This document shows, piece by piece, positions 1 through 64,000 of a stretch of 64,000 nucleotides of DNA. The DNA is taken from NCBI GenBank assembly GCA_033558025.1, contig JAUCEF010000005.1, positions 6,014,001-6,078,000 on the forward strand, in the 5' to 3' direction. The first letter of the stretch is position 1. Each line of letters starts with the position of its first letter. Under the pieces are notes generated by a model, which saw only the letters and a program-made list of their open reading frames with translations, made no database searches and was not told where the DNA came from. Origin of the DNA: Phytophthora sp. 'mugwort' (Eukaryota; Oomycota; Peronosporomycetes; Peronosporales; Peronosporaceae). A program made the position numbers and the translations under genes.

Positions 1-459
1 TTTATCTGCGGCACTGAAAGCAGATTCTTGCTCATATTTGGCACGTAAAGCGCGTTCTTGATCTCGATCTCGCGCTCGTCGCCGTTAGGCAGGACCACTC
101 TTTCCACGATGGTCCCCACACCCTTGATGGCCGCCTTGTTGCCGTCGGCCACCGAAAGTTCGCCTTCGTTCCGCTCAATCAAATGGACGAACTTGGTCTT
201 GTCGTTGCAAATATGGTGCGTGGCACCGCTGTCGACCGCCCACATCCCGGACACGTTCTTGTCCGTCGAAACTCCACATTCCAGGGAAACCGCGAACGCT
301 ACTCGATCGTAGTCGTAGTCGTAGCCGTTGCTGTCGTTTCTCCACTGGATGTTGTTGGCCCCGCGTCCACGGCCGTTGCCGCCGCGTCTCGGCCCTCGGT
401 TCTCGTCCTTCTGCATGGTCCAGCACTTGTCAATCGTGTGCCCCACTTTTCCGCAGTAC
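1..459 (-). pseudogene. Family A2 copia gag-protease fragment, inverted, open at the left edge
   Basis: Read on the minus strand, this stretch matches the middle of the family A polyprotein, from just inside the CCHC zinc knuckle through the protease active site (VDSGAT) and on into the region before the integrase zinc finger. The frame continues off the left edge, so the downstream integrase and RT may lie outside the window. The zinc knuckle is cut at 459, where an LTR begins. The gag sequence resumes beyond that LTR about 110 bp further along, so part of the nucleocapsid coding region is missing. One visible difference from intact copies is CAT in place of CTT near 412-418 in the knuckle region. 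It cannot make a complete protein from what is visible. Confidence 0.85.
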
Positions 460-798
460 TGATGAAAGGTATGGACCTTGGACACGAAGCTTGTACGAAG
501 CGGAGGGAGGGATGTCGCAGACGGCGGGACCGGAGCGAAGGCACTTGAGGGGTAGAATGAAGATTCGAAAGTGATTGAATTGTTGGAGCTTACACCCTAC
601 TGTTATAGACACGCGACCCTGCGTCCTATCACCTAGTGCATCTAATCAACCATCACTCACCGGTGTTCGTCCAATCATCCTACTCGTCTAATCATCGGTT
701 GCGTAAACAACGTACCGTAAACATCGCGGGATCGTGTTGGACCGGTTCGGGTTAACCGGTTACTGGTACACAGTACCAAAACCTGGCAACCCTCAATA
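460..798 (-). repeat. Hybrid LTR1/LTR2 solo-like LTR inside gag
   Basis: Inverted LTR of 339 bp. Its 3' (R/U5) part matches LTR1, with the CATACCTTTCATCA-type end. Its 5' (U3) part matches LTR2. The switch lies in a stretch common to both, around 675-700. Gag sequence of the same family flanks both sides, with about 110 bp missing between them and no 5 bp duplication. A crossover between an LTR1 and an LTR2 that sat at different gag positions would explain both the hybrid sequence and the gap. Confidence 0.85.
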
Positions 799-1363
799 CC
801 TTCACAACGTCTTGCGACCGCAGCTCTGCATTGATCATCTCCAAGTTCAGCACGACGTTCTCGTAGCTCTTGGGGAGACTGCGCAGCAAGCAGATCGCCA
901 CGTCCTCGTCCTCCATCTTGGCGCCGATGCTGCTGAGCTTGGCGCTGATGTTCAGGACATCATTGCAATGATGCAACACATTGCCGCCTTCCGACATCTC
1001 CATGCTGAAGAGCTGTCGCTTGAGGTAGATGCGACCAGCCTTCTGCGATCCACCGTACAGCGTCTTCAAGCGCGTCCACGCGATCCATGCTTCCTCGCAG
1101 TCATCGACCACATGATGGTAGTCGGCGTCCATGTGAAGCAACATCAGTCCAAAAGCGATGTTGCTCGACTTGACATACTCGTCCTTGGCCCGGGAGTCCG
1201 TAAAGGATGGAGACGTTTCCCGATTCACCACATGCCACGTCGACTTGGTCAGGAACACGCCACGCATGTAGCGGTTCCACGTCGCGTAGTTGTCTCCGTT
1301 GAACTTGTCGATGGAGACCTTGGTCGAGACGTCTTGGGCAGAGGACATGGTGCTTGGGCTCAT
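799..1363 (-). pseudogene. Family A2 copia gag N-terminal fragment, inverted
   Basis: Minus-strand frame starting with the ATG at 1363-1361, which lies inside the tRNA primer binding site. It encodes about the first 188 residues of the copia-type gag (UBN2-like gag polypeptide). The frame stays open until it runs into the hybrid LTR. Gag would form the virus-like particle in the cytoplasm. The nucleocapsid part is on the other side of the LTR and is damaged. The sequence groups with the A2 copies (for example [14 protein letters not shown] near the N terminus). Confidence 0.85.
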
Positions 1364-1367
1364 AACC

Positions 1368-1710
1368 TGATAAAAGGTATGGATCTTGATAAGTGAAGCT
1401 TGGACGGAGCGAAGGAGGTTCTGCACTTGGTGCGAAGACCGGAGTGAAGACCACTTGAGCTGAAGAAGGAAGATTCGAAAGTGATTGATTTATCGGAGCT
1501 TACACTACCTAGTCTACCACATAGATATGCAGCCCTGCATCCAATCATTTGGTGCATCCAATCACCAACACTCCGCACTCGTCCAATCATCCTACTCGTC
1601 TAATCATCGGTTGCGTAAACAACGTACCGTAAACATCGCGGGATCGTGTTGGACCGGTTCGGGTTAACCGGTTACTGGTACACAGTACCAAAACCTGGCA
1701 ACCCTCAATA
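1368..1710 (-). repeat. LTR2, inverted (5' LTR of the gag fragment 799-1363)
   Basis: 343 bp LTR running on the minus strand directly into the primer binding site and gag. Its U3 start (TATTGAGGG on the minus strand) abuts plus-strand pol at 1711. This gives an 'inverted gag - inverted LTR - forward pol' arrangement, the same as at 21620-22288. Confidence 0.9.
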
Positions 1711-3617
1711 GTCGCGATGTCAACTTCGATGAGTCGACCTTTGGATGTTCAGCGACGATTTCCGATGAAGATGTCGACGACCTGGACTTCGACTCGCTCG
1801 ACATCGACAATGATGGTTTCCGCCAGACGGAGTACACGCAGGCAGGGAAGCGCAAGAGCCGCCCGAGTGACGAAGATGAAGCTGCCAGAAAACCGCGAGC
1901 TGTGCGTCATCGACCTGGACTGGAAGAAGCAAGTGCGCCAAACTACTCCCCTCCGCACCGAGCAGACGCAGACGAAGAAGAAAAGTCTGGAGACCAAGAT
2001 GAAGAATCGACTCCACCAGTTTTTTGGCGTGCAAGTGCCAATGCCGTCGAAGCAGGCGATCTATCGGAGCCGACGACATTCCAAGAAGCGGTGAACGGCC
2101 CCGACCAAGTGCACTGGCGCAAGGCGATTCGTGCTGAGCTCGAATCGATGCGACTTCGTGGTGTGTTTCGTGCTGCCAAGTTGCCTAACGGACAACGCGC
2201 CATCGGCACCAAGTGGGTGTTCAAGATCAAGCGCAAAGCGGACGGATCGATCGAGAAGTACAAGGCGCGCCTCGTGGCCAAGGGGTTCAAGCAGAAGTAC
2301 GGCATCGACTACACCGAGACGTTCTCGCCCGTGGTCAAGTACGTGACGCTGCGCATGATCATCGCGATTGCCAAGTATTTTGGCTGGCCCCTCGACCAAC
2401 TCGACGTGGTGACAGCTTTCCTGTACGGGATAATGAAAGAACTGGTGTTCTGCGCGGTCCCCGAAGGTGTTGATCTCGACGGTGACTTCGACTGCCTGGA
2501 ATTGGTGAAGGCGATCTACGGTCTCAAGCAAGCTTCGCGCGTGTGGAACGAGACCTTCGACGAGTTCGTGTGCTCCATCGGCTTTCAAGTATCGGCGTTC
2601 GACCCGTGCCTCTACATCAAGATCGTTGACGGTCACTGCGTGCTAGTGCTGGTCTACGTGGATGACGTGTTGATTACCGGAAGTTCACCCGAACTGATCT
2701 CACGCACGAAGACCGACCTCAAGACACGCTTCGAGATGACCGACAGCGGCAAGTGCGCGTTCGTTCTTGGGATCGAATTGGTGGACGGCCCGGACGGCAG
2801 CGTGACGATGTGTCAGCGCCGCTATGTGGATGACATTCTCAAGCGTTTTGGTATGGACGAGTGCAAGGCCGTGGTGAGTCCCGTCGACATAAGCACTCGA
2901 CTGATTTCAAGTGACGCAGCGACCAAGGTGAACGCTCCGTTTCGCGAAGCTGTTGGTGCTCTGATGCACTTGATGACTGCCACGCGCCCGGACATCGCGT
3001 ACGCCGTTGGCTATGCGTCGCGCTTCATGGAGAACCCTCAAGAAGAACACTGGGTTGCGGTCAAGCGTATCTTTCGCTACCTGCAAGGCACCAAGACGCA
3101 TGGGATCTGCTTCAAGCCGGGTGACAACATCGACTTTCGCGGGTACTCGGACGCGGACTGGGCTGGCGACCTCGCGGACCGCAAGTCGACTTCCGGCTAC
3201 ACGTTCATGCTAATGGGTGCACCAGTGAGCTGGGGAAGCAAGAAGCAGTCAAGTGTTTCGCTGTCTACGAGTGAGGCGGAGTACATCGCACTCAGTCTGG
3301 CGATCCAAGAGGGCAAGTGGATTCATCGCCTGCTGCGCGAGATTCTGGCGGCCGCTAATGAGACTGGACCCGAGCTCATGATCCGCGAAGACAACCAGTC
3401 GTGCATCAAGATGACGAAGAACCCAGTAAACCACGGTCGCGCCAAGCACATCGACATCAAGTACCACCACATCCGCGATGAAGTGAAGCGCGGTGAAGTC
3501 AAGCTCGAGTACTGCGAGACTTCTGTGATGCTAGCGGACATCATGACGAAGGCTCTCGCGGGACCACGCCATACGGATCTGACGGCGGCTCTCGGCATTC
3601 GTGGGACTTCGCATTGA
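1711..3617 (+). pseudogene. Family A1 copia pol fragment: integrase tail, RT, RNase H
   Basis: The frame is open from the LTR junction (SRDVNFDE, at the end of the integrase region) to the TGA at 3615-3617. It contains the acidic linker, the RVT_2 reverse transcriptase with [10 protein letters not shown] and the catalytic YVDD, and RNase H with [19 protein letters not shown] and EDNQSC. Gag, protease and most of the integrase are missing because the copy begins at an LTR terminus. It is nearly identical to the C-terminal halves of the next two copies, differing by a few substitutions such as GWPL for DWPL. It forms the 5'-truncated first unit of a head-to-tail array. Confidence 0.9.
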
Positions 3618-3624
3618 GGGGGCG

Positions 3625-3977
3625 TATTGACGGTTACCGGTTTGGTATCAGTTATTAGCCGTGAACCGGTTAACCCGAACCGGTCCAATCCGAACCCACG
3701 TTGATTATGGTGATTACGGTAAGTTGTTTACGCCACCGATGATTAGACGAGTAGGATGATTGGACGAACACCGGTGAGTGATGGTTGATTAGATGCACTA
3801 GGTGATAGGACGCAGGGTCGCGTGTCTATAACAGTAGGGTGTAAGCTCCAACAATTCAATCACTTTCGAATCTTCATTCTACCCCTCAAGTGCCTTCGCT
3901 CCGGTCCCGCCGTCTGCGACGTCCCTCCCTCCGCTTCGTACAAGCTTCGTGTCCAAGATCCATACCTTTCATCATCA
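3625..3977 (+). repeat. LTR1, copy a
   Basis: 353 bp. It starts TATTGACGG after the purine tract GAGGGGGCG and ends ATCA just before the primer binding site GGTTATGAG. It carries a private 3 bp duplication (ATCATCA) at its 3' end. A cluster of related GATGATTGGA-type motifs and one TGTTTAC motif lie upstream of an initiator-like TCACTTT at 3860. Confidence 0.93.
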
Positions 3978-3981
3978 GGTT

Positions 3982-6900
3982 ATGAGCCCAAGCACCATGT
4001 CCTCTGCCCAAGACGCCTCGACCAAGGTCTCCATTGACAAGTTCAACGGGGACAACTACGCGACGTGGAACCGCTACATGCGTGGCGTGTTCCTGACCAA
4101 GTCGACGTGGCATGTCGTGAACCGTGAGACGATGCCAAGCTACACGGACTCGCGGGCCAAGGACGACTACGTCAAGTTGAGCAACAGCGCTTTCGGACTG
4201 ATGCTGCTCCACATGGACGCGGACTGCCACCATGTGGTCGACGACTGCGAGGAAGCGCGGGTTGCCTGGTCGCGCCTGAAGACGATGTACGGTGGTTCGC
4301 AGAAGGCTGGACGCATCTACCTGAAGCGCCAACTCTTCAGCATGGAGATGTCGGAAGGCGGCAATGTGTTGCATCATTGCAACGAGGTCCTCAACATCAG
4401 CGCCAAGCTCAGCAGCATCGGTGCCAAGATGGAGGACGAGGACGTGGCGATCTGCTTGTTGCGCAGCCTCCCCAAGAGCTACGAGAACGTCGTGCTGAAC
4501 TTGGAGATGAGCAGCGCTGAACTGCGGTCGCAAGACGTCGTGAAGGTGCTCACGAATGAGCACATCAAGAGACAAGGCGAGAAGACGGCGACGGTGAAGA
4601 CGGAGAACGCGGCCAAGGCGTTCAACACCGACCGAGAGTCTCGCCAGTGTACGTACTGCGGAAAAGTGGGGCACACGATTGACAAGTGCTGGACCAAGCA
4701 GAAGGACGAGAACCGAGGGCCGAGACGCGGCGGCAACGGCCGTGGACGCGGGGCCAACAACATCCAGTGGAGAAACGACAGCAACGGCTACGACTACGAC
4801 TACGATCGAGTAGCGTTCGCGGTTTCACTGGAATGTGGGGTTTCGACGGGCAAGAATGTGTCCGGGATGTGGGCGGTCGACAGCGGCGCAACGCACCACA
4901 TCTGCAACGACAAGACCAAGTTCGTCCATTTGATTGAGCGGAACGAAGGCGAACTTTCGGTGGCCGACGGCAACAAGGCGGCCATCATGGGTGTGGGGAC
5001 CATCATGGAACAAGTGGTTCTGCCCAATGGCGACGAGCGCGAGATCGAGATCAAGAACGCGCTGTACGTGCCAAGCATGAGCAAGAATCTGCTTTCGGTA
5101 CCGCAGATCAACGAAAGTGACAAGTTTCAAGTGGTGTTCGACGGCACCAAGATGCAGATTGCGCACAAAGGCTCCAAGCAAGTGGTGGCGACGGCAAACC
5201 TCATGGATGGACTCTACTGGCTTCAGACGCCTCAGCGATCGGCGAATGCGGCGACGAGTGGCAAGACTGTCGACCTGCACGCGCGCATGGGTCACGCTCC
5301 GGTTGAGGTGCTTCGCAAGATGGTCGACAACCACATGATCAAGGACGCGAAGGCACCTTTCAAGTCGAGCGGACCAAGTCTGTGTCGTGGTTGCCAGCAA
5401 GGTAAAATGGTCCAAAAACCATTCCCAAGCAACCGTGACAAGCGTCGCTACGACACATTTGAGCTGCTCCACTTCGACATCTGCGGACCCATGGAGGAAA
5501 ACTCGCTTGGCGGCAGCAAGTACCTGCTACTGATCGTGGACGAAGCCAGTGGATGCATGAAGGGTTTCTGCCTGCGTGCCAAGTCGGAGAGCGAAGACTG
5601 CATCAAGACATACATCATGAAGGTGCAGAAGCAGTTCGGCAAGAAGGTCAAGTTTGTGCGGCACGACGGAGCTCGTGAGTTTGCGACCAACTCGCTCAAC
5701 GACTTCTACGAAGACGAAGGCATCGAGCAGCAAACCACGGTTCCGTACGCGCACCAGACGAACGGCACGGCAGAGCGAGCTATCCGAACTATCGTCACGA
5801 TCGGCCGCAGCATGCTGCATCACGCTAAGCTGGACAAGTGTTTCTGGGCTGAGGCGGCGATGACTGCCATCTACGTGAAGAATCGTCTGCCGTCACCCAA
5901 GATCGAGCACAAGACTCCGTTCGAGATCGTCTACAAGTCCAAGCCGAGTGTGAAGCACATGCGTGTTTTCGGCTGTCGGACGTACATTCTGACTCCGAAG
6001 GAGAAGCGGCTCAAATGGGATCCCAAGGCTCGCGCTGGACTGTTCCTGGGTTACGAAGAAGTGTCCAAGGCGTATCGACTTTATGACATCGAGGCGGGGC
6101 AGGTGGTTATCAGTCGCGATGTCAACTTCGATGAGTCGACCTTTGGATGTTCACCGACGATTTCCGATGAAGATGTCGACGACCTGGACTTCGACTCGCT
6201 CGACATCGACAATGATGGTTTCCGCCAGACGGAGTACACGCAGGCAGGGAAGCGCAAGAGCCGCCCGAGTGACGAAGATGAAGCTGCCAGAAAACCGCGA
6301 GCTGTGCGTCATCGACCTGGACTGGAAGAAGCAAGTGCGCCAAACTACTCCCCTCCGCACCGAGCAGACGCAGACGAAGAAGAAAAGTCTGGAGACCAAG
6401 ATGAAGAATCGACTCCACCAGTTTTTTGGCGTGCAAGTGCCAATGCCGTCGAAGCAGGCGATCTATCGGAGCCGACGACATTCCAAGAAGCGGTGAACGG
6501 CCCCGACCAAGTGCACTGGCGCAAGGCGATTCGTGCTGAGCTCGAATCGATGCGACTTCGTGGTGTGTTTCGTGCTGCCAAGTTGCCTAACGGACAACGC
6601 GCCATCGGCACCAAGTGGGTGTTCAAGATCAAGCGCAAAGCGGACGGATCGATCGAGAAGTACAAGGCGCGCCTCGTGGCCAAGGGGTTCAAGCAGAAGT
6701 ACGGCATCGACTACACCGAGACGTTCTCGCCCGTGGTCAAGTACGTGACGCTGCGCATGATCATCGCGATTACCAAGTATTTTGACTGGCCCCTCGACCA
6801 ACTCGACGTGGTGACAGCTTTCCTGTACGGGATAATGAAAGAACTGGTGTTCTGCGCGGTCCCCGAAGGTGTTGATCTCGACGGTGACTTCGACTGCCTG

Positions 6901-8019
6901 GAATTGGTGAAGGCGATCTACGGTCTCAAGCAAGCTTCGCGCGTGTGGAACGAGACCTTCGACGAGTTCGTGTGCTCCATCGGCTTTCAAGTATCGGCGT
7001 TCGACCCGTGCCTCTACATCAAGATCGTTGACGGTCACTGCGTGCTAGTGCTGGTCTACGTGGATGACGTGCTGATTACCGGAAGTTCACCCGAACTGAT
7101 CTCACGCACGAAGACCGACCTCAAGACACGCTTCGAGATGACCGACAGCGGCAAGTGCGCGTTCGTTCTTGGGATCGAATTGGTGGACGGCCCGGACGGC
7201 AGCGTGACGATGTGTCAGCGCCGCTATGTGGATGACATTCTCAAGCGTTTTGGTATGGACGAGTGCAAGGCCGTGGTGAGTCCCGTCGACATAAGCACTC
7301 GACTGATTTCAAGTGACGCAGCGACCAAGGTGAACGCTCCGTTTCGCGAAGCTGTTGGTGCTCTGATGCACTTGATGACTGCCACGCGCCCGGACATCGC
7401 GTACGCCGTTGGCTATGCGTCGCGCTTCATGGAGAACCCTCAAGAAGAACACTGGGTTGCGGTCAAGCGTATCTTTCGCTACCTGCAAGGCACCAAGACG
7501 CATGGGATCTGCTTCAAGCCGGGTGACAACATCGACTTTCGCGGGTACTCGGACGCGGACTGGGCTGGCGACCTCGCGGACCGCAAGTCGACTTCCGGCT
7601 ACACGTTCATGCTAATGGGTGCACCAGTGAGCTGGGGAAGCAAGAAGCAGTCAAGTGTTTCGCTGTCTACGAGTGAGGCGGAGTACATCGCACTCAGTCT
7701 GGCGATCCAAGAGGGCAAGTGGATTCATCGCCTGCTGCGCGAGATTCTGGCGGCCGCTAATGAGACTGGACCCGAGCTCATGATCCGCGAAGACAACCAG
7801 TCGTGCATCAAGATGACGAAGAACCCAGTAAACCACGGTCGCGCCAAGCACATCGACATCAAGTACCACCACATCCGCGATGAAGTGAAGCGCGGTGAAG
7901 TCAAGCTCGAGTACTGCGAGACTTCTGTGATGCTAGCGGACATCATGACGAAGGCTCTCGTGGGACCACGCCATACGGATCTGACGGCGGCTCTCGGCAT
8001 TCGTGGGACTTCGCATTGA
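3982..8019 (+). CDS. Ty1/copia gag-pol polyprotein, family A1, intact frame
   Basis: A single uninterrupted frame of 1345 codons encodes gag, aspartic protease, integrase, reverse transcriptase and RNase H in the copia order. I chose the ATG at 3982, the first in frame after the LTR; it lies inside the primer binding site. Motifs: CCHC knuckle at about residues 223-236, protease D300 in VDSGAT, an HHCC-type finger before the integrase, the integrase D,D(35)E triad at D499, D562 and E598, RT YVDD at 1026-1029, and RNase H acidic residues near 1191, 1232 and 1271. The TGA overlaps the 3' purine tract. It differs from the next copy by a handful of substitutions (for example C for Y in DADYHHV and R for W in EEAWVAW), which may impair gag. 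Confidence 0.95.
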
Positions 8020-8026
8020 GGGGGCG
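8018..8026 (+). other. Polypurine tract of family A (representative)
   Basis: GAGGGGGCG sits between the end of pol and the LTR start. The TGA stop of pol (8017-8019) overlaps its first bases. The equivalent tract precedes the LTRs at 3625, 12426, 21278, 26020 and 31994, and at 51394 and 38695 on the minus strand. It would prime plus-strand DNA synthesis. Family B has GAGTGGGAG in this position. Confidence 0.8.
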
Positions 8027-8376
8027 TATTGACGGTTACCGGTTTGGTATCAGTTATTAGCCGTGAACCGGTTAACCCGAACCGGTCCAATCCGAACCCA
8101 CGTTGATTATGGTGATTACGGTAAGTTGTTTACGCCACCGATGATTAGACGAGTAGGATGATTGGACGAACACCGGTGAGTGATGGTTGATTAGATGCAC
8201 TAGGTGATAGGACGCAGGGTCGCGTGTCTATAACAGTAGGGTGTAAGCTCCAACAATTCAATCACTTTCGAATCTTCATTCTACCCCTCAAGTGCCTTCG
8301 CTCCGGTCCCGCCGTCTGCGACGTCCCTCCCTCCGCTTCGTACAAGCTTCGTGTCCAAGATCCATACCTTTCATCA
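8027..8376 (+). repeat. LTR1, copy b (shared by two units)
   Basis: 350 bp, TATTGACGG to CTTTCATCA. It serves as the 3' LTR of the upstream unit and the 5' LTR of the downstream unit. It is almost identical to the LTR1 copies at 27595 and 31994, which implies recent origin. An initiator-like TCACTTT lies at 8262-8268. Confidence 0.93.
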
Positions 8377-8391
8377 GGTTATGAGCCCAAG
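8377..8391 (+). other. Primer binding site overlapping the gag start codon (representative)
   Basis: GGTTATGAGCCCAAG directly follows the LTR. Its complement contains CUCAUAA flanked by GGG and CC, which is the anticodon stem-loop of an initiator Met tRNA (yeast-type). This suggests priming by a tRNA half, as known for Drosophila copia. The gag ATG (8381-8383) is part of the site. The same site occurs at 3978, 13351, 26363, 27945, 32344 and 47858 and in the inverted copies, in both families A and B. Confidence 0.75.
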
Positions 8392-11300
8392 CACCATGTC
8401 CTCTGCCCAAGACGCCTCGACCAAGGTCTCCATTGACAAGTTCAACGGGGACAACTACGCGACGTGGAACCGCTACATGCGTGGCGTGTTCCTGACCAAG
8501 TCGACGTGGCATGTCGTGAACCGTGAGACGACGCCAAGCTACACGGACTCGCGGGCCAAGGACGACTACGTCAAGTTGAGCAACATCGCTTTCGGACTGA
8601 TGCTGCTCCACATGGACGCGGACTACCACCATGTGGTCGACGACTGCGAGGAAGCGTGGGTTGCCTGGTCGCGCCTGAAGACGCTGTACGGTGGTTCGCA
8701 GAAGGCTGGTCGCATCTACCTGAAGCGCCAACTCTTCAGCATGGAGATGTCGGAAGGCGGCAATGTGTTGCATCATTGCAACGAGGTCCTCAACATCAGC
8801 GCCAAGCTCAGCAGCATCGGTGCCAAGATGGAGGACGAGGACGTGGCGATCTGCTTGTTGCGCAGCCTCCCCAAGAGCTACGAGAACGTCGTGCTGAACT
8901 TGGAGATGAGCAGCGCTGAACTGCGGTCGCAAGACGTCGTGAAGGTGCTCACGAACGAGCACATCAAGAGACAAGGCGAGAAGACGGCGACGGTGAAGAC
9001 GGAGAACGCGGCCAAGGCGTTCAACACCGACCGAGAGTCTCGCCAGTGTACGTACTGCGGAAAAGTGGGGCACACGATTGACAAGTGCTGGACCAAGCAG
9101 AAGGACGAGAACCGAGGGCCGAGACGCGGCGGCAACGGCCGTGGACGCGGGGCCAACAACATCCAGTGGAGAAACGACAGCAACGGCTACGACTACGACT
9201 ACGATCGAGTAGCGTTCGCGGTTTCACTGGAATGTGGGGTTTCGACGGGCAAGAATGTGTCCGGGATGTGGGCGGTCGACAGCGGCGCAACGCACCACAT
9301 CTGCAACGACAAGACCAAGTTCGTCCATTTGATTGAGCGGAACGAAGGCGAACTTTCGGTGGCCGACGGCAACAAGGCGGCCATCATGGGTGTGGGGACC
9401 ATCGTGGAACAAGTGGTTCTGCCCAATGGCGACGAGCGCGAGATCGAGATCAAGAACGCGCTGTACGTGCCAAGCATGAGCAAGAATCTGCTTTCGGTAC
9501 CGCAGATCAACGAAAGTGACAAGTTTCAAGTGGTGTTCGACGGCACCAAGATGCAGATTGCGCACAAAGGCTCCAAGCAAGTGGTGGCGACGGCAAACCT
9601 CATGGATGGACTCTACTGGCTTCAGACGCCTCAGCGATCGGCGAATGCGGCGACGAGTGGCAAGACTGTCGACCTGCACGCGCGCATGGGTCACGCTCCG
9701 GTTGAGGTGCTTCGCAAGATGGTCGACAACCACATGATCAAGGACGCGAAGGCACCTTTCAAGTCGAGCGGACCAAGTCTGTGTCGTGGTTGCCAGCAAG
9801 GTAAAATGGTCCAAAAACCATTCCCAAGCAACCGTGACAAGCGTCGCTACGACACATTTGAGCTGCTCCACTTCGACATCTGCGGACCCATGGAGGAAAA
9901 CTCGCTTGGCGGCAGCAAGTACCTGCTACTGATCGTGGACGAAGCCAGTGGATGCATGAAGGGTTTCTGCCTGCGTGCCAAGTCGGAGAGCGAAGACTGC
10001 ATCAAGACGTACATCATGAAGGTGCAGAAGCAGTTCGGCAAGAAGGTTAAGTTTGTGCGGCACGACGGAGCTCGTGAGTTTGCGACCAACTCGCTCAACG
10101 ACTTCTACGAAGACGAAGGCATCGAGCAGCAAACCACGGTTCCGTACGCGCACCAGACGAACGGCACGGCAGAGCGAGCTATCCGAACTATCGTCACGAT
10201 CGGCCGCAGCATGCTGCATCACGCCAAGCTGGACAAGTGTTTCTGGGCTGAGGCGGCGATGACGGCCATCTATGTGAAGAATCGTCTGCCGTCACCCAAG
10301 ATCGAGCACAAGACTCCGTTCGAGATCGTCTACAAGTCCAAGCCGAGTGTGAAGCACATGCGTGTTTTCGGCTGTCGGACGTACATTCTGACTCCAAAGG
10401 AGAAGCGACTCAAGTGGGATCCCAAGGCTCGCGCCGTATTGTTCCTGGGTTACGAAGAAGTGTCCAAGGCGTATCGACTTTATGACATCGAGGCGGGGCA
10501 GGTGGTTATCAGTCGCGATGTCAACTTCGATGAGTCGACCTTTGGATGTTCACCGACGATTTCCGATGAAGATGTCGACGACCTGGACTTCGACTCGCTC
10601 GACATCGACAATGATGGTTTCCGCCAGACGGAGTACACGCAGGCAGGGAAGCGCAAGAGCCGCCCGAGTGACGAAGATGAAGCTGCCAGAAAACCGCGAG
10701 CTGTGCGTCATCGACCTGGACTGGAAGAAGCAAGTGCGCCAAACTACTCCCCTCCGCACCGAGCAGACGCAGACGAAGAAGAAAAGTCTGGAGACCAAGA
10801 TGAAGAATCGACTCCACCAGTTTTTTGGCGTGCAAGTGCCAATGCCGTCGAAGCAGGCGATCTATCGGAGCCGACGACATTCCAAGAAGCGGTGAACGGC
10901 CCCGACCAAGTGCACTGGCGCAAGGCGATTCGTGCTGAGCTCGAATCGATGCGACTTCGTGGTGTGTTTCGTGCTGCCAAGTTGCCTAACGGACAACGCG
11001 CCATCGGCACCAAGTGGGTGTTCAAGATCAAGCGCAAAGCGGACGGATCGATCGAGAAGTACAAGGCGCGCCTCGTGGCCAAGGGGTTCAAGCAGAAGTA
11101 CGGCATCGACTACACCGAGACGTTCTCGCCCGTGGTCAAGTACGTGACGCTGCGCATGATCATCGCGATTACCAAGTATTTTGACTGGCCCCTCGACCAA
11201 CTCGACGTGGTGACAGCTTTCCTGTACGGGATAATGAAAGAACTGGTGTTCTGCGCGGTCCCCGAAGGTGTTGATCTCGACGGTGACTTCGACTGCCTGG

Positions 11301-12418
11301 AATTGGTGAAGGCGATCTACGGTCTCAAGCAAGCTTCGCGCGTGTGGAACGAGACCTTCGACGAGTTCGTGTGCTCCATCGGCTTTCAAGTATCGGCGTT
11401 CGACCCGTGCCTCTACATCAAGATCGTTGACGGTCACTGCGTGCTAGTGCTGGTCTACGTGGATGACGTGCTGATTACCGGAAGTTCACCCGAACTGATC
11501 TCACGCACGAAGACCGACCTCAAGACACGCTTCGAGATGACCGACAGCGGCAAGTGCGCGTTCGTTCTTGGGATCGAATTGGTGGACGGCCCGGACGGCA
11601 GCGTGACGATGTGTCAGCGCCGCTATGTGGATGACATTCTCAAGCGTTTTGGTATGGACGAGTGCAAGGCCGTGGTGAGTCCCGTCGACATAAGCACTCG
11701 ACTGATTTCAAGTGACGCAGCGACCAAGGTGAACGCTCCGTTTCGCGAAGCTGTTGGTGCTCTGATGCACTTGATGACTGCCACGCGCCCGGACATCGCG
11801 TACGCCGTTGGCTATGCGTCGCGCTTCATGGAGAACCCTCAAGAAGAACACTGGGTTGCGGTCAAGCGTATCTTTCGCTACCTGCAAGGCACCAAGACGC
11901 ATGGGATCTGCTTCAAGCCGGGTGACAACATCGACTTTCGCGGGTACTCGGACGCGGACTGGGCTGGCGACCTCGCGGACCGCAAGTCGACTTCCGGCTA
12001 CACGTTCATGCTAATGGGTGCACCAGTGAGCTGGGGAAGCAAGAAGCAGTCAAGTGTTTCGCTGTCTACGAGTGAGGCGGAGTACATCGCACTCAGTCTG
12101 GCGATCCAAGAGGGCAAGTGGATTCATCGCCTGCTGCGCGAGATTCTGGCGGCCGCTAATGAGACTGGACCCGAGCTCATGATCCGCGAAGACAACCAGT
12201 CGTGCATCAAGATGACGAAGAACCCAGTAAACCACGGTCGCGCCAAGCACATCGACATCAAGTACCACCACATCCGCGATGAAGTGAAGCGCGGTGAAGT
12301 CAAGCTCGAGTACTGCGAGACTTCTGTGATGCTAGCGGACATCATGACGAAGGCTCTCGTGGGACCACGCCATACGGATCTGACGGCGGCTCTCGGCATT
12401 CGTGGGACTTCGCATTGA
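8381..12418 (+). CDS. Ty1/copia gag-pol polyprotein, family A1, intact frame
   Basis: 1345-codon single frame with every copia domain. Gag occupies about residues 1-215 and is followed by a CX2CX4HX4C knuckle (223-236). The protease catalytic Asp is residue 300. The integrase triad is D499, D562 and E598 with the expected 35-residue spacing. The RT catalytic YVDD is at 1026-1029, and RNase H follows with D1191, E1232 and D1271. I see no stop, frameshift or catalytic substitution. With LTR1 copies on both sides that differ only slightly, this is one of the best candidates in the window for a functional element. It would be transcribed from the LTR at 8027 and assembled in cytoplasmic particles, with cDNA entering the nucleus for integration. 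Use of the ATG in the primer binding site rather than the second ATG 15 nt downstream is inferred from position only. Confidence 0.95.
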
Positions 12419-12425
12419 GGGGGCG

Positions 12426-12775
12426 TATTGACGGTTACCGGTTTGGTATCAGTTATTAGCCGTGAACCGGTTAACCCGAACCGGTCCAATCCGAACCCAC
12501 GTTGATTATGGTGATTACGGTAAGTTGTTTACGCCACCGATGATTAGACGAGTAGGATGATTGGACGAACACCGGTGAGTGATGGTTGATTAGATGCACT
12601 AGGTGATAGGACGCAGGGTCGCGTGTCTATAACAGTAGGGTGTAAGCTCCAACAATTCAATCACTTTCGAGTCTTCATTCTACCCCTCAAGTGCCTTCGC
12701 TCCGGTCCCGCCGTCTGCGACATCCCTCCCTCCGCTTCGTACAAGCTTCGTGTCCAAGATCCATACCTTTCATCA
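12426..12775 (+). repeat. LTR1, copy c
   Basis: 350 bp with a complete 3' end (CTTTCATCA). It does not lead into a primer binding site. Instead it joins, without a target duplication, inverted gag of another subfamily at 12776. It has two private substitutions relative to copy b (CGAGTCTTC and GACATCCC). Confidence 0.92.
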
Positions 12776-12955
12776 GTCGTCCATGGCCCTCGGGTCCGCG
12801 AAGCTTGGCGTCGTCTCCCGGTTCACGACGTTCCATACCGACTTGGTCAGGAACACGCCACGCATGTAGCGGTTCCAGGTGGCGAAGTTGTCGCCGTTGA
12901 ACTTGTCAATGGAGATCTTGGTATCTTGCACAGACGACATGGTACTTGGGCTCAT
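12776..12955 (-). pseudogene. Copia gag N-terminal fragment of a third subfamily (A4), inverted
   Basis: Minus-strand ATG at 12955, followed by about 60 codons of copia gag ending at PRAMDD, where it meets the terminus of LTR1. The protein differs from A1 and A2 ([23 protein letters not shown]), so this is the only trace in the window of another subfamily, linked to LTR3. No downstream gag or pol of this subfamily is visible. Confidence 0.85.
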
Positions 12956-12959
12956 AACC

Positions 12960-13285
12960 TGAAGATAGGTTACGTTGGGTCTTGAACTTGACGTAGGGGT
13001 CTTGGACACCGCCGAGGCTTGAGGCGAGGCGAGGAAGGAGGCTTGAGAGGTTGAATGGAAATTCAGAAGTGATTGATTTATCGGAGCTTACTTTGCCTGC
13101 CTACCTGGTATACTACATAGACATGCAACTATGCATCCAATCAATTGGTGCATCCAATCACCATCATTCCGTACTCGTCCAATCATGAGTGGCGTAATCA
13201 TGGCGAGGGAGCATTGGACCGGTCCGGTTAACCGGTTCGGGTAACTTGGACTGGTACACTGTACCAAGGAAGTTACCCTGCAACA
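12960..13285 (-). repeat. LTR3, inverted
   Basis: 326 bp LTR. On the minus strand it starts TGTTGCAGGG and ends ATCTTCA before the shared primer binding site. It is alignable with LTR1 and LTR2 in the ACCGGTT-rich U3 start, the GGATGCA motif cluster and the AATCACTTCT-like initiator region. It has the canonical 5' TG, unlike LTR1 and LTR2. Its U3 end abuts a truncated LTR-B. Confidence 0.8.
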
Positions 13286-13350
13286 GAGTTTGCGAACTAA
13301 GGACCTAAATCAATCACTTTGCATTTTGCCATCAAGTGACCAAGCCTTTT
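13286..13350 (+). repeat. 3' terminal 65 bp of an LTR-B
   Basis: Matches the last part of the full LTR-B copies, including the core-promoter-like TCACTTTGCATTTT at 13314-13327. It leads directly into the primer binding site and the B gag. The rest of the LTR has been replaced by the LTR3/gag fragment. Confidence 0.9.
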
Positions 13351-13354
13351 GGTT

Positions 13355-16300
13355 ATGAGCCCAAGCCCCGTCTTCCCTGACCAAGACCCCGACTACGCCT
13401 TCGCCATGGAAGCCACTTCGACTACGACCGCCCGCATCAACAAGTTCGACGGAACTAACTTCCACACGTGGAAGTTCAAGATGCAGATGGTGCTCGAGGA
13501 GCGCGAACTGTGGGAAGTGACAAGTGGGGAAGTGAAGCTGGAGCACTGCCAGACTGCGGCGGATCAAGCGCTCTTTCGGAAGAAGTCGCGCAAGGCGCTG
13601 GCGATCATCTGTCTCGCGATGGAGGATTCGCTGCTGCCGCTGGTTCGCTCGGCGAGTGGCGCGCATGATGCATGGTCAAGACTGGAAGGACACTTCGAGA
13701 AGAAGAGTTTGGCCAACAAGCTCTTTCTTCGTCGACGTTTCTTCACGACGATGATGGACGAAGGTGATGATGTGCTGGAGCACATCAACAAGATCAAGAC
13801 GCTGGCGGAGCAGCTCGACGCAGTGGGCGCTCCGGTCAGCGAGGACGACTTGGTGATCACGCTTTTGGGAAGTCTGAGCGAGTCGTACCAGTTCCTGATC
13901 ACGGCGTTGGAGTCGAGAGCCGACTCACTGTCGTGGGAACTCGTGACGTCTCGGCTGCTGCATGAGGACATGAAGCGCAAGGAACAAGGTGGCGGTACGG
14001 ACGGCACCGCGCACGGTCAAGGTCAAGCGTTCATGACAAGCGACAATAAGCGCAAGGGTCGGCAGGCGCAGAAGACTAGTGCCTGTCACTACTGTGGCGA
14101 GCACGGACATTGGATCGCCAAGTGTCCGGTGCGAATCCGCGAGAACGCGGAGCGGCAGAGGCCGCAACGAGCGAATGTCGCGCAGAGTGAAGATGACTCT
14201 GGCGACTTCCTCTTCTCGGTTGGTGGTAACACGGGTGCCTCCAAGTCGAATGGAGTGTGGCTGGTCGACTCAGGTGCGACGCAGCACATGACGTACTCGA
14301 AGGAGTACATGAAGAACTACAAGAACATCTCTCCGGTGGACGTGCATCTCGCGGACGACGGTGTGGTTCAGGCTGTGGAGACCGGCGACATTGTGATGTC
14401 GATGAAGACCCCGCGCGGCATGAAGAAGGGTGTACTCACGAACGTGTGGCACATTCCGAAGCTGTCGCGCAACCTGTTTTCGATTGGTCGGTTCACTAAG
14501 GACGTCGGACCAGTTATCTTCGAGAGCGACGGGTGCTTCGCTGAAACGAAGAGTCTCAAGTGGAAGCTCGGCGCTCGTGAGGGCAAAGGGCTGTTCAAGC
14601 TGTGCATGACTCCGATGATGCCTGACGAGGCCAATGCGGCAAGTTCGAAGGATCGCCAAGGGGACACCACGTCGTACCTCTGGCACCTTCGACTTGGTCA
14701 CATCGGCCATGGCGGTCTAGACGCCATCGTCAAGAAGGGCTACGGTGTTGGTATCGATATGGCGTCGGTGAAGCAGTGGGAGTTATGCGACGGATGCTCA
14801 CTCGGCAAGCAAACGCGAGTAAGCTACATGAAGACGTCGCCAAACCATGCCAAGCAAGTGCTAGAAGTCGTACACAGTGATGTATGCGGTCCCATGCAGA
14901 CGCCGACCTTTGGAGGCAAGCGCTATTTTGTCACGTTTATCGATGACAAGTCGCACTTCTGTGTGGTGTACTTGCTGCGCAACAAGTCCGAGGTGGCCGA
15001 CAAGTTCGCGCAATTCGTCGCGTTAGCTGAGACCCAGACTGGCAAGCGCGTGAAAATGCTGCGGAGCGACAACGGCGGCGAGTACACTTCGGGTGAGATG
15101 GCCAAGTTCTGTGCGGACCGTGGTATCATGCAGAAGTTCACGCCGCCATACACGCCTCAGCTGAACGGAGTCGCCGAGCGCATGAACCGGACGTTGGTGG
15201 AGTGTGCGCGCTGCATGCTGGAACATGCTGGATTGCCCAAGACGTATTGGGGTGAAGCTATCGTGACAGCTACGTTCCTCCGTAATCGGTGTCCGACGCG
15301 TGCCATCAACCACGACAAGTCGCCGCACCAAGTTTGGACAGGCAAGAAACCGCTGCTAGCGAACCTCAAGGTGTTCGGTTGCCACGCGTACGTGCACGTA
15401 CCGAAGGAGAAGCGTACCAAGTTTGACGCTCGGTCGGTGCGCTGTCGGTTCCTGGGATACTCGGAGCATGAGAAAGCGTACCGGTTCGAAGAGACCAAGA
15501 GCGGTCGCGTGCTGGTGAGCCGCGACGCGCAGTTTATGGAAGACGTCTTCGACAGTGGGAGACGTGACTACCATCAGAGGGAGGTGGTGGTCATTCAAGA
15601 TGAAGAGACGACGGATCAAGATTCGTTGCAGTCGAATGAAGACGACAAAGAAGAAGAAGACGAAGAAGCAGCGCGGGACGAAGGTTTGAACCAGGCAGCA
15701 AGCGACACCCGCGGACGCAGTCGCTGGAAGAAGCTGTGGAAGTTCCAAGTGCCAAGCGGCAGAGTCGACACCTGACTCTGGACGAGATGTCGGCTGCGGC
15801 TCAAGAAAGTCAAGACTTCGAAGCTGCATACGTCGTGAATTCAGTGGGAGAAATGCCGACCACGTTCAAGTCGGCGATGGAATCCAGCGACGCAGTCAAG
15901 TGGAAGGAGGCGTGTGACTCGGAGGTCGAGTCGCTCCGCAAGAACGAGACGTGGATCCTCGTGCCGCTGCCAAAAGGACGCAAGGCAATCGGCAACCGAT
16001 GGGTGTTCCGTGTGAAGGAGAACCAGGCTGGAGAGATCGAACGGTTCAAGGCGCGACTGGTGGCCAAGGGATTCGCAGAAGTACGGCATCGACTACGACG
16101 AGACTTTCGCGCCAGTGGCCAAGTTCACGTCGATCAGGATCCTGCTCAGTCTGCCGGCCAAGTACAATCTCATGGTGCACCAGATGGATGTCAAGACAGC
16201 TTTCCTGAACGGTTTGTTAGACGAAGACATCTACATGGCACAGCCGGACGGCTACATCGATGAAAAGCACCCGGACTATGTCTGTCAGCTCAAGCGGTCT

Positions 16301-16942
16301 CTTTACGGTTTGAAGCAGTCGCCGCGGATGTGGAACAAGACCATCGACGACCTCATGCTCAAGCTAGGGTTCAAGAAGTGCGAGTCCGACCACTGCATCT
16401 ACTCCAAGCGTGACGACCAAGACATGATCTTCGTGGCGCTATATGTCGACGACCTGATCCTCGCAAGTAACAACGACAAGCTGCTCAAGTCGACGAAGAA
16501 GGCGCTCAGTGACCGTTTCGAGATGACGGACCTGGGCCACCTCAAGTACTTCCTCGGCATGGAAATCGATCAAGATATGACGACAGGGAAGGTGTCGATG
16601 CGGCAAACCAAGTTTGCGAAAGACATTCTGGAGAAGTTCAACATGGAGAAGAGCAACCCTGTTAAGACGCCACAGGATCCGGGCCTCAAGCTGACCAAGG
16701 CCATGTGCGAGGGCGGCTGCAAGCACGACGAGACCATGGTAAACGTGCCATACCGGAACGCTGTGGGATGCCTCATGTATCTCATGGTAGGCACACGCCC
16801 GGACCTCGCAGCAGCAGTGGGAGTTCTCAGCCAGTTTGCAGCAGACCCATGTCCGACACACTGGCAGGCGCTCAAGAGGGTCTTCAGGTACATTCAAGGT
16901 GTTGTCAAGGAGACGTCTCGACCAGCTGCTGTATACCGGTAG
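13355..16942 (+). pseudogene. Family B copia gag-pol, frameshifted and lacking RNase H
   Basis: The frame runs from the ATG in the primer binding site to the TGA at 15775, covering gag, a CCHC knuckle (CHYCGEHGHWIAKC), an intact protease VDSGATQHM and the integrase (DVCGPM, RSDNGGEY, NGVAERMN). A 1 bp deletion near 15685 in the acidic linker and a 2 bp deletion near 16072 early in RT put the remainder into other frames. RT continues in the third frame with LYVDDL and ends at RYIQG. There the sequence jumps at 16900 to the first base of an LTR-B, so RNase H and the C terminus are missing. Reading continues into the LTR and stops at 16942. The deletion ends exactly at an LTR terminus, which points to an integrase-type or recombination event rather than random decay. 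Confidence 0.9.
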
Positions 16943-17254
16943 GATACCGGTATGACCTTCACTCAGTGACACCGCAATCATTTATGTGATTACGAGACGA
17001 AGATTACGTCACGGTGTTTATGGGACGGTGTTTACGCCACGGACGATTACGTCATGGGTGGGTACAAGATTGTGGGTACATGATGGGCTCTACGTGGCAC
17101 TCCCTGATCGGCTGAAGTAACTCAGTATCCAGTAGAGAATCCAGTAGAGTGTACCCAGTAGGTAGAACTGTAGGCTTAGAGGTAGCAAGGAGTTTGCGAA
17201 CTAAGGACCTAAATCAATCACTTTGCATTTTGCCATTAAGTGACCAAGCCTTTT
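16900..17254 (+). repeat. LTR-B flanked by two different families
   Basis: Complete 355 bp LTR-B, TGTTGTCAAGG to AAGCCTTTT. Its left neighbour is truncated B pol, and its right neighbour is family A2 gag entering at CCCAAGACG. There is no target duplication. The core-promoter-like TCACTTTGCATTTT is present near its 3' end. Confidence 0.93.
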
Positions 17255-20200
17255 CCCAAGACGTCTCGACCAAGGTCTCCATCGACAAGTTCAACGGAGA
17301 CAACTACGCGACGTGGAACCGCTACATGCGTGGCGTGTTCCTGACCAAGTCGACGTGGCATGTGGTGAATCGGGAAACGTCTCCATCCTTTACGGACTCC
17401 CGGGCCAAGGACGAGTATGTCAAGTCGAGCAACATCGCTTTTGGACTGATGTTGCTTCACATGGACGCCGACTACCATCATGTGGTCGACGACTGCGAGG
17501 AAGCATGGATCGCGTGGACGCGCTTGAAAACGCTGTACGGTGGATCGCAGAAGGCTGGTCGCATCTACCTGAAGCGACAGCTCTTCAGCATGGAGATGTC
17601 GGAAGGCGGCAATGTGTTGCATCATTGCAATGATGTCCTGAACATCAGCGCCAAGCTCAGCAGCATCGGCGCCAAGATGGAGGACGAGGACGTGGCGATC
17701 TGCTTGCTGCGCAGTCTCCCCAAGAGCTACGAGAACGTCGTGCTGAACTTGGAGATGAGCAATGCAGAGCTGCGGTCGCAAGACGTTGTGAAGGTGCTCA
17801 CGAACGAGCACATCAAGCGACAAGGCGAGAAGACGGCGACGGTGAAGACTGAGAACGCGGCCAAGGCGTTCAGTGCCGACCGTGAGCCTCGCCAATGCAC
17901 GTACTGCGGTAAATTGGGGCATGTCATTGACAAGTGCTGGACCAAGCAGAAGGACGAGAACAGAGGGCCAAGACGCGGCGGCAGCGGCCGTGGACGCGGG
18001 GCCAACAACATCCAGTGGAGAAACGACAGCGACGGCTACGACAACGACTACGATCGAGTGGCGTTCGCGGTTTCCCTGGAATGTGGAGTTTCGACGGACA
18101 ATAATGTGTCCGGGATGTGGGCGGTCGACAGCGGTGCCACGCACCATATTTGCAACGACAAGTCCAAGTTCGCCAATTTGATCGAGCGAAATGAAGGCGA
18201 ACTTTCGGTGGCCGATGGCAACAAGGCTGCCATCAAGGGTGTGGGGACCATCGTGGAAAGAGTGGTCCTGCCTAACGGCGACGAGCGCGAGATCGAGATC
18301 AAGAACGCGCTTTACGTGCCAAATATGAGCAAGAATCTGCTTTCAGTGCCGCAGATAAACAAGCATGGCAAGTTCCAAGTGATATTTGACGGCACTGGGA
18401 TGCACGTTTCGCGCAAGGACTCGAATCAAGTGGTGGCGACGGCGGATCTCGTGGATGGACTCTACTGGCTTCGCACACCTCAGCGATCGGCAAATGCGGC
18501 GACGAGTGGCAAGACTGTCGACCTGCACGCGCGCATGGGTCACGCTCCGGTTGAGGTGCTTCGCAAGATGGTCGACAACCACATGATCAAGGACGCGAAG
18601 GCACCTTTCAAGTCGAGCGGACCAAGTCTGTGTCGTGGTTGCCAGCAAGGTAAAATGGTCCAAAAACCATTCCCAAGCAACCGTGACAAGCGTCGCTACG
18701 ACACATTTGAGCTGCTCCACTTCGACATCTGCGGACCCATGGAGGAAAACTCGCTTGGCGGCAGCAAGTACCTGCTCCTGATCGTGGACGAAGCCAGCGG
18801 ATGCATGAAGGGTTTCTGTCTGCGTGCCAAGTCGGAGAGTGAAGACTGCATCAAGACATACATCATGAAGGTGCAGACGCAGTTTGGCAAGAAGGTCAAG
18901 TTTGTGCGGCACGACGGAGCTCGTGAGTTTGCGACCAACTCGCTCAACGACTTCTACGAAGACGAAGGCATCGAGCAGCAAACCACGGTTCCGTACGCGC
19001 ACCAGACGAACGGCACGGCAGAGCGAGCCATCCGAACTATCGTCACGATCGGCCGCAGCATGTTGCACCACGCCAAGCTGGACAAGTGTTTCTGGGCTGA
19101 GGCGGCGATGACAGCCATCTACGTGAAGAATCGTCTGCCGTCACCCAAGATCGAGCACAAGACTCCGTTCGAGATCGTCTACAAGTCCGAGCCGAGTGTG
19201 AAGCACATGCGTGTTTTCGGCTGTCGGACGTACATCCTGACTCCGAAGGAGAAGCGACTCAAGTGGGATCCCAAGGCTCGCGCCGTATTGTTTCTGGGTT
19301 ACGAAGAAGTGTCCAAGGCGTATCGACTTTATGACATCGAGGCGGGGCAGGTGGTCATCAGTCGCGATGTCAACTTCGATGAATCGACCTTTGGATTTTC
19401 ACCGTCGGTTTCTGATGAAGATGTCGACGACCTGGACTTCGACTCGCTCGACATCGACAATGATGGTTTCCGCCAGACGGAGTACACGCAGGCAGGGAAG
19501 CGCAAGAGCCGCCCGAGTGACGAAGATGAAGCTGCCAGAAGACCGCGCGCTGTGCGTCATCGACCTGGACTGGAAGAAGCAAGTGCACCGAACGACTCCC
19601 CTTCGCACCGAACAGACGCAGATGAAGAAGAAAAGTCTGGAGACCAAGATGAAGAATCGACTCCATCTGTGTTTTGGCGTGCAAGTGCCAACGCGGTCGA
19701 AGCAGCCGTGGACTTATCGGAGCCGTCGACATTCCAAGAAGCGGTCAACGGACCTGATCAAGTGCATTGGCGCAAGGCGATTCGTGCGGAACTCAAGTCG
19801 ATGCGACTTCGTGGTGTGTTTCGTGCTGCCAAGTTGCCCAGCGGACAACGCGCCATCGGTACCAAGTGGGTGTTCAAGATCAAGCGCAAAGCCGACGGAT
19901 CGGTCGAGAAATACAAGGCGCGCCTGGTGGCCAAGGGTTTCAAGCAGAAGTACGGCATCGACTACACGGAGACGTTCTCGCCCGTGGTCAAGTACGTGAC
20001 GCTGCGCATGGTCATCGCGATCGCCAAGTATTTCGACTGGCCCCTCGACCAACTCGATGTGGTAACGGCATTTCTGTACGGCGTCATGAAGGAGTTGGTG
20101 TTCTGCGTGGTTCCTGAAGGTGTCGAGCTGGATGGTGATTTCGACTGCCTGGAATTGGTGAAGGCGATCTACGGTCTCAAGCAAGCTTCGCGCGTATGGA

Positions 20201-21270
20201 ACGAGACCTTCGACGAATTCGTGTGTTCTATCGGTTTTCAAGTTTCAGCCTTCGACCCGTGCCTCTACATCAAGGTTGTCGATGGCCACTGTGTGCTCGT
20301 GCTGGTCTACGTGGTCGATGTGTTGGTGACCAGAAGTTCACCCGAGCTGATCTCACGCACGAAGAACGACCTCAAGACACGCTTCGAAATGACTGACAGC
20401 GGCAAGTGTGTGTTCGTCCTTGGAATCGAGCTGGTGGATGGCCCGGACGGCAGCGTGACGATGTGCCAGCGGCGTTATGTGGATGATATCCTGAAGCGTT
20501 TCGGTATGGACGAGTGCAAGGCTGTGGTGAGTCCGGTAGATATGAGCACTCGACTGGTTACAAGTGACGCAGCGACCAAGGTGAACGCTCCGTTTCGCGA
20601 AGCTGTGGGTGCCCTCATGCACTTGATGACTGCTACTCGCCCGGATATCGCGTACGCAGTAGGCTATGTATCGCGCTTCATGGAGAACCCCCAAGAGGAA
20701 CACTGGGTTGCGGTCAAGCGCATTTTTCGCTATCTACAAGGCACCAAGACGCATGGAATCTGTTTCAAGCCAGGCAACAAGATCGACTTTCGTGGGTATT
20801 CGGATGCGGACTGGGCTGGCGACCTCGCGGACCGCAAGTCGACTTCCGGCTACACGTTCATGCTGATGGGTGCGCCAGTGAGCTGGGGAAGCAAGAAGCA
20901 GTCAAGTGTTTCGTTGTCTACGAGCGAGGCGGAATACATCGCGCTCAGTCTGGCGATCCAAGAAGGCAAGTGGATTCATCGCCTGCTATGCGAGATTTTG
21001 GCGGCTGCCAACGAGACTGGACCCGAGCTCAAGATCCGCGAAGACAACCAGTCGTGCATTAAGATGACGAAGAACCCAGTGAACCATGGTCGCGCCAAGC
21101 ACATCGACATCAAGTACCATCACATCCGTGATGAGGTCAAGCGCGGCGAAGTCAAGCTCGAGTACTGCGAGACTTCAATCATGCTGGCGGACATCATGAC
21201 CAAGGCACTGCCAGGACCGCGCCACATGGATCTGACGGCGTCCCTCGGAATCCACGCGTGTTCGCATTGA
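17255..21270 (+). pseudogene. Family A2 gag-pol driven by an LTR-B; RT active site YVVD
   Basis: A long open frame starts inside the LTR-B, enters A2 gag about ten codons after the normal start, and stays open to the TGA at 21268-21270. The primer binding site and the normal ATG are gone; the first in-frame ATG is at 17326 (MRGVFLTK). Knuckle, protease (VDSGATHHI), integrase triad and RNase H motifs are all present. The RT motif is YVVD rather than YVDD because codon 20314-20316 is GTC; loss of this aspartate should abolish polymerisation. With no primer binding site, a chimeric leader and an altered RT, the copy is not expected to be autonomous, although the LTR-B promoter could still transcribe it. 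Confidence 0.9.
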
Positions 21271-21277
21271 GGGGGCG

Positions 21278-21619
21278 TATTAAGGGTTGCCGGGTTTTGG
21301 TACTGTGTACCAGTAACCGGTTAACCCGAACCGGTCCAACACGATCCCGCGATGTTTACGGTACGTTGTTTACGCAACCGATGATTAGACGAGTAGGATG
21401 GTTGGACGAGTGCGGAGTGTTGGTGATTGGATGCACCAAATGATTGGATGCAGGGCTGCATATCTATGTGGTAGACTAGGTAGTGTAAGCTCCGATAAAT
21501 CAATCACTTTCGAATCTTCCTTCTTCAGCTCAAGTGGTCTTCACTCCGGTCTTCGCACCAAGTGCAGAACTCCCTCCGCTCAACCTAAGCCTCGCGTCAA
21601 GACCTCAACACCTTTATCA
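21278..21619 (+). repeat. LTR2 (plus), left member of an inverted pair
   Basis: 342 bp. It starts TATTAAGGG, a variant otherwise seen only in the inverted partner at 21945-22287, and ends CCTTTATCA. It is the 3' LTR of the A2 internal region to its left. Its terminus joins inverted gag at 21620. Confidence 0.92.
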
Positions 21620-21940
21620 CTGCGATCCACCGTACGGCGTCTTCAAGCGCGTCCACGCGATCCATGCTTCCTCGCAGTCATCGACCACATGATGGTAGTC
21701 GGCGTCCATGTGAAGCAACATCAGTCCAAAAGCGATGTTGCTCGACTTGACATACTCGTCCTTGGCCCGGGAGTCCGTAAAGGATGGAGACGTTTCCCGA
21801 TTCACCACATGCCACGTCGACTTGGTCAGGAACACGCCACGCATGTAGCGGTTCCACGTCGCGTAGTTGTCTCCGTTGAACTTGTCGATGCAGACCTTGG
21901 TCGAGACGTCTTGGGCAGAGGACATGGTGCTTGGGCTCAT
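21620..21940 (-). pseudogene. Inverted A2 gag 5' piece (about 107 codons)
   Basis: Minus-strand gag from the ATG at 21940 to GGSQ, ending at 21620 against the LTR2 terminus. Its last five bases (CTGCG on plus, CGCAG in gag sense) are the first five bases of the forward gag that resumes at 22288. The inverted piece and the forward piece are therefore the two halves of one gag gene with a 5 bp overlap. One private substitution is a Pro codon (TPYGGS). Confidence 0.92.
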
Positions 21941-21944
21941 AACC

Positions 21945-22287
21945 TGATAAAGGTGTTGAGGTCTTGAAGCGAGGCTTGGGTTTAGCGAAGGGAGTTCTGC
22001 ACTTGGGTGCGGGGACCGGAGTGAAGACCACTTGAGCTGAAGAAGGAAGATTCGAAAGTGATTGATTTATCGGAGCTTACACTACCTAGTCTACCACATA
22101 GATATGCAGCCCTGCATCCAATCATTTGGTGCATCCAATCACCAACACTCCGCACTCGTCCAATCATCCTACTCGTCTAATCATCGGTTGCGTAAACAAC
22201 GTACCGTAAACATCGCGGGATCGTGTTGGACCGGTTCGGGTTAACCGGTTACTGGTACACAGTACCAAAACCTGGCAACCCTTAATA
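21945..22287 (-). repeat. LTR2 (minus), right member of an inverted pair
   Basis: 343 bp LTR adjoining the inverted gag piece through its primer binding site. On the minus strand it starts with the TATTAAGGG variant shared with 21278-21619, consistent with both being LTRs of one cDNA. Its U3 end abuts CGCAG of forward gag at 22288. Confidence 0.92.
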
Positions 22288-25200
22288 CGCAGAAGGCTGG
22301 TCGCATCTACCTGAAGCGACAGCTCTTCAGCATGGAGATGTCGGAAGGCGGCAATGTGTTGCATCATTGCAATGATGTCCTGAACATCAGCGCCAAGCTC
22401 AGCAGCATCGGCGCCAAGATGGAGGACGAGGACGTGGCGATCTGCTTGCTGCGCAGTCTCCCCAAGAGCTACGAGAACGTCGTGCTGAACTTGGAGATGA
22501 GCAATGCAGAGCTGCGGTCGCAAGACGTTGTGAAGGTGCTCACGAACGAGCACATCAAGCGACAAGGCGAGAAGACGGCGACGGTGAAGACTGAGAACGC
22601 GGCCAAGGCGTTCAGTGCCGACCGTGAGCCTCGCCAATGCACGTACTGCGGTAAATTGGGGCATGTCATTGACAAGTGCTGGACCAAGCAGAAGGACGAG
22701 AACCGAGGGCCAAGACGCGGCGGCAACGGCCGTGGACGCGGGGCCAACAACATCCAGTGGAGAAACGACAGCGACGGCTACGACAACGACTACGATCGAG
22801 TGGCGTTCGCGGTTTCCCTGGAATGTGGAGTTTCGACGGACAAGAATGTGTCCGGGATGTGGGCGGTCGACAGCGGTGCCACGCACCATATTTGCAACGA
22901 CAAGTCCAAGTTCGCCAATTTGATCGAGCGAAATGAAGGCGAACTTTCGGTGGCCGATGGCAACAAGGCTGCCATCAAGGGTGTGGGGACCATCGTGGAA
23001 AGAGTGGTCCTGCCTAACGGCGACGAGCGCGAGATCGAGATCAAGAACGCGCTTTACGTGCCAAATATGAGCAAGAATCTGCTTTCAGTGCCGCAGATAA
23101 ACAAGCATGGCAAGTTCCAAGTGATATTTGACGGCACTGGGATGCACGTTTCGCGCAAGGACTCGAATCAAGTGGTGGCGACGGCGGATCTCGTGGATGG
23201 ACTCTACTGGCTTCGCACACCTCAGCGATCGGCAAATGCGGCGACGAGTGGCAAGACTGTCGACCTGCACGCGCGCATGGGTCACGCTCCGGTTGAGGTG
23301 CTTCGCAAGATGGTCGACAACCACATGATCAAGGACGCGAAGGCACCTTTCAAGTCGAGCGGACCAAGTCTGTGTCGTGGTTGCCAGCAAGGTAAAATGG
23401 TCCAAAAACCATTCCCAAGCAACCGTGACAAGCGTCGCTACGACACATTTGAGCTGCTCCACTTCGACATCTGCGGACCCATGGAGGAAAACTCGCTTGG
23501 CGGCAGCAAGTACCTGCTCCTGATCGTGGACGAAGCCAGCGGATGCATGAAGGGTTTCTGTCTGCGTGCCAAGTCGGAGAGTGAAGACTGCATCAAGACA
23601 TACATCATGAAGGTGCAGACGCAGTTTGGCAAGAAGGTCAAGTTTGTGCGGCACGACGGAGCTCGTGAGTTTGCGACCAACTCGCTCAACGACTTCTACG
23701 AAGACGAAGGCATCGAGCAGCAAACCACGGTTCCGTACGCGCACCAGACGAACGGCACGGCAGAGCGAGCCATCCGAACTATCGTCACGATCGGCCGCAG
23801 CATGTTGCACCACGCCAAGCTGGACAAGTGTTTCTGGGCTGAGGCGGCGATGACAGCCATCTACGTGAAGAATCGTCTGCCGTCACCCAAGATCGAGCAC
23901 AAGACTCCGTTCGAGATCGTCTACAAGTCCGAGCCGAGTGTGAAGCACATGCGTGTTTTCGGCTGTCGGACGTACATCCTGACTCCGAAGGAGAAGCGAC
24001 TCAAGTGGGATCCCAAGGCTCGCGCCGTATTGTTTCTGGGTTACGAAGAAGTGTCCAAGGCGTATCGACTTTATGACATCGAGGCGGGGCAGGTGGTCAT
24101 CAGTCGCGATGTCAACTTCGATGAATCGACCTTTGGATTTTCACCGTCGGTTTCTGATGAAGATGTCGACGACCTGGACTTCGACTCGCTCGACATCGAC
24201 AATGATGGTTTCCGCCAGACGGAGTACACGCAGGCAGGGAAGCGCAAGAGCCGCCCGAGTGACGAAGATGAAGCTGCCAGAAGACCGCGCGCTGTGCGTC
24301 ATCGACCTGGACTGGAAGAAGCAAGTGCACCGAACGACTCCCCTTCGCACCGAACAGACGCAGATGAAGAAGAAAAGTCTGGAGACCAAGATGAAGAATC
24401 GACTCCATCTGTGTTTTGGCGTGCAAGTGCCAACGCGGTCGAAGCAGCCGTGGACTTATCGGAGCCGTCGACATTCCAAGAAGCGGTGAACGGCCCCGAC
24501 CAAGTGCACTGGCGCAAGGCGATTCGTGCTGAGCTCGAATCGATGCGACTTCGTGGTGTGTTTCGTGCTGCCAAGTTGCCTAACGGACAACGCGCCATCG
24601 GCACCAAGTGGGTGTTCAAGATCAAGCGCAAAGCGGACGGATCGATCGAGAAGTACAAGGCGCGCCTCGTGGCCAAGGGGTTCAAGCAGAAGTACAGCAT
24701 CGACTACACCGAGACGTTCTCGCCCGTGGTCAAGTACGTGACGCTGCGCATGATCATCGCGATTACCAAGTATTTTGACTGGCCCCTCGACCAACTCGAC
24801 GTGGTGACAGCTTTCCTGTACGGGATAATGAAAGAACTGGTGTTCTGCGCGGTCCCCGAAGGTGTTGATCTCGACGGTGACTTCGACTGCCTGGAATTGG
24901 TGAAGGCGATCTACGGTCTCAAGCAAGCTTCGCGCGTGTGGAACGAGACCTTCGACGAGTTCGTGTGCTCCATCGGCTTTCAAGTATCGGCGTTCGACCC
25001 GTGCCTCTACATCAAGATCGTTGACGGTCACTGCGTGCTAGTGCTGGTCTACGTGGATGACGTGCTGATTACCGGAAGTTCACCCGAACTGATCTCACGC
25101 ACGAAGACCGACCTCAAGACACGCTTCGAGATGACCGACAGCGGCAAGTGCGCGTTCGTTCTTGGGATCGAATTGGTGGACGGCCCGGACGGCAGCGTGA

Positions 25201-26012
25201 CGATGTGTCAGCGCCGCTATGTGGATGACATTCTCAAGCGTTTTGGTATGGACGAGTGCAAGGCCGTGGTGAGTCCCGTCGACATAAGCACTCGACTGAT
25301 TTCAAGTGACGCAGCGACCAAGGTGAACGCTCCGTTTCGCGAAGCTGTTGGTGCTCTGATGCACTTGATGACTGCCACGCGCCCGGACATCGCGTACGCC
25401 GTTGGCTATGCGTCGCGCTTCATGGAGAACCCTCAAGAAGAACACTGGGTTGCGGTCAAGCGTATCTTTCGCTACCTGCAAGGCACCAAGACGCATGGGA
25501 TCTGCTTCAAGCCGGGTGACAACATCGACTTTCGCGGGTACTCGGACGCGGACTGGGCTGGCGACCTCGCGGACCGCAAGTCGACTTCCGGCTACACGTT
25601 CATGCTAATGGGTGCGCCAGTGAGCTGGGGAAGCAAGAAGCAGTCAAGTGTTTCGTTGTCTACGAGCGAGGCGGAATACATCGCGCTCAGTCTGGCGATC
25701 CAAGAAGGCAAGTGGATTCATCGCCTGCTATGCGAGATTTTGGCGGCTGCCAACGAGACTGGACCCGAGCTCAAGATCCGCGAAGACAACCAGTCGTGCA
25801 TTAAGATGACGAAGAACCCAGTGAACCATGGTCGCGCCAAGCACATCGACATCAAGTACCATCACATCCGTGATGAGGTCAAGCGCGGCGAAGTCAAGCT
25901 CGAGTACTGCGAGACTTCTATCATGCTGGCGGACATCATGACCAAGGCACTGCCAGGACCGCGCCACACGGATCTGACGGCGTCCCTCGGTATCCACGCG
26001 TGTTCGCATTGA
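22288..26012 (+). pseudogene. A2/A1 mosaic gag-pol lacking the first ~107 gag codons
   Basis: The frame is open from the junction at 22288 to the TGA at 26012; the first in-frame ATG is at 22332. Knuckle, protease VDSGATHHI, integrase triad, YVDD and RNase H motifs are all intact. Up to about 24480 the sequence follows the A2 copy at 17255-21270. It then switches to A1-type RT ([30 protein letters not shown]). From about 25610 it returns to A2 ([30 protein letters not shown]). It shares the unusual QKYSIDY with the copy at 27949. The missing gag start lies inverted next door. Confidence 0.9.
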
Positions 26013-26019
26013 GGGGGCG

Positions 26020-26362
26020 TATTGAGGGTTGCCGGGTTTTGGTACTGTGTACCAGTAACCGGTTAACCCGAACCGGTCCAACACGATCCCGCGATGTTTA
26101 CGGTACGTTGTTTACGCAACCGATGATTAGACGAGTAGGATGATTGGACGAGTGCGGAGTGTTGGTGATTGGATGCACCAAATGATTGGATGCAGGGCTG
26201 CATATCTATGTGGTAGACTAGGTAGTGTAAGCTCCGATAAATCAATCACTTTCGAATCTTCCTTCTTCAGCTCAAGTGGTCTTCACTCCGGTCCCCGCAC
26301 CCAAGTGCAGAACTCCCTTCGCTAAACCCAAGCCTCGCTTCAAGACCTCAACACCTTTATCA
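26020..26362 (+). repeat. LTR2 (plus)
   Basis: 343 bp, TATTGAGGG to CCTTTATCA, between the mosaic pol on its left and a primer binding site plus gag on its right. It is shared by two internal regions as in the A1 array. Confidence 0.92.
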
Positions 26363-26366
26363 GGTT

Positions 26367-27594
26367 ATGAGCCCAAGCACCATGTCCTCTGCCCAAGACG
26401 TCTCGACCAAGGTCTGCATCGACAAGTTCAACGGAGACAACTACGCGACGTGGAACCGCTACATGCGTGGCGTGTTCCTGACCAAGTCGACGTGGCATGT
26501 GGTGAATCGGGAAACGTCTCCATCCTTTACGGACTCCCGGGCCAAGGACGAGTATGTCAAGTCGAGCAACATCGCTTTTGGACTGATGTTGCTTCACATG
26601 GACGCCGACTACCATCATGTGGTCGATGACTGCGAGGAAGCATGGATCGCGTGGACGCGCTTGAAGACGCTGTACGGTGGATCGCAGAAGGCTGGTCGCA
26701 TCTACCTGAAGCGACAGCTCTTCAGCATGGAGATGTCGGAAGGCGGCAATGTGTTGCATCATTGCAACGAGGTCCTGAACATCAGCGCCAAGCTCAGCAG
26801 CATCGGCGCCAAGATGGAGGACGAGGACGTGGCGATCTGCTTGCTGCGCAGTCTCCCCAAGAGCTACGAGAACGTCGTGCTGAACTTGGAGATGAGCAAT
26901 GCAGAGCTGCGGTCGCAAGACGTTGTGAAGGTGCTCACGAACGAGCACATCAAGCGACAAGGCGAGAAGACGGCGACGGTGAAGACTGAGAACGCGGCCA
27001 AGGCGTTCAACACCGACCGTGAGCCTCGCCAATGCACGTACTGCGGAAAATTGGGGCATGTCATTGACAAGTGCTGGACCAAGCAGAAGGACGAGAACCG
27101 AGGGCCGAGACGCGGCGGCAGCGGCCGTGGACGCGGGGCCAACAACATCCAGTGGAGAAACGACAGCGACGGCTACGACAACGACTACGATCGAGTGGCG
27201 TTCGCGGTTTCTCTGAAATGTGGAGTTTCGACGGACAAGAATGTGTCCGGGATGTGGGCGGTCGACAGCGGTGCCACGCACTCTATTTGCAACGACAAGT
27301 CCAAATTCGCCAATTTGATCGAGCGAAATGAAGGCGAATTTTCGGTGGCCGATGGCAACAAGGCTGCCATCAAGGGTGTGGGGACCATCGTGGAAAGAGT
27401 GGTCCTGCCTAACGGCGACGAGCGCGAGATCAAGAACGCGCTTTACGTGCCAAATATGAGCAAGAATCTGCTTTCAGTGCCGCAGATAAACAAGCAGGCA
27501 AGTTCCAAGTGATATTTGACGGCACTGAGATGCACGTTTCGCGCAAGTAGTCGAATCAAGTGGTGGCGACGGCGGATCTCGTGGATGGACTCTA
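26367..27594 (+). pseudogene. A2 gag-protease fragment with frameshift and nonsense codon
   Basis: Starts at the ATG in the primer binding site and reads through gag, the knuckle and the protease VDSGAT, with HSI in place of HHI downstream. Two codons are lost in REIEIKNAL (reads REIKNAL). A 1 bp deletion near 27496 shifts the frame to a stop at 27512, and a TAG in the original frame follows near 27547. The copy ends at GATGGACTC-TA, where LTR1 begins at 27595, so integrase, RT and RNase H are absent. It is more decayed than its neighbours. Confidence 0.88.
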
Positions 27595-27944
27595 TATTGA
27601 CGGTTACCGGTTTGGTATCAGTTATTAGCCGTGAACCGGTTAACCCGAACCGGTCCAATCCGAACCCACGTTGATTATGGTGATTACGGTAAGTTGTTTA
27701 CGCCACCGATGATTAGACGAGTAGGATGATTGGACGAACACCGGTGAGTGATGGTTGATTAGATGCACTAGGTGATAGGACGCAGGGTCGCGTGTCTATA
27801 ACAGTAGGGTGTAAGCTCCAACAATTCAATCACTTTCGAATCTTCATTCTACCCCTCAAGTGCCTTCGCTCCGGTCCCGCCGTCTGCGACGTCCCTCCCT
27901 CCGCTTCGTACAAGCTTCGTGTCCAAGATCCATACCTTTCATCA
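27595..27944 (+). repeat. LTR1 inserted next to A2 gag
   Basis: 350 bp, TATTGACGG to TTTCATCA. It is preceded by interrupted A2 gag, not by a purine tract, so this is a true element start. No matching target duplication is found at the far end of the array. Confidence 0.93.
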
Positions 27945-27948
27945 GGTT

Positions 27949-30900
27949 ATGAGCCCAAGCACCATGTCCTCTGCCCAAGACGCCTCGACCAAGGTCTCCA
28001 TTGACAAGTTCAACGGGGACAACTACGCGACGTGGAACCGCTACATGCGTGGCGTGTTCCTGACCAAGTCGACGTGGCATGTCGTGAACCGTGAGACGAC
28101 GCCAAGCTACACGGACTCGCGGGCCAAGGACGACTACGTCAAGTTGAGCAACATCGCTTTCGGACTGATGCTGCTCCACATGGACGCGGACTACCACCAT
28201 GTGGTCGACGACTGCGAGGAAGCGTGGGTTGCCTGGTCGCGCCTGAAGACGCTGTACGGTGGTTCGCAGAAGGCTGGACGCATCTACCTGAAGCGCCAAC
28301 TCTTCAGCATGGAGATGTCGGAAGGCGGCAATGTGTTGCATCATTGCAACGAGGTCCTCAACATCAGCGCCAAGCTCAGCAGCATCGGTGCCAAGATGGA
28401 GGACGAGGACGTGGCGATCTGCTTGCTGCGCAGTCTCCCCAAGAGCTACGAGAACGTCGTGCTGAACTTGGAGATGAGCAATGCAGAGCTGCGGTCGCAA
28501 GACGTTGTGAAGGTGCTCACGAACGAGCACATCAAGCGACAAGGCGAGAAGACGGCGACGGTGAAGACTGAGAACGCGGCCAAGGCGTTCAACACCGACC
28601 GTGAGCCTCGCCAATGCACGTACTGCGGAAAATTGGGGCATGTCATTGACAAGTGCTGGACCAAGCAGAAGGACGAGAACAGAGGGCCAAGACGCGGCGG
28701 CAGCGGCCGTGGACGCGGGGCCAACAACATCCAGTGGAGAAACGACAGCAACGGCTACGACTACGACTACGATCGAGTAGCGTTCGCGGTTTCACTGGAA
28801 TGTGGGGTTTCGACGGGCAAGAATGTGTCCGGGATGTGGGCGGTCGACAGCGGCGCAACGCACCACATCTGCAACGACAAGACCAAGTTCGTCCATTTGA
28901 TTGAGCGGAACGAAGGCGAACTTTCGGTGGCCGACGGCAACAAGGCGGCCATCATGGGTGTGGGGACCATCGTGGAACAAGTGGTTCTGCCCAATGGCGA
29001 CGAGCGCGAGATCGAGATCAAGAACGCGCTGTACGTGCCAAGCATGAGCAAGAATCTGCTTTCGGTACCGCAGATCAACAAAAGTGACAAGTTTCAAGTG
29101 GTGTTCGACGGCACCAAGATGCAGATTGCGCACAAAGGCTCCAAGCAAGTGGTGGCGACGGCAAACCTCATGGATGGACTCTACTGGCTTCAGACGCCTC
29201 AGCGATCGGCGAATGCGGCGACGAGTGGCAAGACTGTCGACCTGCACGCGCGCATGGGTCATGCTCCGGTTGAGGTGCTTCGCAAGATGGTCGACAACCA
29301 CATGATCAAGGACGCGAAGGCACCTTTCAAGTCGAGCGGACCAAGTCTGTGTCGTGGTTGCCAGCAAGGTAAAATGGTCCAAAAACCATTCCCAAGCAAC
29401 CGTGACAAGCGTCGCTACGACACATTTGAGCTGCTCCACTTCGACATCTGCGGACCCATGGAGGAAAACTCGCTTGGCGGCAGCAAGTACCTGCTACTGA
29501 TTGTGGACGAAGCCAGTGGATGCATGAAGGGTTTCTGTCTGCGTGCCAAGTCGGAGAGTGAAGACTGCATCAAGACATACATCATGAAGGTGCAGACGCA
29601 GTTTGGCAAGAAGGTCAAGTTTGTGCGGCACGACGGAGCTCGTGAGTTTGCGACCAACTCGCTCAACGACTTCTACGAAGACGAAGGCATCGAGCAGCAA
29701 ACCACGGTTCCGTACGCGCACCAGACGAACGGCACGGCAGAGCGAGCCATCCGAACTATCGTCACGATCGGCCGCAGCATGTTGCACCACGCCAAGCTGG
29801 ACAAGTGTTTCTGGGCTGAGGCGGCGATGACAGCCATCTACGTGAAGAATCGTCTGCCGTCACCCAAGATCGAGCACAAGACTCCGTTCGAGATCGTCTA
29901 CAAGTCCGAGCCGAGTGTGAAGCACATGCGTGTTTTCGGCTGTCGGACGTACATCCTGACTCCGAAGGAGAAGCGACTCAAGTGGGATCCCAAGGCTCGC
30001 GCCGTATTGTTTCTGGGTTACGAAGAAGTGTCCAAGGCGTATCGACTTTATGACATCGAGGCGGGGCAGGTGGTCATCAGTCGCGATGTCAACTTCGATG
30101 AATCGACCTTTGGACTTTCACCGCCGATTTCCGATGAAGATGTCGACGACCTGGACTTCGACTCGCTCGACATCGACAATGATGGTTTCCGCCAGACGGA
30201 GTACACGCAGGCAGGGAAGCGCAAGAGCCGCCCGAGTGACGAAGATGAAGCTGCCAGAAAACCGCGAGCTGTGCGTCATCGACCTGGACTGGAAGAAGCA
30301 AGTGCGCCGAACTACTCCCCTCCGCACCGAGCAGACGCAGACGAAGAAGAAAAGTCAGGAGACCAAGATGAAGAATCGACTCCACCAGTTTTTTGGCGTG
30401 CAAGTGCCAATGCCGTCGAAGCAGGCGATCTATCGGAGCCGACGACATTCCAAGAAGCGGTGAACGGCCCCGACCAAGTGCACTGGCGCAAGGCGATTCG
30501 TGCTGAGCTCGAATCGATGCGACTTCGTGGTGTGTTTCGTGCTGCCAAGTTGCCTAACGGACAACGCGCCATCGGCACCAAGTGGGTGTTCAAGATCAAG
30601 CGCAAAGCGGACGGATCGATCGAGAAGTACAAGGCGCGCCTCGTGGCCAAGGGGTTCAAGCAGAAGTACAGCATCGACTACACCGAGACGTTCTCGCCCG
30701 TGGTCAAGTACGTGACGCTGCGCATGATCATCGCGATTACCAAGTATTTTGACTGGCCCCTCGACCAACTCGACGTGGTGACAGCTTTCCTGTACGGGAT
30801 AATGAAAGAACTGGTGTTCTGCGCGGTCCCCGAAGGTGTTGATCTCGACGGTGACTTCGACTGCCTGGAATTGGTGAAGGCGATCTACGGTCTCAAGCAA

Positions 30901-31986
30901 GCTTCGCGCGTGTGGAACGAGACCTTCGACGAGTTCGTGTGCTCCATCGGCTTTCAAGTATCGGCGTTCGACCCGTGCCTCTACATCAAGATCGTTGACG
31001 GTCACTGCGTGCTAGTGCTGGTCTACGTGGATGACGTGCTGATTACCGGAAGTTCACCCGAACTGATCTCACGCACGAAGACCGACCTCAAGACACGCTT
31101 CGAGATGACCGACAGCGGCAAGTGCGCGTTCGTTCTTGGGATCGAATTGGTGGACGGCCCGGACGGCAGCGTGACGATGTGTCAGCGCCGCTATGTGGAT
31201 GACATTCTCAAGCGTTTTGGTATGGACGAGTGCAAGGCCGTGGTGAGTCCCGTCGACATAAGCACTCGACTGATTTCAAGTGACGCAGCGACCAAGGTGA
31301 ACGCTCCGTTTCGCGAAGCTGTTGGTGCTCTGATGCACTTGATGACTGCCACGCGCCCGGACATCGCGTACGCCGTTGGCTATGCGTCGCGCTTCATGGA
31401 GAACCCTCAAGAAGAACACTGGGTTGCGGTCAAGCGTATCTTTCGCTACCTGCAAGGCACCAAGACGCATGGGATCTGCTTCAAGCCGGGTGACAACATC
31501 GACTTTCGCGGGTACTCGGACGCGGACTGGGCTGGCGACCTCGCGGACCGCAAGTCGACTTCCGGCTACACGTTCATGCTAATGGGTGCACCAGTGAGCT
31601 GGGGAAGCAAGAAGCAGTCAAGTGTTTCGCTGTCTACGAGTGAGGCGGAGTACATCGCACTCAGTCTGGCGATCCAAGAGGGCAAGTGGATTCATCGCCT
31701 GCTGCGCGAGATTCTGGCGGCCGCTAATGAGACTGGACCCGAGCTCATGATCCGCGAAGACAACCAGTCGTGCATCAAGATGACGAAGAACCCAGTAAAC
31801 CACGGTCGCGCCAAGCACATCGACATCAAGTACCACCACATCCGCGATGAAGTGAAGCGCGGTGAAGTCAAGCTCGAGTACTGCGAGACTTCTGTGATGC
31901 TAGCGGACATCATGACGAAGGCTCTCGCGGGACCACGCCATACGGATCTGACGGCGGCTCTCGGCATTCGTGGGACTTCGCATTGA
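27949..31986 (+). CDS. Ty1/copia gag-pol polyprotein, A1/A2 mosaic, intact frame
   Basis: 1345-codon uninterrupted frame with gag, CCHC knuckle, protease VDSGATHHI, the integrase D,D(35)E triad, YVDD reverse transcriptase and a complete RNase H. The backbone is A1, but gag from about EMSNAELRS to [10 protein letters not shown], the integrase stretch [12 protein letters not shown] and YKSEPSVKH are A2-type. This indicates template switching or gene conversion between subfamilies. It carries QKYSIDY, where other A1 copies have QKYGIDY, near the start of RT. The LTR1 copies at 27595 and 31994 flank it and look identical by eye, so it is a candidate active element. Confidence 0.94.
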
Positions 31987-31993
31987 GGGGGCG

Positions 31994-32343
31994 TATTGAC
32001 GGTTACCGGTTTGGTATCAGTTATTAGCCGTGAACCGGTTAACCCGAACCGGTCCAATCCGAACCCACGTTGATTATGGTGATTACGGTAAGTTGTTTAC
32101 GCCACCGATGATTAGACGAGTAGGATGATTGGACGAACACCGGTGAGTGATGGTTGATTAGATGCACTAGGTGATAGGACGCAGGGTCGCGTGTCTATAA
32201 CAGTAGGGTGTAAGCTCCAACAATTCAATCACTTTCGAATCTTCATTCTACCCCTCAAGTGCCTTCGCTCCGGTCCCGCCGTCTGCGACGTCCCTCCCTC
32301 CGCTTCGTACAAGCTTCGTGTCCAAGATCCATACCTTTCATCA
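31994..32343 (+). repeat. LTR1 shared by two internal regions
   Basis: 350 bp. 3' LTR of the intact copy and 5' LTR of the chimeric copy that follows; the period from the previous LTR1 is 4399 bp, the same as in the 3625-12775 array. Confidence 0.93.
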
Positions 32344-32347
32344 GGTT

Positions 32348-35300
32348 ATGAGCCCAAGCACCATGTCCTCTGCCCAAGACGCCTCGACCAAGGTCTCCAT
32401 TGACAAGTTCAACGGGGACAACTACGCGACGTGGAACCGCTACATGCGTGGCGTGTTCCTGACCAAGTCGACGTGGCATGTCGTGAACCGTGAGACGACG
32501 CCAAGCTACACGGACTCGCGGGCCAAGGACGACTACGTCAAGTTGAGCAACATCGCTTTCGGACTGATGCTGCTCCACATGGACGCGGACTACCACCATG
32601 TGGTCGACGACTGCGAGGAAGCGTGGGTTGCCTGGTCGCGCCTGAAGACGCTGTACGGTGGTTCGCAGAAGGCTGGTCGCATCTACCTGAAGCGCCAACT
32701 CTTCAGCATGGAGATGTCGGAAGGCGGCAATGTGTTGCATCATTGCAACGAGGTCCTCAACATCAGCGCCAAGCTCAGCAGCATCGGTGCCAAGATGGAG
32801 GACGAGGACGTGGCGATCTGCTTGTTGCGCAGCCTCCCCAAGAGCTACGAGAACGTCGTGCTGAACTTGGAGATGAGCAGCGCTGAACTGCGGTCGCAAG
32901 ACGTCGTGAAGGTGCTCACGAATGAGCACATCAAGAGACAAGGCGAGAAGACGGCGACGGTGAAGACTGAGAACGCGGCCAAGGCGTTCAACACCGACCG
33001 AGAGTCTCGCCAGTGTACGTACTGCGGAAAAGTGGGGCACACGATTGACAAGTGCTGGACCAAGCAGAAGGACGAGAACCGAGGGCCAAGACGCGGCGGC
33101 AACGGCCGTGGACGCGGAGCAAACCATGTTCAGTGGCGCAACGACGACTACGACTACGACCGTGTCGCGTTTGCGGTTTCGTTGAAATGCGGAAAATCGA
33201 CGGGCAAGGATATGCCCGGGATGTGGGCGGTCGACAGCGGCGCAACGCACCACATTTGCAATGACAAGACCAAGTTCGCCACGCTGAATGAGCAAGACGA
33301 AGGCGAACTATCGGTAGCGGACGGAAGCAAGGCCGAGATTAAGGGTGTGGGAACTATCATCGAACGAGTAGTTCTGCCCAACGGCGACGAGCGCGACATC
33401 GAAATCAAGGACGCGCTGTACGTGCCGAAGATGAACAAGAATCTGCTTTCAGTGCCGCAGATTAACAAGAGTGGCAAGTTTCAAGTGGTGTTCGACGGTG
33501 CGAGCATGCATGTCGCGCGGAAGGGCTCGAAGCAAGTGGTGGCAACGGCTGACCTCGTCGACGGTCTCTACTGGCTAAGCATACCACAACATTCGGTGAA
33601 TGCGGCGACGTCAACGCGCAACGTGGATCTACACGCGCGGATGGGCCACGCTCCGATCGACGTGCTGCACAAAATGGTCAGCAGTGGCATGATCAAGGAC
33701 GCGAAAGCACCTTCCAAGTCGAGTGGACCAAGTGTGTGTCGTGGTTGCCAGCAAGGCAAAATGGTCCAAAAACCGTTCCCAAGCAACCGCGACAAGCGTC
33801 ACTACGACGTATTTGAGCTACTCCACTTCGACATCTGCGGCCCCATGGAACAAGACTCACTGGGTGGCAGCAAATATTTGCTGCTCATAGTGGACGAAGC
33901 CAGCGGATGCATGAAGGGTTTCTGCTTAAGTGCCAAGTCGGAGAGCGAAGAATGCCTCAAGACCTACATCATGAAGGTGCAGACGCAGTTCGGCAAACGT
34001 ATCAAGTTCGTGCGCCACGACGGAGCCCGTGAGTTTGCTACTAATTCGCTCAAGGCCTTCTACGAAGATCAAGGCATCGAGCAGCAGACCACGGTTCCGT
34101 ACGCGCACCAAACCAACGGCACGGCAGAGAGAGCTATTCGGACCATCGTTACGATTGGTCGCAGCATGCTGCATCATGCAAAGCTGGACAAGTGTTTTGG
34201 GGGCGAAGCAGCGATGGCTGCAATTTATGTCAAGAACCGCTTGCCGTCGCCCAAGGTCGAAAACAAGACTCCGTTCGAGATTGTATACAAGTTCAAGCCA
34301 AGTGTGAAGCACATGCGTGTGTTTGGATGTCGGACGTACGTCCTGACCCCGAAGGAGAAGCGATCTCAAGTAATGACGACGAAGATATGAACCTGGACTT
34401 CGACTCGCTCGAGATTGGTGATGATGACTCGGCGGGTCCGACCGAATTCAAGCAGGCGGGGAAGCGCAAGACTCGACCAAGTGATGCGGATACCATGTCA
34501 GTGAACTCGCGTCCTGTTCGCCGTGCGACTGGTTTGGAAGAAGCAAGCGCTCCTGTCACCTTGTTTGAGCGCCAAGCCAAACGCCGAGCGAGTGTTCGAA
34601 TGGAACCTGGACTACCTGACGAAGAAGAGAAGGATGCTCAAGACAACGAAGAAGACGATTCCACTCCTCCCGTATTTTGGCGAGCAACTGCCAACTCAGT
34701 GGAAGCCGGTGAGTTGTCTGAGCCGACGACATTCCAAGACGCGGTCAACGGACCTGATCAAGTGCATTGGCGCAAGGCTGTTCGTGCGGAACTCAAGTCG
34801 ATGCGACTTCGTGGTGTGTTTCGTGCTGCCAAGTTGCCCAGCGGACAACGCGCCATCGGTACCAAGTGGGTGTTCAAGATCAAGCGCAAAGCCGACGGAT
34901 CGGTCGAGAAATACAAGGCGCGCCTGGTGGCCAAGGGTTTCAAGCAGAAGTACGGCATCGACTACACGGAGACGTTCTCGCCCGTGGTCAAGTACGTGAC
35001 GTTGCGCATGGTCATCGCGATCGCCAAGTATTTCGACTGGCCTCTGGACCAACTCGACGTGGTGACTGCATTCCTATACGGCGTCATGAAGGAAGTCGTG
35101 TACTGCGTGGTGCCAGAAGGGGTCGAGCTGGACGATGACTTCGACTGCCTGGAACTGGTCAAGGCGATCTACGGTCTCAAGCAAGCTTCGCGCGTGTGGA
35201 ACGAAACCTTCGACGAATTCGTGTGCTCCATCGGTTTTCAAGTTTCGGCCTACGATCCGTGCCTCTACATCAAGATTGTGGATGGTCACTGTGTTCTGTT

Positions 35301-36268
35301 GCTGGTGCACGTGGACGACGTCTTAGTAACCGGAAGTTCGGCCGAACTGATCGCACGCCCCAAGAGTGACCTGAAGACACGTTTTGAGATGACCGACAGC
35401 GGGAAGTGTGCCTTTGTCTTGGGTATCGAGCTGGTCGACAATGCTGACGGCAGTGTAACAATGTGCCAACGGCGCTACGTGGACGACATTCTCAAGCGTT
35501 TCGGCATGGATGACTGCAAGGCTGTGGTAAGTCCCGCGGATTTGAGCTCTCGACTGGTTCCAAGCAACGCGCCGACCAAGATCAACGTTCCCTTTCGTGA
35601 AGCTTGGGTGCACTCATGTACTTGATGACTGCGACGCGACCAGATATCGCTTTCGCCGTGGGATATGTGTCGCGCTTCATGGAAAACCCTCAAGTCGAGC
35701 ACTGGGTTGCAGTGAAGCGAATCCTCCGCTATTTACAAGGGACCAAGTCGCATGGAATCTGCTTCAAACCCGGTGACAAGGTAGACTTTCGCGGCTACTC
35801 AGACGCAGACTGGGCCGGCGACCATTCCGATCGCAAGTCAACTTCGGGCTATACGTTCATTTTGATGGGCGCGCCAGTCAGTTGGGGAAGCAAGAAACAG
35901 TCAAGTGTGTCGCTATCAACGCGCGAAGCGGAATACATCGCGCTCAGTCTGGCCGTCCAAGAAGGCAAGTGGATTCATCGCCTGTTGTGCGAGATTTTGA
36001 CGGCAGCGAACGAATCGGGGCCAGAGCTCAAGATCCTCGAAGACAACCAGTCGTGCATCAAGATGACGAAGAACCCAGTGAACCATGGTCGCGCCAAGCA
36101 CATCGACATCAAGTACCATCACATCCGTGATGAGGTCAAGCGCGGCGAAGTCAAGCTCGAGTATTGTGAGACTTCAATCATGCTCGCGGACATCATGACC
36201 AAGGCCTGCCAGGACCGCGCCACATGGATCTGACGGCGTCCCTCGGAATCCACGCGTGTTCGCATTAA
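32348..36268 (+). pseudogene. A1/A3 chimeric gag-pol with integrase deletion and frameshifts
   Basis: The 5' part, to between about 33049 and 33088, is A1 gag. From there the sequence is A3 ([24 protein letters not shown]). Protease VDSGATHHI and the integrase catalytic residues are present. After TPKEKR the integrase C-terminal module is deleted and the frame shifts, ending at 34390. RT continues in a second frame (HVDD rather than YVDD) to a further 1 bp deletion near 35605. RNase H then runs in a third frame, and another deletion near 36205 stops it at 36233. The two main lesions are shared with the inverted copy at 51402-55323, so they predate the duplication. A W-to-G change (CFGGEAAM) is private. 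Confidence 0.9.
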
Positions 36269-36611
36269 GGGGGCGTATTGAGGGTTGCCGGGTTTTGGTA
36301 CTGTGTACCAGTAACCGGTTAACCCGAACCGGTCCAACACGATCCCGCGATGTTTACGGTACATTGTTTACGCAACCGATGATTAGACGAGTAGGATGAT
36401 TGGACGAGTGCAGAGTGTTGGTGATTGGATGCACCAAATGATTGGATGCAGGGCTGCATATCTATGTGGTAGACTAGGTAGTGTAAGCTTCGATAAATCA
36501 ATCACTTTCGAATCTTCCTTCTTCAGCTCCAGTGGTCTTCACTGCGGTCCTCGCACCAAGTGCAGAATTCCTAAACCCAAGCCTCGCTTCAAGACCTCAA
36601 CACCTTTATCA
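33088..36611 (+). repeat. Left arm of a 3.5 kb inverted repeat (A3 + LTR2)
   Basis: Corresponds in reverse to about 51060-54583. Both arms share the integrase deletion and the RT frameshift and differ by only a few substitutions. The arms are separated by about 14.4 kb holding the family B cluster and the inverted A2 element. LTR2 lies at the inward end of each arm. Confidence 0.85.
36276..36611 (+). repeat. LTR2 (plus), 3' LTR of the A3 chimera
   Basis: 336 bp, TATTGAGGG to CCTTTATCA, with a small internal deletion near its 3' end compared with other LTR2 copies. Its terminus joins family B2 pol at GCAAGTGG with no duplication. Confidence 0.92.
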
Positions 36612-38249
36612 GCAAGTGGAGAAGAAGACCACGAAGCGGCCTACGTCGTGGATTCAGTGGAAGAAATGCCGACCACATTCAAGTCGATGATGGAAATCCA
36701 GCAACGCGGCCAAGTGGAAGGATGCGTGCTTCTCAGAAGTCAATTCGCTTAGCAAGAAAAGACATGGGTGTTGGTGCTACTGCCAAAGGGTCGCAAGGCA
36801 ATCGGCTGTCGATGGGTGTTTCGCATCAAGGAGAATCAAGCTGCAGAGATCGAGCGATTCAAGGCGCGACTAATGGCCAAGGGAATTTCACAGAAGTACG
36901 GCATCGACTATGAAGAGACGTTTGCGCCGGTAGCCCAGTTCACCGATCAAGGTTTTGCTCAGTTAGCGGCTAAGTACAAACGGACGGTGCACCAGATGGA
37001 TGTCAAGACAGCTTTTCAACCGACTACTTGACGAAGACATCTACATGGCGCAGCCGGACGGATATGTCGATGACGTTCACCCAGACTATGTCTGCCAGCT
37101 GAAGCGTTCCCTTTACGGTCTGAAGCAGTCGCCGCGGATGGGGAACCAGACCATCGACAAGTTCATGCTCGTAATGGGTTCACGAAGTGCAAAGCCGATC
37201 ACTGCATCTACTTTAAGTAGGACGATCAAGACATGATCTTCGTCGCACTCTATGTCGACGACCTGGTCCTCGCATTCAACAACGACGAGCTGCTCCAAAT
37301 GACGAAGAAGGCACTAAGTGAGCGGTTCGAGATGACAGACCTCGGCCAGCTCAAGTACTTCCTCGGCATGGAAATCGATCAAGATGTGACGACAGGGAAG
37401 GTGTCCATGCGTCAGACCAAGTTTGCGAAAGACATTCTGGAGAAGTTTGGCATGGAGAACAGCAACCCCGTCAAGACGCCGCAAGATCCAGGACTCAAGT
37501 TGACCAAGGTCATGTGCGAAGGAGGCTGCAAGCATGGGGAGACCATGGCAAAGGTGCCGTACCGCAATGCTGTCGGCTGCCTGATGTATCTCATGGTGGG
37601 GACTCGACCGGACCTCGCTGCTGCAGTGGGAGTTCTCAGCCAGTTTGCTTCAGATCCTTGTCCGACACATTGGCAGGCGCTCAAGAGGGTTTTTAGGTAC
37701 ATTCAAGGGACGAAGGCACACGGTATCGAGTTCCAAGCCAGCTGCAAGGACGGACTCGAAGGATACTCGGATGCAGATTGGGCTGGCGACATGGAAACTC
37801 GACGGAGCACAAGCGGCTACGCGTTCATGATGAACGGCCGGTGCATCAGCTGGAGAAGCAAGAAGCAGCGCACCGTGGCGCTGTCATCGACGGAGGCGGA
37901 ATACATGGTGCTGATTGAAGTAGCACAAGAGGCGATTTCGCTGAAGGCATTTCTGTGTGAACCCGGCAAGATGAAGAACGATGAAGCAGTCAATATTTAC
38001 GAGGACAATCAAGGCTCCATCGCGTTGGCCAAGAACCCCGAGTTTCACAAGCGCACCAAGCACATCGACATCCGCTACCACTTTGTTCGCGAGAAAGTGG
38101 AAGACGGCCAAGTGGTGTTGCAATATTGCTCGACGAAGGACATGAAGGCAGATCTGATGACCAAGCCGATTACTGCTGTCCAGTGCGAAAGCCTTCGAAG
38201 CATGCTGGGAATTCAAGCATCAAGCGCTGCCGAGCCGGGAGTATTGTAA
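36612..38249 (+). pseudogene. Family B2 pol remnant: RT and RNase H
   Basis: Starts just before [12 protein letters not shown] of the RT linker. The first 600 bp carry several indels and stops (for example a TAG near 36750 and a disrupted AFLNGLLDED block near 37015). From 37233 a clean frame encodes the rest of RT (ALYVDDLVL) and a full RNase H ([25 protein letters not shown]). That frame ends at a TAA lying 6-8 bp inside the LTR at 38242. The protein is family B but diverged from the copies at 43.5-51 kb, so it is an older lineage. It has no gag, protease or integrase. Confidence 0.9.
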
Positions 38250-38574
38250 GGAGGCATCTCGTCCAGCCCCGGCGTACCAGTAGAAACCGGTATGGCCGTC
38301 AAGTCCGTGGAGCCATAATCACTTGTGTGATCATGGGACACTGATGATGGCACATGGATTACGGGACGCTGTTGACGTATCGACGATTACATTCATGTGG
38401 GTACAAGATTGTGGGTACAAGATGGGGATACGACGTGTCACTCGCTGACTGGCTGGAAGAACTCAGTAGCCAGTAAGGAATCCAGTAGAGTGTATCCAGC
38501 AGGTAGAAGAGAGGCTTAGAGTAGCTTAGCGAAATCAATCACTTTGCATTTGCTCTAAAGAACACAAGCCTTTT
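38242..38574 (+). repeat. LTR-B2
   Basis: 333 bp, TATTGTAAGGAGGC to AAGCCTTTT. It is related to LTR-B over its whole length, with a shared GTGGGTACAAGATTGTGGGTACA block and TCACTTTGCATTT core, but diverged. An inverted A2 element joins its end. B gag resumes beyond that element, so this LTR appears once to have led into gag. Confidence 0.9.
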
Positions 38575-38695
38575 TCCTACTCGTCTAATCATCGGTTGCG
38601 TAAACAATGTACCGTAAACATCGCGGGATCGTGTTGGACCGGTTCGGGTTAACCGGTTACTGGTACACAGTACCAAAACCCGGCAACCCTCAATA
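38575..38695 (-). repeat. Truncated LTR2 (inverted 3' LTR of the A2 element)
   Basis: Only the U3 part (121 bp, ending at the TATTGAGGG start at 38695) is left; the R and U5 regions are missing. The truncation abuts the end of LTR-B2. Confidence 0.9.
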
Positions 38696-38702
38696 CGCCC
38701 CC

Positions 38703-41700
38703 TTAATGCGAACACGCGTGGATTCCGAGGGACGCCGTCAGATCCATGTGGCGCGGTCCTGGCAGCGCCTTGGTCATGATGTCCGCGAGCATGATTGAAG
38801 TCTCACAATACTCGAGCTTGACTTCGCCGCGCTTGACCTCATCACGGATGTGATGGTACTTGATGTCGATGTGCTTGGCGCGACCATGGTTCACTGGGTT
38901 CTTCGTCATCTTGATGCACGACTGGTTGTCTTCGAGGATCTTGAGCTCTGGCCCCGATTCGTTCGCTGCCGTCAAAATCTCGCACAACAGGCGATGAATC
39001 CACTTGCCTTCTTGGACGGCCAGACTGAGCGCGATGTATTCCGCTTCGCTCGTTGATAGCGACACACTTGACTGTTTCTTGCTTCCCCAACTGACTGGCG
39101 CGCCCATCAAAATGAACGTATAGCCCGAAGTTGACTTGCGATCGGAATGGTCGCCGGCCCAGTCTGCGTCTGAGTAGCCGCGAAAGTCTACCTTGTCACC
39201 GGGTTTGAAGCAGATTCCATGCGTCTTGGTGCCTTGTAGATAGCGAAAAATGCGCTTGACCGCAACCCAGTGTTCCTCTTGGGGGTTCTCCATGAAGCGC
39301 GATACATAGCCTACTGCGTACGCGATATCCGGGCGAGTAGCAGTCATCAAGTGCATGAGGGCACCCACAGCTTCGCGAAACGGAGCGTTCACCTTGGTCG
39401 CTGCGTCACTTGGAACCAGTCGAGTGCTCATGTCTACCGGACTCACCACAGCCTTGCACTCGTCCATACCGAAACGCTTCAGGATATCATCCACATAACG
39501 CCGCTGGCACATCGTCACGCTGCCGTCCCGGCCATCCACCAGCTCGATTCCAAGGACGAACACACACTTGCCACTGTCAGTCATTTCGAAGCGTGTCTTG
39601 AGGTCGTTCTTCGTGCGTGAGATCAGCTCGGGTGAACTTCTGGTCACCAACGCATCGTCCACGTAGACCAGCACGAGCACACAGTGGCCATCGACAACCT
39701 TGATGTAGAGGCACGGGTCGAAGGCTGAAACTTGAAAACCGATAGAACACACGAATTCGTCGAAGGTTTCGTTCCACACGCGCGAAGCTTGCTTGAGACC
39801 GTAGATCGCCTTGACCAGTTCCAGGCAGTCGAAGTCATCGTCCAGCTCGACCCCTTCTGGCACCACGCAGTACACGACTTCCTTCATGACGCCGTATAGG
39901 AATGCAGTCACCACGTCGAGTTGGTCCAGAGGCCAGTCGAAATACTTGGCGATCGCGATGACCATGCGCAACGTCACGTACTTGACCACGGGCGAGAACG
40001 TCTCCGTGTAGTCGATGCCGTACTTCTGCTTGAAACCCTTGGCCACCAGGCGCGCCTTGTATTTCTCGACCGATCCGTCGGCTTTGCGCTTGATCTTGAA
40101 CACCCACTTGGTACCGATGGCGCGTTGTCCGCTGGGCAACTTGGCAGCACGAAACACACCACGAAGTCGCATCGACTTGAGTTCCGCACGAACAGCCTTG
40201 CGCCAGTGCAGTTGGTCCGGGCCGTTGACCGCTTCTTGGAATGTCGACGGCTCCGATAAGTCCACGGCTGCTTCGACCGCGTTGGCACTTGCACGCCAAA
40301 ACACAGATGGAGTCGATTCTTCATCTTGGTCTCCTGACTTTTCTTCTTCGTCTGCGTCTGCTCGGTGCGGAGGGGAGTAGTTCGGCGCACTTGCTTCTTC
40401 CAGTCCAGGTCGATGACGCACAGCTCGCGGTTTTCTGGCAGCTTCATCTTCGTCACTCGGGCGGCTCTTGCGCTTCCCTGCCTGCGTGTACTCCGTCTGG
40501 CGGAAACCATCATTGTCGATGTCGAGCGAGTCGAAGTCCAGGTCGTCGACATCTTCATCAGAAATCGGCGGTGAAAGTCCAAAGGTCGATTCATCGAAGT
40601 TGACATCGCGACTGATGACCACCTGCCCCGCCTCGATGTCATAAAGTCGATACGCCTTGGACACTTCTTCGTAACCCAGGAACAATCCGGCGCGAGCCTT
40701 GGGATCCCACTTGAGTCGCTTCTCCTTCGGAGTCAGGATGTACGTCCGACAGCCGAACACACGCATGTGCTTCACACTCGGCTTGGAGTTGTAGACGATC
40801 TCGAACGGAGTCTTGTGCTCGATCTTGGGTGACGGCAGACGATTCTTCACGTAGATGGCAGTCATCGCCGCCTCAGCCCAGAAACACTTGTCCAGCTTAG
40901 CGTGATGCAGCATGCTGCGGCCGATCGTGACGATAGTTCGGATGGCTCTCTCTGCCGTGCCGTTGGTCTGGTGCGCGTACGGAACCGTGGTTTGCTGCTC
41001 GATGCCTTCGTCTTCGTAGAAGTCGCTGAGCGAGTTGGTCGCAAACTCACGAGCTCCGTCGTGCCGCACAAACTTGACCTTCTTGCCGAACTGCTTCTGC
41101 ACCTTCATGATGTACGTCTTGATGCAGTCTTCGCTCTCCGACTTGGCACGCAGGCAGAAACCCTTCATGCATCCACTGGCTTCGTCCACGATCAGTAGCA
41201 GGTACTTGCTGCCGCCAAGCGAGTTTACCTCCATGGGTCCGCAGATGTCGAAGTGGAGCAGCTCAAATGTGTCGTAGCGACGCTTGTCACGGTTGCTTGG
41301 GAATGGTTTTTGGACCATTTTGCCTTGCTGGCAACCACGACACACACTTGGTCCACTCGACTTGGAAGGTGCTTTCGCGTCCTTGATCATCTTGGTGTCG
41401 ACCATCTTGCGAAGAACCTCGACTGGAGCGTGACCCATACGCGCGTGCAAATCGACCGTCCTTCCACTTGTCGCCGCATTTGCCGATCGCTGAGGTGTGC
41501 GAAGCCAGTAGAGTCCATCCACGAGATCCGCCGTCGCCACCACTTGATTCGAGTCCTTGCGCGAAACGTGCATCTCAGTGCCGTCAAATACCACTTGGAA
41601 CTTGCCATGCTTGTTTATCTGCGGCACTGAAAGCAGATTCTTGCTCATATTTGGCACGTAAAGCGCGTTCTTGATCTCGATCTCGCGCTCGTCGCCGTTA

Positions 41701-42743
41701 GGCAGGACCACTCTTTCCACGATGGTCCCCACACCCTTGATGGCAGCCTTGTTGCCATCGGCCACCGAAAGTTCGCCTTCATTTCGCTCGATCAAATTGG
41801 CGAATTTGGACTTGTCGTTGCAAATGTGGTGCGTGGCACCGCTGTCGACCGCCCACATCCCGGACACATTCTTGCCCGTCGAAACCCCACATTCCAGTGA
41901 AACCGCGAACGCTACTCGATCGTAGTCGTAGTCGTAGCCGTTGCTGTCGTTTCTCCACTGGATGTTGTTGGCCCCGCGTCCACGGCCGCTGCCGCCGCGT
42001 CTTGGCCCTCTGTTCTCGTCCTTCTGCTTGGTCCAGCACTTGTCAATGACATGCCCCAATTTTCCGCAGTACGTGCATTGGCGAGGCTCACGGTCGGTGT
42101 TGAACGCCTTGGCCGCGTTCTCAGTCTTCACCGTCGCCGTCTTCTCGCCTTGTCGCTTGATGTGCTCGTTCGTGAGCACCTTCACAACGTCTTGCGACCG
42201 CAGCTCTGCATTGCTCATCTCCAAGTTCAGCACGACGTTCTCGTAGCTCTTGGGGAGACTGCGCAGCAAGCAGATCGCCACGTCCTCGTCCTCCATCTTG
42301 GCACCGATGCTGCTGAGCTTGGCGCTGATGTTGAGGACCTCGTTGCAATGATGCAACACATTGCCGCCTTCCGACATCTCCATGCTGAAGAGTTGGCGCT
42401 TCAGGTAGATGCGTCCAGCCTTCTGCGAACCACCGTACAGCGTCTTCAGGCGCGACCAGGCAACCCACGCTTCCTCGCAGTCATCGACCACATGATGGTA
42501 GTCGGCGTCCATGTGAAGCAACATCAGTCCAAAAGCGATGTTGCTCGACTTGACATACTGGTCCTTGGCCCGGGAGTCCGTAAAGGATGGAGACGTTTCC
42601 CGATTCACCACATGCCACGTCGACTTGGTCAGGAACACGCCACGCATGTAGCGGTTCCACGTCGCGTAGTTGTCTCCGTTGAACTTGTCGATGGAGACCT
42701 TGGTCGAGACGTCTTGGGCAGAGGACATGGTGCTTGGGCTCAT
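38703..42743 (-). CDS. Ty1/copia gag-pol polyprotein, A2 mosaic, intact frame
   Basis: Minus-strand frame of 1346 codons starting at the ATG (42743) within the primer binding site and ending at TAA (38703-38705). All catalytic motifs are intact: [14 protein letters not shown] knuckle, VDSGATHHI protease, FDICGP / RHDGAREF / NGTAERAI integrase, YVDD RT and RNase H D/E/D. It is mosaic: an A2 start; an A1 gag middle ([14 protein letters not shown]) and A1 [12 protein letters not shown]3-like pieces in the integrase finger ([20 protein letters not shown]), in RT ([18 protein letters not shown]) and in RNase H ([15 protein letters not shown]). The protein could be functional, but the element's 3' LTR is truncated. 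Confidence 0.94.
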
Positions 42744-42747
42744 AACC

Positions 42748-43090
42748 TGATAAAAGGTATGGATCTTGATAAGCGAAGCTTGGACGGAGCGAAGGAGGTT
42801 CTGCACTTGGTGCGAAGACCGGAGTGAAGACCACTTGAGCTGAAAAAGGAAGATTCGAAAGTGATTGATTTATCGGAGCTTACATTACCTAGTCTACCAC
42901 ATAGATATGCAGCCCTGCATCCAATCATTTGGTGCATCCAATCACCAACACTCCGCACTCGTCCAATCATCCTACTCGTCTAATCATCGGTTGCGTAAAC
43001 AACGTACCGTAAACATCGCGGGATCGTGTTGGACCGGTTCGGGTTAACCGGTTACTGGTACACAGTACCAAAACCTGGCCACCCTCAATA
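42748..43090 (-). repeat. LTR2 (inverted 5' LTR)
   Basis: 343 bp LTR with the AAGATCC-type U5 variant also seen at 1368-1710. Its U3 end joins family B gag at GACCCC, 34 bp downstream of where the B LTR should end, so the primer binding site and first gag codons of the B copy were lost. Confidence 0.92.
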
Positions 43091-43158
43091 GACCCCGACT
43101 ACGCCTTCGCCATGGACGCCACGCAGACCTCCACCTCTCGCATCAACAAGTTCGCCGG
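43091..43158 (+). pseudogene. Family B gag 5' piece (about 22 codons)
   Basis: Encodes DPDYAFAMDATQTSTSRINKFAG, near the gag N terminus, and stops at GCCGG against the terminus of the inverted LTR-B. The same five bases begin the minus-strand B gag at 47502. Its sequence differs from the B gag starts at 13355 and 47862 (A for D in KFDG; ATQTSTS). Confidence 0.88.
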
Positions 43159-43513
43159 AAAAGGCTTGGTCGCTTGATGGCAAAATGCAAAGTGATTGAT
43201 TTAGGTCCTTAGTTCGCAAACTCCTTGCTACCTCTAAGCCTACAGTTCTACCTACTGGATACACTCTACTGGATTCTCGACTGGATACTGAGTTGCTTCA
43301 GCCAATCAGGGAGTGCCACGTAGAGCCCATCATGTACCCACAATCTTGTACCCACCCGTGGCGTAATCGTCCATGGCGTAAACACCGTCCCATAAACACC
43401 GTGACGTAATCTTCGTCTCGTAATCACAGAAATGATTGCGGTGCCACTGAGTGAAGGTCATACCGGTATCCTACCGGTATACAGCAGCTGGTCGAGACGT
43501 CTCCTTGACAACA
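43159..43513 (-). repeat. LTR-B (inverted 3' LTR)
   Basis: 355 bp, starting on the minus strand TGTTGTC after the purine tract GAGTGGGAG and ending GCCTTTT against gag at 43158. The stop codon of the minus-strand pol lies within it. Confidence 0.93.
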
Positions 43514-46500
43514 CTCCCACTCGACTCGACATCTGTTGTCCCTTGGATCCCGAGCTTTTTCCGAAGAACTTCAAACGCACAGCAGTGATCGCCTTCGTCA
43601 TGATGTCGGCCAGCATGTCGGTTGTCGAGACGTACTGCAGCACCACTTGACCGTCTTCCACCTTTTCGCGCACGAAGTGGTAGTGAATGTCGATGTGCTT
43701 GGTGCGCTTGTGGAACTCCGGGTTCTTGGCCAACGCGATGGAGCCTTGATTGTCCTCGTAGATCAGCACTGCGTCGTCGTTCTTGATCTCACCGATTTCA
43801 TGCAGGAACGCCTTGAGCCACAACGCCTCTTGCGTAGCTTCCGAGAGCGCCATATACTCGGCCTCTGTCGACGATAGCGCTACTGTCCTCTGCTTCTTGC
43901 TGCGCCAGCTCACGCATCCACCGTTCATCATGAATGCGTAGCCACTTGTACTGCGACGTGACTCGATATCGCCCGCCCAGTCCGCATCTGAGTAGCCACG
44001 AATACCTTCTTTGTCCTTCGCGGTGAACTCGATGCCGTGCGTCGTCGTGCCTCGAATATACCGTAGTACTCGCTTGAGTGCCTGCCAGTGTGTGGGACAT
44101 GGATCCGACGCGAATTGACTTAGTGAGCCCACTGCTGTCGCCAGGTCCGGACGTGTACCCACCATTAAGTACATGAGGCAGCCTACAGCATTCCGGTACG
44201 GCACGTTCTTCATGGTGTCTTCGTGCTTGCAGTCTCCTTCGCACATGTTCTTGGTTAGCTTGAGTCCCGGATCTTGTGGTGTTTTCACGGGCTTGCAATC
44301 TTCCATGCCAAACTTGTTCAGGATACTTTGCGCGAATTTGGTCTGCCGAATCGTTACAACGCCGACTTCTCGATCTTGCTTGATTTCCATACCGAGAAAG
44401 TAGCTGAGGTCGCCAAGGTCCGTCATCTCGAACCGATCGCTGAGTGCCCGCTTGGTCGATTCCAGCAAGTCATCGTCGTTGCTTGCAATGATGAGGTCGT
44501 CAACGTAGAGCACCACCAGTACCATGATGTCGCCGTCCCTCTTGATGTACACGCAGTGGTCGGTCTTACACTTGGTGAACTCGATCTTTAGCATGAAGTC
44601 GTCGATGGTCTGGTTCCACATGCGTGGCGACTGTTTCAATCCGTACAATGACCGCTTGAGCTTGCATACGTACTCCGGGTGGTCTTCGTCAACGTATCCG
44701 TCGGGCTGTTGCATGTAGATTTCCTCGTCCAGCACGCCATTCAGGAAAGCCGTCTTGACATCCATCTGATTCAGCTTGAGACCGTACTTGGCAGCCATGC
44801 TCAACACCACCCGGATCGACGTGAACTTGGCCACTGGTGCGAATGTTTCCTCATAGTCGATGCCGTACTTCTGCGAGAACCCCTTGGCCACCAGTCGCGC
44901 CTTGAACCGCTCGATCTCTCCGGCTTGGTTCTCCTTCACTCGAAACACCCATCGGCAGCCGATTGCCTTGCGTCCCTTAGGCAACGGCACCACGTCCCAC
45001 GTCTCGTTCTTGCGGAGCGACTCGACCTCCGAGTCACAAGCTTCCTTCCACTTGCTTGCGTCGTTGGATTCCATCGCCGACTTGAATGTGGCCGGCATTT
45101 CTCCCACTGAATCCACGACGTAAGCAGCCTCGACGTTTGCGTCTTCTTGCGCCACCGCAGACATCTCATCCAGTGTGTGATATCGGTTCTGCGAGGCATA
45201 CCGCTTGGCATCTGGAATCTCTACCGCTTCCTCCAGCGATTGCGTCCGCGGGTGTCGCTTGCTGCCGGGCTCGAAGTCTTCATCCCGTGCAACTTCTTCT
45301 TCATCCCCATCCGATCTAGACGATGAGGTTTCTTCATCCGTGGCAACTTCATCTTCTTCGTCTTGAACGTCCACGAGCACTTCCTTTAGTGCGTAATTCG
45401 TTTCCCACTGTCGGAAACGTCTTCCATAAGCTGTGCGTCGCGGCTTATCAGCACGCGACCACTCTCGAGTTCTTCAAACCGATACGCTTTCTCGTGTTCT
45501 GAGTATCCGAGCAAACGGCAACGCACCGATCGAGCGTCAAACTTGGACCGTTTTTCCTTTGGCACAAGCACGTACGCGTGGCAACCGAATACCTTCATAT
45601 TTGCCAGCAGTGGCTTCTTTCCTGTCCAAACCTGGTGCGGCGACTTGTCGTGGTTGATGACACGCGTCGGACACCGATTACGGAGGAACGTAGCTGTCAC
45701 GACAGCTTCACCCCAATACGTCTTGGGCAATCCAGCATGTTCCAGCATGCAGCGCGCACACTCCACCAACGTTCGATTCATTCGTTCCGCGACTCCATTG
45801 AGCTGAGGCGTGTACGGTGGAGTGAACTTCTGCACGATGCCGCGGTCACTGCAGAACTTCGCCAGTTGACTTGACGTGTACTCGCCACCGTTGTCGCTCC
45901 GCAGCATTTTCACGCGCTTGCCAGTCTGGGTCTCAGCTAACGCGACGAATTGCGCGAACTTGTCGGCCACCTCGGACTTGTTGCGCAATAGGTACACCAC
46001 ACAGAAGTGCGACTTGTCATCGATAAACGTGACAAAATAGCGCTTGCCGCCAAAGGTCGGCGTCTGCATGGGACCGCATACATCACTGTGTACGACTTCT
46101 AGCACTTGCTTCGCACGGTTTGGCGACGTCTTCATGTAGCTCACTCGCGTTTGCTTGCCGAGTGCGCATCCGTCGCATAACTCCCACTGCTTCACCGACG
46201 CCATGTCGATACCAACACCGTAGCCCTTCTTGACGATGGCGTCTAGACCGCCATGGCCGATGTGACCAAGTCGAAGGTGCCAGAGGTACGACGTGGTGTC
46301 CCCTTGGCGATCCTTCGGACTTGCCGCATTGGCCTCGTCAGGCATCATCGGAGTCATGCACAACTTGAACAGCCCTTTGCCCTCACGAGCGCCGAGCTTC
46401 CACTTGAGACCCTTCGTTTCAGCGAAGCATCCGTCGCTCTCGAAGATGACTGGCCCAACGTCCTTGGTAAACCGACCAACCGAAAACAGGTTGCGTGACA

Positions 46501-47502
46501 GCTTCGGAATGTGCCACACGTTCGTGAGCACACCCTTCTTCATGCCGCGCGGGGTCTCCATCGACATCACAATGTCGCCGGTCCCCACAGCCTGAACCAC
46601 ACCGTCGTCCGCGAGATGCACGTCACCGGAGAGATCTTCTTGTAGTTCTTCATGTACTCCTTCGAGTACGTCATGTGCTGCGTCGCACCCGACTCGACCA
46701 GCCACACTCCATTCGACTTGGAGGCACCCGTGTTACCACCAACCGAGAAGAGGAAGTCGCTAGAATCTTTATCCTGCGCGACATTCGCACGCTGCGACCG
46801 ATATCGCTCCGCGTCGTTCTGGATCCGCGATGGACATTCCGTGATCCAATGTCCAAACTTGCCGCAATTGTGGCACGCCACGGTCTTCTTCACCGGTCTG
46901 CCCTTGCGCTTGTTGTCCTTCATCATGAATGCTTGACCGTGCGCGGCTCCGTCGACGCCGCCACCTTGTTCCTTGCGCTTCATGTCCTCGTGCAGGAGCC
47001 GAGGCGTTACGAGTTCCCACGACAGCGAGTCGGCCCTTGACTCCAACGCCGTAATGAGGAACTGGTATGACTCGCTCAGGCTTCCAAGAAGCGTGATCAC
47101 CAAGTCCTCGCTGATCGGAGCGCCGACCGCGTCGAGCTGCTCCGCCAGCGTCTTGATCTTGTTGATGTGCTCCAGCACATCATCACCTTCGTCCATCATC
47201 GTCGTGAAGAAACGTCGACGAAGTAAGAGCTTGTTGGCCAAACTCTTCTTCTCGAAGTGTCCTTCCAGTCTTGACCATGCATCATGCGCGTCCTTCGCCG
47301 AGCGAACCAGCGGTAGCTGCGAATCCTCCATCGCGAGACAGATCATCGCCAGCGCCTTGCGCGACTTCTTCCGGAAGAGCGCTTGATCGGCCGCAGTCTG
47401 GCAGTGCTCCAGCTTCACTTCCCCACTTGTCACTCCCCACAGTTCGCGCTCCTCGAGCACCATCTGCATCTTGAATTTCCACGTGTGGAAGTTGGTTCCG
47501 GC
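43458..47502 (-). pseudogene. Family B gag-pol, inverted, lacking the gag start; two frameshifts and protease VESG
   Basis: Begins on the minus strand at GCCGGAACC in gag, beside the LTR-B at 47503, so the first ~25 gag codons are absent. It contains gag, the CHNCGKFGHWITEC knuckle and a protease motif VESGATQHM, in which the catalytic Asp is Glu. A 1 bp deletion at about 46625 and another before 45386 split the frame into three. The last frame (45380-43458) encodes RT with LYVDDL and a full RNase H, and terminates about 54 nt inside the 3' LTR. All three defects are shared with the plus-strand copy at 47862-51051, although this copy lacks one codon of EDD (near 47106). Confidence 0.92.
44404..47502. 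repeat. Left arm of a 3.1 kb near-perfect palindrome
   Basis: Pairs with 47952-51051 in reverse orientation; summed coordinates stay at 95454-95457 along the whole length, with one 3 bp indel. A 449 bp spacer (LTR-B plus the gag start) separates the arms. The encoded proteins differ at only a few residues (for example SNDDD against SNDND). Confidence 0.9.
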
Positions 47503-47857
47503 TGTTGTCAAGGAGACGTCTCGACCAGCTGCTGTATACCGGTAGGATACCGGTATGACCTTCACTCAGTGACACCGCAATCATTTATGTGATTACGAGA
47601 CGAAGATTACGTCACGGTGTTTATGGGACGGTGTTTACGCCATGGACGATTACGCCACGGGTGGGTACAAGATTGTGGGTACATGATGGGCTCTACGTGG
47701 CACTCCCTGATTGGCTGAAGCAACTCAGTATCCAGTCGAGAATCCAGTAGAGTGTATCCAGTAGGTAGAACTGTAGGCTTAGAGGTAGCAAGGAGTTTGC
47801 GAACTAAGGACCTAAATCAATCACTTTGCATTTTGCCATCAAGTGACCAAGCCTTTT
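47503..47857 (+). repeat. LTR-B at the palindrome centre
   Basis: 355 bp. It is the 5' LTR of the plus-strand B copy, and its U3 start also abuts the truncated gag of the minus-strand copy. A single LTR therefore serves as the hinge of the inverted duplication. Confidence 0.93.
47819..47834 (+). promoter_or_regulatory. Oomycete-like initiator plus flanking core promoter in LTR-B (representative)
   Basis: AATCACTTTGCATTTT matches the 16-nt oomycete core promoter consensus (GCTCATTYYNCAWTTT) at 13 positions. It lies 24 bp before the LTR end, so the R region would be short. The same sequence occurs at 13314-13327 and in the other LTR-B copies. Family A LTRs keep the TCACTTT half at the corresponding place (for example 8262-8268) but have CGAATCTTC after it. 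The transcription start is inferred. Confidence 0.55.
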
Positions 47858-47861
47858 GGTT

Positions 47862-50800
47862 ATGAGCCCAAGCCCCGTCTTCCCTGACCAAGACCCCAAC
47901 TACGCCTTCGCCATGGACGCCACTTCGACTACCGCCCGCATTAACAAGTTCGACGGAACTAACTTCCACACGTGGAAGTTCAAGATGCAGATGGTGCTCG
48001 AGGAGCGCGAACTGTGGGAAGTGACAAGTGGGGAAGTGAAGCTGGAGCATTGCCAGACTGCGGTGAATCAAGTGCTCTTTCGGAAGAAGTCGCGCAAGGC
48101 GCTGGCGATGATCTGTCTCGCGATGGAGGATTCGCAGCTACCGCTGGTTCGCTCGGCGAAGGACGCGCATGATGCATGGTCAAGACTGGAAGGACACTTC
48201 GAGAAGAAGAGTTTGGCCAACAAGCTCTTTCTTCGTCGACGTTTCTTCACGACGATGATGGACGAAGGTGATGATGTGCTGGAGCACATCAACAAGATCA
48301 AGACGCTGGCGGAGCAGCTCGACGCGGTCGGCGCTCCGATCAGCGAGGACGACTTGGTGATCACGCTTCTTGGAAGCCTGAGCGAGTCATACCAGTTCCT
48401 CATTACGGCGTTGGAGTCAAGGGCCGACTCGCTGTCGTGGGAACTCGTAACGCCTCGGCTCCTGCACGAGGACATGAAGCGCAAGGAACAAGGTGGCGGC
48501 GTCGACGGAGCCGCGCACGGTCAAGCATTCATGATGAAGGACAACAAGCGCAAGGGCAGACCGGTGAAGAAGACCGTGGCGTGCCACAATTGCGGCAAGT
48601 TTGGACATTGGATCACGGAATGTCCATCGCGGATCCAGAACGACGCGGAGCGATATCGGTCGCAGCGTGCGAATGTCGCGCAGGATAAAGATTCTAGCGA
48701 CTTCCTCTTCTCGGTTGGTGGTAACACGGGTGCCTCCAAGTCGAATGGAGTGTGGCTGGTCGAGTCGGGTGCGACGCAGCACATGACGTACTCGAAGGAG
48801 TACATGAAGAACTACAAGAAGATCTCTCCGGTGACGTGCATCTCGCGGACGACGGTGTGGTTCAGGCTGTGGGGACCGGCGACATTGTGATGTCGATGGA
48901 GACCCCGCGCGGCATGAAGAAGGGTGTGCTCACGAACGTGTGGCACATTCCGAAGCTGTCACGCAACCTGTTTTCGGTTGGTCGGTTTACCAAGGACGTT
49001 GGGCCAGTCATCTTCGAGAGCGACGGATGCTTCGCTGAAACGAAGGGTCTCAAGTGGAAGCTCGGCGCTCGTGAGGGCAAAGGGCTGTTCAAGTTGTGCA
49101 TGACTCCGATGATGCCTGACGAGGCCAATGCGGCAAGTCCGAAGGATCGCCAAGGGGACACCACGTCGTACCTCTGGCACCTTCGACTTGGTCACATCGG
49201 CCATGGCGGTCTAGACGCCATCGTCAAGAAGGGCTACGGTGTTGGTATCGACATGGCGTCGGTGAAGCAGTGGGAGTTATGCGACGGATGCGCACTCGGC
49301 AAGCAAACGCGAGTGAGCTACATGAAGACGTCGCCAAACCGTGCGAAGCAAGTGCTAGAAGTCGTACACAGTGATGTATGCGGTCCCATGCAGACGCCGA
49401 CCTTTGGTGGCAAGCGCTATTTTGTCACGTTTATCGATGACAAGTCGCACTTCTGTGTGGTGTACCTATTGCGCAACAAGTCCGAGGTGGCCGACAAGTT
49501 CGCGCAATTCGTCGCGTTAGCTGAGACCCAGACTGGCAAGCGCGTGAAAATGCTGCGGAGCGACAACGGTGGCGAGTACACGTCAAGTCAACTGGCGAAG
49601 TTCTGCAGTGACCGCGGCATCGTGCAGAAGTTCACTCCACCGTACACGCCTCAGCTCAATGGAGTCGCGGAACGAATGAATCGAACGTTGGTGGAGTGTG
49701 CGCGCTGCATGCTGGAACATGCTGGATTGCCCAAGACGTATTGGGGTGAAGCTGTCGTGACAGCTACGTTCCTCCGTAATCGGTGTCCGACGCGTGTCAT
49801 CAACCACGACAAGTCGCCGCACCAGGTTTGGACAGGAAAGAAGCCACTGCTGGCAAATATGAAGGTATTCGGTTGCCACGCGTACGTGCTTGTGCCAAAG
49901 GAAAAACGGTCCAAGTTTGACGCTCGATCGGTGCGTTGCCGTTTGCTCGGATACTCAGAACACGAGAAAGCGTATCGGTTTGAAGAACTCGAGAGTGGTC
50001 GCGTGCTGATAAGCCGCGACGCACAGCTTATGGAAGACGTTTCCGACAGTGGGAAACGAATTACGCACTAAAGGAAGTGCTCGTGGACGTTCAAGACGAA
50101 GAAGATGAAGTTGCCACGGATGAAGAAACCTCATCGTCTAGATCGGATGGGGATGAAGAAGAAGTTGCACGGGATGAAGACTTCGAGCCCGGCAGCAAGC
50201 GACACCCGCGGACGCAATCGCTGGAGGAAGCGGTAGAGATTCCAGATGCCAAGCGGTATGCCTCGCAGAACCGATATCACACACTGGATGAGATGTCTGC
50301 GGTGGCGCAAGAAGACGCAAACGTCGAGGCTGCTTACGTCGTGGATTCAGTGGGAGAAATGCCGGCCACATTCAAGTCGGCGATGGAATCCAACGACGCA
50401 AGCAAGTGGAAGGAAGCTTGTGACTCGGAGGTCGAGTCGCTCCGCAAGAACGAGACGTGGGACGTGGTGCCGTTGCCTAAGGGACGCAAGGCAATCGGCT
50501 GCCGATGGGTGTTTCGAGTGAAGGAGAACCAAGCCGGAGAGATCGAGCGGTTCAAGGCGCGACTGGTGGCCAAGGGGTTCTCGCAGAAGTACGGCATCGA
50601 CTATGAGGAAACATTCGCACCAGTGGCCAAGTTCACGTCGATCCGGGTGGTGTTGAGCATGGCTGCCAAGTACGGTCTCAAGCTGAATCAGATGGATGTC
50701 AAGACGGCTTTCCTGAATGGCGTGCTGGACGAGGAAATCTACATGCAACAGCCCGACGGATACGTTGACGAAGACCACCCGGAGTACGTATGCAAGCTCA

Positions 50801-51051
50801 AGCGGTCATTGTACGGATTGAAACAGTCGCCACGCATGTGGAACCAGACCATCGACGACTTCATGCTAAAGATCGAGTTCACCAAGTGTAAGACCGACCA
50901 CTGCGTGTACATCAAGAGGGACGGCGACATCATGGTACTGGTGGTGCTCTACGTTGACGACCTCATCATTGCAAGCAACGACAATGACTTGCTGGAATCG
51001 ACCAAGCGGGCACTCAGCGATCGGTTCGAGATGACGGACCTTGGCGATCTC
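47862..51051 (+). pseudogene. Family B gag-pol, truncated in RT, same lesions as its inverted twin
   Basis: ATG in the primer binding site. Gag, CCHC knuckle and the VESGATQHM protease are in the first frame, which ends at 48890 after a 1 bp deletion near 48832. Integrase (DVCGPM, RSDNGGEY, NGVAERMN) is in the second frame, which stops at 50071. The linker and RT follow in the third frame as far as EMTDLGDL, where an inverted LTR2 begins at 51052. RNase H is missing. The catalytic Asp of the protease is replaced by Glu. Its gag start (ATSTTARINKFDG) differs from the inverted twin's, so the 5' end came from another B copy. Confidence 0.92.
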
Positions 51052-51394
51052 TGATAAAGGTGTTGAGGTCTTGAAGCGAGGCTTGGGTTGAGCGGAGGGA
51101 GTTCTGCACTTGGGTGCGAGGACCGGAGTGAAGACCACTTGAGCTGAAGAAGGAAGATTCGAAAGTGATTGATTTATCGGAGCTTACACTACCTAGTCTA
51201 CCACATAGATATGCAGCCCTGCATCCAATCATTTGGTGCATCCAATCACCAACACTCCGCACTCGTCCAATCATCCTACTCGTCTAATCATCGGTTGCGT
51301 AAACAACGTACCGTAAACATCGCGGGATCGTGTTGGACCGGTTCGGGTTAACCGGTTACTGGTACACAGTACCAAAACCCGGCAACCCTCAATA
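51052..51394 (-). repeat. LTR2 (inverted 3' LTR of the A3 copy)
   Basis: 343 bp. Its terminus faces truncated B pol (GGCGATCTC) on the left. It mirrors the LTR2 at 36276-36611, which faces B2 pol from the other side. Confidence 0.92.
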
Positions 51395-51401
51395 CGCCCC
51401 C

Positions 51402-54400
51402 TCAATGCGAACACGCGTGGATTCCGAGGGACGCCGCCAGATCCATGTGGCGCGGTCCTGGCAGCGCCTTGGTCATGATGTCCGCGAGCATGATTGAAGT
51501 CTCACAATACTCGAGCTTGACTTCGCCGCGCTTGACCTCATCACGGATGTGATGGTACTTGATGTCGATGTGCTTGGCGCGACCATGGTTCACTGGGTTC
51601 TTCGTCATCTTGATGCACGACTGGTTGTCTTCGAGGATCTTGAGCTCTGGCCCCGATTCGTTCGCTGCCGTTAAAATCTCGCACAACAGGCGATGAATCC
51701 ACTTGCCTTCTTGGACGGCCAGACTGAACGCGATGTATTCCGCCTCGCTCGTAGACAGCGACACACTTGACTGCTTCTTGCTTCCCCAACCGACTGGCGC
51801 GCCCATCAAAATGTACGCATAGCCCGAAGTTGACTTGCGATCGGAATGGTCGCCGGCCCAGTCTGCGTCCGAGTAGCCGCGGAAGTCCACCTTGTCACCG
51901 GGTTTGAAACAGATTCCATGCGACTTGGTCCCTTGTAAATAGCGGAGGATTCGCTTCACTTTAACCCAGTGCTCGACTTGAGGGTTTTCCATGAAGCGCG
52001 ACACATATCCCACGGCGAAAGCGATATCTGGTCGCGTCGCAGTCATCAAGTACATGAGTGCACCCAAGCTTCACGAAAGGGAACGTTGATCTTGGTCGGC
52101 GCGTTGCTTGGAACCAGTCGAGAGCTCAAATCCGCGGGACTTACCACAGCCTTGCAGTCATCCATGCCGAAACGCTTGAGAATGTCGTCCACGTAGCGCC
52201 GTTGGCACATTGTTACACTGCCGTCAGCATTGTCGACCAGCTCGATACCCAAGACAAAGGCACACTTCCCGCTGTCGGTCATCTCAAAACGTGTCTTCAG
52301 GTCACTCTTGGGGCGTGCGATCAGTTCGGCCGAACTTCCGGTTACTAAGACGTCGTCCACGTGCACCAGCAACAGAACACAGTGACCATCCACAATCTTG
52401 ATGTAGAGGCACGGATCGTAGGCCGAAACTTGAAAACCGATGGAGCACACGAATTCGTCGAAGGTTTCGTTCCACACGCGCGAAGCTTGCTTGAGACCGT
52501 AGATCGCCTTGACCAGTTCCAGGCAGTCGAAGTCATCGTCCAGCTCGACCCCTTCTGGCACCACGCAGTACACGACTTCCTTCATGACGCCGTATAGGAA
52601 TGCAGTCACCACGTCGAGTTGGTCCAGAGGCCAGTCGAAATACTTGGCGATCGCGATGACCATGCGCAACGTCACGTACTTGACCACGGGCGAGAACGTC
52701 TCCGTGTAGTCGATGCCGTACTTCTGCTTGAAACCCTTGGCCACCAGGCGCGCCTTGTATTTCTCGACCGATCCGTCGGCTTTGCGCTTGATCTTGAACA
52801 CCCACTTGGTACCGATGGCGCGTTGTCCGCTGGGCAACTTGGCAGCACGAAACACACCACGAAGTCGCATCGACTTGAGTTCCGCACGAACAGCCTTGCG
52901 CCAATGCACTTGATCAGGTCCGTTGACCGCGTCTTGGAATGTCGTCGGCTCAGACAACTCACCGGCTTCCACTGAGTTGGCAGTTGCTCGCCAAAATACG
53001 GGAGGAGTGGAATCGTCTTCTTCGTTGTCTTGAGCATCCTTCTCTTCTTCGTCAGGTAGTCCAGGTTCCATTCGAACACTCGCTCGGCGTTTGGCTTGGC
53101 GCTCAAACAAGGTGACAGGAGCGCTTGCTTCTTCCAAACCAGTCGCACGGCGAACAGGACGCGAGTTCACTGACATGGTATCCGCATCACTTGGTCGAGT
53201 CTTGCGCTTCCCCGCCTGCTTGAATTCGGTCCGACCCGCCGAGTCATCATCACCAATCTCGAGCGAGTCGAAGTCCAGGTTCATATCTTCGTCGTCATTA
53301 CTTGAGATCGCTTCTCCTTCGGGGTCAGGACGTACGTCCGACATCCAAACACACGCATGTGCTTCACACTTGGCTTGAGCTTGTATACAATCTCGAACGG
53401 AGTCTTGTTTTCGACCTTGGGCGACGGCAAGCGGTTCTTGACATAAATTGCAGCCATCGCTGCTTCGCCCCAAAAACACTTGTCCAGCTTTGCATGATGC
53501 AGCATGCTGCGACCAATCGTAACGATGGTCCGAATAGCTCTCTCTGCCGTGCCGTTGGTTTGGTGCGCGTACGGAACCGTGGTCTGCTGCTCGATGCCTT
53601 GATCTTCGTAGAAGGCCTTGAGCGAATTAGTAGCAAACTCACGGGCTCCGTCGTGGCGCACGAACTTGATACGTTTGCCGAACTGCGTCTGCACCTTCAT
53701 GATGTAGGTCTTGAGGCATTCTTCGCTCTCCGACTTGGCACTTAAGCAGAAACCCTTCATGCATCCGCTGGCTTCGTCCACTATGAGCAGCAAATATTTG
53801 CTGCCACCCAGTGAGTCTTGTTCCATGGGGCCGCAGATGTCGAAGTGGAGTAGCTCAAATACGTCGTAGTGACGCTTGTCGCGGTTGCTTGGGAACGGTT
53901 TTTGGACCATTTTGCCTTGCTGGCAACCACGACACACACTTGGTCCACTCGACTTGGAAGGTGCTTTCGCGTCCTTGATCATGCCACTGCTGACCATTTT
54001 GTGCAGCACGTCGATCGGAGCGTGGCCCATCCGCGCGTGTAGATCCACGTTGCGCGTTGACGTCGCCGCATTCACCGAATGTTGTGGTATGCTTAGCCAG
54101 TAGAGACCGTCGACGAGGTCAGCCGTTGCCACCACTTGCTTCGAGCCCTTCCGCGCGACATGCATGCTCGCACCGTCGAACACCACTTGAAACTTGCCAC
54201 TCTTGTTAATCTGCGGCACTGAAAGCAGATTCTTGTTCATCTTCGGCACGTACAGCGCGTCCTTGATTTCGATGTCGCGCTCGTCGCCGTTGGGCAGAAC
54301 TACTCGTTCGATGATAGTTCCCACACCCTTAATCTCGGCCTTGTTTCCGTCCGCTACCGATAGTTCGCCTTCGTCTTGCTCATTCAGCGTGGCGAACTTG

Positions 54401-55323
54401 GTCTTGTCATTGCAAATGTGGTGCGTTGCGCCGCTGTCGACCGCCCACATCCCGGGCATATCCTTGCCCGTCGATTTTCCGCATTTCAACGAAACCGCAA
54501 ACGCGACACGGTCGTAGTCGTAGTCGTCGTTGCGCCACTGAACATGGTTTGCTCCGCGTCCACGGCCGTTGCCGCCGCGTCTTGGCCCTCGGTTCTCGTC
54601 CTTCTGCTTGGTCCAGCACTTGTCAATGCCATGCCCCACTTTACCGCAGTACGTGCATTGGCGAGATTCTCGCTCGGCACTGAACGCCTTGGCCGCGTCT
54701 TCAGTTTTCACCGACGGAGTCTTCTCGCCCTGCCGCTTGATATGCTCGTTCGTGAGCACCTTCACGACGTCTTGCGTCTTCAGCTCCGCGCTACTCATCT
54801 CCAAGTTCAGTACGACGTTCTCGTAGCTCTTGGGGAGACTGCGCAGCAAGCAGATCGCCACGTCCTCGTCCTCCATCTTGGCGCCGATACTGCTGAGCTT
54901 GGCGCTGATGTTCAGGACATCATTGCAATGATGCAAGACATTGCCGCCTTCCGACATCTCCATGCTGAAGAGCTGTCGCTTGAGGTAGATGCGACCAGCC
55001 TTCTGCGATCCACCGTACAGCGTCTTCAAGCGCGTCCACGCGACCCAGGCTTCCTCGCAGTCATCGACCACGTGATGGTAGTCAGCGTCCATGTGGAGCA
55101 ACATCAGTCCGAAAGCGTTGTTGCTCGACTTGACGTAGTCGTCCTTGGCCCGGGAGTCCGTGAAGCTTGGCTTCGTCTCCCGGTTCACGACATGCCACAC
55201 CGACTTGGTCAGGAACACGCCACGCATGTAGCGGTTCCACGTCGCGTAGTTGTCTCCGTTGAACTTGTCGATGGAGACCTTGGTCGAGACGTCTTGGGCA
55301 GAGGACATGGTGCTTGGGCTCAT
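51402..55323 (-). pseudogene. Family A3 copia gag-pol, inverted, with integrase deletion and frameshift
   Basis: Minus-strand ATG at 55323 in the primer binding site. The first frame to 53281 covers gag, knuckle ([14 protein letters not shown]), protease VDSGATHHI and the integrase triad. After TPKEKR the integrase C-terminal module is deleted and the frame shifts. The second frame (to 52046) carries the acidic linker and RT with HVDD. A 1 bp deletion near 52066 moves RNase H to a third frame, which ends at TGA 51402-51404. Unlike the plus-strand relative at 32348 it has a genuine A3 gag start and LTR2 on both sides, so it is the better representative of this defective lineage. Dead as an autonomous element. 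Confidence 0.92.
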
Positions 55324-55327
55324 AACC

Positions 55328-55669
55328 TGATAAAGGTGTTGAGGTCTTGAAGCGAGGCTTGGGTTTAGCGAAGGGAGTTCTGCACTTGGGTGCGGGGACC
55401 GGAGTGAAGACCACTTGAGCTGAAAAAGGAAGATTCGAAAGTGATTGATTTATCGGAGCTTACACTACCTAGTCTACCACATAGATATGCAGCCCTGCAT
55501 CCAATCATTTGGTGCATCCAATCACCAACACTCTGTACTCGTCCAGTCATCCTACTCGTCTAATCATCGGTTGCGTAAACAACGTACCGTAAACATCACG
55601 GGATCGTGTTGGACCGTTCGGGTTAACCGGTTACTGGTATACACTACCAAAACCCGGCAACCTTCAATA
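55328..55669 (-). repeat. LTR2 (inverted 5' LTR of the A3 copy)
   Basis: 342 bp, with more private substitutions than other LTR2 copies (TATACACTACC, CTGTACTCG, GGACCGTTCGGG), so it looks older. Its U3 end (TATTGAAGG on the minus strand) interrupts an LTR-B2 at ATGACAC. Confidence 0.9.
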
Positions 55670-55868
55670 ATGACACGTCGTATCCCATCTTGTACCCACA
55701 ATCTTGTACCTATGTGTGTGCAATAGTCGATACGTCAACAGCGTCCCGTAATCCATGTGCCATCATCAGTATCCTATAATCACGAAGTGATTATGGCTTC
55801 ACGGACTTGAAGGCCATACCGGTTTCTACTGGTACGCCGGGGCTGGATGAGACGCCTCCTTGACAACA
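55670..55868 (-). repeat. LTR-B2 fragment at the right end of the A/B cluster
   Basis: 199 bp covering the U3 side of an LTR-B2, starting on the minus strand TGTTGTCAAGGAGG at 55868. It is closer to the LTR at 38242 than to LTR-B but keeps the canonical TG. It marks the edge between the retrotransposon cluster and older sequence. Confidence 0.88.
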
Positions 55869-55935
55869 ACTAACGCAACAAAGTATCCGATATCTTAGCA
55901 AGGCCTCAGTTCAAGAAATAACCAATACGGTCGAC
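55869..55935 (-). repeat. Inverted partial copy of the 124 bp repeat
   Basis: On the minus strand it reads ATTGGTTATTTCTTGAACTG, GCCTTGCTAAG and CGGATACTTTGTTG in order, matching the tandem repeat at 57007-57370. The LTR-B2 interrupts it within GTTAGT-TG. Confidence 0.75.
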
Positions 55936-57006
55936 AGCGAATTTCGCCCATCCTACTCTCTGCTTGTTGTAGGATGTATTGCCCTTCCCGACTTCTAGAC
56001 AATCTTCCATTAAAATTGGGGTCTTATCTACCGAAGTTTAAATATTTAATGTTAGATTTGCCGACTAACTTGTGCAAATTTAGATGCATTTGCAATGCCT
56101 TTCAACACTGATCACTCTACGGATGGGCTTGATTTTGACTAATGACCTCTTTCTCGAAATTTTATACCAAATACATAAGCACACACTCAGTTGGGAGGGC
56201 TTTCGTTAAACCCTTCTCCTAGGATCCTAAACCTGATGTCGTTTTGGTGGATATGCACTATTTTTTATGATTAAAACGTAAAAGCCTTCTCAGCAAATTC
56301 AGCGTAGCAGCAACCCATAGAACTGAATTGTTGGACGGTATCCCGGGTTACCGCAAATACAACGAGAATAAGCGAAATTATTTGTTTTAATTTAGTAGCG
56401 GTTGTCATCTCACTTCGAAAGAAACAAGATTAGCAAAGACGTCGCGCCGTCTGTGTGCACAAACAGCGCTTCGGGACGAAATCTTGCAACGGCTCTGCTC
56501 GACACGAAGCATATACCTCCGAGCTATCGACCACTTGGCAAGAAGACAGTGAAGAAACTGCGTGATGATTCTGATACGACACCACATACGCGCGGCAACC
56601 GTTCACCGTGAAGTAGATGCTACCGCAGGGATTCTCGCAGATTAAAATTCGAGCTATAATCTCTGAGGATGCGTCATGTATTGAAGAAAACCACGCTGAG
56701 ATCCAACCAGCCCTCATGCTACAGTTCTTTATCTGGGCATACATATCCCGTTTATATAGGCAATGGGTACATCTGACTATAATTTTAGCGGGTACAACAA
56801 ACAGCAGATTGCCGGAAAGGATTTTCGAGACAATCTACCAAAGCACTACTCCCTGTGTAAAGTATTCGAGGTAAACCGTTTGATGCTTGATCAATTGGAG
56901 ATCCAGTCGCTTAGTAAAGAATCCAATGTTCACAACATGTTGAATAACTTCGTTCCACCCTCAGCACAAAGTAGAGAGAGTTAGTTTCACGGCCATCATA
57001 TAGCTA
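55936..57006. other. AT-rich stretch without a recognisable gene
   Basis: Base composition is clearly more AT-rich than the retrotransposon cluster. The only ATG-initiated frame of note is 56763-56984 on the plus strand (73 codons, MGTSDYNFSGYN...), which has no motif I recognise and ends just before the tandem repeat. I see no LTR terminus, tRNA or conserved domain here. It may be the decayed 5' part of the older copia element to its right. Confidence 0.5.
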
Positions 57007-57370
57007 GATGGGCCATTGGATGCGTTGCTGCAACGTAGAACTCGCTGTATTGGTTATTTCTCGAACTGAGACCTTGCTAAGCTATCGGATACTTGGTTAT
57101 TTCTTGAACTAAGACCTTGCTAAGCGATTGGATACTTTGTTGGGTTAGTTGGTCCCACGGTCATCAGAGAGCTAGATGGGCCATTGAATGCGTTGCCGCA
57201 ACGTAGAACTCGCTGTATTGGTTATTTCTTGAGCTGAGACCTTGCTAAGCGATCGGATACTTTGTTGAGTTAGTTGGTACCACGGTCATCAGAGGTCTGA
57301 TGGGCCATTGGATGCGTTGCTGCAACGTAGAACTCGCTGTATTGGTTATTTCTTGAACTGAGACCTTCAA
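57007..57370 (+). repeat. Tandem repeat, about three units of ~124 bp
   Basis: GATGGGCCATTG recurs at 57007, 57175 and 57299. Each copy is followed by TGCAACGTAGAACTCGCTGT (or CCGCAACG) and TTGGTTATTTCT. Between the second and third units the period is 124-125 bp. The first unit is 168 bp because it contains an additional partial copy of the TTGGTTATTTC...GCTAAGC block. Confidence 0.85.
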
Positions 57371-59490
57371 GTCAGCGACGCAGAGGATGAGATTGAAGCT
57401 CAAGTCAGCAACGCAGTGGATGAAGCGGACACCCAAGCCAGCAGATCAATTAGTGTCCAGCGTGAACGACACCCGATATGGCTGAGAAGGACGATGATGA
57501 AAATTCCTGGTGCTGACTATGGATCTGTAGTGGAAGCGTGTGAAAGACACAGCAGATGTTAACCAAAGCGCTGCAGTCAGTGATGAAAATGGGGTTTTGG
57601 TTGTGGAGGACCAGAAAGAGTACTCAATCCATGAAGAACCGAGTGCTGATCAAAATGGCAGGCCTGGTTCCGAAGCGAAAACAGAAGAAGTAAAAGAAAA
57701 CAGCAAAATCCAGCACGAGAAAATTGTTGTTCCGCCGGGCACGCAAGCGTGCCGAGCGAGATGACAGACCGCCCGAAGTAGAGAAGAATCAGCTTGGTGA
57801 GATGTCGAAGACGAGATGCACAGGGCTTCGAGAAGCAGCAGATCGAAAGTCACCTTCGCGCTATCGTGACTACGTGCATTCGAGTCCTCAGAAAGGATGG
57901 TAAACCGATTCAGGCAAGCAATATCCGTGTCCCCCGGAATCGCAGGGAGGCGATGGGCTCGAAGCATACCGATCTGGAAGATTGCTGAATTAGATGAGAT
58001 GGCGGCGCACAAGGCAAAAAAAGAGTCCTGGAAGAAATCGACGAGCAGAAATGCCCACCGGAGCAAAGGCCATTAAGACCATGTGGGTCTATGCAGTCAA
58101 AAGTGATCAGCATGGCTACATTATCCGAGTCAAGGCTATATTGGCTGCTCTTGGAAATTGGCAACGACCAAGGATCGATTGTGTGGAAACCCTTGCACCG
58201 GTGGCTCACATGTCATCATTTCGGCTGGTCATCGCCCTGGCAGCAAAACTGAAATTAACTGTGTACAACGGAGATATCAACACAGCTTTTTGAACGCTTT
58301 GCTCGAAATCCCCCAGTATGTCAAGTCTGTTGAGGGGAACATGTACATCGTGAAGAAAGCGCTGTAAGGACTTCGCCAATCCGGACGCGAGTGGAATTCT
58401 GAGCTGAATGGCTGGTTGCTCGCTCGAGGATTTCAGCGGTGCGCCACGGAACCGTGCGTCTATTTCAAGTACAAAGGGGGAATTGTGGCCTTGGTACTCG
58501 TCTACGTAGACGATGTACTCGCAACGAATGGTGAAAACCTTAAATCGAAGTTGTTTGAGGACTTGAACACGGTGTACGACCTGAAAGATCAAGGTGAACT
58601 GACGGAATACTTCGGTGTTGAGGTAAACCAGGCTGACAACGCAATATTCATCTCTCAACGCAAATATGCGCGCGACGTGTTGACGAAGTGCGGATACGAG
58701 GCGGCCAGCAAGTGTGGCAATGCACTGGAAACCAAGGCTCGTCTCGTTCCTGCCTCTGAAGGTGAAAAATGCGATTCAAGTTTGATTATCGTGGCGTGCT
58801 AAGGATGATGATGTATCTCGCGACCTGCTCGAGATCCGACTTAGCATACTCGCTAGGACAGCTGAGCAGCTTCGTATCAAATCCGACTGCACGTCACGTC
58901 GGCGCGTTGAAGAGGGTCCTTCGCTACTTAGTTGGCACTACTGAGTACGGTATTCGGTATGTGAAGACGGAAGGAGACGTGGATTCTGCTCTTGTGCTGC
59001 AAGGTTATTAGGACAGTGGCTGGTGTAGTGATCCTGAAACAAGAAAGAGCACTAGCTGCTTTGTGTTCACGCTCGCGAGTGGATCAATTGCTTGGATGTC
59101 GATAAGGCAACCGACTATCGCCCTCTCAACAGATGAAGCAGAATATGTGGCTGCATGCGAGGCCAGTATGGAAGCCGCTGCGGAGGCCAACATTCTCAGT
59201 GAAATTTGTTTTTTTTTACTCCTGCTTACAAGGTGCTTCCGGCCATCGGGATTGACAGCAGTGCTGCGCACATTATGGTCACTAGTCCGACCTACAGTCG
59301 TAGAACCAGGCACATCGAGCTGCGCTGGCATTACGTGCGCGAGCAAGTACAACGTGGATCGCAAGATTTGGTCAAAATCGACGGAGAAGTGAACCCCGCA
59401 GATGCATTCACAAAGCCTTTGGATAAGCTGAGATTGGTGAAACTGTGTCTGCGGATGAGGATTGTGGAGGTGCTCTCTCGATCGAACTGA
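57371..59490 (+). pseudogene. Decayed copia pol of a third family (C)
   Basis: Fragments in several frames can be put in copia order: a linker from about 57400; the start of RT (TMWVYAVKSDQHG, ETLAPVAHMSSFRLVIALAA) at 57994-58293; LRQSGREWN and [10 protein letters not shown] around 58370-58560; the RT end and connection (MMYLATCSRSDLAYSLGQLSS) from 58803; and RNase H pieces (RKSTSCFVFT, LSTDEAEYVA, RWHYVREQV, ADAFTKPLDKL) to 59490. Stops and frameshifts interrupt it at least five times, for example TGA at 58292, TAA near 58366 and TAG near 59010. It is unrelated at close range to families A and B and far older. Gag and integrase are not recognisable. Confidence 0.85.
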
Positions 59491-59508
59491 CCTAGTTCGA
59501 GGAAGGCG

Positions 59509-59733
59509 TGTTGGAATCCCAATTCTGGGATCCTGGGATGGTGCATGTTGAAGTGGTTCTGAGCCATTTTGCATATCTCGACCCGACGGTCGTTTCAAGA
59601 AGGATAGAATAGGCGTAACCACCAGGAGGAAGTATTTGGTAGCAGAATACAGCAGTTCCGCTTTCACAATATCAAGTCTAGACCTCATTTCCTGCTTCCT
59701 AGTTAGCTAGCCTAAGAGATCCAAATTCCAACA
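59509..59733 (+). repeat. 3' LTR of the family C copia element
   Basis: 225 bp with canonical ends and a 9 bp inverted terminus: TGTTGGAAT at the start and ATTCCAACA at the end. It is preceded by the purine tract GAGGAAGGCG, 18 bp after the end of pol. The following bases CTCAT could be the target duplication; no 5' LTR is visible in the window. Confidence 0.85.
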
Positions 59734-61737
59734 CTCATTGTGTTGGCTAGGGTGTCCACCTTTGCGTTGACAGACGGTATTCAGTATGTAGCGCAGCAAT
59801 ATTATCTTCAACCGCAGTAGAGTGGCGCGATCCAAGTTTCCCGATCAATGACTCTATCGAGTCACAAAATGCGCGCTACGGGCGCTTCAACCGGTGCCGC
59901 TTTGCCAGTAGCGCTTGTTGTTTTGCTTCGTTTTGGACCGAAATATAGTCAACGTCGATGCGTCCTCTTGCAATGGTCCACCCTCTCCGTCTGATGTATT
60001 TATATGGGAATCCCCCCACAACCAGTCCACGCACGCCCGGAAATCTTGCGTAAGTTTCTAGAAAAAATGTAACTACAACAAGATAAGGTTAAAATGACAT
60101 TTCCTCTAAACAAAGTTGCGGCGAATTCATTTGTACTGATTCACAAGCGTTTTTAAGGCGGTCTTTGCACTGATCAGCATCACGGGGAGGGAACTGGACT
60201 GCAACAAGCTCCCAGTTGTCATTTTCATCCTTTCTCTCTACCATCACATGCATCGGCACATTATATTAGTTAAAAATGGCTATGCATATAAATGATAGAA
60301 GCTACTATACCTCGCTGCGATGCGAAGCTTTTTGCGATGGTTTTGTCCTTAAACCTCAAGTTTTTCAAAAACGTCACTGTCTACATACACACACCATTTT
60401 GTTAGAACTGTTAGCAGTGACAATAAAATACATGTACGCACAATCACCTCTTCCACAGTCCAATTAGGAGCACGTTTGACTGTTTGCTGCTGGGCCGGAG
60501 ACGAAGGTAGATGCTGGTGTCTAGGGAGCGACAGAGATGGTGTGTTGTGGCCCTGTCGTGCTGGCTGCGGCGCACTCGACATTGATGCCGCCTCGTCAGC
60601 ACTCATGCTTCTTGGCACTAGCACTTCTGTTTGTTGTAAGTCAATCCAGTGGTACGCTGCCAACCACTGTGTAGCCACTATTGCAACCTTTCAATTCATT
60701 GGGGATAAATTGTCAAAGTTGCCCCAGCTGCCCCGAGTTTGAAAGTCGAGATGGGGGGGGGGCAAATTCTTGTTGTTGTGATTGGCTGAGAAGTTGCCCC
60801 AGTTAACCTGCCCCCGAATGAAACATCGCCTTACAATGTCCGTTCAAAGTATTATACATGTACATGTAGTCAACATCACCCGACCGTACCTCATTGTTGT
60901 ATGAAATCCATCCTATCCTACTGTACATACAAACGAACCACGTTGAATGAGGCTGGTCTGTCTACAGTCAGCGTTGTCAATTATCCGGCAAAAGTGCATC
61001 GTGCACAGGACAGTATACTATATCATGTGTTTTATGTATTGAAAATTGAGGTGAGTACATGTACAGACAACGACCGGCAAATACGCCACCTGATGAACTC
61101 CATCCGCCATAGTTAAGGACCAGATTTGAAAGCGACAGCAAAATACGCCAAAACGGGATAAAGACATCTGATTGGTTAAAACTAAATTATTGAGGCTCAT
61201 AAAACCGATTTGACATCCCAAGATGCACATAGTCAGACCTAAATGCGCAAAAACAAAGTAAATGAATTGTTATTCTATGCCATGAGTTATGTAAAAGGAC
61301 AAAAAGACACTTGTCAGCTGATTTCAGTACGCATTTGGCCGAGGACAGCACTTATGGGAACTTAAATAATAGTAATAAGTTAGGTGGAATTGATTTCTGT
61401 TCTTAATCCGATATATTGGGGTTAAACTTTAACCATAGGGTTCTTTTTAAAAGTAATCGTCCATCTTATCCGCGTACTTATTGCAACTAAAGCTAGGGCT
61501 GCTCCCTGGGGCATGTTTTGCTTTTGAAATTGCGTGATTACATTCGGCTCTAAGGCAAACAGCCATTTTACATGAAAATACGCAAACATTCCATAATTTT
61601 GATTTGCTAAAACGATCTGATTTTTTCTTGATACAGGCCATCATTTAGTTCTCGTATTGAAATATCTCCAATACCGGTGACAAAACCGTCAGAGGACGCG
61701 AGAATGAAATGCACTTTGGCTAAATTAGCTGAAAATC
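59734..61737. other. Intergenic spacer with low-complexity patches
   Basis: No retrotransposon similarity is evident. Features seen: a run of ten G near 60750 flanked by two AAGTTGCCCCAG repeats, a TACATGTACATGTA palindrome near 60857, and AT-rich stretches. Apart from the weak minus-strand frame at 60349-60678, I find no supportable gene. The promoter of the STN1-like gene should lie at its right end. Confidence 0.5.
60349..60678 (-). CDS. Hypothetical short frame, possible SANT/Myb-like fragment
   Basis: Minus-strand ATG frame of 109 codons with a Ser/Pro/Gln-rich middle followed by KRAPNWTVEE, which resembles the start of a SANT/Myb-like helix. A 30 nt stretch (GTACATG to CTAACAG on the minus strand) could be a tiny intron that would give WTVEEVIVLLTKW. 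No complete domain is present. It may be a gene remnant or chance. Confidence 0.25.
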   Translation of the reverse strand: MATQWLAAYHWIDLQQTEVLVPRSMSADEAASMSSAPQPARQGHNTPSLSLPRHQHLPSSPAQQQTVKRAPNWTVEEVIVRTCILLSLLTVLTKWCVYVDSDVFEKLEV

Positions 61738-63136
61738 ATGCGAGTCGGGAAGGACCCGCTGACGTGGGTAACTAAAGAAGACGTGGGTTCCCTCCTCTGT
61801 TTAAATGCTATCGACTCACCCTGTTTTGTCTGCTTCCCTAGAGCTTCGTGAAGCTCTTGGGCCTCCACGTGCGTAGGAACCTGCACGAATTCGAGGGGTT
61901 GCCCGCCAGTCACGCGTGGCGGTGGAAGACGACGGCGGGTCTCTGGCGGGTGCATCTGTTGACCAAGGCTCAGTGCAATGGCGTGGTCGTGTCTATCACA
62001 GAGCGAACTGATCGAGGTAAGCATCTCCGCCGCTTCGCAATCTTCACAGTACTAACGTGAGTGCAAGTGCAGTGGAGTTTCAACTGGACGACGGTACTGC
62101 ACTCGTCAAGGCGGTACTGTGGGGAGAAGGCATCCAGACTCCAGTGGCGTTGGGGGACCTTGTACACGTGGAGGGCAAGCTCAATATGGACAAGAATTGG
62201 GACGCAGAAGAAGAGTCAGTTGACGTGACAATGGTGTGCGATTAGAGAAAGGCTCACGTTGTTATGCTGCTGTGTCGTCTTAGGTCGCGAGAGCTCCGAA
62301 TCCTTCGAATCTCGAAGGTGGAAGACCCGAACGAGGAGTTGCTACATTGGACACAGGTGATGGAATTGGAACAGATGTATTATTCTGCTCCAGAGGTTTT
62401 GTGCGATGACTCGGCTTCAACTGACTGGGGCGCTGAAGCCGGGGGAACACACTGGGAGGAAATTGCCACTGAAGCGTTTTTCAGTCTTTCCATTGACCCG
62501 AGTAGGAAAAAACATTTTTTGGCCCAGCGGGACCGTAACTCTTATGATGACATTCTGCTGGAGACTCTCGAGTCCATCCTCTATCAGCAAAAGACAAGAG
62601 GCACCATGGAAGCCGTTGACATCATGTTTAGTGACCACATTGTGCATGATCCCACTGTAAGTTCGATAACTGTTGGGGGGTATCACTAATGGCCTCAACT
62701 CAACTGGTTTACTTCATTTCATGGCAGACAAAAGAAGAAACTGGAGCAATCCAAAAGAATCAAAAGATCCGAGCATTGCAGTATGTTTTCCGGAAGCTAC
62801 GACAAGCAGGACTATTATTTTTGGAAGACGACGAGGACGATCGTCATATTTTGCTGAGTTTTGAGGCGGTTTTGAAGCCAGCGCTTCTGCGGTTGCTCCG
62901 AGGTGCGTTGAAGACTCGTCACTGCAATTTCACGTCTGATCGTTAACCTTTTTCTGTTCTTAGGTCACCCACAAGGTCGCTCTATTGCAGAAATCGCAGA
63001 CGCAACTTTAACCCAAGAGCGATTCAAGTGCATCCCGCTGCAATGGATTAAGACCAGCCTCCAGCATCTTCAAGCGTCTCAGTTAGTACTTCAAAGAGAG
63101 GAATCACAATTATTCTTTTATCGAGTAGAGCGATGA
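61738..63136 (+). CDS. STN1: STN1-like subunit of the CST telomere complex, six exons
   Basis: Proposed exons are 61738-61767, 61842-62016, 62073-62235, 62284-62656, 62728-62902 and 62964-63136. All introns are GT-AG, 48-74 nt; intron 2 has CTAAC before the acceptor. Joined length is 1089 nt, or 362 residues, close to the ~368 of human STN1. Exon 1 gives GKDPLTW and exon 2 opens SFVKLL, matching the conserved family start around 'GLDP...KL'. The OB-fold follows, with VVVSITERTD, VEFQLDDGTALVKAVLW, LGDLVHVEGKL and SRELRI. After it come HWTQVMELEQMYY and a C-terminal region of winged-helix type. Known role of the family: with CTC1 and TEN1 it binds single-stranded DNA and stimulates primase-pol alpha at telomeres. 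The 30 nt first exon and the GTGCGA donor of intron 3 are the least certain points. Confidence 0.82.
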
Positions 63137-63175
63137 ATACTACGGGGGACAACACGTGCCGGACTGCTCTTCTCA

Positions 63176-64000
63176 TCATGTTGTGGTCGATTCTAGGTAG
63201 TAGACCCACGGTGGTAGCTCCTTCAACTGTGGACAAGATACAAACAATTTGCCAGTCTCGTTCGCACCGCCTTGTATCGACTTTTCACATCTTGCTGACG
63301 ACAAAGTAGCGTCGACCTTGACCGTGATGAGCTTAGACGACTTGGCAGGGATCGACAACGATGTCGTCGATAGTACAAAACGCGAGTTGTCGACCATGAG
63401 CTCAAACTCTTTTGGAGTCGAGAAAACGTTCTTGAACTCAATGTCTTTTGTTGTCGAGAAGACGTAGGGACCTCGAGGCTGTGGGGGCACCGATAGCCCT
63501 TGCAATGTGCACTTGTACTCTCCGACAGTATCGGAATAGAGTGTCAATGTGTCTCGGAATTCGCCAATAGCTTCAGGCTCAAACTTGACAAGGATGGACT
63601 CCAGCTTTCCCTCCCAGGAAGAGGTCCCTTCGACTTTGCAAGTTGCTGGCACGGAGAACGACGTTGGGTCCTGGACGGAGCATGAGAGCTCAGCCGTAGC
63701 ATTTGCGTAGCCTGTGAAGTTAAATGTCTGCGTTTGCGAGCCACCGAGAGGGACCTTGAAGTACAAAATACGTTCAGGACCGACTGATTGCGTGCTCAGT
63801 ACCAGATTGTACGTATACTCGCCGAGCTCCACGAAGCTAATAGTTAACCGGTCTTCAAGCGGTGTATCGGAGTGCAGTATTGGTCGGTATTCAATCTCAT
63901 ACGAGCCTTCCGATCGACCGCTGATCTCGCTCAACTGTCGTACGCGAATGGAAGAGCTGGAACATTTCCACCAGTGAACTTTGTCCACAAAATTGATCTG
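63176..64000 (-). CDS. HYDIN/CFAP47-like flagellar protein, C-terminal part
   Basis: Minus-strand frame open from the right edge to TGA 63176-63178, 274 residues visible. The sequence is beta-rich, with repeated Ig-like (ASH/MSP-type) patterns: PLEDRLTISFVELGEYTYNL, VKFEPEAIGEFRDTLTLYSD and STTSLSIPAKSSKLITVKVD. It ends SCPQLKELPPWVYYLE. That pattern is typical of the end of CFAP47/HYDIN-family proteins, which sit at the axonemal central apparatus. No ATG is needed in this part; the gene begins outside the window. It converges on the STN1-like gene with only 39 bp between stop codons. It could be another ASH-domain protein; the CFAP47 assignment rests on the Ig-like pattern and the terminal WVYYL. 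Confidence 0.6.
   Translation of the reverse strand, partial: QINFVDKVHWWKCSSSSIRVRQLSEISGRSEGSYEIEYRPILHSDTPLEDRLTISFVELGEYTYNLVLSTQSVGPERILYFKVPLGGSQTQTFNFTGYANATAELSCSVQDPTSFSVPATCKVEGTSSWEGKLESILVKFEPEAIGEFRDTLTLYSDTVGEYKCTLQGLSVPPQPRGPYVFSTTKDIEFKNVFSTPKEFELMVDNSRFVLSTTSLSIPAKSSKLITVKVDATLSSARCEKSIQGGANETGKLFVSCPQLKELPPWVYYLESTTT

Follow-up and report, generated by a model that had tools for sequence, protein, structure and literature searches.

Likely inversion and gene conversion between nested copia copies in a centromere-like array of Phytophthora sp. 'mugwort', with the geometry of inverted autointegration

Introduction

A retrotransposon LTR that is joined at both of its termini to internal sequence of its own family, in inverted orientation and with a short shared duplication, raises the question of whether the element integrated into itself or into a relative. 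Such an arrangement is found in the window analysed here, a stretch of 64,000 nucleotides that forms part of contig 5 of the Phytophthora sp. 'mugwort' assembly, where two copies of an LTR that we call LTR-B face opposite-strand pieces of a family-B gag. The sequence-only reading of this DNA had taken the layout as a signature of autointegration. That reading is not compelled, because neither the order nor the 5-bp overlap would look any different after a nested insertion in opposite orientation followed by an inversion, and an inverted autointegration signature therefore cannot be read from a repeat array by geometry alone. We asked which of the two causes better fits this locus.

Results

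The copia array and its element families

Copia elements, nested and in tandem, fill almost all of the window from about position 1 to 55900. The genome searched comprises 86.26 Mb in 154 contigs, and among the matches listed at least 41 matches to LTR-B are spread over 10 contigs, mostly with one region per contig. A dense copia cluster, about one per contig, is the CoLT-type feature seen here (for LTR-B, among the matches listed), and by this clustering the repeat-packed block may be described as centromere-like. The LTR-B catalogue used below holds the 41 best-scoring copies genome-wide, each matching at least 330 reference bases. In the element annotation and in the comparisons of fetched loci, LTR-B junctions and partner LTRs, the stronger of overlapping matches were kept.

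Pfam places Retrotran_gag_2 (44-212), rve (505-600) and RVT_2 (873-1113) on the family-A polyprotein, and gag, rve and RVT_2 are found in that sequence along the element on three family-B pieces. This is the Ty1/copia order, with the integrase domain upstream of reverse transcriptase and a copia-type gag. LTR-A terminates in CA, and the G that follows is native sequence beyond the LTR. An open reading frame at 63176-63988 has its nearest named proteins in Phytophthora cinnamomi (80%) and P. kernoviae (75%).

The features of the family-B locus are given below, with E1 denoting the broken target element and E2 the putative insert.

38241-38574, plus strand: B' LTR, about 73% identical to LTR-B (BLAST rows of at least 60 bp); not the LTR of the broken gag
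38575-43090, minus strand: inverted A element with a truncated left LTR (121 of 344 bp), lying between the B' LTR and the gag start of E1
43091-43158, plus strand: gag start of the broken target E1, type gs1, read directly, with 100% matches elsewhere
43154-43158, plus strand: GCCGG, copy one of the 5-bp target-site duplication
43159-43513, minus strand: LTR-B, 355 bp, 3' terminus on E1 gag; putative 3' LTR of the insert E2
43514-47106, minus strand: minus arm with pol and most of gag (Pfam RVT_2 and rve), matching the plus arm at 99.9% along about 2,700 bp
47107-47502, minus strand: remaining E1 gag head, broken at GCCGG
47498-47502, minus strand: copy two of the target duplication; the plus strand reads CCGGC
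47503-47857, plus strand: LTR-B, 355 bp, U3 start on E1 gag; putative 5' LTR of E2
47858-48346, plus strand: post-LTR sequence and gag head of E2, of a gag type that differs from E1
48347-51051, plus strand: tail of the plus arm, interrupted by an A element and near-identical to the minus arm
51052-55669, minus strand: A element interrupting the plus arm

The two joints and the GCCGG duplication

The plus-strand gag start at 43091-43158 terminates in ...AACAAGTTCGCCGG and adjoins the 3' terminus of the minus-strand LTR-B at 43159, while the minus-strand gag opens with GCCGG at 47502 and adjoins the U3 start of the plus-strand LTR-B at 47503. The LTR-B ends are exact at both joints. Each joined LTR covers the complete 355 bp (reference positions 1-355), and the identity between the two is 99.2%. 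Direct reading thus confirms GCCGG at both joints against the LTR-B termini, as first noticed from the letters of the window. Other B copies also duplicate 5 bp on insertion: ATAAC and GCAAG are exact duplications around two copies that lie in sequence without a match to the A or B references, and GAAAC flanks one copy nested in A. An unbroken gs1 start followed by GCCGG and the same gag is present elsewhere in the genome, with 100% matches to the gs1 gag start (43091-43158) at eight other places among the matches listed, and the gag halves, once rejoined, align to intact copies over 115 bp without a gap and with 99.1% identity. Since other B copies duplicate 5 bp and the gag is unbroken elsewhere, the 5-bp overlap is a target-site duplication and not chance, and the plus-strand piece at 43091-43158 and the minus-strand gag start at 47502 are confirmed as halves of one broken B gag. 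The duplication together with the gapless rejoined gag shows that integrase made both joints, and the integrase-type origin proposed for them earlier therefore stands.

Neither joint occurs a second time genome-wide (25- and 26-letter patterns, up to 2 mismatches); each is unique in the assembly, so that no unflipped copy of this very insertion is visible. The inverted joining of both LTR termini to same-family internal sequence with a duplication is a feature of autointegration that is present here, and it is predicted equally by autointegration and by a nest with inversion. The order from 38242 to 51051 does fit an inverted autointegrant recombined with a resident copy, as had been proposed, but the plus-strand LTR with which it starts belongs to B', a related family, and not to LTR-B, and the LTR that once preceded the E1 gag start is therefore not preserved. 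We also considered the gag start as part of the B' element with the LTR at 38241-38574 and rejected this, as the eight other exact gs1 starts adjoin LTR-B of 81-99% (among the matches listed).

Sister LTRs and recombined arms

The two joined LTRs (43159-43513 and 47503-47857) have 235C and 255T in common, two variants found in none of the 38 other 355-bp-type LTRs compared; the comparison covered 40 copies of the best-scoring catalogue, with the 312-bp-type copy L101 set aside. These exclusive variants mark both LTRs as sisters from one integration, as both models predict. The pair nevertheless carries 3 differences. Among the copies compared, 70A of the plus LTR recurs only in the LTR at 16900-17254, while 85A recurs in that LTR and in one other copy. 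These shared bases suggest patchy conversion that has blurred the history of the pair.

The two arms are divergent in their heads and almost the same in their tails. Over the first 396 bp past the break there are 11 substitutions and a 3-bp gap, and the gag starts of the two arms are 83% identical, whereas past 396 bp the tails have 3 differences in about 2,700 bases. A sharp breakpoint between head and tail is the pattern expected from recombination between the arms; an arm-to-arm recombination tract explains it and can itself be the inversion event. It is also possible that the shared tails come from template switching in reverse transcription. Genome-wide, the nearest third tail is 97% identical over 1,107 bp, followed by two at 96% (among the matches listed). 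Within the fetched loci only, the best third-party tails are those of L020 (95.3%) and L017 (94.5%), and both have gs1-like gag starts (94% and 100%, respectively). By this comparison the pairing of gs1 with this tail may be a native one, which autointegration requires, and the same pattern would suit an E1 that carried this tail from the outset. When the heads are compared with the genome, at least 34 places outscore the minus head as a match to the plus head, among the matches listed. In the reverse comparison, the best match to the minus head outside itself is, narrowly, the plus head (97.5% vs 97.0%, among the matches listed). Judged from that side the heads do not appear clearly unrelated, which would count against a nest with inversion.

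A comparison case in family A

A similar layout occurs in family A at 21278-26362, with a CGCAG target duplication on both sides.

21278-21619, plus strand: LTR of the insert, joined to the inverted target head; CGCAG duplication on both sides
21620-22287, minus strand: target head and its LTR (LTR at 21945-22287)
22288-26362, plus strand: remaining target element and closing LTR (26020-26362)

The joined A LTR (21278-21619) differs from the target LTR (21945-22287) by 8 substitutions and 1 gap, with 6 of the substitutions and the gap falling in the last 69 columns, beside the joint. The target LTR and the closing LTR (26020-26362) have only 2 differences, both in the first 15 positions. On these alignments the prediction of autointegration that the LTRs be sisters does not hold in family A, and the pattern is that of a nest with inversion, unless later conversion replaced the LTR end. 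Families A and B had been read as two independent cases suggesting that self-integration products are repeatedly captured in this array, an argument that is not supported once the joined LTR of family A is not a sister of the target LTR. A hybrid LTR in family A is suggested by position 5, which it has in common with the insert. The same variant was rejected as proof of a hybrid, since 55 of 507 matching LTR starts carry it. A further A LTR end, at 12776, adjoins a gag start in inverted orientation. With an identity of no more than about 86% to the A1 type to which that LTR belongs, this gag start is too distant for self-integration.

LTR-B junctions elsewhere in the genome

Non-native 3' joints are present in 20 of the 41 best LTR-B copies (8 in A, 8 in B or B' and 4 in neither) and non-native U3 joints in 16 of the 41 (9 in A, 5 in B or B' and 2 in neither). 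B has entered A as often as it has entered B, and insertion into relatives is routine. By hand count the target is inverted at 9 of 13 B or B' joints vs 6 of 17 A joints, where the 13 include both joints of the locus described here and duplicated sites. This excess is weak and the numbers are too few to call, with a direction that autointegration would give.

Two junctions elsewhere have the same inverted geometry with different LTR subtypes joined, and the halves of a nested insertion can lie far apart. At C7:5639993 a 355-type LTR lies inverted inside element L013, which itself has a 312-bp-type LTR (85%). When this site is rejoined, its identity to intact copies is 99.1%; five of the six best intact matches have a 312-type LTR and one (L014) a 355-type LTR. 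The U3 partner of this junction is found at C7:5465459(+) and C7:5500767(-), 175 and 139 kb off. These two U3 halves are inverted copies with identical LTRs and 35 kb between them, and their LTRs differ at 5 places from the LTR at 5639993. At C17:1212659 a 312-type LTR is joined to the inverted gag of a 355-type element, near the same gag position. On C3, a B-in-A pair with AAAGT and ATAGT (one mismatch) can tentatively be matched, with its halves 265 kb apart on opposite strands. To look for partners, 1.2 kb at the expected partner-LTR site was compared for 15 of 36 catalogue junctions. One of the 15 is an intact simple nest (L112, GAAAC, C3:2508186-2512995), four have full B-type LTRs with a mismatched flank or LTR type (L102, L103, L107 and L110), and ten show no matching full LTR, with a partial or cut-off B-type LTR at L104, L115 and L116 among them. 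Some of the ten partnerless junctions may merely be interrupted by later insertions.

Discussion

Weighing the explanations

We consider that the family-B layout probably arose by nested insertion in opposite orientation, followed by inversion and gene conversion between the arms. The sequence of events would begin with integrase joining a B copia element to B-family gag with a GCCGG duplication, the step that the joints themselves record, and the target E1 would have been a separate chromosomal element that E2 hit in opposite orientation. E1 and E2 would then form long inverted repeats; homologous recombination between the arms would invert the stretch between them, and gene conversion would render the arm tails near-identical. 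Flipping about 47107-48346, on coordinates alone, would leave a complete minus-strand E2 within E1 with GCCGG at either side. Subsequent A insertions and rearrangements would have cut the ends of the block at 43090 and 51051. The empty site, the sister LTRs, the arm breakpoint, the scattered nest halves and the family-A assignment are the reasons for which we favour this history. A chromosomal inversion with breakpoints in repeats, which the sequence-only reading had named as the finding that would overturn its own account, is now the favoured model, though for family B it is not proven.

Autointegration itself would have a B cDNA attack its own gag at GCCGG, with the resulting inverted two-LTR circle entering by an LTR crossover with a resident B copy. 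This account fits both junctions and the order exactly, such circles are a described product of Ty autointegration (PMC4751563), and gs1-type elements with 98-99% LTR-B exist (L009, L010 and L014). The best two fetched third-party tails are moreover in gs1-like copies, and one cDNA could have held all parts. Against this, the 99.9% identical tails need a separate event or a recombinant cDNA, as circle capture does not need arm recombination, and the crossover is required to fall in the interval from LTR position 255 to the gag start, which leaves 70A and 85A in need of another explanation. The head of the target is unlike the head on the plus LTR, though the crossover could explain this difference. 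With the parallel family-A case failing the sister-LTR prediction and the same geometry joining different LTR subtypes elsewhere (C7:5639993 and C17:1212659), we regard autointegration as unlikely here, although it comes next after the nest with inversion.

A misassembly would leave a plain nest as the real structure, with the assembler having flipped the segment between near-identical inverted arms of at least 2.7 kb. The arms are indeed long and 99.9% identical, but arms and segment together span less than 8 kb, a length that a single long read could cover, and the two heads can be told apart. On C7 the inverted duplicate of another junction is 35 kb away, too far for such an error, and we hold an artefact to be quite improbable. 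Two unrelated B insertions or breaks that overlap by 5 bp through chance are the least credible account and deserve hardly any weight: B-in-B junctions are common here, yet the LTR termini are exact at both joints, the overlap equals the duplication length exactly, and the two variants common to the joined LTRs are in no other of the 40 copies compared.

A nested retrotransposon most likely flipped in part by later recombination is fairly ordinary, and the locus is a good example of how such blocks are scrambled. It can serve as a case study of the inversion and gene conversion that likely took place among copia copies of a centromere-like array in an oomycete, and the sister-LTR and head/tail tests offer a way of separating the two causes. 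If autointegration were the true origin, the array would preserve an otherwise short-lived suicide by-product of retrotransposition.

Comparison with known systems

A limited literature search found no report of a structure of this kind in oomycetes, and the words 'nested' and 'gene conversion' are absent from the main text of the T2T paper (PMC11139960). The account of Phytophthora sojae describes CoLT-rich centromeres with copia clusters, usually one per contig (PMC7082073). The array described here is likewise made of clustered oomycete copia elements, with families A and B likened to CoLT by their clustering. For yeast, the abstract of PMC4751563 reports no signs of autointegration at the Ty junctions analysed. 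Our locus is like the inverted Ty circles in having two LTRs in inverted arrangement, and unlike those extrachromosomal circles it is a chromosomal block with two head types and with tails recombined between the arms. As described for maize CEN10, centromeric retroelements can be nested and chimeric, with mismatched target duplications, inversions and duplications (PMC4806543). The present array, itself centromere-like, resembles CEN10 in its elements inserted in relatives, its probable inversions, its duplicated sites and its junctions with mismatched flanks; in contrast to the CR elements of maize, the elements here are oomycete copia, and the 5-bp duplication still matches between the inverted halves.

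Family-A copies in neighbouring and tandem arrangements

When aligned, the neighbouring family-A stretches at window 17546-21277 and 22288-26019 show 3 differences over 2,100 bp, then 114 over 1,200 bp and 4 over the final 432 bp, and this uneven identity suggests gene-conversion tracts between the two neighbours. Tandem A elements with LTRs in common were also observed at window 3625-12776 and 27595-32344, the units being 98.9-99.7% identical. On contigs C2 and C3 of the genome assembly (G000), LTR-A starts are regularly spaced.

LTR-A start series
C2:2198635-2224064, 8 copies, spacing 3.60-3.65 kb
C3:2524597-2530560, 4 copies, spacing 1987-1988 bp
C2:2171788-2173458, 3 copies, spacing 835 bp

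These series look like tandem arrays built of retroelement pieces, and it is possible that they are young satellites.

LTR types, termini and candidate primer site

Two putative elements, at C3:2359613-2364362 and C7:5496347-5501121 (G000), each carry one 312-bp-type and one 355-bp-type terminal LTR and, judged from these end LTRs, are apparent chimeras. LTR-A begins with TATTGA or TATTAA and ends in TCA; LTR-B (window 43159-43513 and 47503-47857) reads TGTTG...CCTTTT, departing from the usual TG...CA termini. Directly 3' of the LTRs lies GGTTATGAGCCCAAG (window 47858-47872, from 26363 onward and at further element starts), which seems similar to the initiator tRNA-Met anticodon arm, as would fit the half-tRNA priming known for copia and Ty5.
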